Shown: positions 1 to 64,000 of the stretch, piece by piece
Layout: every line of letters begins with the position of its first letter
Position numbering within the stretch: position 1 is the first letter of the stretch
Source: Hydractinia symbiolongicarpus
Taxonomy: Eukaryota > Cnidaria > Hydrozoa > Anthoathecata > Hydractiniidae
Direction: 5' to 3'
NCBI RefSeq assembly: GCF_029227915.1
Contig: NC_079875.1
Location: 23,059,001-23,123,000 of the forward strand
Length of the DNA: 64,000 nucleotides
Program-made: the position numbers and the translations under genes
Notes under the pieces: model-generated
The model's database searches: none
Seen by the model: only the letters and a program-made list of their open reading frames with translations
What the model was told of the DNA's origin: nothing

Positions 1-2
1 AG

Positions 3-599
3 ACCACAAATATCGCGCTCGAATTCGACAAGGTAAACCACGAGGGTCTCGCGAGTGCTATGATGTCTCGTTACAGCCGTCTTGCGCTACCGTACGAACA
101 GGTACTTCGCAGCAAGGTGGTCACCATGAAAAAGGCTGATACGAGCTATAACCTCCAGATCGACACTACTGTTGTCCTACTGTTGTTCGTAGATCCGGGC
201 AAAGTGAAGGCTTACGCTGGTGCTAACGAGGTCTTCTACAACCCCAAGATTGAGAAAATCTCGATCACTGTCAAGGGTGAGCCTAATGAACTGTATAGGC
301 ACGCCATGCTACCCAAGGACCATCTCAAGCAAGTCGTTGAACTCTTCGGTAGCCACGACTCGGAGGTGACCATCAGACAGTTCTTCACGGAAAGATACGC
401 CCTGTTTGTGGACTTCCGTGCGACACCCGATCACAGCCTCCACGGTGGTGGGAGACCTCTACAGAGGTTTTCGGACGGTATAACCCTGCACATGAGCAAG
501 AAAGCCGATGGGAGAGGGGATATCCGCTGTTACGTGTACTTGCGGCAAGACGCGCAGTTGAACATCTTGGATGGCAAATTTCACAGTGTGGAGTACTAG
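3..599 (+). CDS. Polinton major capsid protein, C-terminal part (cut by window start)
   Basis: Open through the window edge for 198 codons, ending TAG at 599. It aligns by eye with the Pol-2 (27317-28572) and Pol-3 (40845-39647) copies: shared blocks include SAMMSRYSRLALPYE, VVTMKKADTSYNLQ, NEVFYNPKIEKIS, RYALFVDFRATPDHSLHG and a C-terminus in FHSVEY. These resemble the metazoan F54H12.2-like proteins, now regarded as Polinton double jelly-roll major capsid proteins; this part would be most of the second jelly roll. Compared with Pol-3 a few codons are missing near 170. The HNH and 132-aa genes follow on the same strand. The family call rests on recalled motifs. Confidence 0.72.
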   Translation, partial: TTNIALEFDKVNHEGLASAMMSRYSRLALPYEQVLRSKVVTMKKADTSYNLQIDTTVVLLLFVDPGKVKAYAGANEVFYNPKIEKISITVKGEPNELYRHAMLPKDHLKQVVELFGSHDSEVTIRQFFTERYALFVDFRATPDHSLHGGGRPLQRFSDGITLHMSKKADGRGDIRCYVYLRQDAQLNILDGKFHSVEY

Positions 600-612
600 A
601 CCAGTGAAAACA

Positions 613-640
613 TGCTTTGGTAGGCCTGAGGTCTACCAAA
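613..640 (+). terminator. Stem-loop after the capsid gene
   Basis: TTTGGTAG and CTACCAAA form an 8-bp stem around a 9-nt loop, starting 14 nt after the capsid stop. It is one of a series of stem-loops found at gene ends in these elements. A role in 3'-end formation is inference. Confidence 0.45.
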
Positions 641-1108
641 AGATGGAAAAAATGCACGAAATGTAAGCACCAACTACCACTAGACAATTTAAAGGTGATC
701 CAACCCAATGGGCAACGAACGAAAATGCATCAAATGCCTAGATGGTCATAAGGCGACACAGGAACATAAAAAACGGAGACGCCATTGCAAAGATTTCGGT
801 TTCCCTGCTTATCTCTATCAGCTTATTCTAGTTAGGATTTGAGATGCTCTAAATCATGATAGAGAAATAGCCTCTACCGAATACCTAGGGTGCAATATTG
901 TCACATTCATGAAGCACAATTCAGAGATGGGATGAATTTGGGGAATAGAGGTCAGTGGCAGTTTGACCACAAAATTCCACTTAAATATAGGGAAAATGGT
1001 GATGCTCCCAGCGATGAAGTAAAAATAGCAAGACTGCACTATACAAATATGCAGCCTTTGTGGATTGATGCTAATCAAAGTAAAGGCAACCGCTTCATCA
1101 CAGAATAA
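641..1108 (+). pseudogene. Zinc-ribbon HNH endonuclease (frameshifted)
   Basis: The N-terminal part shows paired cysteines CTKC and, in another frame, CIKC, as in the zinc ribbon of endonuclease VII-like HNH nucleases. The C-terminal part (890-1108) is open and shows the HNH signature: WQFDHKIPL, then NMQPLW and NQSKGNR. These motifs fit the common HNH pattern of a metal-binding FDH followed by LQPLW..N..KGNR. At least two frameshifts (near 700 and 920) break it. It lies between capsid and 132-aa genes; neither Pol-2 nor Pol-3 has it there, so it looks like cargo or a homing-type insertion. Confidence 0.7.
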
Positions 1109-1110
1109 AC

Positions 1111-1509
1111 ATGGCAACAATCGGTGTTCTGGTGGCTGGTGCAGCTATCAACGCACTGGCATTCAGCGGTTCAAATTTCCTTTTCAGCAAACTCGGCGGG
1201 CATGGTGAAGCAGAGCGGGAGCGGCACAATAAAGCGATTAAACAACTTCAAGCAGCCCAAGCCCAGTGGATGAGAGATCGACAAGCAAAGATTGAATGGT
1301 ACAATAAGCAACGAGAGCTTAAGCGCCAAGCTGGCGAAAGTTTGAAAGAGCTTGATGAAGGTATGAGAGAGTACTATGACGCGACAATCGAAGAGGCTCT
1401 GAAACTCTCCGATTTCTACGTACCCTCCAAGCAACAACAAGACGGTGAAATGACGTTCATCGTAGGATGCTTGGCCCTGCTCGGTTTTGCCGCGTACAAG
1501 TACATGTAA
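1111..1509 (+). CDS. Conserved 132-aa Polinton membrane protein
   Basis: An intact ORF, start fixed by the recurring AATAAAC-ATG context. The N-terminus (residues 3-30) is Ala/Gly-rich and hydrophobic, the middle (35-105) is a charged, Gln-rich probable coiled coil, and residues 114-131 form a second hydrophobic segment ending YKYM. Copies exist in Pol-3 (39643-39245), Pol-2 (28573-28806, truncated) and Pol-4 (46220-46040, fragment), always between capsid and integrase where order is preserved. That position suggests a virion or membrane-associated role, but I recognise no named family. This is the only undamaged copy in the window. Confidence 0.75.
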   Translation: MATIGVLVAGAAINALAFSGSNFLFSKLGGHGEAERERHNKAIKQLQAAQAQWMRDRQAKIEWYNKQRELKRQAGESLKELDEGMREYYDATIEEALKLSDFYVPSKQQQDGEMTFIVGCLALLGFAAYKYM

Positions 1510-1545
1510 ACTCGCATATATACTACATACTCACATATAATAAAC

Positions 1546-2217
1546 ATGTCAAAAGCACATATCGTTACGGCTAAAGAAGCAGGAAAGCTAAGTCAAATTT
1601 ACTACTCTCCAATCAATCTCTGGACTGGACGCAAGGCGATCAAATTGTTTCGGGACCAGAGTGGTCAATCCAAGAAGAAAGTAACCCACTGACTGACTCG
1701 TCAACTCTTATGGCGTAGACATATTCGAGACCCAAAGCGCATTCAATACCCTCATTTCACAATCACAAAACCGAACGAGATTTGATTTGCTCTACATGCC
1801 CCATGACAAGCTGTTTGGAAACACGTACAAGTATATACTCACGGGCATCGATGTAGCATCGCCCTACAAAGTAGCTAGAATATTGAGAACGAAAAAAAGT
1901 CGCGGACATGATCAAGGATATCTACAAAGCCGTACCTCTCCGCTGCCCGAAGACCTTCCAGTGCGACAACGGCTCCGAGTTCAAGTCTGCCATGACAAAG
2001 TTGCTAGAGGGTAAGGGCGTCGAAATTAAACGCGCAACTACCAAGTACCATCACACTTTTATGGCTTTCTTCGAGAGCTACAACAAGGTGCAAGGTGACA
2101 GGCAGTAGGTTGTCGTACTATCTCGACAGTGTGCCCGAGCGTATTTTTGTGTCAGAAGAACTCATGCTAGTACCAGAAGATGTTGAAGTACCTCTAGAGC
2201 ATGTAAAACAATGGTAA
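1546..2217 (+). pseudogene. Polinton integrase (rve family), degraded
   Basis: Starts after an ATAATAAAC context. An N-terminal segment with YYSPINLWTGRKAIK leads into a retroviral-type integrase core: DLLYMPHDK (first Asp region), GIDVAS.YKVAR, FQCDNGSEFKS (second Asp) and FFESYNKV (Glu). It is broken by an in-frame TGA near 1690, frameshifts near 1785 and 1900, and loss of the segment between core and C-terminus near 2095. The C-terminal end, PEDVEVPLEHVKQW, matches Pol-2. It would have cut and joined element ends to chromosomal DNA. It converges on the BRO-like gene across a stem-loop. Confidence 0.85.
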
Positions 2218-2226
2218 TTTAGTTGT

Positions 2227-2252
2227 TTTTGTGGCTCGATCGAGCTACAAAA
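2227..2252. terminator. Stem-loop between convergent integrase and BRO-like genes
   Basis: A near-perfect palindrome with TTTTGT and ACAAAA at its ends and GCTCGA/TCGAGC in the centre. It begins 9 nt after the integrase stop and ends 8 nt before the BRO-like stop, so it could serve both strands. Confidence 0.5.
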
Positions 2253-2260
2253 TACATTGC

Positions 2261-3031
2261 TTAGACCATGTCGATGTCGAACATCACCTCAAACAGCTGC
2301 CGCGTATCATCGTCTAGTAAACTGAAGTGGTTGCGGTGATAATTTTCGGTCCCCAGGGTGTCGTCTCTAAAACGGTTCCAGGTGTGCACAGCGTTAGGGT
2401 CGTCGCATGCAGGTTCTCTCACAGTCATCTCAGGATACATGACCCTTAACGTACTAATCCTTGTACTAAGCACTCTGTGTTGACAACGTATCATGTAGTG
2501 GCGATGTTTCCTCTTCTTTCCACGCTCGTTAGGATCGTTCTTGTCAACCACCTGGAGTATGGTATCGTAGGGGTAGCGGTGCGGGACATGTCTTTCTCGC
2601 AGCTCACCAATTTCTTCGTCCCTCTCGTGGAGGTCGTCCTCTAGGTTAGCGATGGCCACGTCTCTGTCTTCGACTAGCTTGCACTGCTCCATGACCTCAT
2701 CTTGTAATTTTTCAACGCCTTTCGCAGCGAGCCATTTGATTAGCACCACAGCCTTGGGCTTTCTTGATTTGGCAGCAATCTCGAGGGCCCCTCCTAACGT
2801 AACGAAGACGTCATGAAGGTTTAATTTGCGAAGACATTTTGCTTGAGAATTTTTCGTCTCACCAAGGGAGCCCATGGGACGGGCCCCCATGCAAATTTTG
2901 ATCTTCCTTTGGGCCGGCATGGTATGCCACCCCTGACCACGTAGCTCAAAGCGTGTGTTCTTGGCTATCCGCGTTGCTGCTCTTGCAAAGCTGCTGGGCG
3001 ATCTGCGACTCTGTATTTTGTGGCTCGGCAA
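2261..3031 (-). CDS. BRO/MSV199-like protein with DUF3627-type C-terminus
   Basis: Open for 256 codons. Residues about 75-115 (VFVTLGGALEIAAKSRK..AVVLIKWL) resemble the end of a BRO-N/MSV199 domain. An acidic coiled coil follows (VEDRDVAIANLEDDLHERDE), then PHRYPYDTILQVVDKNDPNE and HRHYMIRCQHR, which fit the DUF3627-type C-terminal domain paired with MSV199 in large DNA viruses. In those families the N-terminal domain is DNA-binding, so a regulatory role is plausible. The N-terminal 60 residues do not match the Pol-3 copy and look rearranged, so the start is uncertain. Pol-2 lacks the gene apart from a short remnant near 29747-29780. Confidence 0.6.
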   Translation of the reverse strand: MPSHKIQSRRSPSSFARAATRIAKNTRFELRGQGWHTMPAQRKIKICMGARPMGSLGETKNSQAKCLRKLNLHDVFVTLGGALEIAAKSRKPKAVVLIKWLAAKGVEKLQDEVMEQCKLVEDRDVAIANLEDDLHERDEEIGELRERHVPHRYPYDTILQVVDKNDPNERGKKRKHRHYMIRCQHRVLSTRISTLRVMYPEMTVREPACDDPNAVHTWNRFRDDTLGTENYHRNHFSLLDDDTRQLFEVMFDIDMV

Positions 3032-3114
3032 TAGCTACAAAATTGCGGCTTAGTCTACTAGTGCTGGAACATCCAGGTCATCTCTACCTAGTTGAAAAGC
3101 CTCCAGATGTTTTC

Positions 3115-3134
3115 AAAGCATTGTAAAATGCTTT
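3115..3134. terminator. Stem-loop between BRO-like and YGYPFY genes
   Basis: AAAGCATT and AATGCTTT form a perfect 8-bp stem with the 4-nt loop GTAA, just beyond the stop of the - strand gene ending at 3179. Confidence 0.4.
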
Positions 3135-3178
3135 CGTGAGCTCCTATAATTCATGCAAATCTATTCTGTCATCCGAAT

Positions 3179-3391
3179 CTATTTCGTCATCACCGCTCTC
3201 AACCTTTTCGCATCATTTGCATAGTCGAAAGGATGCAGGGTGTAGAACGGGTACCCATAGACGATGCCCTTGATGACATCAGGCTCATTCTCAAAATCAA
3301 TACACCGTTTTGTCAATTGATCATTTTTCATCACCTTGAAGGAATCCGGCAAACTGATCATTTTACAGTTTGTGCATTTTTTAACCTCCAT
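3179..3391 (-). CDS. Small CxxC / YGYPFY-motif protein, unknown function
   Basis: About 70 residues from a start at MEVKKCTNCK. The N-terminus has a CTNC zinc-knuckle half with LPDSFK after it, like the Cys-rich proteins of Pol-1 and Pol-4; the C-terminus carries ENEPDVIKGIVYGYPFYTLHP. The latter block recurs in Pol-3 (37880-38228), where a longer acidic protein surrounds it. Only one further Cys remains, so this may be a deletion fusion of two genes. I do not recognise a family for the YGYPFY block. Confidence 0.4.
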   Translation of the reverse strand: MEVKKCTNCKMISLPDSFKVMKNDQLTKRCIDFENEPDVIKGIVYGYPFYTLHPFDYANDAKRLRAVMTK

Positions 3392-3438
3392 ATTAACTCG
3401 TGTTTGCCACAGAAGGAGCAAACACGAACGTGGTCAGT

Positions 3439-3693
3439 CTATTTCGGTTTTGGCACGATACTCGGGGGGATCCAACTTTTTTGCACAGCCATCTCACGGC
3501 TGGCGCGTCCAGCTGAAAAATAAGCGATAATCTTCATCACGTCGCTTGTATCCATCTTTGTAGAGGGGCTCGTTTTACCGTTATACCGATTTTTCCCCGC
3601 CATGGCGGATGCAAAGGTGAAGCCGAGATCGACCACGGTCTCGTACAGTATGTCGATTATCTCCTTCCCTTTGGGTGTCACGTTAGAACTCAT
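3439..3693 (-). CDS. Conserved small Polinton protein (MSSN start)
   Basis: 84 residues; the start follows ATAATAAATG. Begins MSSNVTPKGKEIIDILYETVVDLGF, cut here to its first 20 residues as the conserved block MSSNVTPKGKEIIDILYETV. Related starts occur in Pol-2 (31140, MSSNVKPQQKEIID) and Pol-4 (46654, MSSNITPQEKEIIDMLYET). The middle is mildly hydrophobic (FTFASAMAG), without a clear transmembrane stretch. It lies between the Ser-rich single-pass gene and the YGYPFY or ATPase gene in each element. Function unknown; this is the best-preserved copy. Confidence 0.55.
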   Translation of the reverse strand: MSSNVTPKGKEIIDILYETVVDLGFTFASAMAGKNRYNGKTSPSTKMDTSDVMKIIAYFSAGRASREMAVQKSWIPPSIVPKPK

Positions 3694-3703
3694 TTATTAT
3701 GAA

Positions 3704-4061
3704 CTATTTCATGTTGAGAATGTCATTTTGTTGGGCTGTGGGCTGGGGAGCTGTGTGTGGCTCTGAGGTTTTAGTTGGCTGCGTGGGCATGGGAAGTTTA
3801 CGTAAAAGGTAGTAGACCCCTCCTACACAAGCGAGTCCGGCAACAAGGTCTCCGCCAAGGTATACGGAACCTGACTGTACGGAACTGCTTCCAGAGCTTG
3901 CTTCTGAAGAGATTTTGACTGTAGATTCTACAGTACCCTTTTGTTGATTCAGCTCCTCCTTCCTCTTCTTCATCAGTGCCGCCAACTTGTGACCCTGCGC
4001 GACTCTCTCCGGATGCTTTACTGGACGCGTTATGACTCTTTCTTCTTGTGTCTGAACTCAT
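3704..4061 (-). pseudogene. Ser-rich single-pass membrane protein (frameshifted)
   Basis: Starts MSSDTRRK and shifts frame near 4035, after which a basic block (LAALMKKRKEELNQQKG), a Ser-rich stretch (SSEASSGSSSVQSGS) and a hydrophobic segment (LVAGLACVGGVYYLL) follow, ending in a Pro/Gln-rich tail. Intact relatives are 31209-31523 (Pol-2) and 46667-47029 (Pol-4). Predicted single-pass membrane protein of unknown role. Confidence 0.6.
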
Positions 4062-4121
4062 TTCTTGCAAGTCGTGAGACGTACAAAAATCACTTCCAAA
4101 CCCGTGACCTTGATCATTCCT

Positions 4122-4394
4122 TCAAAGAATACAAATACCCAGTGGGGTGGCCCTCAAACCGTCTCTGCCAGCGTAAATTATTCCATTAACCTGTGGAACC
4201 ATCACCAAATCACATGCTTGTGGCGGAAAGCGATCTGCTGCCGGCGTCAAAATTTCTGGATCGCGCTCGAAGTCTCCGTAAACGCTACACAAATCTGTAT
4301 ACCGTACCTCCCTTCTATACCCTATTAGCTCATTGGTTACACGTTCAACTATTTCACGATTGTTCATGTGTATCTTTGAAAGACTGTTTCCCAT
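4122..4394 (-). CDS. 90-aa protein with N-myristoylation-type start (MGNSLSK)
   Basis: Starting at MGNSLSK gives 90 residues, exactly the length of the Pol-2 copy (31577-31849). The start fits the N-myristoylation consensus (Gly2, Ser6, Lys7). The rest shares VERVTNELIGYRREVRYTDL, a central acidic stretch and ADRFPPQACDLVMVPQVN with Pol-2. The first 41 nt overlap the end of the upstream anchor-protein gene in another frame, as in Pol-2. A membrane-peripheral virion role is inference; I recognise no family. Confidence 0.6.
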   Translation of the reverse strand: MGNSLSKIHMNNREIVERVTNELIGYRREVRYTDLCSVYGDFERDPEILTPAADRFPPQACDLVMVPQVNGIIYAGRDGLRATPLGICIL

Positions 4395-4972
4395 CCTTTT
4401 CTGTCCCTTCATCATCCTCCTCCGAACCTTCCTTGGACACCTTCAACTGAGCGTGATTTATGGTGTGGGCTGCCACTAACAGAGGTGCCAAAAGCTTTCC
4501 GAAAGCTGAGTACACGAGGATACCCAAGTCAGCCATACTGTCCTTGATAATAGGGTCGTCTTCGAGGTCTTGGCGGAGTCCCCTCAGCATTATGCACCAC
4601 GTTGCTGACAGCTTTGGTATACATGCTAATGGCGTGACAGGAGAGTGCCTTGGTAGTCTTCTCGCCCTTTTCCTGGATCTCACGTTGAACGTACTCGGCA
4701 TGTATCTTGTCGATTACCTCAGCGGATGCTTTGTCGAGGAAGGCTTCGGTGCATTTCTATGGCAGGAAGTGCTGTTTACCTTTCCGAATAGCGTCTTTCA
4801 AAGCTTGTTGTTTGTCGATAGGTTTTTGCTCGAAGGCTTCTGCTGGGGTATCAACTACATCAAATATATCAGCGAGATCACTCATTCTATTTATTAAAGA
4901 CTTGTGCCTCAGGTAAACGAACACGATTAGAGCGTATGGTAAAATAATAGCGAGGAGTAACAAGGCATCCAT
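4354..4972 (-). pseudogene. N-terminal-anchor membrane protein (one stop, one frameshift)
   Basis: Starts with a hydrophobic anchor (LLLLAIILPYALIVFVYL), then MSDLADIFDVVDTPAE, the basic block KPIDKQQALKDAIRKGK and, further on, PIIKDSMADLGILVYSAFGK. An in-frame TAG near 4755 and a frameshift near 4590 break it. Pol-2 (32437-31815) and Pol-5 (62968-63567) carry the same gene directly downstream of their different PolB genes. Type-II-like topology is likely. Its 3' end overlaps the MGNSLSK gene. Confidence 0.65.
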
Positions 4973-4992
4973 TGATTAATCACCTCTGTGCG

Positions 4993-5019
4993 CAAAGGTA
5001 TGGCCGCACTACACCTTTG
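4993..5019. terminator. Stem-loop after PolB
   Basis: CAAAGGT and ACCTTTG pair as a 7-bp stem 12 nt beyond the PolB stop. Pol-2 has a stem of almost the same sequence at the same place (32456-32482), with a diverged loop. Confidence 0.5.
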
Positions 5020-5030
5020 ACATTTATTAC

Positions 5031-8000
5031 TTACACTATGTACCCTCTAGCAAACGTGTTGATCCCATCTTCCGCGATAATCCGCTTGTCGTCGTCTCTG
5101 TTCAGTGCTATTTTGTTTTTGTTAACCGTATAGATGTCGTGCTTCTTATGCTCAAATAGGATCTGCTCTCTATACAGAATTGTACCACCGAACAAGCACT
5201 TCTTGTAGTCCTCGAAGTTTATACCCTCTGACACCACGCACTTCTTAGTACCTTTGCAGCGCTTGTCCTCACCCTCATCCAGCTTGCGATAGGCGTACAT
5301 CTTCGCGCGAAGCGCGATGAACTCGGTTATGATCTTGCCGTCAAGCTCGTCTTTCATAAGGCCTATGACTTTCTTGTTCTTACCCAGAGGTAGCGGCCGT
5401 TGTTCAACATACCCGCTAGTATCAAACCTTGCCTCTACATCTCCCGCGAAATCCTTATAGAAGTCTTGAGTCTCAAGCTCATACACGAGGGAGTCTGTGT
5501 CCATATAGCACAGCTGGGCTCTCTCTCCGTACTTCGGCTTCATGTAGTCGTAATTGAATTCGTATATCACGAGCTTGCTCATGTCCATTATGCTTTGCCC
5601 AAGATACACGGGTTTGTTCATGGTGATCTTAAGTTTTCCCATCTCCACGCCGATCAAGTTCTCGCTGAACCGTACACTATCTTTGAAGTTGGGTTTTGGA
5701 CGTACTTCTTGTACTGCTGCTCATCGGTAATTAGCTTCATGTCTCGGTGATTCCGTAAATTCTCCATGGCTTTGCTGAACACACTGTTGTTCATCAACTT
5801 GAAAAAGTCCTGCTCGGATTTAGTCTTCGCCTTGGTACGGAGCTGGGTATTCTTGTCTTCCTACAGCTTGATCGCGCGGTGTACTTTCGTCAACACCAAG
5901 CTATGATTCAGCGCCTGTTTCAAGGTTCTGATATGCACCACATACTTTTGCTTGTTACATAAGTTAGGTACTAACCTCCGCACCTTCCCAATCGTCATAG
6001 TTTCTGGCAGGAAGGGCAAGTCGTTATGGGTCTTGTGCAAAGCCTGCAGATACTCAACGTCAACTTCGAGGATGTACCCCTTGTTGTCTTTCTCCACCAA
6101 TTTCTCGATGAACTCGGGTGTGAACTTCTCAGGGTCCTTCATCCATTTACAGCCCTTCGTTGGAAGCTTCTGAACTATTGCCCATCCGTACAAGTTGTTC
6201 GCGTCTGGGTGCAGAAGGAAAGTGCTGGCTTCGTCGGGCTTGCAGTCAGGCATATATTGGTTATAAGCCTTGACGTAGCGCTTCAACGCTTGTGTGATTC
6301 CTCCTCGTAAACCCTTTTCGAACATCAAGAGCATGTCGATGTCTGTGAGGAGCTCTAGCTTAACTTTGGTTTCTTTGAGGGCAGCCCTCCAGGCTAAACC
6401 GAGAGCTGTTTAGAAGTGTGCGGGATCCAACCCATAGTGCTCTTGGCAGGTATCAGCTAGCAGCAGGACATCGGTGTTCAAGTACACGTCGTGATAATCA
6501 CCAAGAGTCACACCTCCAATTGCATTCCATACCTTTTGTGCATGCTCATAATCCTCATCGCTAATGCCCTTCATATTCAACTTACTGTAGAATGCTTCTT
6601 TCGGGGGTAACATACGCTTTTTGAATCTTTCCCAGCTATCAACGTACTCATACGGGTACACACCCTTCCGCCGCATGAGCTTGAATAGCTCATCATTGTC
6701 TTCAACGCTGCGTCTGAGATGTTTGCATTCTTCATCTGTTAAACTACGTGCTAAGGCATCCAGGCTATATTCCATGAAGCGGTAGCTGTCAATAAACCGG
6801 AGCTCCACCATTTTCTCCACAGGTTTTCCATTCTTATCACTCAGACCTGCCAGCGTGACCGGGATTGATACACTGAAAGAGATGTACTTCTCTTTGTTCT
6901 CAGCAATAACCCTGATATTATCTTTGTTGAATTTGCGCCCGAGTTCTCTGATGAACAAGTGCGCGACGTATTCGCTTAAATTGTGAAAGGCTATCGGCAC
7001 AAAGCTCGGGATCCTGTACTTCAAGTTGCAGAGATCGTGCGCTTCACCTCGATAGACCCCTGTATAGTGGCAGTGGTATCTGACTTTGCGGTTCTCGGGG
7101 TCACCAAACGATTTCAAGCATATGTGACAGCTTTCTGCCGCCTCGTGCTCTCTTTTCAACACATCCGTCAACTCCGTCATGGGCTGCTGTGGAGAGAGCT
7201 CGTACAGCCGCTTTACCTCCTTCTCCAATGTGTCCACAAATTTCTCCATGCAGTCCTTCCCGCGGTAAAGCCTCAGTGGATCGGGTACATCCCCGTATGC
7301 AAACGTACTATATAAGCACCAGCCACATGGTACATGATGTGCGAGCTTCTCCGTGTATGGACCCTCACCCTTCTCGGCCTTCGGTTGCTCTGGTTGACCT
7401 ACATGGACTAGGAGGCTTTCAAAATCCGCATACAGCATAAAGGGTACCTTAAACTGGCATTGACCATCCTGGTATTGCAACCACTTCTCCTTCTCGGTAG
7501 GCATCTTGATGTTGACCTCCCCATGACTCGCGCAATAGTCGTAGTGACTGTCTCTTGCGCTCTCTGTGCGAAAACTATTCAAGCAATTCTCGCAGAAGTG
7601 GTAGCTCCCATTATGCTTCGCATTCAAGGACCCTAGCAGTCTGGATAGGGATTTCACCGCTGTGTAGTGCCTGCTCTCACCATCGGTAATCATCAGCAAG
7701 TTAGCCTGCTTATCACGCTTGGTATTATACTCAGACCTGCGACCGATATAGATAGTCTTCTCCGAGACGAAGAGCACGTTAACCGCAACCTGGGGGTTCT
7801 GCTCTTCGATTTTACCAATCTTGTTGAGGGCTACTGGAAACTCGAGTCCCTCCCAGTTATGCTGGTCTGCAAATGGTCGCAGCTTGCTGATGCGTTGCGG
7901 ATTATTTGCAATCTCCTCATGATGCATCGCCGCTATCAAAGACCACTTGAAGTACTCTTCATCCTCATTCCTAGGGTTAATCACAACCTTTTTCTGTAAA

Positions 8001-8968
8001 ATCCAGTCAGGTAGATCTATGTACGAAGAACCGCGCGTCAGCTGGAGCTTGTGGAAATCAATATCCAGGTGCATGATATGATCGATGCTAAAGCCAGACT
8101 TAGGTAGTGCAGGATGCTCCACTTGTGTCTTGAGGTGTGCAAAGATAGCCTGTAGCAGTTCTTCGATGTCGCTGCCTTGAAACACTTCTACAATCTTGCT
8201 GTTGAATTCCTTCTCCACCATTACATCATGAGTAGCTCTGGCATCATCCTCGCCGTCTAACGCTAAAACCACCTCTTCTTGCTTCTTCCACATCACCCAT
8301 AGATGGAGCTGAATTTTAGCGGCATTTAACGTACCTACCTACATTTCAACAAGCTTCTCTACTTGTGCTCTCACAAGCTCGATGTAACTGTCAATATCCG
8401 TCTTGCCATGCCCGTCCAATCAAAAGCTCTTGTAGGTTCCGTTCATTGCCTCGTTGTGTTCAACAGGCTCAGTGCTTTCAGTAGACTCCTCACTACCATG
8501 CCTTTCTCGCGCCTCTTGTTCAACCTCACCCGTCAGGGTCCTTCTAGCTCCATCGTAAAGAGCTAGGATGCGATTTTTTGGTGATGAGTATATGCTTTGC
8601 GCGGGCTTTATAATGCTCTCTGGTACATGGTCCACAAGGCAATCAAACCACTCTCGCAGCTTACTCTTCACTGCTGGACGAGTCCTAGCCATCTCTTGAC
8701 GTTCAAATACATTCATAGCTTCGGGTGTGGGGAGTCGAGGCTCGATCTTACTCCTAATAGGGGGAGTCTTTGTCATCTCCTGACGCTCGAATATATCCAA
8801 AGCTTCTGGTGTAAATGCGCGTGGCCTTGGTCGTGGAGCAGGAGCAGGTCTTGGAGCATGTGGTGGAGTCTCCAATAAAGCAATAAGGTCTACTTTTCTA
8901 AGTCTTGAGTATCCTCTATAGACTCGCTCTTTTGCAATGGCTTTTAATTCGGGAACAGTATTATTCAT
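5031..8968 (-). pseudogene. Protein-primed family-B DNA polymerase, type 1, SAP-like N-terminus
   Basis: The start MNNTVPELK follows TAATAAAG, as in Pol-2. Order: SAP-like helices (LKAIAKERVYRGYSRLRKVD), two FERQEM repeats, an N-terminal region, a Cys/His segment (CPNCL-type finger near 7590), exonuclease motif YADFESLLV, a second zinc-type segment (CHICLKSF..VRYHCHYTG), palm motif A (HPDANNLYGWA) and motif C (YMDTDSLVYE). The family copies protein-primed linear DNA. Stops or frameshifts near 8420, 8330, 6410, 5860 and 5660, plus a deletion before motif B, inactivate it. Confidence 0.9.
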
Positions 8969-9149
8969 CTTTATTATACTTTTTGAGCTCAATCGGCGTT
9001 CTAGCACGGTCATAGCTTTGAGTATGGGAAATACCCCTGATATTTGAGCATGCGCAATAAGATCTGCGTTGATGTTGTTAGAACTGTGGAATTCCCTCGA
9101 TACTTATTTGAGGGATGACATCGTGTGCGCTAGATTTATCGGTTTCCGT

Positions 9150-9255
9150 CGGCTGGGTGACGTGTTACTGCGCATGTTTTGGAATTTGTCGGATTTCTCG
9201 GAATTTCGGAGAGGGGTAATTTCCGGGAATTCGGGATTTCGAGGATTTCCCTTTT
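9150..9255. repeat. Decayed Pol-1 terminal repeat
   Basis: AT-rich sequence with repeated GGATTTC/GGAATTT words and CGCATG, starting about 180 bp outside the PolB start. It resembles the Pol-2 right terminal repeat in the same position and orientation, but is too diverged to define the exact end. Confidence 0.45.
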
Positions 9256-9332
9256 TGCAATGAAGTCGTATGCGTGTGCTTGAACGCACCATTTGTATCT
9301 CTCTATTGTTATTGTTATTGTTGTTATTTTTC

Positions 9333-9746
<414 letters not shown>

Positions 9747-11962
9747 TTGTCATTGTTTAACTTTTTTGAAGTATTTTGTTCTTCTCAGTAACTTTAATTG
9801 TATTTGTCATTTAATTTTTTCGACTCGATGTTCACAACCTTGAATTATCTAAAAAATGTTTTAGCAGATGTGTTACGCGCTCTCTTTTCCTTTAAAGAGA
9901 TGTGTCAAGGAGAACACACGACCTTGCCTAAACAAAGATGTGAAACGAAAATGAAAACCCGAGATCAGCTCATGTACACGGACCGTAAATCAAATAAACT
10001 GTCGGAACTGGATGCCTACACACGACAACGAAACTTTAATAGAAATGAGTTGAAAAGATCAGAAAGAAAACGGACATAACTTCGTTCATTTTTAGAAAAC
10101 AGGAGATTTTTCGGACACAGCTCAGAACTAGCAATCAATCAACCACGTTTACTATTGACCTCTCAGTGATACAGATTTCTGTAAATATTTTACAAAATTT
10201 TGGAGTTGATTGAAGCGTATATCATTCACCCTCAAGAACTTACATAACGAAACAAAAACCACGGAAAACCTAGTCCACAGCGACAGACTTTACATTTCAG
10301 ACAGTCGCTAAGACTGGAGTGAAAAGTCATCGAAAGGAACTCAAACTTAAATGGGCTACAAGGTTAGACAACATTTCCGGGTGCTTTCTAAAGGTTCCTT
10401 TAAGCGTCATTGCGAAGCCATCAATGCACGTCATAACGATATGACTGTTTCAGACGATGTCTAATTAGCACGAATTTCTTCTGGTACTAGAAATTATTAA
10501 CTGAGTTATCCAGTTTAACCTTTCACCATGGTCAAAAGGTAAGTTGCCTATCCGAAAAAATTTCCAAATTTTTTAACCCTTCCGATATTTGTTCCCACAT
10601 GCAGCCGACAAGTTTTTTATTTCCATGGTTTTGTAATTTTTGATTCGTTAGTTTAAACAACAACCGCGACTGCCCATCGTTCACGCGAATGTGCAGAAAA
10701 TCTAGATTTAATTTTCACTCTGTTTACAATATGTTACAATTAAAAATGTCTGGAAATTAAAATACTCGGTGTCTTAGGTATATCACAGATGCCTGCTCAC
10801 AAATACACCCTACCAGCCATTTTCTGCATTACTGGATGTGACATATTTCGTTTACATATTTTTATCTGTAGCCATATGTAACCAAATCTGAGGTTTATTG
10901 TGAGGTGGCTACAAAGTTCCTATCCATTTTTTATTTTGAAATGACGGATAAAAAGGCATATTTTTTTCGAAATACAAGAATCTTATCTTCCATTTAAAAG
11001 GATCGCTTATTTCAGGCTTTAACTGTATTTAACCATATTTTAATGCCATGAACTTAAATATTCTGCGTCAAGGCTGAAAAAACACATGCAATTTCTCCGA
11101 ACTGGTTAAATAATTCGATCTTAAACTTAGGACATGTTTTGTTAGAGTATATCTGGCTGATTTCAATAATGAGAAACACTTCATGTTTTTGTACGTGAGG
11201 CTTTTTCAAAATTAATATGCAGCCAAAAACAGTTTATCGTTTTCTTGAGGAATGGGTCACTTCGGGAATTCAGGTACTATGACAATAATAGGAAGAAAAT
11301 CTTGTCTATTGCACCAAACCAGTCCAAAACATGATACCATGTTTCAATTCATCATTTTAATTTTTACCGAAGTTATAGGGCTATGAACATAACGCAAAAT
11401 TATGGTTTTTTATACCGCTGACAGCGAAATGGTCATGGAGGCTAATCGGTATGAAGTTATTTTGTAAAAACTGAAGCTGATTTCACTCTAATGATAATAA
11501 ATGTTCTTTAAAAAATGATTTATCATCAAGCTGTTCAATATATCAAGATATTTAATATCAATTGATTTTTTTATAAGACATTTCCAAAATACGACATGAT
11601 TTAACTTTGCAAGGCCCTCAAGCTGGTGTGTAATACAAGGTGGGTATAAGGTCTGACATGTAGCAAAAACCTGTGCTTTTATTTGTAATGGACTTGTGAA
11701 AACATTATAGACACGGTGCAACACTATAGGCAATGACCAACCTACCTATACTAAATCCTCAGCCTAGAGAGCCTTAATTCGCGTGGGTCACACTTTTCCA
11801 CTTAAATTTTTTCAGGTCGGAACATTATCAAGATTTTCACAGGGAACCTAAAGAATTTACTGCTGCGTTAGTTTTACCTTAACATATTTTTATTAAAGCA
11901 GATAGCTATATGTTTATGATGTTTTCAACTAAAAACATGTCTTCATAAGAGCAAAAGTAAAG
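9747..11962. other. Gene-free AT-rich stretch before the LINE ORF
   Basis: I see no coding sequence supported by homology or composition. The part next to 11963 probably includes the LINE 5' untranslated region; no ORF1 is recognisable, and the 5' boundary of the LINE cannot be placed. Confidence 0.5.
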
Positions 11963-14900
11963 ATGGCGCTGCGGTGTACGGACGTGTTCCGCCACCTCTT
12001 ATTACTTGTTGTTATATTTTCTGTGAAAAGGCCTACTTTTACATCAGCTGGACCTGCAATTTATGATATTATGGATACAAATACTGGTTTTACTATGGAA
12101 TCGTTTGATTTCGTGCAAGATTGTTATTACAGTTCATCTTTGTGGGTTTATAAACAGAATCACATTTATAAACTTAATCTTGATCTCAGAGAAACGACTT
12201 GGTTACTTTTAATACTTGCCGGGGACGTTGAAATCTGTCCGGGTCCTAATTGTGGCGCTTGCTTGAATAATATAAAGCATAACAAACAAAAGGTAACATG
12301 TATTGGATGTACTCAATTTTTTCACAAAAATTGTATCAACATAAAAGATTTTATCACAACATCTCTTTGCACTCAATGCAGACTCAACCACGACGGGGGT
12401 CGAACTGAAAATGACACTATTAACTCCTTTTCAGAAAAGCGTGGTTTCAAACTTCTTCATCTGAACGTCAATAGCTTGTTTGGAAAAATTGACCAAATCC
12501 GGGACATGTTATTCAGTACTAGAAAAAACATTCACATATTTGGAATAACTGAATCTCATCTAACTGAAATAATTCCGGATTCACTAGTTTCAATTGAAGG
12601 ATACCGTACTGAAAGGAAAGATCGAAAAACAGGAATTGGTGGTGGTGTTATTGTTTACATTAGAGACGATCTCAAATGGCAACGTAGATTTGACTTGAAG
12701 AGTGATATCGAATCCATAGTTGTAGAAATCTTTGTAGAAAAGTCCAAATCTTTTATCGTTTGTGTCATGTACCGACCCCCGGATAGTTCATTACATGGTA
12801 CAAAAAATTTCGAAACTTGTCTTAACGACTTTTTGACAATTAGCTCAACGGAAGATAAAGAAACTTTACTACTGGGAGATCTTAATATAGATTATAATAA
12901 ACGCAGTGATCATAAACAATTAAAAGACCTATTTGTTATTGTGGGTCTCAACCAACTCATCAAACAGTTCACTAGAGAAACGGAAAGTTCAAAAACGATA
13001 ATTGATGTAATTTTTACCTCGCATCAAAACAATGTCAAAGAAACAATAGTTCTACCATTAGGGATCAGTGATCATGACTTAATTGGTGTAAACAGAAAAA
13101 TAAATGTCAATCGCTATGTACCTCGTAGAATTAAAATTCGAGATTATAAAAATTACAACGCAACTCGTTTTAAGGATGATATGAAAAACTCTGATTGGGA
13201 TTCTATTATCTTTAAAGATACCATGAATGAAAGCTGGGATGCATTTAAATCAAGAATCCTCGAAATCATTAATATTCATGTTCCACTCAAAGAAATATCT
13301 ATTCGAGGAAAGTCGTGTCCGTGGCTCTCTGGTGAAATTAAAACAAAAATGAGAGAAAGGGACCATTTTTTGAGAAAAGCAAGGAAATATAACAACAGTT
13401 TTGACTGGGAAAGCTATAAAAGAATCCGTAATAAAGTCACCACTCTTTTACGTCAAAGTAAAAAGAAATATCACCAAAACATTTTTACTGAAAACGTAAA
13501 TGATTCTAAAACATTTTGGAATGAGATTAAAAAGGTTTACCCGGTTAAACCAAAAAAAGGTGTTAGTAATGTTATCGATGTTGATGGATGCTTAATAAGT
13601 AATAAATCGAGGATAGCTGGTTGTTTCTGTAAATTTTTCTCAAGTATCGGTTCCAAACTTGCGAATACTATTACTTCCATTGGTGATCGGAGATGGATGT
13701 ATTATGAGTCGAGCAAGCTTTCCCTTAACAAGAATATGTCAGTGTTCAAATTTAATGCAGTTACTCCTGATTTACTTAAAAAACGACTAAAGAAACTGAA
13801 AGTGTCAAAAGGTGCCGGTCCGGATGGAATACCGCCTCGTCTCATAAAGGATTGCGCCGATGAAATTGTACTTCCATTATGCTACCTAATTAACTTGAGT
13901 CTTCGGTCTCATACGTTTCCATCGGCTGAAAATGTAGCACGCGTGACTCCAGTATACAAATCGGACGATAAATCAAAACTTGATAACTATCGACCAATTT
14001 CCGCGCTAAATGTATTCTCGAAGATTATTGAACAAATTGTACATCACCAACTGTACAATTATCTAGAAGAAAACAACCTTCTTCAATGCCAACAATTCGG
14101 ATTTCGTAAACAGCGATCTACGCAACAAGCGGTGTCATTGTTTGTCGAAACTATTCGCAAAAATGCATATAAAGGAGAATGCACTGGGGCGATTTATCTC
14201 GACTTGCGAAAAGCCTTCGACACTGTGAACCACTCGCGGCTTTTACACAAACTCCAACTTCATGGCATCCATGATATCGAGTTGCAGTGGTTCGAAGATT
14301 ATTTATTCAATCGTACCCAATATGTCACATACGATAACATAAATTCATCACCTCAACAGATTACTTGTGGTGTACCCCAGGGTTCAACCCTGGGTCCATT
14401 ACTATTCCTTCTACTCGTTAACGACTTACACCAATTACTAAGTAAATCGAAAGTACTTTTGTATGCCGATGACACTGTTGTATATTACTCATCAAAATCG
14501 AGCAAAGAAGTTGAATCAGTTCTTAATAACGAAGTCCAACGTATTGCAGACTGGATGAATGAAAACTGTTTAATAATAAATCTTAAAAAGGGAAAGACTG
14601 AGTTTGTCATGTATGGAGCTCATCAAAACCTACGTAAACAGGAAGCATGTACCATCAAGATAAATGCTACGTCCATTAACAAAGAAGATAATTATATCTA
14701 TCTGGGGGTTAATCTGGACAACCATCTGACACTACAGGAACATCTCAACACAACGTACAAAAAGGCATCTGGAAAGCTCAAATTACTCAAAAGTATTCGA
14801 TATCTTTTGACAGCTGACATAGTAAAATCGGTTTATAATACTGTTATCCTGCCGAATTTACTTTATTGTTATCCAATAATGCTGTCTTTATCGAGAACCC

Positions 14901-15091
14901 AGGAAGACAAGCTACAATATTTACACAATCGAGCGTTTAAAATTTGTGGTGGTACCCATCAATGGGATTCTATTGCAACAATCAAGAAACAAAGAGCTGC
15001 GGTTGAAGTTTTCAAAAGCATCAATGGCATCACTGAAAACCACTTCAATTTCGAGCAAATCAACCACACAATGAATACTCGAAGAAATTAA
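11963..15091 (+). CDS. LINE ORF2: PHD finger, APE endonuclease, reverse transcriptase
   Basis: 1042 residues. Residues 10-20 are hydrophobic; a 2A-like motif lies at 87-95; a C4HC3 PHD-type finger uses C97, C100, C113, C116, H121, C124, C136 and C139. The endonuclease follows (LNVNSL, GITESHL, GDLNID, ISDHDL), then the reverse transcriptase with YLDLRKAFDTV, CGVPQGSTLGPLLF and the catalytic YADDT. This arrangement fits CR1/L2-clade elements. A TAA at 15089-15091 ends it early: in the same frame about 49 more codons run to a TAA at 15239-15241 and encode a LINE-like tail (FGHQGGMIFNELP). Otherwise it is free of frameshifts, so the copy is young. Confidence 0.88.
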   Translation: MALRCTDVFRHLLLLVVIFSVKRPTFTSAGPAIYDIMDTNTGFTMESFDFVQDCYYSSSLWVYKQNHIYKLNLDLRETTWLLLILAGDVEICPGPNCGACLNNIKHNKQKVTCIGCTQFFHKNCINIKDFITTSLCTQCRLNHDGGRTENDTINSFSEKRGFKLLHLNVNSLFGKIDQIRDMLFSTRKNIHIFGITESHLTEIIPDSLVSIEGYRTERKDRKTGIGGGVIVYIRDDLKWQRRFDLKSDIESIVVEIFVEKSKSFIVCVMYRPPDSSLHGTKNFETCLNDFLTISSTEDKETLLLGDLNIDYNKRSDHKQLKDLFVIVGLNQLIKQFTRETESSKTIIDVIFTSHQNNVKETIVLPLGISDHDLIGVNRKINVNRYVPRRIKIRDYKNYNATRFKDDMKNSDWDSIIFKDTMNESWDAFKSRILEIINIHVPLKEISIRGKSCPWLSGEIKTKMRERDHFLRKARKYNNSFDWESYKRIRNKVTTLLRQSKKKYHQNIFTENVNDSKTFWNEIKKVYPVKPKKGVSNVIDVDGCLISNKSRIAGCFCKFFSSIGSKLANTITSIGDRRWMYYESSKLSLNKNMSVFKFNAVTPDLLKKRLKKLKVSKGAGPDGIPPRLIKDCADEIVLPLCYLINLSLRSHTFPSAENVARVTPVYKSDDKSKLDNYRPISALNVFSKIIEQIVHHQLYNYLEENNLLQCQQFGFRKQRSTQQAVSLFVETIRKNAYKGECTGAIYLDLRKAFDTVNHSRLLHKLQLHGIHDIELQWFEDYLFNRTQYVTYDNINSSPQQITCGVPQGSTLGPLLFLLLVNDLHQLLSKSKVLLYADDTVVYYSSKSSKEVESVLNNEVQRIADWMNENCLIINLKKGKTEFVMYGAHQNLRKQEACTIKINATSINKEDNYIYLGVNLDNHLTLQEHLNTTYKKASGKLKLLKSIRYLLTADIVKSVYNTVILPNLLYCYPIMLSLSRTQEDKLQYLHNRAFKICGGTHQWDSIATIKKQRAAVEVFKSINGITENHFNFEQINHTMNTRRN
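12221..12247 (+). other. 2A-like ribosome-skipping motif, variant GDVEICPGP
   Basis: Canonical 2A peptides end D-x-E-x-N-P-G-P; here Cys replaces Asn. It directly precedes the PHD finger, preceded by a Leu-rich stretch. APE-type LINEs of invertebrates are known to carry N-terminal 2A-like sequences. Loss of the Asn would be expected to reduce or abolish skipping. Confidence 0.6.
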
Positions 15092-15542
15092 TCAAACATC
15101 AAACTTGGCCTTAGGACTGAATTCGCAAGAAAATCTTTCGGTCATCAAGGTGGTATGATTTTTAACGAATTACCAACTGTACTGCAGAAAGAATCATCAT
15201 TGTTTTTATTTAAAAGAAGCATTAGGGTTATTAAATTTTAAATTTTACTTTTGTTCCCACACAGCGTCGCGTCTAATTACCTCTGCGCACTTAGATTTCC
15301 TTTCCATCAGTTTTGTATTTCCTCTTCATGTCTTTTTCAGTGTGGTGTCGAAACTATCTATCCCAGCACATTCGCCTATTCTACTATCTTGTATATTTCA
15401 TTTTTTGTCTTATAGATAATACATTTTTTTTTATCATTTTTAAAATTTTTAACATTATTTATTATATACTTGTATATACAGGAACCTTATTGATACCAGG
15501 ATTGTCTTTATGAACCCTGATTAGGACACCTGTAAATAAATA

Positions 15543-20548
<5,006 letters not shown>

Positions 20549-21425
20549 TTATTCCGCCATTTTTCGTGGAGGAGTAGATAAAATTGATTTTGCGGGTCCG
20601 TCTTCCAATAAATGCTGCCTTATAACACGTCCCGCAGTAACTGCGGCTTGTAGTTTCTCGCGAAGGAAGTAATGTTTTTTGGCCGTTTTAAGGCTATGAG
20701 CCATCAGATCCGCAGCTTCTTGGTAATGTCCAGAGCTTGCATCTCTTAAACCCGTGCTTGTGCTTTTTCTGATCACATTACAACACAGATTTTTTGGTTG
20801 TTTCGCTGGATCAAGGATCCCGGACTTAATCCAGAGACTATTGATTTGCTTACTTATTGAACCTGATGCCATTTGTTTTCCCGAGCTGGAAACGAAGACA
20901 TTATCGAACTCTAACGATAAATTAGCTTTGCGATTTGTAACAAAGAGTTTAAGATAAGCGTACTGTTCATGATCCAAAGATATGATAGCGGGACCAGAAA
21001 ATGTAAACGTTTTATGTTTGCGAACTTTTATTGTGTACGTTGAATCGATTTCCACCGCTCGTTCGAACTCAGAGATTGTCAAATTTGCTGTTACACCGGA
21101 TCTATGTCCATTACTAAAATGAATTAGCGCGAGTAAATGGTCACGAATCGCACAATACTCTGTATTTGAAAGCACCATATTTTCATCCTGAATTTACTAA
21201 CAAAATATCTCCTTTGCCAGTTGCGCGTTCTTGCTCTTAAGATATGTTTGAACTTGTTGCGGCGTCACTATCATTAGAAAATCTGTCTCTTGACGCTGCC
21301 AATAACGGTCTCTCGCGCCTTTATTGTAGTTTTTTCGCCAGGAGCGGAAAGCAACTTTCATTTGTTGAATATGCTCAATTGTTATACCTGGGATAACAAC
21401 ATCCTCTACAATAACGAAATTACAA
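20549..21425 (-). pseudogene. Tyrosine-recombinase-like protein (Crypton-like relic)
   Basis: The larger open part (21178-20549) shows a tyrosine-recombinase pattern: NGHRSG (Arg26 of this part), RKHKT (Lys), CNVIRK (NxxR in place of HxxR), LMAH (His161) and, nine residues on, KKHY (Tyr170). Upstream in the same strand, 21425-21190 reads as VEDVVIPGITIEHIQQ, RDRYWQRQ and VTPQQVQTYLKSKNAQ, typical of the N-terminal region of this animal recombinase family, separated by two stop codons near 21185 (or a very short intron). Such proteins occur in Crypton/DIRS-like elements. It ends just left of the Pol-3 PolB fragment. Confidence 0.55.
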
Positions 21426-21450
21426 AAGTCAAACTAGTGAATAAAGATGC

Positions 21451-22105
21451 TTAGAGCTCCTCACGGACCCTGACATGCATGTTCGAGAAGGGTATAAGAG
21501 GACGCATAACCCAGGCTGTACACCGGTATGCGAAAGCTAACAACAAATACATGGGAGACCGGTATAACGAACAACCTCAATGGCTGGGCTATGCGTCAAG
21601 ATCTCCCATCGGATGGTTTTAAATGGATCTCCAACGTCGAGGCATTTACAGAAAAGCGAATCGCGAAGCTCGTTATGGACAATAAATATGGGTACATTGT
21701 AGAGGTTGACATCGACTATCCCGAGAAATTGCACGACACACATAACGAGCTACCATTTCTAACGGAACGCGTGCTGATTGTAATGGTTGAAAAACTGGTA
21801 ACAAATTTGAAAAACAAGCGTGTATATGTTGTGCATATCAGAGCTCTCCACAAGGCTATAAAACATGGGCTTGAATTGAAGAGGGTTCATAGGGTCATCC
21901 AATTTAACCAAAAGCCCTGGTTGAAAGGGTATATAGATCACAATACTGATTTGAGAACAAACGCGAAGAACGAGTTTGAGAAGGATTTTTACAAGTTAAT
22001 AAATTTATGCGTATTCGGGAAGACCATGAAAAATATTAAGAACCACCGCATCATTTGGCTGGTCACCAACGAGGACAAGTATATGAAACATGATCGAAAG
22101 ATATG
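21451..22105 (+). pseudogene. Type-1 PolB palm fragment of Pol-3
   Basis: Begins at a block equivalent to ELLTDPDM in the Pol-2 polymerase, includes RITQAVHRYAKANNKY, GWAMRQDLPSDGFKWISN, KYGYIVEVDIDYPEKLHD and CVFGKTMKN (motif B region), and ends before motif C. About 14 codons carrying motif A (DANNLY) are missing near 21555. Two flanking deletions remove the exonuclease half and the C-terminus. Confidence 0.8.
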
Positions 22106-22114
22106 ACCGACGAG

Positions 22115-22392
22115 TCATAACCGACGAGGGCCTCGACAGGCGTAGACAGTCCCTGCTTGAATTGGCTATTTCAGGTAGACATAGGAAGCAAAGTCTTTGG
22201 GTATTCACACAGGCGACAAAAAAAGCCCTGTTTTTGTAGTACCCGCATGAAAAAAGTGACATGAAAATGGTAGACGAGGAAACCAACCTGATTTAAGATT
22301 GGGATGAGATCAAGGCTGATCTGAAAAAATCCAAACATGCATGCCTATATGTGAGATTGGAACATTCTAGGACTTGAAAGATTCTCGAGTGA
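22115..22392 (+). pseudogene. Packaging ATPase C-terminal fragment of Pol-3
   Basis: Reading across frames gives LLELAISGRHRKQSLWVFTQ and KKSKHACLYVRLEHSR, matching residues 112-195 of the Pol-2 ATPase (30921-30310). Stops near 22240 and 22295 and a frame change break it. It abuts the PolB fragment, so the small genes normally between them are deleted. A related end is at 45888-46010. Confidence 0.7.
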
Positions 22393-22432
22393 CCATGGTG
22401 AAAACCTCTGGCTGAACATTGGTATATAGAAA

Positions 22433-22528
22433 ATGTCGTCGCAAGTTATGTTCAACGCGGGAGCCATTGAAACCTTGCCAACAACCAGGATCAACCTATG
22501 TTCAAAAAGGCTGATCTGGGATGGTTTC
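22433..22528 (+). pseudogene. BRO/MSV199-like gene of Pol-3, 5' part
   Basis: Encodes MSSQVMFNAGAIETL and, after a frame change near 22472, a BRO-N-like block DQPMFKKADLGWF, which resembles the P-W/M-F-K..D...LG core of BRO-N domains. It stops abruptly at the left end of Pol-2. The rest of the gene resumes at 36807; the downstream half is in phase when the 5-bp target duplication is counted once. Confidence 0.65.
22524..22528. repeat. Target site duplication GTTTC, left copy of Pol-2
   Basis: The same five bases occur at 36802-36806, just outside the right end. Polintons usually make 6-bp duplications, so one base may have mutated. Confidence 0.65.
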
Positions 22529-22742
22529 AGAGATAGGAAAATGTATGTTCTAGCGCAGTCGACGGACGACAAGGGAAATTCCCCGAAATCCCGAAATCCC
22601 GAAATCCGAAATTCCAATTCCGGTATAATCCGACAATTCCGGAAATACTGATAAAATCCTACGCATGCGCAATTGCGACTAGCAGGAATAATGCTGACAT
22701 CAACAAAATTTCGAGCGTGCGCAATCGAGTAGGGGGAAGTCC
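22529..22742 (+). repeat. Pol-2 left terminal inverted repeat
   Basis: About 214 bp matching the reverse complement of 36611-36801 at roughly nine in ten bases. It contains a short internal tandem of GAAATCCC words, one or two units more than the right copy, and ACGCATGCGCAA in the inner half. The inner boundary is where similarity stops, before GTCC. Confidence 0.92.
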
Positions 22743-22786
22743 ATAGAGCTGTGACTGCTAATTGAGCTCGGGATGTAATAATAAAC

Positions 22787-23313
22787 ATGAGTCGATATCA
22801 TGAGAATCCCTTCAAGGCCGAAGAAATGTGTACTCGGACGGTTGAAGAGGCACCCATGTTATTGCAGTGCGTTCCAGACCATTTCAAGACCCAAGAAATG
22901 TGTATTGGGGCAGCGCGGAAGCGCTCCTGGATGATACTGCGGGATGTCCCGGACCATATCAAGACACAGGAAATGTGTACCCGGGCGGTTGAAGAATATC
23001 CCAGAGCGCTTAAGGATGTTGCAGACCATTTCAAGACCCACGAAATGTGTACCAGGGCGCTTCAAGAGTATCCATGGCTGCTCAAGTATATTCCGGATCA
23101 TTTCAGACGTCGGAAATGTGCACTGATGCTGTTGGACTGATGCCCTCGGTGCTCAAGCATGTTCCTAACCATTTCAAGACCAAGGAAATGTGTACCGAGG
23201 CGTTTCAGAGGAATCCCACGGTGCTCAAGCATGTCCCGGAGTATTTCAGATCCCAGGACATGGCCCACTGGGAGCCCTCGTGGGGATTTAGTATAAGGTA
23301 TGGAGATCACTGA
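22787..23313 (+). pseudogene. KTQEMC-repeat protein (DUF4116-like), frameshifted
   Basis: Start follows ATAATAAACATG. It consists of about seven units of 24-25 residues built on (F/I)KTQEMCTRAVEEYP..LK.VPDH. Units 1-4 are in one frame; a frameshift near 23110 moves units 5-7 to the next frame, ending in a divergent WEPSWGFSIRYGDH. Repeats of this kind are known from giant viruses and protist or animal genomes (often labelled DUF4116); function unknown, perhaps protein binding. It occupies the outermost position next to the terminal repeat; Pol-3 has a different gene there. Confidence 0.6.
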
Positions 23314-23315
23314 CT

Positions 23316-23340
23316 ATCTTACAACCCTGGGTTGTAAGAT
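23316..23340. terminator. Perfect stem-loop between KTQ and zinc genes
   Basis: ATCTTACAACCC and GGGTTGTAAGAT are exact inverted repeats around one T. It fills the gap between the stop at 23313 and the ATG at 23343. Confidence 0.55.
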
Positions 23341-23342
23341 AA

Positions 23343-23498
23343 ATGGAACAATGCGATGAGTGTGAACGCGTGCTCGATGGGTACGACAGATGCTCCTGTG
23401 GACGGAGGTTCTTCATAAAAGGTAAAATGATATGCTGGTACTGTTACCAAGAGTACATTACGTATAATGGTGGAAGCTGTTCCTGTACCAAACCCTAG
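23343..23498 (+). CDS. 51-aa eight-cysteine zinc protein
   Basis: Cysteines at residues 4, 7, 17, 19, 31, 34, 46 and 48 form four CxxC/CxC pairs, enough for two zinc ions (MEQCDEC, RCSCGRR, CWYC, CSC). The Pol-3 copy (44974-44798) keeps all eight and the motif YQEYITYNGGSC, although the surrounding residues differ. It lies directly upstream of the ssDNA-binding-like gene in both elements. A small zinc-binding regulatory or virion protein is plausible; family not recognised. Confidence 0.65.
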   Translation: MEQCDECERVLDGYDRCSCGRRFFIKGKMICWYCYQEYITYNGGSCSCTKP

Positions 23499-23518
23499 TT
23501 GAACTCCCTTATCGCAAA

Positions 23519-24145
23519 ATGAAAAAGATGTTCAAATTCGGTAACGAGTATGTTAACTCAAAAGACTTTTATGCCAAAGCGACTCCACTAAATATCGAAG
23601 ATGTAAACATTGAAAATATCGTGCTAAGCAACCCTATTCCAGCAAACAAGGGCAAAGATTAACGCTTCGTCATTGGGTATAATAATGACAACAAACTAGC
23701 TCCTCTATTGATCAAAACACCTAAAAAGCTCTATTCCAATTGTGCCTCGCGTTACGATGAGGGCTGCTCTCTTACCATGTCATTCGACATCTATAACCAC
23801 CCCGAGTGGTTAGAGAAGTATGAGAGTATCCTAACCAATGTAGAGTCCTTGACGGGTCATTGCTTCACCACCCCCCCCCCCCCCCCCCCCCCCCTGTGAA
23901 AAAAATACATCACCACCAAGGTGAAGAAGTGGGATGGTAAAATCAAAACCGACTTCCATTTCAAAAAAGTACCACTAAAACAAAGCTGTGAGTGCAAAGC
24001 CATCATCAAGCTATATGGTATCTACAGGCAAGGTTCAAATTATTAGTGTAAGTATAAGGTTGTCGAGTTTTATGGCTCCCGCTACCTTAGCGATTCCGAC
24101 GACAACGAATCCTTCGTCATGGTTACTAGATATGGGAGGTTTTGA
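23519..24145 (+). pseudogene. Putative ssDNA-binding protein (OB-fold type), broken
   Basis: Shows PLLIKTPKKLYS, SLTMSFDIYNHPEWLEKYE and, later, KYITTKVKKW and KAIIKLYGIYRQ before a conserved YKVVEFYG. The pattern of an LVIKTPK-type strand, an early aromatic helix and a late A.I.L.GI(W/Y) strand is reminiscent of single-stranded DNA-binding proteins of large DNA viruses; this is inference. Breaks: TAA near 23660, a run of 24 C at 23871-23894 with frame loss, and a TAG near 24045. Pol-3 copy: 44787-44218. Confidence 0.45.
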
Positions 24146-24174
24146 CGTCCTTTGATCAGTACTTCAAAATAAAC

Positions 24175-24480
24175 ATGAACGACGTTAAGACACTGAAAAA
24201 GGAAGCGAAAGCACTAAAGATCCGTAACTACTCAACTATGAAAAAAGCTGAACTCCTCGAAGCGATCCGCAAGGTCAAGTACAAGGACGCTTCGACACTT
24301 CGGTTATACTGCGAACCTTGCCTCACGATCGCTTGCAAAGAAATCTCGAAGAATACTCGAGACAGCTCTCCGAAAAGCAGCGACGTGTCGTACATGATGG
24401 TGACCGCATCATCGATGGAGGTACTGGAGAAGTACTCCAAATCGTCTAGTATGATTAACAACACACTAGATTATGACTAA
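24175..24480 (+). CDS. SAP-domain protein, 101 aa
   Basis: Start follows AAAATAAACATG. Residues 3-35 (VKTLKKEAKALKIRNYST..KKAELLEAI) match the two-helix SAP/Rho-N pattern used to bind DNA; the remainder is Ser-rich and probably disordered. The same kind of domain begins the type-1 PolB of Pol-1, Pol-2 and Pol-4, so DNA-end or replication binding is plausible. Convergent with the gene ending at 24494. Possibly truncated at its C-terminus. Confidence 0.55.
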   Translation: MNDVKTLKKEAKALKIRNYSTMKKAELLEAIRKVKYKDASTLRLYCEPCLTIACKEISKNTRDSSPKSSDVSYMMVTASSMEVLEKYSKSSSMINNTLDYD

Positions 24481-24493
24481 GCCGGTTGTTCCT

Positions 24494-24738
24494 CTAAGTA
24501 CCGCTGACATACTGCGCAGATTGAAGTTTTTTCAACAGTTCATCCTTCGCCTCCTCACGCCCTTGCGCGATAAGTTGCTGTCGCTCCCGTTCATTGATCG
24601 AGTCCACGTTTTCTACTGTTCGTTGTCGGGTTTGTTCCTTCGACACCATGTAATTTTGTTTCTCCTGTATGATTAGGCTGAACTTGTAGTCGGAGGTGCA
24701 CTCGGTAAGCTCGGGTAAAGCTTAGCAATATCTGTCAT
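24494..24738 (-). pseudogene. Coiled-coil protein (MTDIAKLYP), internally deleted
   Basis: Starts MTDIAKLYP, like Pol-3's MSDIAKLYP at 43642, but lost about 35-70 codons and the frame near 24705. The remaining part (CTSDYKFSLIIQEKQNYM, INERERQQLIAQGREEAKDE) is a charged helix matching Pol-3's SDYEFTLILQEYKKYM and INEQERAQLVAKGREE. Function unknown. Confidence 0.5.
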
Positions 24739-24751
24739 TATTATTCTATTA

Positions 24752-25030
24752 ATGGGTGTATAGTAATTCCCACGAACGAAACGTTCTTATCATGATGATG
24801 TTCATCTGCCAACATGAATTCGAGACGATCGGTCGAACCCTTCAGGGGGAGGTATACTGGGTTATCAAAACTACACGTAAGCATGTCTCCCCATGCGTTT
24901 AGCTCTTTGGTGGGAAGCATAGCCAGTATCTTGGATTTTTTACCAACCAGCAGGCAGTCATCTTCATCTAACTGGGGGCAAACAAGCCTCAGTCACTGGT
25001 AAACGTCAGTCCTATAGAATGAATCGTAGT
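24752..25030 (-). pseudogene. Remnant of a putative minor capsid (penton-like) gene
   Basis: The reverse strand reads LRLVCPQLDEDDCLL, KKSKILAMLPTKELNAWGDM and DNPVYLPLKG..DRLEFMLAD, matching the better preserved Pol-3 gene at 43078-43632. Its N-terminal half is lost. The penton-like label is inference. Confidence 0.4.
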
Positions 25031-25995
25031 TCACCAAGTACCCCATCAAAGTCCCCACTAACCTGTTGAACGATCCTGTGAGTGTAAATTGGGAGGGGCA
25101 AGCCTTGGATTATTGGGACATCCAGGTGAATTTCGCTTGTCATTGCGCGACAACGGCGTTGGGGTCTCTGCCAAGCACATGAGTGGCTCCGTACCTCTCG
25201 TTCAATCCATTTTCAAATTCCACGTGTACTATCACATGAGACGTATTCTCGCGAGAATGAAGGTACCCATGCCATACGAAAGAGGCTTTTCGCAGTACGA
25301 GAACCCCTACTTCACCTCAGGGTATGCGCAAATATGTCGTGAGTACGGTGCGGACCCCAACGCTTTGTACAAATTCAAAGCTCTTGTGTCGTCGTTGACA
25401 AATGGTAGATGGTGGCCGCAGGTTGATGGGGATTGGGCCAAGTTTATCATCCCCACTAGCCAGGGTTTGACATCGGAAGGTTTGATGAAGCTTAGCGAGA
25501 GTATTCGCGTTTACATGATCTTGCTACTAGGATACCAAGCCAGTACCAAGGGTTCAATCCTAGGCTCTAACGTCGATAACTTCATGGCTAGACAGATCCT
25601 CCTGCAGAAATTCGAGGCCATGGTTAAACGTGAGGAGAACGTAGGTCACGACATAAGGGAGTATCAAAAGGTGCTCCAGTATGCACAGACTCCGGTAAAC
25701 TTCGTCGTGATGTCCAGCGTGTACATGCTACCTTGCAACATGGACCTCCGCATTGGTAAAATCGTGGGGTATAACAATAATGTTCTGATCGCGCCCTCTA
25801 ACGTAGGCGTAGAGGTGGAGCTAGACCTGAATACCAAAGCCCTTGACCACACCTCCTAGGCAGACTATCAAGTCGAAGAAAAACACGCCTCCTCCTGACA
25901 CCAAGGATGCCCACAGGCAGCATGAGGATATCAAGGGCACTGTAATAACGGTGGGAGTAGGGCTCATCCACGCCTTCATCTGGATGAAGAAATAG
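25030..25995 (+). pseudogene. Orphan conserved Polinton protein (about 390 aa), two frameshifts
   Basis: Blocks KVPTNLLNDPVSVNWEGQAL, YYHMRRILARMKVPMPYE, NGRWWPQVDGDWAKFIIP, LMKLSESIRVYMILLLG and RQILLQKFEAMVKREE are shared with Pol-3 (43059-41908). Frame shifts lie near 25145 and 25840; in the second frame the C-terminus is Pro/Lys-rich and ends in a short hydrophobic segment (GTVITVGVGLIHAFIWMKK). It lies in the structural-gene half between the penton-like and capsid genes. I recognise no family; a virion component is an inference from position. Confidence 0.55.
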
Positions 25996-26025
25996 GTCTA
26001 ATGTGTTTATCAACATACTAGACTC

Positions 26026-27287
26026 TCATCGATTCTTTCCACCCTTACTCCTCCTGTTACCTACATACGCAACAACAATACCCACAGCAGCAGCTAGCGC
26101 CATGTACAAGTGCTTTGCCGCAAACTCAACAACTCTCGCTGCAACTGCAACGCTGCACCTGCCTTGCCTGCTAGGTACTTCAAGAACTTTCCGAGTCTTT
26201 CAAGCTGTTTTTGCACGAAACCCTTGCCCTCGGCACCTCCTCCTGTAGCAGCTCCTCCGGCGGCACCTCCACCTCCAGTGACAGCGAGCACGATGGTTGT
26301 TGATACAAGCAAGCCAACAGCAGAAATAACGCTGGCGATAGTCAGGCTTTGCTCCCGTAAAAGGGTTTTAAGCTTTTCAAGCAAGGTGTTATCGTCTCCA
26401 GCAATCTTCATCAGCTCGGATTTAATAGACCTCAGTTGCTTAAAAACCTCGGATCAAAATAGACCATGCCTACTCAGTTCATCCTTCTTATCTTCCTTTA
26501 ATTTCTTCAATTCCTTCTCAAGATCATCAATATCCTGAAGCCTCCGCACCCCGGGCTTCTGCTTCTTAAGTTCTTTAAGCTTGCCCTCTTTCGTATTTAT
26601 CTCGCTATCATATTGTACAAGTGTATCCTCACCTCCTTAATAGTCTTCTGCAGGTTTTCAATTTCAAGCTTTAAATTTCTCATATCAGGAACCTCAATCT
26701 CATCGTCGATGCCCGCGAACGAATTATCTACATAACCCTCTACGTCACCAGCAAAACTTTGAATGCTATCAATTGTTTGCATTTCGATCGTCTCACCCTC
26801 CTCATCCCTATTCAATACAAGAACATCAACCTCCAGCGCGAGGTTCTGGGCCATAGTATTACTGCCCTTGCGTGGTGTAGTATAGTCGGTGAACACCATG
26901 GCTCGCAATCGCCCGGCACCTAACCTCCTCCGTATATCGGCAACACTCCTCAATTCACCATTCATTTTATTGAGCTCTACACCATCGTATAAAAGCCGGT
27001 TCCCATCGACCTCAAAATCGTCGTAGTGTCTCGCACTCGGCTCCTTCCCCAGCTCCTTACTTAGGGGATCATAAAGATCGTCTACCTTCGATTTGAGCAA
27101 CTTTCCCCTCGCGTAGGTCGTGATATCTCCGCTGGACGATTGACCGTGCTCTTCTGGTGTTGGGGGTGGACCTAGGAATATCGCCGGGTTGAAGGATCTC
27201 GCTATCGATACTAAGCTCTTCAGTCTCGTCCTGAATATCTTCCGCTGGCGTAAAGCCTTCGTTATCGTATCCTGGATTTTCATCCAT
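26026..27287 (-). pseudogene. Gly-rich membrane/coiled-coil protein, broken
   Basis: The start MDENPGYDNEGFTPAED parallels Pol-3's MADNPVFTHEDD. Then KVDDLYDPLSKELGK, HYDDFEVDGNRLLY, NGELRSVADIRRRLG, a coiled coil, a hydrophobic stretch (LTIASVISAVGLLVSTTIVL) and a Gly/Ala-rich loop, ending KHLYMALAAAVGIVVAYVG and a basic tail. Frameshifts near 27090, 26600 and between 26600 and 26410 break it. The Pol-3 copy (40877-41902) is nearly intact and carries the description. Confidence 0.6.
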
Positions 27288-27316
27288 TTATTCAACCCCT
27301 CTACAACCTATTAATA

Positions 27317-28572
27317 AATATACGGAACAAAGTTAGATCCTCAAAATGAATTAAAGACAATGCTTGCCATGAAAGGCAAGAAACAGCGTGTCAAGGTCTC
27401 GCATAACCCTAGCATGATTAATCAGAACGAAGACTTGTACGTGGACGTACCCAATTTAGGTGATGTTCCCCGGCTCCCTTAAACTCCTCTTTGACTTAGA
27501 GCTTACCGGCACCAACACTAAAAGCACCATCATAAGCAACATCGGCAAAGCCCTGGTTCATAACCTTCGCATAAGCTTGAACGGTCACGAAGTGCAAAAC
27601 ATCAGCGATTACAATGTGTTTGCGGTGTATAGGGACCTGTGGCTTCCCAAATTTGAACGCGGGAACAATCTAATTCTTGAAGGCATCAACCCCAACAATA
27701 GTAGAATCCGCGCGCTGCAAGTCAAATCCAGCGACCCAACCGATGGAAATGATGAAGAAAAGGCGATCGTGGCAGCTTACGGCAACACTTTCGCTATCCC
27801 TATCGGCAAAATGTTCGAGTTGACGAGGGATCTACCATTCTACCAAGCAGGCTTACACGACAGACTGCAGTTTGCCATACATTTTGCACCCTATGGCCAA
27901 GTCATCAAAGGTGGCGGTGCACCAAAATCAGGGTCTTCCGAAGCTAAACCAACTGATGCTACGTACAAGATCACAAACATTTGCTAGGAGTTTGATAAAG
28001 TGACAAACGAGGGTCTTGCGAGTGCTATGATGTCACGATACTCGAGGCTCGCCCTGCTCTATGAGCGTGTACTCCGCAGCCAGGTTATAACGATGAAGAA
28101 AGCTGATACCTCCTGCAACTTGCAAATCGATACCCCTGCGAAGAGCCTGAAAGGTATACTCCTGTCGTTCGTAGAAGTGAAGCCTTATGCTGGCACTAAC
28201 GAGGTCTTCTACAACCCAAAGATCGAGAAAATCTCGACCACTGTAGAACGTGAGCCGAATGAACTGTATAGCCACGCCATGCTCCCATAAGACCATCTCG
28301 AGCAAGTCGTTGAACTTTTTGGTAGCCATGACTCTGGGGTGACCATCGGTCAGTTCTTCAACCAGCGTTACGCGCTGTTCATTGACTTCAGAGCGACACC
28401 AGATCACAGCTTGCACGGAAGTGGCAGGCCTCTACAGAGGTTGTCGGATGGCATCAATCTCCACATGACCAAGAAAGCCAATGGAGATGGGAATATATGC
28501 TGCTACGTCTATCTATTACAAGATGCGCAACTGAACATTAAGGATGGCAGGTGGCATAGCACAGAAATAAAG
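27317..28572 (+). pseudogene. Major capsid protein, double jelly-roll type, broken
   Basis: Covers the whole gene: N-terminal NPSMINQNEDLYVDVPNLG, then LKLLFDLELTG, ALVHNLRISLNGHEVQNISD, YNVFAVYRDLWLPKFE, LRDRLQFAIHFAP-like core, and the C-terminal blocks seen at 3-599. Damage: lost start codon region near 27315, frameshift near 27455, TAG at 27985, TAA at 28288. The terminal stop is also lost, so the last part reads through into the 132-aa gene. Its role in the family is to form the icosahedral shell. Confidence 0.75.
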
Positions 28573-28806
28573 ATGGCGACCTTAGCAGTAATGGCAGGAG
28601 GAGCGTTAATTAACGCATTGGCGTTTAGTGGCTCTAATTTTTGTTCAGTAAACTCAGTGGGCATGGTGAAGCAGAACGCAAGAGGCATGAGAAAGCTATT
28701 TAACAACTTCAAGCAGCTCAAGCACAGTGGGTACGTGACAGACAGGGCAAAATCGACTGGTATAACAAGCAACGAGAGCTTAAACAACAAGCTGGCGAAA
28801 GCTCTC
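28573..28806 (+). pseudogene. 132-aa membrane protein, truncated and fused toward integrase
   Basis: Begins MATLAVMAGGALINALAFSG, shifts frame near 28645, and continues as the charged helix until about 28805, where a deletion joins it to the integrase body. The second hydrophobic segment is gone. Confidence 0.7.
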
Positions 28807-28817
28807 TAAGAAGTCTC

Positions 28818-29637
28818 TCTAAGAAGCGTGTTACTCATTGGCTGACTCGTCAACTTGCTTGGCTCCGCCATATTCGAGGGCCGAGGCGCATCAATTACCC
28901 ACATTTCACTATTACAAAGCTGAATGAAATGCACCAATTTGATTTGCTCTATATGCCCCATGACAAGCTGCATGGAAACACGTACAAATATATCCTCGCA
29001 GGCATCGACGTGGCTCCGAGGTATAAGGTAGCGAGGCCTTTGCGTACGAAAAAGGCTAGCGAAGTCGCTGACATGCTCAAGGACGTATACAAAGCGGGAC
29101 CTCTGCGTTATCCGAGTATATTCCAATGCGACAACGGTAGCGAGTTCAAGTCTGCCGTTACCAAGTCTGCCCTGTACCAAATACCACCACACTTTCACGG
29201 CGTTCGTCGAATCGTATAACAAGGTGCTTGCAAGAGGCTCTTCAAACCTCAAGACGCGCAGGAGTTGGTCAGTAATGAACAGAGTACCACTTGGGTTAAA
29301 CACCTCTATACTATCGTCAAGGGGTTGAACAACACCAAGACCGCTATGATTGGTATGGAACCTTCGAAAACCATCAAGCTCGAGGAGGTGCCGCAAGGTG
29401 AGGAAAAGCGGTCTATACTTACACCTCCTGCAACCTGGAGAAGAGCATGGTGATGCTAAAAGACGCGCTACGGACGCTTGGTGGAGCAAAAAGACGTATA
29501 GACTTGATCGTATCGTGACAGGTACGCGTCTCCTGTACTATTTGGCTGATGGGCCTGATCGAAGCTTTGTGTCAGAGGAGTTGATGCTAATACCCGAGGA
29601 TGTTGAAGTACCTCCGGAGCATGTAAAACAATGGTAA
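28818..29637 (+). pseudogene. Polinton integrase of Pol-2, N-terminally deleted
   Basis: Picks up at KKRVTHWLTRQLAWLRHIRG, so the first 45 or so residues (the YY..LW.GRKAIK segment) are missing. Core motifs are present: HQFDLLYMPHDK, GIDVAPRYKVARPLRTKK, FQCDNGSEFKSAVTK. Near 29165 some codons are lost and the frame changes before the Glu motif (VRRIV in place of FVESYN region), with another break near 29395. The C-terminus (LDRIVTGTRLLYYLADGPDR, EDVEVPPEHVKQW) resembles the SH3-like tail. Catalytically dead in this form. Confidence 0.85.
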
Positions 29638-30012
29638 ATTTCTCGAGTCGGATAGCCATTTCACCGGTTCGCCCGCTGCGGGGGAACCGCTCAGTTTAAT
29701 AGGTGTCAGTGCCACCGACACATATCAATGTTGACCTTCCTTTACCCGGCATGGTATGCCGCCCCTGACCACGTAGCTCGTGGTTCTGTTAGTAACACCG
29801 TGTTTGGGTGAAGATACTTAAATCCAAGTACCTCTTGGAGATCGGTAAAACCGTGTCCGGATGAAGGGGACGCTCAGCGTCCCCTTTAACATCCTCTTCC
29901 ATAACGTCCTTATATCGTATTATATACCTGCTGGGGACATGTAAAAGAGTGGTAAATTTCTCGAGTCCGAGGGTTATTTCATCAAGACTCCCGTACCGGG
30001 GACTTGCTTAGT
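29617..30012. repeat. Duplicated integrase-end/stem-loop segment
   Basis: The segment 29617-29701 (end of integrase, AAATTTCTCGAGTC and a stem-loop) is repeated in diverged form at 29935-30012. Stems: 29665-29689 (CGGTTC..CCCGC with GCGGG..GAACCG) and 29983-30006 (CAAG..TCCCG with CGGGG..CTTG). A third perfect stem, AAGGGGACGCT with AGCGTCCCCTT, lies between at 29864-29886. The region also keeps a 30-bp remnant related to the Pol-1 BRO gene (29747-29780). Confidence 0.6.
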
Positions 30013-30082
30013 TAATACTTATAGACGTAGTTTTTGTGGCTTTGATAACCCACAAAACTTCTAGCGCCGTAACACCCTGGTC

Positions 30083-30292
30083 TTAATATTTCATCATATA
30101 GTGGATCATGGCAAGAGCCAGCGACGAAACACAGGCGATTTAAGCGATCCGGTCGTTGTGTTTATCACTCTGCCACATCTTATACAGCGACTGATCGATT
30201 TCCTCATGTCTCGCTTCCAAGTTCTTGATTGTTTCCTCCAATTTCTGGATCTCCCCCTCAAACTCCTCTCGTAATTTTTCGATACAAGACAT
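30083..30292 (-). pseudogene. Small coiled-coil membrane protein with in-frame stop
   Basis: Start follows AAATAAATATG. Reads MSCIEKLREEFEGEIQKLEE, then NLEARHEEIDQSLYKMWQ, a heptad-like charged helix, and after an in-frame TAA at 30140-30142 a short hydrophobic segment (IACVSSLALAMIHYMM). About 67 residues if the stop is ignored. Located just downstream of the ATPase on the same strand. No counterpart was found in the other copies. Confidence 0.4.
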
Positions 30293-30309
30293 ATTTATTT
30301 AGTTGAAAG

Positions 30310-30921
30310 TCAAGGCAAAATGCTCCAATTTCTGGGGTGTTCCAATCTCATGTACAAGCATGCATGTTTCGACTTCCTGAGCCGAGCCTTAATAATGGAA
30401 ATTTCTTCCCTACTCAAAATTACATCCTTCTCTTCATGAATTAGATCGAGCTCCTTTCGATTCTTAGGATACCAAACAAAAAGCTGTTTCGTTTGGTCTC
30501 TTACCGTTATTGGGATCTTCTTATATCTTTGTGTTAGCAGCCACAAGCTGTTATTCCTATGCCTGCCTGAAACAGCTAGTTCCAGCAACGCCCCACGAGT
30601 TTTATCCATAGATTCATCGTTTATCATGTCATCAATAATGAACAAGCTCTCTTCCCCCGCTAGCAGCTCTGATAATTTGCTTATCCATTCGAACAGCTGA
30701 TCAACCGGCTCTATCAGTAGTAACACGTTGTCGTCCTGCCAGAGACATAACCTTACTAAGTAAGTCTTGTTCCAGCGGATCGTTGGGCAGAGGATTATGA
30801 TGTAGTGAAAGTGGTGTCTGTACTCGTTCTCGAGCAAGTCCAGCACTCGCTGAGTCTTGCCACACGAGGTAGGCCCTGTAAAAATCGCGGTATGAGGTTG
30901 TAACACCACATCCAGAGTCAT
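30310..30921 (-). CDS. Packaging ATPase, A32/FtsK-HerA type
   Basis: Intact, 203 residues, close to the usual size of Polinton ATPases. Walker A is GPTSCGKT at residues 16-23, Walker B SLFIIDD at 92-98, a sensor-like LLTQR at 128-132 and a conserved C-terminal KSKHACLYMRLEHP. Family proteins drive genome packaging into capsids in NCLDV, adeno-like and Polinton lineages. The start follows AAGATAAATG. It lies first in the right-half gene row, 17 nt from the next small gene. Fragments of the gene survive in Pol-3 (22115-22392) and Pol-4 (45888-46010). Confidence 0.85.
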   Translation of the reverse strand: MTLDVVLQPHTAIFTGPTSCGKTQRVLDLLENEYRHHFHYIIILCPTIRWNKTYLVRLCLWQDDNVLLLIEPVDQLFEWISKLSELLAGEESLFIIDDMINDESMDKTRGALLELAVSGRHRNNSLWLLTQRYKKIPITVRDQTKQLFVWYPKNRKELDLIHEEKDVILSREEISIIKARLRKSKHACLYMRLEHPRNWSILP

Positions 30922-30937
30922 TTATCTTATGTTTGCC

Positions 30938-31140
30938 ACAGTGGCAGACACAAGCCTGGTAGGTACTTACTTAGACTTAGGGGAGGAATCCAGCCTTTCG
31001 CTACCGCCATCTCACGGCTTCCCCGTCCAGAGGAATCTCTTACCAACCATAGCGTAAGCGAATGTAAAGCCTAGGTCCACGGCACTTTCATATACCATGT
31101 CTATAATCTCCTTCTGTTGCGGTTTCACATTAGAACTCAT
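30938..31140 (-). pseudogene. MSSN small protein of Pol-2, truncated
   Basis: Starts MSSNVKPQQKEIIDMVYE after TATATAAATG, matches Pol-1 through FTFAYAMVGK, then loses about 30 codons and the frame; a TGA follows KP. The out-of-frame tail still reads SREMAVAKGWIPP, equivalent to the Pol-1 end. Confidence 0.6.
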
Positions 31141-31208
31141 TTATATAATATTTATTTCATATTGGGAAACTCGATATCGGGCTGGACTGTGGGCTTTGAA
31201 GGCTGACG

Positions 31209-31523
31209 CTACTCTGGTGCACGTGTTATGGCAGGCTGCTGAGCCGCTGCGGGCTGCTTACGCGTAAGGTAGTAGACACCTCCCACACAGGCGAGTATAA
31301 CAAACAGGCTTCCACCAAGGTATATGGCACCTGACTGTACGGAACTTGATCCAGAACTCACCCCAGAAGAGGTTTTGATTGTAGATTCTACAGCCGCCTC
31401 TTGTTGCTTCAGTTTCATCTTTTCCTTCTTCAGTGCCGCCAAATTGTGACCCCACGCGACTCTCCCTGGGTGCTTTACTGGCTTTGTTAAGACTGTTAAT
31501 TCTTGTGGGTGTTGTTCGCTCAT
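31209..31523 (-). CDS. Ser-rich single-pass membrane protein, 104 aa
   Basis: Intact. Order: KPVKHPGRVAWGHNLAALKK (conserved basic block, residues 16-35), charged helix, Ser-rich linker (SSGVSSGSSSVQSG), hydrophobic segment (AIYLGGSLFVILACVGGVYYL cut to its core SLFVILACVGGVYYL), and a Pro/Ala/Gln-rich end. No signal peptide, so the segment is probably a C-terminal anchor. Relatives: 4061-3704, 47029-46667 and 63626-64000. The basic block is also shared with Pol-5, whose polymerase is of a different type. Confidence 0.65.
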   Translation of the reverse strand: MSEQHPQELTVLTKPVKHPGRVAWGHNLAALKKEKMKLKQQEAAVESTIKTSSGVSSGSSSVQSGAIYLGGSLFVILACVGGVYYLTRKQPAAAQQPAITRAPE

Positions 31524-31576
31524 TTCTTGTAACTCAAGAGACTTACAAAATCACTTCCAAACATAGGCCTTGATCT

Positions 31577-31849
31577 TCAAGGAATACAAATACCCAGCAG
31601 GGTGGCCCTCAGGCCGCTTCTGCCAGCGTACCTTATTCTATTAACCTGTGGAACCATCACCAAATCACATGCCTGAGGTGGAAAGCGATCTGCTGCCGGC
31701 GTCAATATTTTTTCGCGTGCTTCAAAATCTCCGAACATGCTGCACAAATCTGTATAACGTACCTCCCTTCTATACCCTATTAGCTCATTGGTTACACGTT
31801 CAACTCTTTCACGTCTACCCATGTGTATCTTCGATAGACTGTTTCCCAT
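31577..31849 (-). CDS. 90-aa protein with N-myristoylation-type start, Pol-2 copy
   Basis: Begins MGNSLSKIHMGRRERVERVT and keeps the same length and the blocks GYRREVRYTDLCS and ADRFPPQACDLVMVPQVN as the Pol-1 copy. Most differences fall in the acidic middle and the C-terminus. The start lies inside the 3' end of the anchor-protein gene (31815-32437) in another frame, overlapping by 35 nt. Confidence 0.6.
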   Translation of the reverse strand: MGNSLSKIHMGRRERVERVTNELIGYRREVRYTDLCSMFGDFEAREKILTPAADRFPPQACDLVMVPQVNRIRYAGRSGLRATLLGICIP

Positions 31850-32437
31850 TCCTTTCTTGCTCTTCATCAACCTTCTCTTCAACTACCTTGGACATGGAGA
31901 GTTGGCAATGGTTTACAGTATGCGCAGCAATAAGCAGAGGTGTCAGGAGCTTTCAAAACGCCGAGTACACGAGAATCCCCAAGTCAGCCATACTATCCCT
32001 GATGATAGGGTCAGCTTCCAGGTCTTGACGGAGCTTATCAGCACTATCTAGAGTCACCACGTTGCCTATAGCCTTCGTGTACATGCTGATGGCATGAGTT
32101 AATAAGGCCTTGGCGGTCTTTTCACCTTTTTCATGGATCTCACGTTGAGTGTACTCGGCATGTATCTTGTCGATAACCTCGTCTGATGCTTTGTCAACAA
32201 AGCCCTCTGTACATTTTTCGGCAGAAGGTGGGCCTTGCCTTTGCGTGTTGCATCCTTCAGGGCTTGACGTTTGTCTATAGGTTTTTCACGTTGCTCAAAT
32301 GTTTCTGCGGGAGTATCAACAACATCAAAAATTTCAGCTAATTCAGACATCTTTATTAGTCGTCTATATCTCAAATAACCGAAGATGATCAAGACGTATG
32401 GCAAACTTATGGCGATCAGTAACAATACGTCCAACAT
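31815..32437 (-). pseudogene. N-terminal-anchor membrane protein, Pol-2 copy
   Basis: Start follows TCAATAAATG. Anchor LLLIAISLPYVLIIFGYL, then SELAEIFDVVDTPAE, EKPIDKRQALKDATRKGK, CTEGFVDKASDEVIDKIHAE and RDSMADLGILVYSAF. A frameshift near 32220 and a TGA after YSAF (near 31965) interrupt it. Order and overlap with the MGNSLSK gene equal those in Pol-1. Confidence 0.65.
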
Positions 32438-32455
32438 TTATTGACATCATGTGTG

Positions 32456-32482
32456 CAAAGGTGGTGCTGGACAACACCTTTG
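32456..32482. terminator. Stem-loop after Pol-2 PolB
   Basis: CAAAGGTG and CACCTTTG form an 8-bp stem around an 11-nt loop between the PolB stop (32511) and the anchor-protein start (32437). Same position as 4993-5019 in Pol-1; the stem is extended by one pair. Confidence 0.5.
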
Positions 32483-32510
32483 GAATCAGTAGATACAATG
32501 CTTGGACATG

Positions 32511-35500
32511 CTACAAGCTCTCCTTAGCCGCTAAGCGATAATGACCCCTGGCGAACGTTGTGATCTGATTCGCTTGTACGATCCGTTTGTCGTCTGCTTT
32601 TTTGAGTGCCAGCTTGTTCACTTCCTGGGTATAGATTTGATGCCCCTTGTTCTGAATACAGACCCAGGTTTACATCAACACCCTCCTCTCGGCAGCGCTG
32701 ATAGTCTTCGAAGGTGATGGATTTCTTCGTGACGCACTTCTTTACACCTTTAGCTTTGCGATCGCTGCCCTCTTTCGTGAGACTCTTGTAAGCATAGAGT
32801 TTTGCTGTCAGTGTAATGAAGTCTGTAATGATCTTACCATTAAGCTCATCTTTCATGAGACCTACCACCTTCTTGTTTTTGGCGATGGGGAGAGGTCTGT
32901 TGTCATCTTTGCTATAGGCACTTGTATCGAAACGTGCCTCTACATCATCGGCAATATCACGATAAAAGTCCTCTGTTCTGATGTGATAGACGAAAGAATC
33001 CGTGTCCACATAGCAGATCCGCAGCTTGCTACCGTACTTGGGCTGCATGTAGTCATAGTGGAAGTCGTACATTACGATTTTCGAGTTGTCTAAAATGGCT
33101 TGGCCAATATACACCGGCTTGTTCATCTTTACATCTGTTTTACACATTTCCACGCCCATGAGGCGGCTGCTGAAGTAGTCCCCGCCCTTGAAGTTTGGTT
33201 TCATGACGAGCTTGGTGTACTTTTCTTCGTTGGTAACCAACTGGATGTTGTGATGGTTCCTCAAGTTCTCCATAGTTTTACCAAACACCGAGAGGTTCAT
33301 GAGCTCATAGAAGTCCTTCTCGAAATCATTTTTGGCGGCCGTTCTCAAACTTGTGTTGTGGTCGATATAACCCCTCAGCCAGGGCTTCTGGTTAAATTGG
33401 ATGACTCTATACACCTTCTTAAGCTCGAGCCCATGCTTAAAGCTTGATGAAGGGCTTTGATGTGCACAACGTACTTCTGCTTGTGTTCCAAATTTGGTAT
33501 CAGTTTCTCGACCCTGTGAACCACCTTTGTCGTTCGTTGTGCTTGTCGTGCAGGCTCTTTGTATAATCGATGTCAACCTCCAAGATATAACCATGTTTGT
33601 TGTCAGCAACGAGCTTGCCGATGCGCTTCTCTGTAAAGGTCTCTACATTCGACAGCCATTTGAAGCCGTGCGTCGGCAGATCTTGACGCATAGCCCAGCC
33701 ATACAAATTGTTGGCATCGAGGTACTGCAAATATGACGACTCAACTTCTGGATCGTATTGATCCCCCGTATACTTGTTGTTGGCTTTGGCATATCTGTGC
33801 ACGGCTTGAGTTATACCACCCCGGATACCTCTTTCAAACATCAGGAGCATGTCAGGGTCCGTTAGCAGCTCCCGCTTGATTTCTGTGTACTTCAACGCTG
33901 CTTTCCATGCCAAGCCTGGTGCACTGTAAAGTGGGTGAGGTCGAGCTTGTAGTTCTCTAAGCATATGCTTTGAAAGCTCTCGGATACGTCGGCTAGTAGC
34001 AGGACGTCTGTGGTGAGGTACAGGTTGCGATAATCTCCCATGGTGACCTCGGAGCCCTCTGGAGTGATGACATTCCATACTTTTTGAGCGTGCTTGTGGT
34101 CGTTGTCGCCAATTCCCTTCATGTTCAGTTTGCTATAGAAGGCCTCCTTGGGTGGTAGTTCCGTCTCCTTGAATCGTCGCCAGCCATCCATGTGCTCATA
34201 GGGGTAGACACCCTTTCATCTTTGTCGATGAATTTGGCCATGGATAGTACGTTTGCCTTTACCTGCTCCTTGTATAGCTGCTTCGTGGTATTCGACTCGC
34301 ACTTTTTACACCAAAAGCTTGCTACATACTTGGCGTCAATGCTCCGAAATTCCAGACATGTATTCGAGCACTGCTGTCATTTCATACCTGCCGTTTTTGT
34401 GCCGATGAGGTTGCTTGCCAATTTGTCCAGGCTCGAGGCCATGAACCGACAGCTGTCGATGAATCGTATCTCTATAGTCTTGTACGTATCACCATCACCG
34501 TTCCCCATGCCTGCAATAGGCACCCTGATTTTAACGTTGAAGGAGATATACTTTTCCGTGTTTTCAGCGATACAACCAATATTCTGGGTGTCGTACTTCT
34601 CCCCCAGTTTTCGGATGTATAAGTGCGCGTCGTACCCTGAAAGATTGTGGAAGATCACGGGTACGTGACTAGGTATCTTGTATCTAATGTTTCAAATCGC
34701 GTGCGCTGCATCTTTATACAGCCCCGTGTAGTGACAGTGGTCTCGAACTTTACGACTATAGTCGTCGTTGTCAAAGGGTTTCACGCAAATGTGACAAGTC
34801 GTGGCGGAGTCGTGCTCCCTCTTTAGTACCTCCGTTAGTGGTAACATATCCTGTTGATGGTAGGTGCTGTAGAGTCGCTTTACCTCATCCTCTAGGTGTT
34901 GGACGAACTTCTTCACGCAGTCCCCAACCTTATAGACTGTCAATGGGTCTGGTACGGGCCCGTAGGCATAGGTACTATATGTGCACCAGCCGCATGGTAC
35001 GTGCTTGTTCAGCTTTTTCGTCTTGCTCTCCCTCTTATCTTCAGTCATGGGAACGATCAGGGATTCAAAATCTGCATAGATGGCGAATGGTACTTTGAAC
35101 TGCTGCTGACCATCCTTGTAGTATAGCCACTTTTCCTTTTCGCTTGGCATCGTGATCTTTACCGCTTCGTTGTCCCTGCAGTAGTTATAGTGCTTATCAC
35201 CCGATTCGATTGTTGGAAAGGCTTGTAAGCAGTTCAGGACATTTTCGCCGTATTCTTCGATTTCTCGCTAGCCAATAGCCGTGAGAGATTTTTGACGGCT
35301 AGTGTGTCTTTTTATCATTCGTGAGGAGTAACAGATTAACCTGTTTCTCGCGTTCGTTGTGTAGATTGACGTAGGATATTGAACGTCTTCCCCGTCACGT
35401 ACAAGACATTCACCGCAATGTCAGGGTTGTTCTTTTCAAATTTGGATATATCCTTGAAGCTTGTGGGGAACTCGATGCCCTGCCAGTTATAGCGCTCCGC

Positions 35501-36546
35501 ATAGGGTCTTAGCTTGCTGATTCTCTGTGGATCCCTAGCTATCTCTTCATGATGCAGAGCAGCGATGATGCTCCATTTGAAGCACTCCTCATCCTTGTTG
35601 CGGGGTTAATGATAGCCTTTTTGGTGGCTATCCACTTGGGTGCTTCTATATACGAAGAACCCCTTGTTAGCCTATGTCGAGGTGCATGATTCGACTAATT
35701 GTAAAGCCATTTTTGGGTAACGCTGGGTTCTCCACATGCGTTCTGACTTGGGCAAACATCGTATCCAGCACCTCGTCCACGACTGTACCCTGGAATACTG
35801 ATGTCATGTTGTTATGGAAGATCTTATCGACTTCGATAAACTCGCTAGTGCCCTCCACTGGCTTCTTCCATAAAATCCAGATGGAGCACTGCACCTTAGC
35901 GGACCCCATGTCTTTAACCTGATTTTCAACCAGGGTTTTCACGTCTGATCGCACCATGCCCAAATACCCATCGACATCCGTGCTGTCTATGCCAGGGATG
36001 CGAAAACTCCTGAAGGTCCTATGATGAGCATGCTTATGTTCCTGGGGAGTGAAGTGTTGGTTCGGTTGCTGGTTGTCTTCAGCATGATCCTCCCTTGCTT
36101 TTCTTCAACTTCACCTATCAGAGTCTTCCTTACCCCATCATAAAGAGCAAGGATGCGATTTTTTGCTGATGCATATATACTTTGCAATGGCTTTCTAATA
36201 CCCTCTGGTACATAGTTCACAAGCCAGTCAGACCACTCTCGCAGCTTACTCTTTACCACTGGACGAGTCCTCGCCACCTCTTGGCGTTCGAACATATCAT
36301 GGCTTCGGGTGTCGGGAGTCGAGGCTCGATCTTACTCTTACTAGGACGGGTTTTTGCCATCTCTTGACGCTCGAATATATCCAAGGCCTCTGGTGCAAAT
36401 GCTTGTGGCCTTGATTCTGGAGCAGGAACAGGTCTTGGGGATGCCTCCAATAAAGCAACAAGGTCGGCTTTGTGTAGCTTGGAATAGCCCGTAAGTCCAC
36501 GGGTTTTCGCGATAGCGTGTAACTGTTTCACAGTATGTGTATTCAT
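32511..36546 (-). pseudogene. Protein-primed PolB, type 1, of Pol-2
   Basis: Start at MNTHTVKQLHAIAK after CAATAAAG, with SAP-like helices and two FERQEM repeats. Exonuclease motif YADFESLIV, zinc-type segment CHICVKPF..VRDHCHYTG, motif A YLDANNLYGWAM, motif B region LMNLSVFGKTMEN and motif C CYVDTDSFVY are all readable. Frameshifts or stops occur near 36295, 36060, 35985, 35610, 35270, 34690, 34370-34200, 33870, 33520 and 32680. The C-terminus ends TTFARGHYRLAAKESL. Full-length equivalent is about 1,300 residues. Confidence 0.9.
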
Positions 36547-36610
36547 CTTTATTGTATAGATTTTTGATTTCATTCAATAAAATTTTTAGCGCGGTCGTAC
36601 TTTGAGTATG

Positions 36611-36801
36611 GGACTTTCCCCTACTCGATTGCGCATACTCGAAATTTTGTTGATGTCAGCATTATTCCCGCTAGTCGCTATTGCGCATGCGTATGATTTT
36701 ATCAGTATTTCCGGAATTGTCGGATTATATCGGAATTGGAATTTCGGATTTCGGGGAATTTCCCTTGTCAACTGCGCTAGAATATACATTTTCCTATCTC
36801 T
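36611..36801 (-). repeat. Pol-2 right terminal inverted repeat
   Basis: About 191 bp, inverted copy of 22529-22742. Differences are scattered substitutions plus a lower number of GAAATCC words. It lies about 65 bp from the PolB start. Confidence 0.92.
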
Positions 36802-36806
36802 GTTTC

Positions 36807-37555
36807 TTGGTATTGAAATGGTTAATAATATGGTGATACCTTCAACGTTCCTATCTACCAGGGCTGAAATAGTGGGGTCCAAGGGGTCCCATCCCATGGG
36901 CCCCCGATCAGGTATGCAAGCAGAAGCGAAAAATGGGCATGGTGTATTCGTCACATTGGATGGTGCCCTGGAGCTGGTGCGTCGTTCCAGATATTCCAAA
37001 GCTGTAGGGGTCATCAAATGGCTTGCCAGGGCAGATGTCCAAAAACTACAAGATGTAATTAAAGAGCATCGCCAGACCATCGAGGACAGGGATAGGGCCC
37101 TGGCCTTCTTCGGTGATGAAATTAAGGATAGGAACAACCAACTCGTGGTGTTGGAGTATGAGCTCGAGGATAGGGATGAACAACTTGATGCTCTTAAACA
37201 ATGCACCTCGGAAACACGGCATAAGCATGTTCCACACCGATATCAATATGATACCTTGCTATGTGTGGTTGATAAAAACGATCCCCACGAGCATGGAAAA
37301 AAAGGCATGCATAAGCACTACATGATCTAATGCCAGAGTATGCAACTCAGCACAAGAATAAGCACGTTAGGGGCGATGTACCCTGAGATGACTGTGAGGA
37401 AACCGGAGTGCGACGATCCGAATGCCGTACATGTCTGGTGCCAATTCAGAGACGATACCCTGGGCATTGAGAATTATAACCTCAATCACTTCACGTTACC
37501 CGACGATGATACGCGGGATCTATTCGAGGGGATGTTTGAAATTGATATGTCGTAA
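36807..37555 (+). pseudogene. BRO/MSV199-like gene of Pol-3, 3' part
   Basis: Continues the gene begun at 22433. Readable: VFVTLDGALELVRRSRYSKA, VIKWLARADVQKLQD, a coiled coil (TIEDRDRALAFFGDEIKDRN), KHVPHRYQYDTLLCVVDKND, then a TAA at 37328 in place of an Arg codon (YMI stop CQ), and LSTRISTLGAMYPEMTVRKP to the end. The C-terminal half matches the Pol-1 copy at about two thirds of positions. Known relatives combine a DNA-binding MSV199/BRO-N domain with DUF3627. Confidence 0.6.
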
Positions 37556-37608
37556 GTGGGCTACTCTTGTGGTAGTAAAGTTAGCATATCATATAGTGGA
37601 AATGGTGC

Positions 37609-37643
37609 CAATAGAGGAGGGGTTTAGATCCCCTCCTCTATTG
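37609..37643. terminator. 14-bp stem-loop after the Pol-3 BRO-like gene
   Basis: CAATAGAGGAGGGG and CCCCTCCTCTATTG are exact inverted repeats around a 7-nt loop, 54 nt after the stop at 37555. The strongest stem in the window after the palindrome at 48.6-49.1 kb. Confidence 0.6.
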
Positions 37644-37734
37644 ACCAGTTTGGCTTCGAGATATCAAGTATTGAATTATCAAGAAGGTGGAAGCCTATGT
37701 ACAAAAAAATCAATTTACCGTGAACTACAATTTT

Positions 37735-38228
37735 CAGGTACCTGTGCTACACTGTTGCATCAACGCAGGGTCGGTGACTGGTTATTGTCCTGCCTGCCTG
37801 GAAAATTATAAATATCGAGGTGGAGTATACTACGAGGGGTTTGAATACCCTACTGACTATTAAACAGGTTAGCATCAGGCGAAAAAACAAGGGGTACATT
37901 TGCGAGAAGGGAGATTGACTAGGAGGATGACATTGAACGTCTAAGCCTCCATATTGTTGATATTAAAGAGAAAAACTATGGGGCACTCTGTTACCAAGTC
38001 ATCAAAGATAGGGAGTTGAAGCTTTTGGCCGATATATCAACAGTAGGCGATATACGCAACTTTGTCATAGAAGATAGACACCTAATCGATATTGATTTGG
38101 AAAATGAGCCCAATGTCATCAAAGGTATCATCTATGGATACCCGTTCTATACCCAACACCCTTTGGATTATTTAAGGGATCCGAATGACAAAGATTGGGA
38201 TGAGAATCTAGAGGAACGCACTACTTGA
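37735..38228 (+). pseudogene. Cys-motif and YGYPFY-motif gene(s) of Pol-3
   Basis: The first part (37735-37863) reads LHCCINAGSVTGYCPACLEN with two Cys pairs and ends at a TAA. A second part (37900-38228) reads DDIERLSLHIVDIKEKNYGA, LLADISTVGDIRNFVIEDRH and ENEPNVIKGIIYGYPFYTQH, ending in an acidic tail. The YGYPFY block is the one at 3179-3391. A TAG near 37920 interrupts the second part. The two parts may be one gene or two. No family recognised. The 3' end overlaps the end of the convergent integrase. Confidence 0.4.
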
Positions 38229-39219
38229 TAACATCTGGAGGTACCTGAACATCTTCAGGTACCTTGCATCAGCTCCTCTAACACGAAGCTTCTTTCAGGA
38301 CCGTCTTTTAAATAGTACAGTACACGACTACCTGCTACGATACGATCCAACCTGTAAGCATGTTTGCTTCAAAAGGCGTCAGTTGCACGTCTTTTCGAGT
38401 AGCCATGTTATTCTCCTGGTTGTAGCGAATGGTACAGCCCATCGTCAGGTAAGGGTTTTCCTCTGGGTATTCTTCGCTTTTCGCTAGCGGTACCTCATCG
38501 AGTTTAATCGCCCTACTAGGTTTTTGGCCAATTATTGCAGTTTTGCTGTTGTTTAGACTTTTTTCGATAGCGTACAAGTGCTTGACCCAAATGGTACTAG
38601 GCTCCCCAGAGACCAACTCTTGTGCATCTTGAGGCTTAAAGAGACTTTCCGCGAGTACTTTGTTGTAGGACTCTACAAATGCTGTGAAAGTATGATGATA
38701 ATTGGTGGTAGCCCGCTTGATCTTCACATCCTGGTCCTCTTGCAGCTTGGTTACATCTGACTTGAATTCGGAGCCATTATCACACTGGAATGTTTTAGGC
38801 TGTCGAAGAGGTCTTGCCTTGTAAATGTCCCTGATCATGTCCGCCACTTTGCTGCCTTTTTTGGTACGTAGGGGTCTCGCTACCTTGTACCTCGAGGCTA
38901 CATCAATACCTGTCAGGATGTATTTGTAGGTGTTTCCATATACCCTATCGTGGGGCATATATAACAGATCAAGTTGATGCACCTCGTTGGGCTTTGTAAT
39001 GGTAAAATGAGGGTAGTCGATACGTTTCGGGCCTTTAATATGTCTCAGCCAGAGCAGTTGACGAGACAGCCAATGAGCGACCTTCATTTTTGATAAGTCA
39101 GTTTCTGAGGCTATCAACTTGATGGCTTTACGTCCATTCCAGATATGTTCTGGGGTGTAGTAAATTTGGCATAATTTTTCCGCCTCTTCCTCGGTAACGA
39201 TATGTGGTGCTTCTTACAT
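38221..39219 (-). pseudogene. Polinton integrase of Pol-3, nearly intact
   Basis: The best integrase copy. Second codon is TAA, then APHIVTEEEAEKLCQIYYTP, WNGRKAIKL, and an uninterrupted 260 residues: VHQLDLLYMPHDR, GIDVASRYKVARPLRTKK, FQCDNGSEFKSDVTK and TAFVESYNKVLAE. Between the second Asp and the Glu there are exactly 35 residues, the D-x35-E spacing of retroviral-type integrases. A break near 38335 affects the SH3-like tail (VLYYLKDGPERSFV). The only clear faults are the codon-2 stop and that terminal shift. Confidence 0.88.
38239..38264. terminator. Stem-loop at the convergent end of Pol-3 integrase
   Basis: AGGTACCTGAA and TTCAGGTACCT pair over 11 bp with loop CATC. Unlike most others it lies just inside the integrase end, between its tail codons and the YGYPFY stop. 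Confidence 0.5.
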
Positions 39220-39244
39220 GTTTATTATACATGTTAAAAACGTT

Positions 39245-39643
39245 TTACATATATTTATATGCCACAAGCCCTAGCAGAGATAAGGATCCAAGGATGAAGG
39301 TGAGTTCTCCATCTTATTGTGGTTTTGAGGGTGAGTAAAAGTCTGACAATTTCGGGGCCTTATCATTAGATGCGATGTAATATTTGTACATATCGTCGTC
39401 AAGCTCCTGAAGGCTCTTACCCGCCTTTATCTGCATTTTCCGTTGCTTATTGAACCAGTCGATTTTTACTTGTCTGTCTTGTACCCACTTTGCTTGGGTT
39501 GCTTGTAATTTTTGCATGGCCTGGTCATGCCTTTTCCTCTCTTCCTCACCATGTCCTGCAAGTTCACTGAATAGAAAATTTGTACCATTAAAGGCAAATG
39601 CGTTAATCGCAGCACCTGCAACAATAACAGTTATTGTTGCCAT
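39245..39643 (-). pseudogene. 132-aa membrane protein of Pol-3, one in-frame stop
   Basis: Start in the overlap TAATAAATG with the capsid stop. MATITVIVAGAAINAFAFNG, charged helix, then KLSDFYSPSKPQ and a TAA at 39314-39316 followed in the same frame by DGELTFILGSLSLLGLVAYK, matching the intact Pol-1 gene in full length (132 codons). Confidence 0.75.
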
Positions 39644-39646
39644 TTA

Positions 39647-40845
39647 TTAGTACTCAACGCTGTGGAATCTACCATCTAAGATATTCAACTGCCGTCGGTT
39701 TTCTTGACCATATGGAGGGTAATGCCGTCAATAAGGCGTTGTAGAGGCCTTCCAAAACCATGTAGGGTATGATCGGGGGACGCTCAGAAATTGATGAATA
39801 ACGCGTACCGTTCATTGGAGAATTGGATAATCGTCACATTCAAGTCGTGACTGCCTAAGAGGTTCACAATCTGTTCCAGGTGGTCTTTGAGTAACATGGC
39901 ATGACTATACAATTCGTTGGGCTCTCCCTCAACGGTGACGCTGATCTTCTCAATTTTTGGATTATAAAAGACCTCGTTACCACCAGCGTAAGCCTTCACT
40001 TTCCCGGGATCTACAAAGAGTAGCAAGACACCCCTCAAGGACTTGGCAGAAGTGTGTGTTTAAAGGTTGTAACTGGTATCAGCTTTTTTCATGGTCACCA
40101 CCTTGCTTCTCAGGATTCACTCATAGGGTAGTGCTAGTCTTGAATACCTTGACATCATGGCACTTGCTAGGCTTCTATTGCTCACTTTGTCGAATTCTAG
40201 CTTGATATTGGTGATCTTGTAGGCTGCATCCGCTGGCACGGCTGCCGTGCTTCCCGAGGCTGTCGTACCCCCATCCTTGATGACGTCGCTATGCGGTGCG
40301 AAATGAAGGACAAACTATAAACCCGCCGGATAAAAGGGTAGGTCTCCGGTGAGTTTAAACATCTTGCCCAGTGGTATACAGAAGGTGTCACCATAGGCTG
40401 CAACAACAGCCTTTTCCTCATCTGCCCCGGTATAATTGGTAGCCTTGACTTGCAGAGCCCGGATGGTCCCGTCGTTAGGGTTGATCCCCTTCAAAATCAG
40501 GTTATTGTACCTGTCAAATTTGGGGAGCCAGAGGTCTTTGTAGACTGCCAAGGTGTTGAAATCGCTGATGTTTTGTACCTCGTTGCCCTTCAAAGTGATT
40601 CGTAAGTCCCGTAAATTCGAGACAATGGTACGTTTCGTGTTGGTAGCCGTTATTCCAGGTTAAATAAGAGTTTGATGGATCCTGGAAAAATAACCTCGTC
40701 CTGTCGCATGTTGGGAATATCCACATATAGGTCCTCGTTCTGGTTGATCGTGGAGGGTATGTTAGATATTTGTTGACGGCGTCCTTTGATCCCGAAGAGT
40801 TGTTTCCGCGTAGGGGTCCAATGTAGTTCCGAATACGTTACTCAT
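39647..40845 (-). pseudogene. Major capsid protein of Pol-3, broken
   Basis: Start in CGTAATAATAAATG. N-terminus MSNVFGTTLDPYAETTLRDQ, then a frameshifted region (40770-40600), LKGNEVQNISDFNTLAVYKD, LWLPKFDRYNNLILKGINPN, YKITNIKLEFDKVSNRSLAS, LRGVLLLFVDPGKVKAYAGG, NEVFYNPKIEKISVTVEGEP, and RFHSVEY at the end. Stops near 40320, 40115 and 40060, and loss of frame after 39784. Together with Pol-2 it shows the full gene is about 400-420 codons. Confidence 0.72.
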
Positions 40846-40876
40846 TTATTATTACGGAGGATTTTTTTAATAATAA

Positions 40877-41902
40877 ATGGCTGATAATCCAGTATTTACG
40901 CATGAAGATGATCTTGATAAGGGTGGTGGGAATGATAAAGATGATCATCCATCAACGCAACAACTCCCCGGAACATCGGGGACTTCAACGCCAGGGCAAC
41001 AGTCGGGTACACGTAGGCGATTGGAGGTGGGGTTGGGGGAACAGAATTTAAAGGTCGATGTCGACGTCCTTTATGATAAGCTTAGTAATTATTTGAATAT
41101 GACAGCATGCGAGAAAAACTATGATTATTTTAGCGTAGGTGAAGGTAAACAGCTTATTTTTAGACAGATAACAAAGGGAAAGAAAGTCTATAGGGAGATA
41201 GTGCTTACGAAGGATAACGGTGAGTTAAGATCCATTAAAACTCTAAAATCGGATTTAAGCAGTGCGCATCTGAAAGCCTTAGGTTTTGATAAGTATCAAA
41301 CACCCAACAGAGGTAGTAGAGCAACGGCCCAAAACCTCGTGAATAGGGTTGATATCCTTGTGAATAAGGATGAAGAGGAGGCTTCAGGTGAGATAATCCA
41401 GATGGAAACAATAGAGGACATGCAAAATATTACATACGATCTGCACATTTTTGAAGATACTTCGTTTGTTGACACTGGCGACATTGATATAAAAGGAATC
41501 AACCTCGAAATTAAAACCTTGCGGGATAACATTGAAAAATTGCTGGAGAAGCTTAAAATCCTCTTCAGGGAGCAGGGTATAACTATAGCTAGTATCGTCT
41601 CTGCTATTGGACTGCTGTTTTCCACCATTGTACTATCCGTTACAGGAGGTTCTGCCGCAGTAGGTGTTGCAGGAGGAAGTGCCGAGGCGGGTTGAAAAGG
41701 GTTTGTAGAAAAGCAGCTTGGAAACTTCCTCAAATATCTGGCAGGTAAGGCAGGTGCTGCATTACCAGGGATTATAAGTACGGTTGTCTCGTTCTTTCTC
41801 AGAGTAGCGGCAACTATCGTCAAGTATGCAGCAAAACATCTGTATATGGCCATCGCGGCTGTCGGTGGTTTTGTCGTGCTACATGTTGGAAGAAGGAAAT
41901 AA
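40877..41902 (+). pseudogene. Gly-rich membrane/coiled-coil protein of Pol-3 (single in-frame TGA)
   Basis: 341 codons with one TGA at 41693-41695 where Pol-2 has a Gly-like position. Layout: disordered acidic N-terminus to residue 60, a folded block with DVDVLYDKLSNYLNM, NYDYFSVGEGKQLIFRQI and NGELRSIKTLKSDL, a coiled coil (residues 210-240), hydrophobic helix ITIASIVSAIGLLFSTIVL, Gly/Ala-rich turn, conserved KQLGNFLKYLAGKAGAALPG, and two more hydrophobic helices ending in basic GRRK. The clustered helices and Gly-rich loop look membrane-active. No family recognised; divergently transcribed from the capsid gene. Confidence 0.6.
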
Positions 41903-41907
41903 GTTAC

Positions 41908-43059
41908 TTAAGCCATATCTACGCAATGATGATCCCTACCCCCGTTGTCATCAATGGGGTCTTGGCCTATACGCAAGTTCATGTCTGAGGGCAACATGTA
42001 GACGCTGGGCATAACGGCAAAATTCACCGGAGTTCGAGCATATTGAAACACCTTCTGGAATTCCGTGATTTCATGCCCTACAATCTCCTGACGTTGTACC
42101 ATGACCTCAAATTTTTGCAATAGAATCTGCCTTGCTGTGTAGTTGTTAGCACCAGACCCGATTAGGGATGCCTTGGCTCCTGCTTGCGATCCAAGCAACA
42201 AAACTACGTAGACGCGGATGCTTTCACTCAGCTTGGTCAGGCCTTCCGACGTCAGACCCTGGGAATAATAAACTTCGCCCAATCACCGTCAACCTGAGGC
42301 CACCATCTACCATTTCTTAATGATGACATAACGGCCTTAAATTTGCACAGGTTATTAGGATCTGCATCGTATTCGCGGCATACATGCGCATATCCGGATG
42401 TCGAGTAGGGATATTTGTATTGGGCAACTACTGTGTAGTTGTTAGCACCAGACCCGATTAGGGATGCCTTGGCTCCTGCTTGCGATCCAAGCAACAAAAC
42501 TACGTAGACGCGGATGCTTTCACTCAGCTTGGTCAGGCCTTCCGACGTCAGACCCTGGGAATAATAAACTTCGCCCAATCACCGTCAACCTGAGGCCACC
42601 ATCTACCATTTCTTAATGATGACATAACGGCCTTAAATTTGTACAGGTTATTAGGATCTGCATCGTATTCGCGGCATACATGCGCGTATCCGGATGTCGA
42701 GTAGGGATATTTGTATTTGGCAAACCCATCGTCATAAGGCATGGGTACGTTCATTCTTGCCATGATGTGGCACATGTGGTAATAAACGTGAAATTTAAAG
42801 ATCTAGTTGACAAGGGGCACCGAACCCGTCATGTGCTTGGCGGATATGCCTAATGCCGTAGTTGCGCAATGGGTAGCGACATTAACCTGTATATTCCAAT
42901 ACTCCAAGGCTTGTCCAGTCCAACCAACTCTGATAGGGTCGTTCAGCAAATTGGTGGGGATTTGATGGCATATTTGCTGATTTCAGGGAAGACTACAGAG
43001 ATATGCGAGTCTGTAGACACGTACAGGTCCTGATGCTCGAGGATTGCTTTAAAGTCCAT
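41908..43059 (-). pseudogene. Orphan conserved Polinton protein of Pol-3, with internal duplication
   Basis: Start at MDFKAILEHQDLYVSTDSHI. Then LEYWNIQVNVATHCATTALG, ISAKHMTGSVPLV, HIMARMNVPMPYDDGFAKYK, WWPQVDGDWAKFIIP, LSESIRVYVVLLLGSQAG and RQILLQKFEVMVQRQEIVGH. A 296-bp tandem duplication repeats the middle third, and frameshifts follow both copies. The C-terminus has lost the segment before the terminal hydrophobic helix. See 25030-25995 for the Pol-2 copy; function unknown. Confidence 0.55.
42135..42725. repeat. Two tandem 296-bp units inside the orphan gene
   Basis: 42135-42430 and 42431 to about 42725 are almost identical, with only a few substitutions. Recent duplication, or an assembly artefact. 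Confidence 0.9.
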
Positions 43060-43077
43060 CTCTATACGACCTGTATG

Positions 43078-43632
43078 GCTGAACCTTTACAGCGAGAACG
43101 AGTTTACTATACGTAAAATAGCTCCTGATCAGAGGGTGACTCGAATTGAGATCATGAACGGTCTCTACAGGATTGAGGATTTGGCGGCTATTGTGAACGG
43201 TCAGGCAGAGGATAAAATCAAACTGTTTCTCCTGAAAAATGGACTCTGTAGGCTATGTGTCGGTGACGGGTACTCGGTGATGATTAACAGACCATTGCAA
43301 GAGCTCTTGGGTCTACCCTACGATCCTGCGAAAAAGTACTATACGAAAGGTGATTATGATGCATACTACAAAACTGACGTTTATATTCGACTACGCCTTG
43401 TTTGTCCCCAGTTGGATAAAGACGACTGCCTACTGGATGAAAAAAAGTCAAAAATTCTCGCTTTACTCCCCACCAAGAGTTGAATGCCTGGGGGGGACAT
43501 GTGACCTGGTCCTGGGACACCCCAATATACCTTCCTTTAAAAGGCTCCACGTATCGTCTCGAATTCATGTTAACGGACTAGCACCATCATGAGAAAAATG
43601 TTTCCTTTACTGGCCTCACGATGCATTTGCTG
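43078..43632 (+). pseudogene. Putative minor capsid (penton-like) protein of Pol-3
   Basis: Readable: SENEFTIRKIAPDQRVTRIE, NGLYRIEDLAAIVNGQ, KLFLLKNGLCRLCVGDGYSV, INRPLQELLGLPYD, VYIRLRLVCPQLDKDDCLLD; then a TGA at 43481 and a degraded C-terminus (43484-43632). The pattern of 'G.Y....I...vN', a strand-rich block and 'i...L.elLGl' is reminiscent of minor capsid or fibre-like proteins of Polintons, but this is recalled, not tested. ATG start not identified; it starts back-to-back with the orphan gene. Confidence 0.42.
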
Positions 43633-43641
43633 ATAGAATAA

Positions 43642-44214
43642 ATGAGCGATATAGCCAAGCTGTACCCTAATTTACCGAGTGAACCTGCAGAGGACGATAC
43701 TATTCATGAAAACCAAAGATATAGACTACACATGCCACATGTTTGGGAGCTCCTCTTTGTATTGCCATGGGCGGTATTACAATAGTGATGGGAAAAGGGC
43801 AAGCCGGTGTGCGGAACGCCGGGAAGAGGTTGGACGTCAAATCAAAAAAAACATGAGACTATAAGGCTGTCGGCGGAGACAAAGCTGAATTCCATCATTG
43901 ATCTTATTCCAAAAGCAATTGAAAATGGAATCACTAGCGACTATGAGTTCACTCTCATTTTACAGGAATATAAAAAGTATATGCTATTACAGGAACAGAT
44001 ACGTCAACGTGTTAAACAGATCGTTAACGCCATCAATGAACAGGAGCGTGCTCAGCTTGTAGCGAAAGGTCGGGAGGAAAGGAGGCAAGATTATATAAAA
44101 AGACTTCAATCTGTGCAGCATGTAAGCGCTATGAAGAGCCTTCTCCTGTTTACAGCCCATAATTTGGTATATTTTATAGGTCTTGTAGAACCTATAAAAT
44201 ATATGGTTATTTAA
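43642..44214 (+). pseudogene. Coiled-coil protein (MSDIAKLYP) of Pol-3
   Basis: Start after TAGAATAAATG. MSDIAKLYPNLPSEPAEDDT leads into a frame broken by stops near 43785; from 43865 an open helical part follows (SDYEFTLILQEYKKYMLLQE, VNAINEQERAQLVAKGREE) ending in a hydrophobic tail (LLLFTAHNLVYFIGL). A stem-loop (ATTTTATAGGT with ACCTATAAAAT, 44171-44201) overlaps the end of the gene. Convergent with the ssDNA-binding-like gene. Function unknown. Confidence 0.45.
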
Positions 44215-44217
44215 TCC

Positions 44218-44787
44218 TCACTGAGCAACCATTCTTTTTAAAAGTCCATATATCGACATTCCAACATGTACCTGGGGGTGGTAGTTTTTACCTTGCACAT
44301 ACACAGATGAAATAGCCAGGATGGTGCTGGCTTGGCCGGGTTCATCGTAAGGTAATTGGCATACCATGGAATTTAGTCGTGATCGTGTCCTTGTAGTATT
44401 TAAGCTTGGCGTTCACGTAATGGTCCTTTTTCACAAGCTCTGTCGTCAATTGCTCGGATATCAACTCTTCGATTTTGTTCCAGATTTAGCGATACTTAGC
44501 AACCAGTCGGGGTACTCTTCAAAATCAAGACTCATCGCCGGTACAGCATTGGCGTTGTACCGGCTGACCCCATGTGGGGACCATATTTTTGGTGTTTTTA
44601 CCCTCAAAGCAATTACGAGGTCTCGTGTATGGTACCCTACCATATATCGATTATCCTTACCTCCATTGGCAGGAAAGGGATTTAACACTGTTAGATAGTC
44701 CACGTTAATATCATTGATGTCATTAAAGGTAGCAGCAAATGAGTAGAATAATTTTGGGTTGACAAGCTCATTCTCAAATTGTAGCAT
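44218..44787 (-). pseudogene. Putative ssDNA-binding protein of Pol-3
   Basis: From MLQFENELVNPKLFYSFAAT (aligned with the Pol-2 start), VLNPFPANGGKDNRYMVGYH, RVKTPKIWSPHGVSRYN, MSLDFEEYPDWLLSI; then an in-frame stop near 44461 and fragmentary YVNAKLKYYKDTITTKFHG and YVQGKNYHPQVHV. The KTPK...FGV/HGV-like block and later beta-rich part follow the Pol-2 gene. The functional label is inference. Confidence 0.42.
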
Positions 44788-44797
44788 TATTGAAATT

Positions 44798-44974
44798 TCA
44801 ACGCCGTCGGAGGAATTCATCTCGTAGTACACACACGCAACTGCCCCCATTATACGTGATATATTCCTGGTAGCAATGGCAGCACAACATTTTATCCTCT
44901 ACCACAAACCTCCTCCCACAGGTACATTTGTCGTACACATCTAACATACGTTCACAGTCCTTACATTGTTCCAT
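44798..44974 (-). CDS. Eight-cysteine zinc protein of Pol-3
   Basis: MEQCKDCERMLDVYDKCTCG, CCHCYQEYITYNGGSCVC: all eight Cys of the Pol-2 protein are kept, start context GTAAATAAATATG. The reading frame runs about 8 codons past the Pol-2 stop position and overlaps the start of the next gene in another frame. Confidence 0.6.
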   Translation of the reverse strand: MEQCKDCERMLDVYDKCTCGRRFVVEDKMLCCHCYQEYITYNGGSCVCVLRDEFLRRR

Positions 44975-44976
44975 AT

Positions 44977-45168
44977 TTATTTACAGTTATAAACATCATC
45001 CTCTAGATCTTGAATCCTTCGTTCATTCTCCTTCTCTTTCTCTGATTCTTGTACTAATGGCAAGGCCATAAGTGTAGGTCCACTCGCACGGACGTGGGGG
45101 TTCTGTTCACAACACACACAACAGTTTTGATGATGATCGTGTAATGTAATGTTCAAACAGCTGGCCAA
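44977..45168 (-). CDS. Small Cys/His-rich coiled-coil ORF
   Basis: 63 residues: an N-terminal HDHHQNCCVCCEQN cluster, then a charged helix (ESEKEKENERRIQDLEDDV). It ends two bases before the zinc-protein start on the same strand, as tightly packed genes in these elements do. No second copy was found, so it may be spurious. Confidence 0.3.
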   Translation of the reverse strand: MASCLNITLHDHHQNCCVCCEQNPHVRASGPTLMALPLVQESEKEKENERRIQDLEDDVYNCK

Positions 45169-45368
45169 GAGTGTGCGCTGGAATAGTGAGCCAGTAAGAA
45201 AAATTGAAACTTGATTGATTCGACTACTTCATAGTCAACTAGTGACTGAACGAAAAACGAGAAAAAAACGTAGGCCTTATATAGAAAAAAATGATATAAA
45301 AACTAGTTTGACAAGATATAGAAACAATGCTACATAAAAGCCTAGAGAAATAAAAACTAATTGAATGG

Positions 45369-45575
45369 CTAACATGCGTGAAAATAAATTAGTGATTTGT
45401 TGATAAACGGCGGAACGAAAAGATAATTCACTAAAAACATGAGACAAGGGATGAATATTGCTTTTTTACGTAATCGTCGATCACTAAGGGGCAGGGAGAG
45501 ACCAATACCGGCTATAAAGGTCATGACTACTGCACTTCCAAAAATGTCGAATTTTCTTTGACAGCTGATACACAT
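45369..45575 (-). CDS. Small membrane protein near the Pol-3 outer end
   Basis: 68 residues with an N-terminal CISC and two hydrophobic segments (GSAVVMTFIAGIGLSL and FIPCLMFLVNYLFVPP) separated by a basic loop (SDRRLRKKA). Start context TTAAATAAAATG. It occupies the outermost position, where Pol-2 carries the KTQ-repeat gene. The spacer 45169-45368 shows nothing recognisable. Confidence 0.35.
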   Translation of the reverse strand: MCISCQRKFDIFGSAVVMTFIAGIGLSLPLSDRRLRKKAIFIPCLMFLVNYLFVPPFINKSLIYFHAC

Positions 45576-45579
45576 TTTA

Positions 45580-45670
45580 TTTAATAGAATTTTTCTATCT
45601 GTTCACCTTTTGGCTGCACGTGCGTTGATTATTAGCGGATATACAGAGAATTCCCCCTCTAGGTGTGCTA
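45580..45670. repeat. Possible terminal sequence of Pol-3 (or of another copy)
   Basis: Contains GTGCGTTGATTATTAG and GAATTCCCC, also seen as GTGCGCGTTGATTATTAG and GGAATTTCCC in the Pol-4 end at 50880-51010, same orientation. Two 18-bp copies of AGGGACTTTACCTTGAAC follow at 45700 and 45735. Confidence 0.35.
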
Positions 45671-45887
45671 GGACTCTTTTTACTTCTTTGATGTATACTA
45701 GGGACTTTACCTTGAACTAGATGACTCAGCACAGAGGGACTTTACCTTGAACATCATAGATAAACACCGCATGGTATTGGATGACGTTGATTTTTTGGGT
45801 TTGGCTGTGGTGCATACGCCTAAGAACTTGATGTGCGTGCGCGAGATGTGCATTGCGCCAGAAGGAACATTTCTCTATCTCTAATTG

Positions 45888-46010
45888 ATTAATGAAGAAA
45901 CTAATATGATAAGTGACTGGGAGGATATCAAGGATCAACTGAAAAAATCAAAACATTTGTGTCTATACGTAAGATTGGAGCATCCTAGAAGCTATAAAAT
46001 TCTCGAGTGA
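45888..46010 (+). pseudogene. Packaging ATPase C-terminal fragment
   Basis: NEETNMISDWEDIKDQLKKS and LCLYVRLEHPRSYKILE, ending TGA; matches the Pol-3 fragment at 22115-22392 and the end of the Pol-2 ATPase. No Walker motifs remain. Confidence 0.6.
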
Positions 46011-46039
46011 ACGATATTTTATGGATCGATTTGGTCCAC

Positions 46040-46220
46040 ACAATTTGTTTTTGCCGATTCCTTACCCATTGTGTCTGGGCAGCCTGTAGTTATTCAATAG
46101 CCTGATCATGCCTCTTGCGTTCTTCTTCACCATGTCCCGACAGCTTACTAAATAGAAAATTACTGCCGGAAAATGCCAGACCATTAATAGCCGTCCCTGC
46201 TATACTCCAATAATTGCCAT
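46040..46220 (-). pseudogene. 132-aa membrane protein fragment of Pol-4
   Basis: The sequence after AAATAAATG reads MAIIGV, then a stop, and in shifted frames an AGTAINGLAFSGSNFLFSKL-like block and the start of the charged helix, before similarity ends near 46040. Confidence 0.5.
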
Positions 46221-46352
46221 TTATTTATTTATACGTAACGGTTGCCTTTTCCAATAGCACTTGATGCACATTTTATTCTGCTGCCCATTGAACTTGAAAT
46301 TTTCCAGTGGTAAAGTGTGCCTACATTGCGTGCATGTCTTACTCTTTTCCAT
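46221..46352 (-). CDS. Small zinc-ribbon protein, 43 aa
   Basis: MEKSKTCTQCRHTLPLENFK followed by MCIKCYWKRQ: two CxxC pairs about 18 residues apart, like the N-terminal zinc ribbon of the Pol-1 HNH gene (CTKC..CIKC) and the CTNC of 3179-3391. Its TAA is directly followed by the ATG of the 132-aa fragment (TAAATG). Could be the surviving zinc half of an HNH gene. Confidence 0.5.
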   Translation of the reverse strand: MEKSKTCTQCRHTLPLENFKFNGQQNKMCIKCYWKRQPLRINK

Positions 46353-46439
46353 GTTCTTTTGTGTTGTGTTTGGCTATATAACAAACACAAATGTCGCTGG
46401 ACATTATTATTATTTATTTTTTCGGGACGATCGATGCCG

Positions 46440-46654
46440 GTATCCACCCTTTTTTCACTGCCATTTCATGGTTTGCTTTTCCTGCGGCGAAATACCCAGT
46501 TATTTTTAATACATCATGGTATCCATCTTCGCAGAAGGCTGCCCTATCCCTAAAAATTTCTTGCCTGCAAATGCATATGCTATCCAATGTCTACTACGGT
46601 CTCGTATAACATATCAATTATTTCTTTTTCCTGGGGCGTTATGTTCGAACTCAT
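46440..46654 (-). pseudogene. MSSN small protein of Pol-4, broken
   Basis: MSSNITPQEKEIIDMLYETV after AAATAAATG, then a TAG and frame changes; a downstream part reads GYFAAGKANHEMAVKKGWIP-like sequence. Same neighbours as in Pol-1 and Pol-2. Confidence 0.55.
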
Positions 46655-46666
46655 TTATTTATATGG

Positions 46667-47029
46667 TTAATGCATTATAAAAACAACAATTTTTTGATGT
46701 TGAACTCTTTTGTTAGGGCAGTCTGTGACTTCAACAGGTTGCTCTGATGATTTTTCAGGCTGATTCTGCTGCTGTTTTTTGAAAAAATTATAATAGACGG
46801 CACCAACGCCTACTATCACAATACCAACCGTTACTGTCGTTCCTCCTAGAACTGCGGTAGTAATGGACCCAGTACTTATTAAACTACTTGACGAAGTACT
46901 ATTCTCTACTTGATCCTTGTTCTTATGCAAATTCTCCTTGTTCTTGCGGTTCCATTTGGAAAGTTTCTTACCCACAGCAACACGACCTTCATTTTTCTGC
47001 TTAATAATTTGTTTTGGTTCCTCGCTCAT
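46667..47029 (-). CDS. Ser-rich single-pass membrane protein of Pol-4, 120 aa
   Basis: Intact. Start after TATAAAATAAATG: basic N-terminus (KQKNEGRVAVGKKLSKWNRK), Ser-rich linker, a long Val/Ile/Gly hydrophobic segment (VTVGIVIVGVGAVYYNFF), then a Gln/Pro-rich cytosolic-type tail. It starts 6 nt after the truncated type-2 PolB stop. The tail (KKQQQNQPEKSSEQPVEV) is nearly that of Pol-5 (from 63884 in another frame), so Pol-4's left part belongs to the Pol-5 lineage. Confidence 0.65.
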   Translation of the reverse strand: MSEEPKQIIKQKNEGRVAVGKKLSKWNRKNKENLHKNKDQVENSTSSSSLISTGSITTAVLGGTTVTVGIVIVGVGAVYYNFFKKQQQNQPEKSSEQPVEVTDCPNKRVQHQKIVVFIMH

Positions 47030-47034
47030 TTATT

Positions 47035-47475
47035 TTATAGAAGATGTACCACATAGTATACGGATAAACCTAAATTCTGCTGCTCATACATTACAATCCC
47101 TTGCCTATGTATTCTAAAGCCAGTATTTCGCGCCTTATCAAGGCCATTTTGCGATGCATTCATATAACGCCTCCAATGAAGGTCATTTTGTACTTTTGAC
47201 ATTCCTTTACAGCTATACTTTGTACAATTTTTTCCACTGCAGAAGTAACATTTTGCATTCAACGCAATCATTTTCGTACTAATAAATTCAGCCTTAAAAA
47301 GTCCTGGCGCTCGCTTCGAGTATTTATCAGTCACGAAACAGTTTTTTACATCTTCATCGTACTTCTCAATTAACTCAGGTCGAACGACATCATACAGATT
47401 TACACCAGAGATTGCAAAATATGCACTGTCATACATGTATTCAAAGGTTGGGTTGTACTCCTCTTGTACCCTCAA
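47035..47475 (-). pseudogene. Type-2 PolB C-terminal part joined to type-1 PolB
   Basis: FEYMYDSAYFAISGVNLYDV corresponds to the Pol-5 motif C region (YMDTDSAYLAISGENL), with the two catalytic-motif residues T and D lost. Then RPELIEKYDEDVKNCFVTDK, GLFKAEFISTKMIALNAKCY, KYSCKGMSKVQNDLHWRRYM and TGFRIHRQGIVMYEQQNLGL, the usual end of this polymerase type. Immediately upstream (47476 onward) the sequence is type-1 PolB, so this is a recombination or deletion joint. Confidence 0.75.
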
Positions 47476-48531
47476 ACATCAATAGCATGTCTGGATCTGT
47501 AAGGAGCTCTAACCTTTACCCGTAAATTTCAAGGCTGCATTCCATGCCAAGCCGGGTGCGCTGTAGAAGTGTGCAGGGTCAAGACTGTAGTTGTCCAAGC
47601 AGGCGCCTCGAAACGTCTTGAAGACGCTGGCTAATAGCAGTACGTCTATGGTCAGGTAGATGTCATGGTAATCCCCCATAGTGACTTTATCACCCTCCGG
47701 GGTAATGACATCACATACCTCTTTTGCGTATGCATAGTCATTGTAGCTTATCCCCATCATCACATTGTAGCTTATCCCCATCATAAGTTTACTGTAGAAC
47801 GCCTTCTTGGGGGGTAGCTCCAACTCTTCGAATCGCTGCCATCCATCCATGGATTCATAGGGGTACACGCCCTTTCTCAGCATCAGCCTGAAGACATCAT
47901 CCTTGTGGATAAATTTAACCATGGATGGCACATTCGTCTTCACCTGATTCCGGTTGAGTTGCTTGGTGGTATTCGAATAGCAATTTTTACACCAAGAGCT
48001 TGCCATGTATTCGGCTTCTATGCCCCAGAATTCAAGGCAGGTATCTGCACACTGCTTACATTTCATATGGGCAGTGTTTGTACCAATGAGATTGCTTGCC
48101 AATTTATCCATTGAGGGTGCCATAAGTCGACAGCTATCGATAAACCTAATCTCAATCTTTTTGTACTTCTCGCCGTTACCATATCCCATACCTCCGAGGG
48201 GTACCTAATTTTCACGTTGAAAGAGATGTACTTCTCGGTGTTTTCGGCTATGCAACCGATGTCCTGCATGTTTTACTTCTCACCCAGTTCCCGGATAAAC
48301 AGGTGTGCGTCGTATCCCGAGAGATTATGGAATATGATGGGAATATGGCTGGGTATCTTATTCTTCAAATTACAGCTGTTATGAGCGGCACCCCTGTACG
48401 GCCCTGTATAGTGACAATGGTCCCGAACTTTTGCGGTTTTTCTCACAGTCATCTAAGGGCTTTAAACAGACATGGCATTTCGATGCCTCGTTATGTTCTC
48501 TTTTTAGGACCTCTGTTAGGGGCAGCAATAT

Positions 48532-48630
48532 GTGCGGCAATATGTTAGTGATGAACTCAAATATTTTATCCGGATGGTGTGTATACATATAGGTGAATAT
48601 TTATCATAGCACATCCGTATTTCATTCAAC
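48532..48630 (+). repeat. Direct copy of the palindrome spacer
   Basis: GCGGCAATATGTTAGTGATG and following, repeated at 48802-48900 with only a few changes; offset 270 bp. Confidence 0.8.
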
Positions 48631-49114
48631 AGAGAATGCTTCACCCCGATCAGACCTCTGATCATGACGGGCGAGTATAATGCGTGTAAGTCATATTGAA
48701 GAAGAACTACTTTGTTCATCACTAACATACTGCCAAGCAGTGAGCGGGATTCGATCCGCGGTCCCCAGAACTGGGAGCCGCAGACGAACCCACTACACTA
48801 CGTGCGGCAATATGTTAGTGATGAACTCAGATAGTTTATCCGGATGGTGTGTATACATATAGGTGAATATTTATCATAGCACATCCGTATTTCATTCATT
48901 AGTGTAGTGGGTTCGTCTGCGGCTCCCAGTTCTAAGACCGCGGATCGAATCCCGCTCACTGCTTGGCAGTATGTTAGTGATGAACCAAGTAGTTCTTCTT
49001 CAATATGACTTACACGCATTATACTCGCCCGTCATGATCAGAGGTTTCATCGGGGTGAAGCATTCTCTGTTGAGAATGAAATACGGATGTGCTATGATAA
49101 ATATTCACCTATAT
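48588..49114. repeat. Palindrome of two tRNA-derived SINE-like units
   Basis: Left arm 48588-48800 is the reverse complement of right arm 48900-49114, separated by about 99 bp. Each unit contains an A-box-like TAGTGTAGTGG (48900-48910 on +) and a B-box-like GGATCGAATCC (48942-48952), spacing as in tRNA genes; the acceptor stem is not formed, so it is a tRNA-derived repeat rather than a working tRNA. It sits within the Pol-4 polymerase. Confidence 0.65.
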
Positions 49115-50879
49115 GGCATATATAGTTTGGTCAGGAGTATGTATGAGAGGTGTTGTATGCTTTGTGGGTCTTGTGTTGGCTACCCTGCCATAGAGTCCCA
49201 TAACCGTGCGCTTTAAGGCCTCATAGGTCCCTCTGACCCCCTCCTTTATGGGTTTGCGGACAGTATGCCAGTTATACCATTCCTTAATTCCATCCATTAC
49301 AATCGGACGATTTTTGAACATCTCCTGGGCCTTAAATATGTCTCCTCCGGCATTGTTAGTAGGGTTACAGGGCTGACCGGCTTTCGTTTTCCGGACTTTT
49401 TGGGTGGTCTCTGTGGTATGTCTTCCACAGGTATCAAAGGACTCTCGAAATCAATATCAAGGGTATCTTGAATTGTTTCTGGCCATCCCTATAATATAAC
49501 CATTTTTCAGCCTTGTAATTTTAACAGCCTCGTGGTCTATGCAATGCCTATAATGCCTATCCCTCGATTCAATTGTAGGAAAAGCCTGTAGACAGTTTGG
49601 GCAGAAGTGTATTTTTGCAGTATTTTTTGAGTTCTCAATACCCAGAAAGCCTCGATAAACTTTTGATGGACGTATAGTGGTTCTTCTTGCCATCGGTGAT
49701 GTATAGTAGATTTACCTGCTTGCCACGCCCGTTATGCGCCGATCGACGTAAGATATTTATCCTCTTTCCATCTATATAGAGAAAATTTACCGCAATCTTC
49801 TTGTTGTTATTCTCGAACTTTGATATATCCTTGATGCTTGTAGGGAACTCTATGCCATCCCAATTATAAAGGCCTATGTATGGTTTCATCTGGTAAATTC
49901 TATTTGGGTTCTTTACTATCTCCTCATGATGGAGCGATGCTATAATGGCCCATTTGAAACACTCCTCATCCTCATTTTTAGGATTAATAATTGCCTTCTT
50001 GGAGGCTATCCATTTAGGTGCCTTTATATATGATGAACCCCTTGTTAGTTTCAATTTATGAAAATCTACATCAAGGGGTAGTATTCGACCGATCGAGAAG
50101 TCAATTTTTGGGAATGCCGGATTCTCCACATGTGTTTTAACCTGGACAAACATCGTATCCAGAATGTCATCTACGTTGCTACCCTGGAATACCGAGGTCA
50201 TATTACAATGGAAGGACTTATTCGCCTCCTCACACTCTTTTGTCCCCTCTATTGGCTTCTCCCAATGTATCCATAGCGAAAGCTGTATCTTTGCCGACCC
50301 CATATTTTTTAACTAACCCCTCAACCAAAGTTTTCACGTTGGGTCGCACCATCCCGATATACCCGTCAACGTCGGCACCTCCTATACCAGGAATTCGGAA
50401 ACTCCGGAAAGTTCTATGAAGAGCATGTTTATGCTCCTGAGGCGTGAAATCTTGCCCTGGCTGTTCATGTAGATAGTCCTCGTTGGCCTCCTGTTCAACT
50501 TCATCATGTAGTGTAGGTCTTGTATTTGCTACCCTGTGATAAAGCTCCATCACCCCGCGTTTGAATTTTGTAAAATTACTCATGACTCCTTCTTTTATAG
50601 GCTTTGGGATGGCATCAACAAGCCAGTTATACCATTCCTGCATCTTGGATTTCACGATCGTTCGATTTTTCGATAGCTCCTGCCTCTCAAATATATCCAT
50701 GGCCTCCGGTGTTGGAGTAGGGTTACGGTGGCCTCTTTGGTACATCCAATAAGCTAATTAATTCAGCCTTACGTAACTTATAATACCCTGTTAAACCACG
50801 ACCTTTTGCAATATTACGTAATTGTTTGACAGTGTATGATTCCATTCTCTGTTTATTATAGAATTTTTGCATTGTAGGA

Positions 50880-51010
50880 GGATTTTATTCTGCTCGAAAA
50901 CTAACACAGTTACTTCACTTGGGGAATTTCCCTGAAATTCATTTGCTGTATGATAGGGAATTTCCCCTGAGATGTGCGCGTTGATTATTAGGGAATTGTG
51001 CTAGAAAATA
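50880..51010. repeat. Pol-4 terminal region
   Basis: Lies outside the PolB start, where Pol-2 has its terminal repeat. Two copies of GGGAATTTCCC-type words (near 50925 and 50957) and GTGCGCGTTGATTATTAGGG; related to 45580-45670. Exact end not defined. Confidence 0.4.
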
Positions 51011-52838
51011 TTGGACCTCTTATTCTACATGATGTCATATGAATATTAGGTCTTATGTAGATTAAAATGGAATGGTCTTGGATGGTGCGGTGAGTATTAG
51101 GGATTGTCGGTGACTTTGCTGGGGGTTCCTATGGGTTGCTTTGACGTCACTGTTGTACGCGCACGCGACTGTGCCAGTACAGACAAATTCCTATCTCTGA
51201 GAATATAAAATTGCGTGGGTGAGTTGCAGTCTGCAGTTTTAAATTCGTTACTCTCAAGTTAGGAACAGAAAAGAATCATGACCGATGGTTGTCGCACAAA
51301 GAACACGTCAGAGAACCCAAAATCTTGGTTAATCAAAATTATTATGGATACTATATTTCGCTTTGTACAAGAAAAACAACGCTGCTGAATAAAATAATTA
51401 GATCCAAGAAATTGAAATGGAAAAGTATACATTTTTTTTATCGTGGTGCAGAAAATTCGGGTTGAATTAGCCGAAATTTAAGAAATATGCTGAGTCAGTG
51501 GTATGCCAATCTCATTTTCACAGACACTCTCTAATATTTTTTTAAAACCCTACATTTGTGTGTTTTGTACATTATAAACAGTTCAAATAGTGTTGCCCTT
51601 TGTTCCTAACGCCCACTTATCCAGGGCGTTAACAGTTTCATGAACGTACTACCATTTACGTCCCATAGCTTTTTTAATTAAATTTTTTTAAAACTTTTTG
51701 TCTGTTTGGTGCATGGCTAATTTCCGGAAGGGCTAAACATCAAAAATATGTATCATTCAAAATATCAAAGTAATTATTAATTTGATTATTTTTTAAGCAA
51801 CTTTGGAATTTATTAAAAAATTCTGATGTTAGTAAAAATAATTGGTGACAGAAGGTTTTTATATATGTACTAAGCTTTTGACTAACAATGAAAAAGAGAA
51901 GATATGGTTGATGGGATTTTTTTTTCAGGGAATCCACTCCCCCTCATACCTCAGTCCGAATAACGTAAACACTTTATACATGCCTGTTGTCTCAAAGAAA
52001 AAAGAAAAATTAGTAAAAGAAAAAATTGACAAGACATATCGAGATTTGCTTAATACATGTAATTTTTTAATTAACGAAAGTAGTACTGTTATTTGACATG
52101 TTATAAAATTTGAAAACTTTGTCATGCTAGATTACTAATTCTGATTCTTATCTCTTCAAACCTGTGACTATGACATGTAAAAATAAGTTTAGTCTTTTTA
52201 GGATTTAAAATACGCCTCAAAGCTACATTAGAACACGCGACATAGTACTAGCCACAGTGGAATTCATTAGTTTGGATAAAAAGAACTTTGGACTATCAGG
52301 TCTGGCGAAGCAAACAAATGACGTTATTTTCGTCAGCTTCCTTGGAGTTTCTTAATAAGATCAATTATAGATAAGTCCTTATTATATTAACAACAATGCT
52401 TGTATTTTTATATCATTTGTATTGTCCTACTATTAAATCACCGAAGCATGCGTAAGCAGGGTTGTTGCTCTTCTCCTTTGAGCGTATATTTCCACTTTTT
52501 TTAATTAAACTATATTTGGAATGTTTGCGTTTTTTTATAGTTAATTTTATATTAGAGATTTTGAAACAACTCCGTCTTCAAGACTTTAGATTTTTATGCT
52601 GCTTCATCCTAATGCAAAAACTAAAAAGTCTTGGGGACGAGGTTTGCTTTGACAATTAGAAATTAGCAATTACTGTAACACTTTAACGCAGAGTTTAATT
52701 TTTCAAGCACTTAGAACTTTTTATAATTTGGTTAGCATGTATGTACCATGGGGAAGAGCTCAAGTAAGCAATATCCGGCTCTACACAAAAGTAATGTTAG
52801 TTACAAAACAAAGATCAGAGAGGAGAAGTATAGAGAAT

Positions 52839-53054
52839 ATGGAAGTATTAATTGTTGCTGCTGTTTGTTGTGCAAGTTCTGTCGCCGCTTTATATGGTGT
52901 GAGCGCGAAAATTGTTCTGGAGAAAACGAGAGAAAGATTTAACACATTTTTAAAACCCCACTCAAAGAAAAGGGACGGCCCCTCTCAAGAGAAGCAGGAA
53001 AAAATCATGAAAAAAAGCATAGGAGAAGATTTGAAGTTCCATTATGTATTATAA
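52839..53054 (+). CDS. Possible small membrane protein
   Basis: 71 residues: a hydrophobic N-terminus (VLIVAAVCCASSVAALYGVS), then a strongly charged region (KKRDGPSQEKQEKIMKKS). Richer in G+C than its surroundings and with a helix-anchor pattern, but no second copy or known relative. Could be an exon of a host gene. Confidence 0.2.
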   Translation: MEVLIVAAVCCASSVAALYGVSAKIVLEKTRERFNTFLKPHSKKRDGPSQEKQEKIMKKSIGEDLKFHYVL

Positions 53055-55747
53055 AACGTTATATATATTTTCTTTCGTAGCTTATAGTTTATTTTAACAT
53101 ATCGACATACTGGAGTACAAAATTAACTTTATACGTAAAGAACAAAAAACTTAGAACCACCTACTCTAAACCCATCTACACAAGGAAAATGAACAACGGT
53201 GCCTCTGCCACAGCGAATCTACTAAATTAACAAAGAATCAGGGAGAAAAAGCTATATTCTGGCTGTTACACTACACCGTTTCTGGATAGCGTAATGCCGT
53301 TGCGACGTAAATCACCGTAATTGGGCGTTTGTGAGGATTGATTATTTAAAAGTAATATTAATTTGTGGTGGCTAAAATAGATGATTTTTAAGTTAGGTAT
53401 CTGTTTTAAACACATTTTAAACGTCCAACCATGTCTATGTCTTGTACTTATACTGTTTTGCTGAAAACATAAATTTTTATCTTAACTTGCAAAACTCCTT
53501 TTAAAAAGACTCGCTTTAATTAAACGAAATTATTTTTTTTGTTTCAGCTCTGCATAATCCATGTTGCCTTATAAAAAAACTTACATTTCCATACTTTTTA
53601 TCGTACTTTTCATTTTAATCAAGCCCTTTCTTAGTGAGAAAAGGGAAGGAAAAAAATTGGATAGAAAGATATTTTTTGTATCCTACTAGAAAGAATCAAA
53701 CTTAGATAAAATGTAACGCTAGCCTCCCCTAGATCTTTACTTCTGTTGATTTTTTTACATTTTAAAGCCACAGCAAAGTAGTTAACTTGATTTTTCATAA
53801 ACCATAATTTTTTTGTTTTGTATGTTAAAATTGTTTCTATCTTATGTAGTTAATTATATGTAATGTTATAAAAATTAAGTGCTTTTACCATTTCTTTCCT
53901 TGTTTGAGAAAACAACTAAATATATGAGACATCCTCGAGAAATTTCTTGAGGTTGTCTGACATGTTTTTGCATGGTGGGATAACAAGTTATACGTGAGAG
54001 AAAGAACGTAATACAGAGTATTTTCACCAGTGCAACATACGGTTGATGTTAAATTTAGTGCTCTTTAATCATTAAGCCCTCCTCTCTTTCTACCACTACT
54101 AAAAAATTTGCCATAATCATTTCTCTAGATTTAGTTACCCCGAGCGTTTACATAATCGAGTTTTGATATGGAAACAGTTGCTTATTTCAGTTGACAATTT
54201 GATGATAATACCGACTTCTAAAGTAAGTTTTTCTTTTGCCACTAGGGTTTGTTGCCCATCTTAGCTGTTACAAGGGAGTGACCAACATTGACCCTAGTCA
54301 CGTGATATAAAAAGGCACAGATATACTAGGCATTTTTGAAATTCTTAAGCAAATGAGATGAAAATTTGACGTTCACCGCAAAAGCTAAATTTTAGGATGG
54401 CGGGCGAAAAAAGACACGAAGTTGTTGAAGAAACTTTTAATTATTTTATGTGAAAGGTAACTTAATGATACTGATTTCATTTGACCTTGCTCCAAGATTT
54501 GACTTAGTTGAATTGTTAAGTAAAGGTAAAAAAAAACTGGCTGGCTGAGCCAGCAAGATATCTGAGACAGCTTGACCACATATTTACAAACGACATTTTC
54601 AATGCATAATTTCTAGGTGGGTGATTTTTCCTAACGTCAACAATTCTCCCATTCCCTAAATCGAAACTAATGAAAGGTTACATCTAGTTATATTCAAGTT
54701 AATGTATTTATTGTTTCGCGAAAGAGACATAAACCAATTAACTTTTCATATCGACTTGTAACTGCTTAATTGAGATTATTGAAAGTCATATAATATTGGA
54801 TATCTGCAAGCAATGCAAAACTATAATGCGCTGAATAATCATATCCCAGGATGATGATAAAGTTTGTATATTATAATACCCGTATACGTCTTGTCTGTCA
54901 CGCAATATGGTAACCGCAGTAGCGAGACACACGAAATGTGGTAAATAAAGGACGGGCGAACACGTGGATTTATTAACGGGCCACCGACTAGTGTGATATG
55001 AATAATGTCGAAAAGGTGACGACACACAGAAAGGGCACAATATGGTTTATCTGCACTACTACATTCAGTATACAACAATGCGTTTCCTAGGCCTATCTCC
55101 AGAAAGTCACAAAAATATATAGGCAATATATTAATATTTTATGCTCCGAAACTCACAAAATATATAAGTTATGTAGAAATATTTTATGCTCATTCTAACA
55201 GATTATTGTAAAACCACCGCATAATAATTTTCAGGTCAAGAATTTTTTTTGAAATTATTAGTTATTATGTTTTTTTTCATTTTGTTGGCCAACCTGTATA
55301 TGCATTTAGCAGGTGTTTGCAGCATCTACAACAAGACGTATGATATACGCAAACAACCTCGCGAATAAAGTTTACAAAAAGCTGTCTATCAAATTGGGAT
55401 TTTTGTTACGAAGTTAGACACGACATATTTTACTATTCAGATACGCAATAATGTTTGTTACACACTTATTTTTCAAAATTGATTTGTGAGACCTTCCTGA
55501 ACGGAAAATTCCTCGAACTTTTAATTTTCGATGGGTCCGTCTTGGGTGAACCGACTGACAAGAAGAAGAAAGACCACAAACCCACAAACCCCAAAATTTG
55601 CGAAATTCATTAATTCAGTTAATTCTGCCTACATTCACTTTTAAAAAGTTTGGTGGAAACACCTTTATTTACTAGTTAGTTAAACAAGTGTTTTGAACAC
55701 TTGTCTTATTTTTTTAAAAAAGTAAAAAGAAAAAAAAAGTAAAAATA

Positions 55748-55800
55748 GATACCAAGATGAGATTCGAACACACGACGACTCCCGTGTCGGTGCTCAGAGA
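55748..55800 (-). repeat. tRNA-like fragment (B box)
   Basis: On - it reads GTGTTCGAATCTC, a good B box, preceded by CACGGGAGTC like an anticodon/variable arm. No matching A box or acceptor stem; a tRNA-derived repeat remnant. Confidence 0.35.
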
Positions 55801-56205
55801 GGCAAAAATTTCCATTCTTGTAGGACACATTTGCGTTTTAATACAAGCTCACGAGCTTGTAATAAGTGCTCCACCAGGGTATGCGGAGCGATGTCATGAT
55901 AGCATTGCTTTCACGTTAAATATCTCAAGAACGAAGGCTCCCAAATATAAAAAAAATTATACAGTTATGCTGCGCATGCGCAAAACCTTCAACGACATTC
56001 GACAAAATCCTCGTTTCCAACCTCCTCCGCAGATACTCCTCAGCCACCTCTCCTAGAAAAGTCCCTAAAAAGCCTTGAGACGTAGAATACATCAAATGAG
56101 TAAAAAAACCTTGTTCACTTATGTCATCATGCTCAACTTGAGTAGAAATGGGGAACTCCCTACTCAAAGTTTTTTCCACTTCAGAAAAGATCTGAAAGTC
56201 CAAAA

Positions 56206-56899
56206 TCTATATAATAATACGCCAGTTCTGTCTGTCTGTCACTTTTGCCAAGTGGATTATATTCTTCACAATTTTCTGTAACAAAATCTACAAAACATCG
56301 CCTATAAAATTGTTCTGTAATTTACCAAACTTTACTGTTAAAATAGTATTGACGTCAAAGAAAAGTATATTAAATTAATGAAACCATTACAGTGCACTTA
56401 AAATTTTGAGGCCAAATAACTTGGAAACGAGGTGGTGACGTCAATGATTTTTCACCGCGTGGGTAACTAGGGATCACCTGGGACCAATTTGGGTAAGTCT
56501 CCCAAACCTGAGTCCCCACGGAATGATGACGTCATCAAAAAAACCTTTAGACCCTAATATATCTGCAACCGTTTGTCAACAATACATGATCCTATACATT
56601 TTTTTGATCAGCGTTTCAAGATCTATACGATGAAGGCAACAGATATACAAATTTCTAAAAAAAAATTTTTTATTTCGACGGGTCATTGCGACGTCAGCAA
56701 AATTTTTAAACCCTTATATTTCATTAACCGCTCATCAAAACCACACGAACATATACATTTTCTTGATCAGCAGTTTAAGCTCTACACAATAGAGGCAACG
56801 TGAAAACAAAGTTCTAACTTTTCTTTGTGGATGGGTTGATGACGTCATCAAAATTTTTATTCTGCCTCAGTGGATTTTTCCACGGACTTTATCGACTAG
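56206..56899 (+). mobile_element. Short non-autonomous Helitron
   Basis: 5' end TCTATATAATAATACGCC, typical Helitron TC start, preceded by A. 3' end CTAG at 56896-56899, followed by T, with hairpin GTGGA/TCCAC (56870-56883) and 12 nt between hairpin and CTAG. No coding capacity; 694 bp. The interior contains two related units of about 130 bp with TGACGTCATC and TTTTTAAACCCTTATAT words. Confidence 0.75.
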
Positions 56900-58784
56900 T
56901 CTATATAATAATACGCCAGTTCTGTGTCTCTGTAACAGGAAAAGTTGATATCGTCATTTTCCTATGATGTTGCAGAAATTCTCTTTGAAGTCGCCGAAAA
57001 AAATATGTCTATTTTGTTAGCGGGTTTACTTTGTTTACGTCACGTGATGAAAACGACTCAATTTGATTTGCTGAAAAAAATTTAACGGCTAACTTTCCAA
57101 AAATGGTGTCCCTCGACACCGAAAAAAACACAAAAGAAAGTTCCCTTCGTCTTGAAAAAAGTGCAAAGAGTGATTCAGAGAAAGAAAACTAAACGAAAAA
57201 TAAAGTTGAAAGCCACAAGAAGTTACTTCGGAAGTGAAGAGTGGAGCTAGGAAGTAGTAAGGTAGAGTTAGAAGTAGAAAATGCATGCTAGAGTTCAAGT
57301 GGATTGGAATTCAGAAAAAGTAAGAACTTTGATATATTTAGACGTTCCGTTTTTATGTCGCTGAAGCTGTGTGTTACTTTTTTTATGTAGTACACTTAAA
57401 ATTGTCAAGCAGAATCGCATTCTGAAAAAACATCCATTAAAGCTCCAAATTCTTAAAGTTTTTACCGCGTTTTTTAAAAATAAAAAAGCTAGCCATATTT
57501 GTTTACAATTTCTTTACATAATTAATGTGTACCCTGGTGCGTAACTAATGTATTTGTACTAAAATTCAAAATACTAGATAAAGCTGTTAGCTGGCTAAGA
57601 AACTAATTTGCTGGACAAGCAGAAAACTTTAGTTTGTTTTACATTACTATTGTTTCTCTTTATAATGTCTTTTACTAAGCATGAATAGCTAGCTATAGAC
57701 CCAGTTAAGTCTCCCCAGTTTAAGTGTATTTAACTGGGTGTCTTAGCTACTGTTATCTGATAGCTAGTGTTAGCTTTAAGGCTCCCATCCTAAGCTTCTA
57801 ACCTATCTTTTCTTTTTTAAACACGAATTATGATGTAACAAGTTAGCTACAAAATCTTTCTTGAACTTTTAGGATGGTGTGACTCATTGTTATCCCATAT
57901 ATTATAATTTTTTCACATTACCCGTGAACTTTACAAAGGGGACCACAATATGACAAGTGGAACGAATTTTATAGAATTTAAAGTGTATGTTAAGTTATTT
58001 TTATTGTTTTGTTTCTGACATCCCGTTAAACTTTTGTCAGCCTACATGTAATATGCCAGGTTTTTTTACAGGGTTTTTTACATTCGATTGGAAATTTACG
58101 TTGGTTTATGACTTTGGGTTACTAAAAATTATGAGAGGATGGTATGATTAAGTCAGTTTATATTGTTTGTGTTGCAAAATGCTGTTTTTTAAAATTTTGT
58201 GTAAATTTTTGTGGAAATAAACCACATGCAATATATACTGAAAGTACAAATTTTTGTAGAATCGGACTTCACTGTAAGCTGTTGTATAAGCTGATGTCTC
58301 TATATTTCGTAATATTATTGGGGAGAACTAACTGTATGTGATGTCATATTTGGTGGAAGAAAATTCCAGGTTTCACGGTTTTGTTTTTCTTGAGAATTTT
58401 ACAAAATTTTGTAGGGATATATAAATGTTTGCTGATGATAAAAAAATACTTAATGTTTTTTATATTTTGTAATCTAACGGGCGAGGACTGTATACACTGA
58501 AATTTTGATGTGTTTTATAACCTTTTTGTGGAAGATTAATGGGTATTGGCAATATACGATATGCTGAATGAAATTATTTTTGTTGATTTAGATGTGTTTC
58601 TCAAAAACCAATCTGTTTTACATTTTGTGTAAACTTGAACCGTATACAATGTTTCCAAAACAATGAGCTTTTTTTATTCAAGTTTATTCTTTGCTTATTG
58701 ATTTTTTAACATTTAGGTTCAAAATTGTTGGTAAAGGGCAGTACGAATCATCATACTAAAAAAGAAAAAAAATTTGTCTTCATA
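56900..58784 (+). other. Second Helitron 5' end, then decayed repeat DNA
   Basis: Directly after the first Helitron's CTAG another TCTATATAATAATACGCCAG begins, a head-to-tail arrangement. No matching CTAG end was found, so its extent is unknown. 58100-58700 holds degenerate repeats of TTTTGTGTAAATTTTTGTGG-like words. No gene seen. Confidence 0.45.
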
Positions 58785-59542
58785 ACCCTATTCGGTCCAG
58801 AGTTTTTCGAACATACTATGACCGGGGGGGGGCGGATTCCGCCCCTCCCCCCTCAATAACTTTTCATAGGATTGTTCAAATGGAATCAAACTTGGCACAC
58901 TTATAGTACGTCATAAAAGGAACAAAATGGCGGCAATAAATTTTTGCTTGCGTCCGCACATTTTCTGTGACGTCATCAGAAGCTTGAAAATTGTTAAAAA
59001 TGCCACTATCTGCTTAAAAATTAATTACTTTTGTTCTAGAGCGAATTTTTACATTCTGTTTGCAGTTTCTGAAAGCTAAATAAAAGTCATTTAACATATC
59101 TTCCGGTTTTTACATGGATCGGATAAAAAATTGCCAAAAAATGCCCGAAAATCCGCTTTTTTCCAATTTTTGGGTAAAATCCGACAAAATCGGGAAATCG
59201 GTTTAGTCACGTGTGCAAATTATTCAAAATGATTCTTCTTGATGAAACAAAGTTATGTTGCAAGTTTCAAGTTCTAAGGATAATCTTAACTGGAGTTATT
59301 ATATTTTCCCCATTATAAGGATTTCATAGAGATTTTTAGGGGTAGTTTCGAGTAATGGCCAATATCAAAACCTCTGAAAGGTATGGGACCTAAAAATTTA
59401 GCATGCAGGTGTCTAATAGATAAATATTGAAACTCAGTAAGTATCATAGCCATATAACAAAGCAATCAGGAGTTATTAAAAAAAAACCGTCAGGGGGGGG
59501 GGGGTGGCGGAATCCGCCCCCCCCCCCCGGACCGAATAGGGT
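58785..59542. mobile_element. MITE-like element with TA target duplication
   Basis: Ends ACCCTATTCGGTCC and its inverse GGACCGAATAGGGT, flanked by TA at 58783-58784 and 59543-59544, as in Tc1/mariner-type insertions. Inside both ends lie G- or C-runs and a CGGAATCCGCC-type short palindrome. 758 bp, no ORF. Confidence 0.7.
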
Positions 59543-59889
59543 TAACTGGTTGATCTTTACATTTTGTGTAAATTTTTTGTGGGAGAGGATGGTATGCAAC
59601 TGAAATGACTGATTTTTGTAGATTTAAATTTGATGTTTTCCAAACTATGGCTTTTTCATATTTTTTATAAGCTTTTAAGGGAAAGACAATATTTAAAATG
59701 TGTAACTCTTGCATGCCAACTTTTTGATATTTCAGAATAAAATACTGAGGGTTTTCAACATAATCACTTATAACATATACATATTTGAGATGCGTTATTT
59801 CTAATATTGTTATTATCCGTGTTGTGACTGTCGGTGTTGTAACTGTCGGTGTTCTTAATGTCGGTTTTGTGAGTATTGCTGTTTTCATA
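59543..59889. other. Spacer with a 15-bp minisatellite
   Basis: GTGTTGTGACTGTCG-like words repeat about four times between 59817 and 59880; the rest is AT-rich without features. Confidence 0.5.
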
Positions 59890-60290
59890 TTTGTTCGTTT
59901 TTGCTGACGTCAGCAAAATTTTTAAACCCTTATATATCCTTAGGTGTTTGTCCAAAACAAATAATCCTATACATTATTTTAATCAGCTAATCCAGCTCTT
60001 CACAATAGTGGCAACAAGTAAACAAATTTCCAAGAAAAAATATTTTGTCTCTTGACAGATCCTTGCTGACGTCATCAAATTTAAAATAATGGTTCTTTTT
60101 TACAGTTGTCTTGTCTAAGTGGATAAAGATATTATGTCGATAAAGACCGTGGAAAAATCCACTGAAGCAGGATAAATATGAAAAATCACCCCCCCCCCCC
60201 CAAAAAAAAAAAAATTTTTTTTTAAAAAAAATTGTATACCTGCTGCCTTCATTGTATAGATCTTGAAACGCTGATTAAGAAAATGAATGC
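59890..60290. repeat. Helitron-related repeats, both orientations
   Basis: 59890-60110 (+) matches the second internal unit of the Helitron at 56690-56810 (AAATTTTTAAACCCTTATAT). 60143-60290 matches its 3' part inverted, including the GTGGA/TCCAC hairpin, interrupted by homopolymer runs near 60188-60230. Confidence 0.55.
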
Positions 60291-60329
60291 GAAGGGGTCA
60301 AGGCAACAATCGTTTGGAAAAGGGAGAAG

Positions 60330-62939
60330 GTGAAACGTATACCTAGCAAGTCGGAGAAGGTATTTTATGGTGAAGGTTATAGCTACGCTGCATCTCAATG
60401 GATTGAACACATGTCGAAGGAAACTGGGAGACATATCCATCATGCTTTATGTGGTCATGTTGTTGAATGTGTTATCCGTGATGACAAAGGCAAGGAGTGG
60501 AAAGTCGACGGCTATGAGCCTATCACGAAGACCGTTTACGAGTACTACGGGTGCTACTGGCACGGATACTCGTGTGCCCATCAGGACGGGGCCGCAGGCG
60601 ATCAGTCAGAACCTAATACATACCGGAATGAGCAAACGATGAAAAAGGAGTCGATGATAGAATAACAGGATACAACCTCATCACAGTGTGGGAATGTGAG
60701 AATCCTCCGAAACGTCACCGATATTTTAACAAAAATTTCATCGGGTACCCTCATTATATTGTGTTTGATTTCGAAGCCCTCTTACCACCTTTAAATTGCC
60801 AGCAAACCTCTGATTTAACATACCTTTCGAGGCATATCCCGGTAAGCGTTGGTGTTCACGATAGTTTTAATGACAGCCCAACGTTCTTAGAAAATGAAGA
60901 CCCAACAATTTTATTGAAACTCCTTGTAGAAGATCTTGAAAGGAGGCACGGTCTTATCGTCGCTAAAGTTAAAAATATGTACCGAAAACCTGACATTTTC
61001 GACATGCTTTCCAAAAAGAGCCAGGATGCGTGGACTGCATTGGTAAACCAGGTAGCTGTGATTGGTTTCAACAGTGGTAAGTATGATTTAAGTATGATCA
61101 AGCGGTATCTTGTTGAGGAAATTGCGCAAGATGAAAGTGAGAAAATCAAGGTCACAAAGAAGGACAACGAATGCAAGCTAGAGAAGCTCGTGTTCCCGTA
61201 TGCATGGTTAACGAGTTATGATAAGTTGAGCGTTGTCGGGCTGTCGCGCACGAGGACTTTTATAGCCGACTAAGCGGTAAAAAAACACTATCCGTTGAAG
61301 AATATGAAGCCTTCTGCGCAGAATTTTATAATCGAGGTTATATCACAATGATGGATTGGTTACGCGAATATAACACAGTTGACGTTCAAACCTTTCATCG
61401 AAGCAGTTGATAAGACAAGACGTCAATATTACGGAGATGATATCGATATTTTGAAAGATGCAGTGGTTATCCTTGGTGTATCAATAAGATATGTGTTGAA
61501 TTAAGACCCTAAAATTAAACCAAAAGATTGAACTCTATGCACCAGGCCAACCATGCAAGCACAAATGTAAGGAAAACTGCTACAGCAAGACTTGTAAGAA
61601 TTGTAAGGAGGTGCAGAAAACATATGAAAAATGTACAAAGAATAAGGCTAACGAACTGTTACAAACGGGTATGGTAGCAGGCCCAGCGATCGTATTTTGT
61701 AGGTACCACGAGCGTGGTATTACAGGTATTAGATCACATGTATACAAGGACGCCAAACAGTGCCAAACAGTGCCAAACAATCCTAGGGCTAGACGCGAAC
61801 ATGCTGTATCCTAGCACACTGATGTATAACTTCCCCTGCGGTAAGGAAAAATTGCTCAAGATTGCAGAGTCTAAATCACAACAGGCTCCTTCTTTGGGTT
61901 TGCCCAAGTTGATATTGAGGTGCATGAGAGTCTGCGTGAAAAATTTAGTGAAATGTCTCCACTTTTTGTGGTGAAAGAAATACCCGATGAAGTCATTCCG
62001 CAACACATGCACAATTATTAAAAATCTACGGGTCGTAAACGTATTCCTGGTACACATAAGTTGTTGGGTGTGATAAAAGCTGAAAAGATCCTGCTCTATA
62101 CACCTCTGTTAAAATGGTACCTAGATCATGGTTTACAAGTGACAGCGATCCACTAATTTTTAAGATATAAGCGCGGAAAACCTTTCGCATTGTTCCCCGA
62201 AGAAATCGCGGCTGCTCGTATGGAAGCTGATAAAAATCCAGACGAGCGTAGTACTGGAGATACGAAGGGGAATTCATTATATGGGAAGATGATTGAGGGT
62301 TTAGCAAGGCATGGGGATACAAAGTTTACCAGAGACGAAGGGAAGGTCGATCAAGCGATGAGATCTTCCTATTTCAAAGACTTGGAGCCGATAGGTGGTG
62401 CGTACGAGATCAGAGAAGGCAAACGCAAGTGCAGCATTGATAGAGCCTACCAATGTGGTATTGCAGTGTACCAACTAGCCAAACTTCGCATGTTGGAACT
62501 TAACTACGATTTTTTAGATAAGTACGTGGATCGTCAAAATTTTGAATATATTTACATGGATACAGATAGCGCGTATTTAGCTATCTCTGGTGAAAATCTT
62601 CGTGATGTTGTCCGCGTGAGCTGCTCGAGGAGTACGACAAGGATGTGCAAAACTGGTTGGTGACGGACGATTACTCCAATAGGACAGGAGGTCTGTTTAA
62701 GCCTAAATTTATAGGTTTTAGAATGATCGCATTGAAAGCCAAGTGACTTGAATCCCATGACTTGGTCTAGGTCCATGAGCACGTTGAAGGGGAGGTTAGA
62801 AACTGCGAAAAACATACGTTTCCGGGTGCACAACCAGGAGTTGATAACTTATGAGCAAAGTAAGCTAGGGCTCGCAGCGTTATACGACAAACGTCGCGTC
62901 CTAGATGACGGCATACACACAGTGCTTTTAGCTTTCTAG
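60330..62939 (+). pseudogene. Family-B DNA polymerase, type 2, with N-terminal nuclease-like domain
   Basis: Residues from 60330: HHALCGHVV and VDGYEPITKTVYEYYGCYWH, an endonuclease-like (Vsr/restriction fold) pattern common in these polymerases. Exonuclease motif FDFEALLPP near 60770, VIGFNSGKYDLSMIKRYL near 61060, a Cys-rich segment (CKHKCKENC..CKNC) and TGMVAGPAIVFCRYHE, motif A LGLDANMLYPS near 61790, motif B KGNSLYGKM near 62275, motif C YMDTDSAYLAIS near 62560. Stops or shifts near 60665, 61272, 61400, 61503, 61780, 61975, 62160, 62620 and 62745. Distinct from the type-1 enzyme in zinc segments and motif A. Confidence 0.85.
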
Positions 62940-62967
62940 CGCGGTTGATCATACAAATTTCCAATAA

Positions 62968-63567
62968 ATGGAATTTTGTTTATATATTGCAATAATTCTA
63001 CCGTATATGATAGTACTACTAATATTTCTAAAATTTCAACGTTTAATAAACAGAATTACCGAGCTTGCAAATATATTTGATGAAGTAGATACCCCCGCAG
63101 AAGCGACGACTAATAAGGAAAAACCAATCGACAAACGTCAAGTTTTGAAAGATGCTATACGTAAAGGTAAAGGGCATCTATTACCAAAAAAATGTACGGA
63201 AGGCTTCGTGGACAAGGCGCCAAACGATATGATCGAAAAGGTATATGCTGAATATATTCAACGTGAAATTTATGAGAAATGAGAAAAAACGGCCAAGACA
63301 CTGTCTTCACATGCAATTAGCAAATACGCCAATGTTGTAGGGAACGTTGTACAGCTTGATAGTGCTGAAAATTTAAAGCACGATATTGAGGAGGACTCCA
63401 TTATTAAGGATTCGATGGCCGATTTAGGGATCCTCGTGTACCCTGCATTCGGTAAATTTCTAACGCCACTATTGGTTGTTGAGCATACCGTGAATCATGT
63501 GGAAGTTTTGTCAAAACAAAACAAAAATGAACAAAATCAAGAAGATAATATGTATAATAGGGAATAA
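62968..63567 (+). pseudogene. N-terminal-anchor membrane protein of Pol-5 (one TGA)
   Basis: Start after CCAATAAATG. MEFCLYIAIILPYMIVLLIF, then NRITELANIFDEVDTPAE, KEKPIDKRQVLKDAIRKGK, CTEGFVDKAPNDMIEKVYAE; a TGA at 63280-63282 stands where Pol-1 and Pol-2 have Gly (EKGEKT). Continues in frame to KDSMADLGILVYPAFGKFLT and a Gln/Asn-rich end at 63567. Full length about 199 codons, the most complete copy. No MGNSLSK overlap is seen here. Confidence 0.7.
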
Positions 63568-63625
63568 TATGCCAAAATTCCAATTTTGTAGGAGTCAACT
63601 TCCTATAAAATAATGCTAATAATGA

Positions 63626-64000
63626 ATGAGCAACAGTACAAAACAGGATAAAGAACAGCATATAATTACAAAACCAGTAAAGAATCCAGGGAGAGTAGGG
63701 CAAGGTCACAAACTAGCCGCGTTAATGAAGAAAAGGAAAGAAGAACTGAGGAACAATTCCGGTGACAGTTCAATATCAAGTACTGTACCAAGTACATCAA
63801 GTTCTACCACAGCTACAACGGGGCACGGCAGTAACAGTACTTGTTATAATAGTAGGAGTTGGCGTTTGGTACAAATTTTTTAAAAATCAGCAGCAGAATC
63901 AGCAGCTGCCTGACAATAAATTATCAGAGCAGCCGCCTCCTGTTGAAATCGTAGACCGCACTTGCAAAAAAGTTCAAAATCAAAAAATTGACATTTTTAA
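63626..64000 (+). pseudogene. Ser-rich single-pass membrane protein of Pol-5 (frameshifted)
   Basis: KPVKNPGRVGQGHKLAALMK and Ser/Thr-rich linker, with a frameshift near 63825; in the new frame a hydrophobic VTVLVIIVGVGVWYKFFK segment and a Gln/Pro tail like Pol-4's run to the window edge. Confidence 0.6.

What the first reader, a model, noticed from the sequence alone, without database searches (positions are those of the whole stretch)
22524..36806. Complete Polinton inserted inside the BRO-like gene of an older Polinton
Pol-2 has 190-214 bp inverted ends starting AG and ending CT, and GTTTC on both sides. The gene fragments on its flanks (22433-22528 and 36807-37555) belong to one BRO/MSV199-like gene, and counting GTTTC once keeps the two halves in phase across the joint. 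Exact ends, target duplication and an empty-site reconstruction are thus all visible in one window. The duplication reads as 5 bp, whereas 6 bp is usual for Polintons.
Basis: partly seen in the sequence, partly recalled or inferred. Interest (0 to 1): 0.85.

Follow-up and report, generated by a model that had tools for sequence, protein, structure and literature searches.

The report
Decayed Polinton nested in another Polinton
In the genome of a small marine animal (the hydroid Hydractinia), one old virus-like mobile element is found inserted in a second, older one, with its ends and target-site footprint still readable; this is a well-preserved but ordinary example of a known process.

Summary
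Pol-2 occupies 22529-36801 (14,273 bp); its inverted ends (214 and 191 nt) agree at 182 of 191 aligned bases, it starts AGAGATA, ends TATCTCT, and GTTTC flanks both sides. Random end pairs match over 5 bp or more in 410 of 200,000 draws. Both flanks fit one older, inverted Polinton (Pol-3): capsid, integrase, BRO-like gene, ATPase and PolB pieces in order.

Corrections: (1) "In phase" holds only for a left frame open 19 codons; the ATG frame at 22433 is out of phase. (2) BRO-like identity is weak and no bridging relative was found. (3) Pol-2 is complete in its ends only; integrase, PolB and capsid matches carry stops or frame changes. (4) 5 bp lies within the published 5-6 bp, and a 6-bp duplication short of one base would look identical. 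(5) Pol-3's end (45882) abuts another Polinton ATPase fragment, so the nest is probably three deep. The host is Hydractinia symbiolongicarpus; its genome could not be searched, so duplications were not tabulated.

The parts
22529..36801 (+). Pol-2: Polinton, 14,273 bp end to end, genes decayed
   Evidence: TIR pair, flanking GTTTC, colinear with Pol-1 (direct) and with Pol-3 (inverted):
22529..22742 (+). left terminal inverted repeat of Pol-2 (214 nt; holds a CCCGAAAT array, 22582-22612)
36611..36801 (-). right terminal inverted repeat of Pol-2 (191 nt)
22524..22528 (.). target-site duplication copy GTTTC, left
36802..36806 (.). target-site duplication copy GTTTC, right
22787..23262 (+). Pol-2: DUF4116 repeats
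   Evidence: PF13475 E 3.4e-9 for ORF 22787-23140; 72-bp array 22944-23262
27354..28566 (+). Pol-2: probable major capsid protein region, broken
   Evidence: weak Capsid_N E 0.004, below cutoff; 76% identity to the Pol-1 copy with 2 stops over 27973-28566; matches Pol-3 40204-40805; folds uninformative
28827..29634 (+). Pol-2: retrovirus-like integrase, broken
   Evidence: 65% identity to the Pol-3 integrase over 28827-29393 with 1 stop; distal part 29485-29634 matches Pol-1
30310..30921 (-). Pol-2: A32-type packaging ATPase, open frame of 203 aa
   Evidence: PF04665 E 9.2e-10; terminase PHROG E 2.1e-10
32524..35918 (-). Pol-2: family B DNA polymerase, broken over several frames
   Evidence: tblastn with Pol-1 pieces; motifs DANNLYG and YVDTDS
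22433..22528 (+). left (N-terminal) piece of the interrupted BRO-like gene of Pol-3; the frame in phase with the right piece is open only from 22471
36807..37555 (+). right (C-terminal) piece of the BRO-like gene, in-frame stop at 37328-37330
   Evidence: 56% identity over 228 aligned positions to the Pol-1 copy 2267-2887
21454..22528 (+). left part of the older Polinton Pol-3 (PolB piece, ATPase piece 22114-22386, BRO-like N-terminus), truncated at its left
36807..45882 (-). right part of Pol-3 in inverted orientation, ending TATCTCT at 45882
   Evidence: colinear in reverse with Pol-2 23333-29618; end motif, moderate score
38250..39141 (-). Pol-3 integrase; open frame 38335-39087
   Evidence: PF00665 E 3.4e-12; 100% over 98% of its length to a Hydractinia symbiolongicarpus protein
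45883..46010 (+). C-terminal piece of another Polinton's ATPase, directly outside the Pol-3 end
   Evidence: tblastn E 2.5e-9, residues 160-202; blastn 45894-46010
46420..51198 (+). Pol-4: right part of a further Polinton, ending TATCTCT at 51198

Best explanation
Pol-2 is a Polinton/Maverick element that was integrated, by a retrovirus-type integrase, into an older inverted Polinton (Pol-3) already resident in the chromosome of Hydractinia symbiolongicarpus. The hit lay in Pol-3's BRO-like gene, between its integrase and its ATPase. Staggered cutting at GTTTC and repair left that sequence on both sides. Both elements have since decayed. Shown: ends, inverted repeats, flanking repeat, gene order of the flanks, broken genes. 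Inferred: that an integrase of the family did it, that the stagger was 5 rather than 6 bp, that the two flank pieces were one gene, and the order of events.
For: TIR alignment and matching flanks. Five ends of four elements share AGAGATA (7 of 7 in all 10 pairs, though the sites at 9302 and 45882 were chosen for that 7-mer) and the outer 7 bases match only 0-4 of 7. Pol-3 reads in one inverted order: capsid, integrase, BRO-like C-terminus, [Pol-2], BRO-like N-terminus, ATPase, PolB. In Pol-1 the BRO-like gene also lies tail to tail with the integrase. The long right frame is phase-compatible with an open left frame. Pfam finds the rve integrase in Pol-3 and the A32 ATPase in Pol-2.
Against: The ATG frame of the left piece is out of phase. 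No relative bridging the joint was found. Bro-N scores are below cutoff and coiled-coil models score as well or nearly so. The small piece 38091-38180 lies on the other side of the BRO-like gene in Pol-1, and no ATPase was found in Pol-1, so the full order is not confirmed by a second copy. Phase agreement alone has a one-in-three chance.
Confidence: 0.88

Rival explanations
1. The insertion is real but the original duplication was the usual 6 bp; one base next to the element was lost later, leaving 5 bp.
For: A 6-bp duplication that has lost one base at either joint gives the same present-day sequence and the same empty site. Perfect 6-bp duplications were required of vertebrate Mavericks (PMC8097293, passages). 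The two TIRs differ by two indels, so small losses have happened.
Against: It needs one more event. 5-6 bp is already reported for mavirus and 'MPEs' (PMC8547959, passages).
Confidence: 0.45
2. The left piece 22433-22528 is not part of the BRO-like gene; Pol-2 inserted between or beside genes at the edge of the BRO-like gene of Pol-3.
For: ATG frame out of phase; no Pfam match for the left piece; no bridging relative found.
Against: The right frame is open from the first codon at the joint, the in-phase left frame is open for 19 codons, and the gene order puts the start of the BRO-like gene here, next to the ATPase.
Confidence: 0.15
3. The arrangement is an assembly join or a recombination between separate Polinton copies rather than an insertion.
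For: At least five Polinton pieces lie in the window, so misjoins are possible; Pol-3 shows internal deletion and truncation.
Against: A misjoin would not be expected to give both a TIR-bounded element and a flanking direct repeat (0.2% by chance) with the two parts of one inverted element on either side.
Confidence: 0.04

Closest known systems
Polinton/Maverick elements of animals (Kapitonov and Jurka 2006, recalled; vertebrate set in PMC8097293, passages seen)
   Same: Size near 15 kb, AG...CT ends, TIRs of about 200 bp, rve integrase, A32 ATPase, family B polymerase motifs, direct repeat at the target
   Different: 5 instead of 6 bp at the target in this one copy; DUF4116 repeats; a BRO-like gene in the Pol-1 and Pol-3 copies; integrase, PolB and capsid regions of Pol-2 broken
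Endogenous mavirus-like elements (EMALEs) of Cafeteria (PMC8547959, passages seen)
   Same: Short duplications, mostly 3-5 bp for EMALEs and 5-6 bp for mavirus and 'MPEs' (which I take to be Maverick-Polinton elements); mobile elements nested in viral elements (Ngaro retrotransposons)
   Different: Animal host; here the nested element is another Polinton
Oxyrrhis marina polinton-like virus with Bro-N (PMC12721341, passages seen)
   Same: Bro-N genes reported in some polintons, there head to head with the ATPase; endogenous copies decayed
   Different: That element has a Bro-N/VRR-NUC fusion and a tyrosine recombinase; the Bro-N match here is below cutoff

Membership tests
Polinton/Maverick | Terminal inverted repeats of 100 bp or more with AG...CT ends | tested here: met
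   214/191 nt, AGAGATA...TATCTCT
Polinton/Maverick | 6-bp target-site duplication | tested here: inconclusive
   5 bp GTTTC seen; 6 bp with one base lost gives the same sequence; 5-6 bp published
Polinton/Maverick | Retrovirus-like integrase (rve) | tested here: met
   PF00665 E 3.4e-12 in Pol-3; broken homologue in Pol-2, 65% identity
Polinton/Maverick | A32-type packaging ATPase | tested here: met
   PF04665 E 9.2e-10 in Pol-2
Polinton/Maverick | Protein-primed family B DNA polymerase | tested here: inconclusive
   Motifs DANNLYG and YVDTDS in Pol-2 (meaning of the motifs recalled); PHROG DNA polymerase E 0.0027 for the Pol-1 N-terminal part; no Pfam polymerase hit for any piece tried, no PDB or NCBIfam polymerase hit for Pol-1 pieces
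Polinton/Maverick | Double jelly-roll major capsid protein | tested here: inconclusive
   Capsid_N E 0.004, below cutoff; no useful PDB hit; both models have mean pLDDT near 31
Polinton/Maverick | Maturation protease and minor capsid protein | not tested
   Unassigned frames such as 25179-25859, 26094-26411, 26597-27283, 31209-31523 and 32099-32437 had no Pfam hit; not pursued
BRO (Bro-N) gene family | Bro-N domain above the curated cutoff | tested here: not met
   Right piece 13.2 bits E 0.14; Pol-1 copy 18.5 bits E 0.0031; left piece no match; cutoff 25.6. Described as BRO-like only

The most novel reading that the evidence does not exclude
The Polintons of this hydrozoan use an integrase with a true 5-bp stagger and tend to land in one another, building nests at least three deep, so that older viral copies act as landing ground for newer ones.
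Probability: 0.1. Interest if true: 0.45.

Novelty: new member of a known kind. Interest (0 to 1): 0.24.

Why it matters
It gives an exact element boundary, a readable target site and a relative order of insertion for Polintons in Hydractinia symbiolongicarpus. In the open-access library no paper holds both that species name and 'Polinton', and 3 hold it with 'Maverick'. It does not change what is known about how Polintons integrate. If many copies share the 5-bp footprint, the stagger of this integrase could be compared with that of mavirus and vertebrate Mavericks.

Tried and rejected

Relatives of the BRO-like gene: protein searches with the right piece (none at E 0.01 of 142 candidates) and with the Pol-1 copy (none at E 1 of 140 candidates); one alignment scan of viral contigs (47 stretches, none confirmed); phage records gave no match for the Pol-1 copy and two 24.6% matches at E 0.3 for the right piece, to a replication initiator, judged chance. 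PDB gave 6 chains at E 0.47-0.73, judged chance. Scans of viral contigs for the ATPase and for the 18-base end gave none.

A 3-bp duplication (TTT) with the element read as CAG...CTG was considered: it fits Pol-2 alone, but the outer base at the other ends is T (Pol-3), C (Pol-4) and G (Pol-1), so AG...CT is preferred.

End test, against 6,000 control sequences given the same 7 terminal bases: 51198 (score 42) beats the 99.9% level (33) but not the control maximum (48); 45882 (30) beats the 99% level (26) only; 9302 (22) does not, and an unrelated site, 52155, scores 28. The Pol-1 and Pol-3 ends therefore rest on position and context: blastn of the inner TIR at 9169-9253, and colinearity that would put the Pol-3 end near 45789 (my sum).

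My first reading, that the two pieces are simply out of phase (ATG frame), was dropped when the second left frame was seen.

In one search the row with a Pol-3 piece at 41962-42265 (38% identity, 6 stops) came from a poorly chosen frame and was dropped, as was a stray 36% PolB match at 26720-26887.

Structure models of two capsid pieces were useless, so no fold search was made.

Full report
What was checked. The window is animal DNA: the open integrase frame at 38338-39087 is 100% identical over 98% of its length to a predicted protein of Hydractinia symbiolongicarpus, and 15 of the 120 listed relatives (of 2,646 matches) carry that species name. The species is a colonial hydrozoan (lineage). 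In 2-kb windows the Polinton stretches are about 39-49% G+C and the DNA between them about 27-36%.

Ends of Pol-2. The left repeat, 22529-22742 (214 nt), and the right one, 36611-36801 (191 nt), agree at 182 of 191 aligned bases, with 9 substitutions and two length differences totalling 23 columns; the left repeat holds an array of CCCGAAAT units. The element starts AGAGATA and ends TATCTCT. GTTTC lies directly outside on both sides. Read outward as inverted repeats, the flanks match at 2 of 7 and 3 of 20 positions. For random pairs of places in the window a direct repeat of 5 bp or more was seen in 410 of 200,000 draws.

Other ends in the window. blastn with the left repeat finds 51166-51198 (82% over 33 nt, E 0.001) and parts of 9169-9253. 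The motif TATCTCT occurs 11 times and AGAGATA 3 times in the window; those at 51198, 45882 and 9302 fall where Polinton stretches end. In all 10 pairings of the five ends the inner 7 bases agree (the sites at 45882 and 9302 were chosen for that motif) while the outer 7 agree in 0-4 positions. Scored against controls, 51198 is above the 99.9% level, 45882 is moderate, and 9302 is not significant by itself; one unrelated site (52155) scores about as well as 45882. The base outside the ends varies (C, C, T, C, G), which speaks for AG...CT as the true ends.

What the flanks are. A self-comparison of the window shows Pol-1 (1-9302, same orientation as Pol-2, cut by the window edge), Pol-3 in the opposite orientation, and Pol-4 (46420-51198, same orientation as Pol-2). 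Pol-3 reads, from its end at 45882 leftward: pieces matching Pol-2 23333-26384, capsid region, integrase, BRO-like C-terminus (37549-36807), then Pol-2, then BRO-like N-terminus (22528-22433), ATPase residues 99-202 (22386-22114) and a PolB piece (to 21454), where it is cut off. In Pol-1 the BRO-like gene also lies tail to tail next to the integrase (2267-2887), with 56% identity over 228 aligned positions to 36884-37549. Pol-2 shows no BRO-like gene with these queries. So both sides of Pol-2 belong, most simply, to one older inverted Polinton. One small piece (38091-38180) is on the other side of the BRO-like gene in Pol-1 and no ATPase was found in Pol-1, so no second copy shows the whole order.

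The reading frame. With GTTTC counted once, the right-hand frame starts at 36806 and is open for 173 codons to a stop at 37328; after that stop, similarity to Pol-1 continues in the same frame to 37549. This frame continues leftward into codons that are open for 19 codons, to a TGA at 22468. The ATG at 22433 opens a different frame, which would meet a stop 9 codons after the joint. The residues on either side of the joint in the second frame look to me like the conserved part of Bro-N domains, but that resemblance is recalled and was not tested; Pfam gives only sub-threshold matches, at profile positions 55-91, in the right piece and in the Pol-1 copy, and none in the left piece. I did not read the two halves as one protein (see referred step).

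Five or six. PMC8097293 (passages) uses perfect 6-bp duplications for vertebrate Mavericks and names (AG)3...(CT)3 among their end motifs. PMC8547959 (passages) gives 5-6 bp for mavirus and MPEs and mostly 3-5 bp for Cafeteria elements. PMC12220804 (passages) gives 5-6 bp for polinton-like viruses in one place and 6 bp as typical of rve integrases in another. A single 5-bp case is therefore not a clear departure. A 6-bp duplication that lost one base at either joint gives the identical present sequence.

State of Pol-2. Compared with its relatives, the integrase match has one in-frame stop and gaps, the capsid match two stops, a small gene (31583-31894) one stop, and PolB is spread over several frames with stops. 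The ATPase frame is open. Pol-2 looks like a fossil with both ends, not a working element. The 4.7% difference between its two repeats (9 of 191) fits an old insertion if the repeats were alike when it inserted.

A deeper nest. The Pol-3 end at 45882 directly abuts an ATPase C-terminal fragment of another Polinton (45885-46004, E 2.5e-9), so Pol-3 itself probably sits in an older Polinton. Its other end is lost, so no duplication can be read and this step is inferred.

Verdict. The nested insertion is real and well preserved, and its explanation is ordinary. Nested mobile elements in polinton-like viruses and virophages are in print (retrotransposons in PMC12220804 and PMC12747079, Ngaro elements in PMC8547959; passages). 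Bro-N genes in some polintons are in print (PMC12721341, passages). For nested Polintons I searched four phrases: 138 papers held two or more of the six terms, and among the 15 listed none held 'nested Polinton', 'nested Maverick' or 'Mavericks inserted'; the other 123 were not seen. No paper in the library holds H. symbiolongicarpus with 'Polinton'. Of the three that hold it with 'Maverick', two were seen in passages and report Maverick among the more abundant DNA transposons of other hydrozoans.

Noticed in passing
45883-46203: ATPase C-terminal fragment (+) followed by a piece of the gene seen at 1132-1299 (here on the minus strand), opposite in orientation to the Pol-4 body; an extra rearranged Polinton fragment.
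   Followed up: partly
48586-49115: About 530-bp palindrome (87% self-match on the other strand) in the PolB region of Pol-4; looks like a foldback element.
   Followed up: no
60279-64000: A further Polinton piece with a different PolB (motifs DANMLYP and YMDTDSAY) on the plus strand.
   Followed up: no
9304-15937: A LINE-like reverse transcriptase frame (11963-15091; identity judged by eye, not searched) lies between two long AAT/ATT arrays in inverted orientation, starting right after the Pol-1 end.
   Followed up: no
20549-21178: Tyrosine-recombinase-like frame (PF00589 E 6.5e-5, 23.2 bits against cutoff 27.1) next to the truncated end of Pol-3.
   Followed up: no
42135-42723: Tandem duplication of 296 bp (98-99% alike) inside a Pol-3 gene.
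   Followed up: no
24175-24480 and 36253-36573: Rho_N domains near both ends of Pol-2 (PF07498 E 3.2e-7 and 1.9e-6).
   Followed up: no
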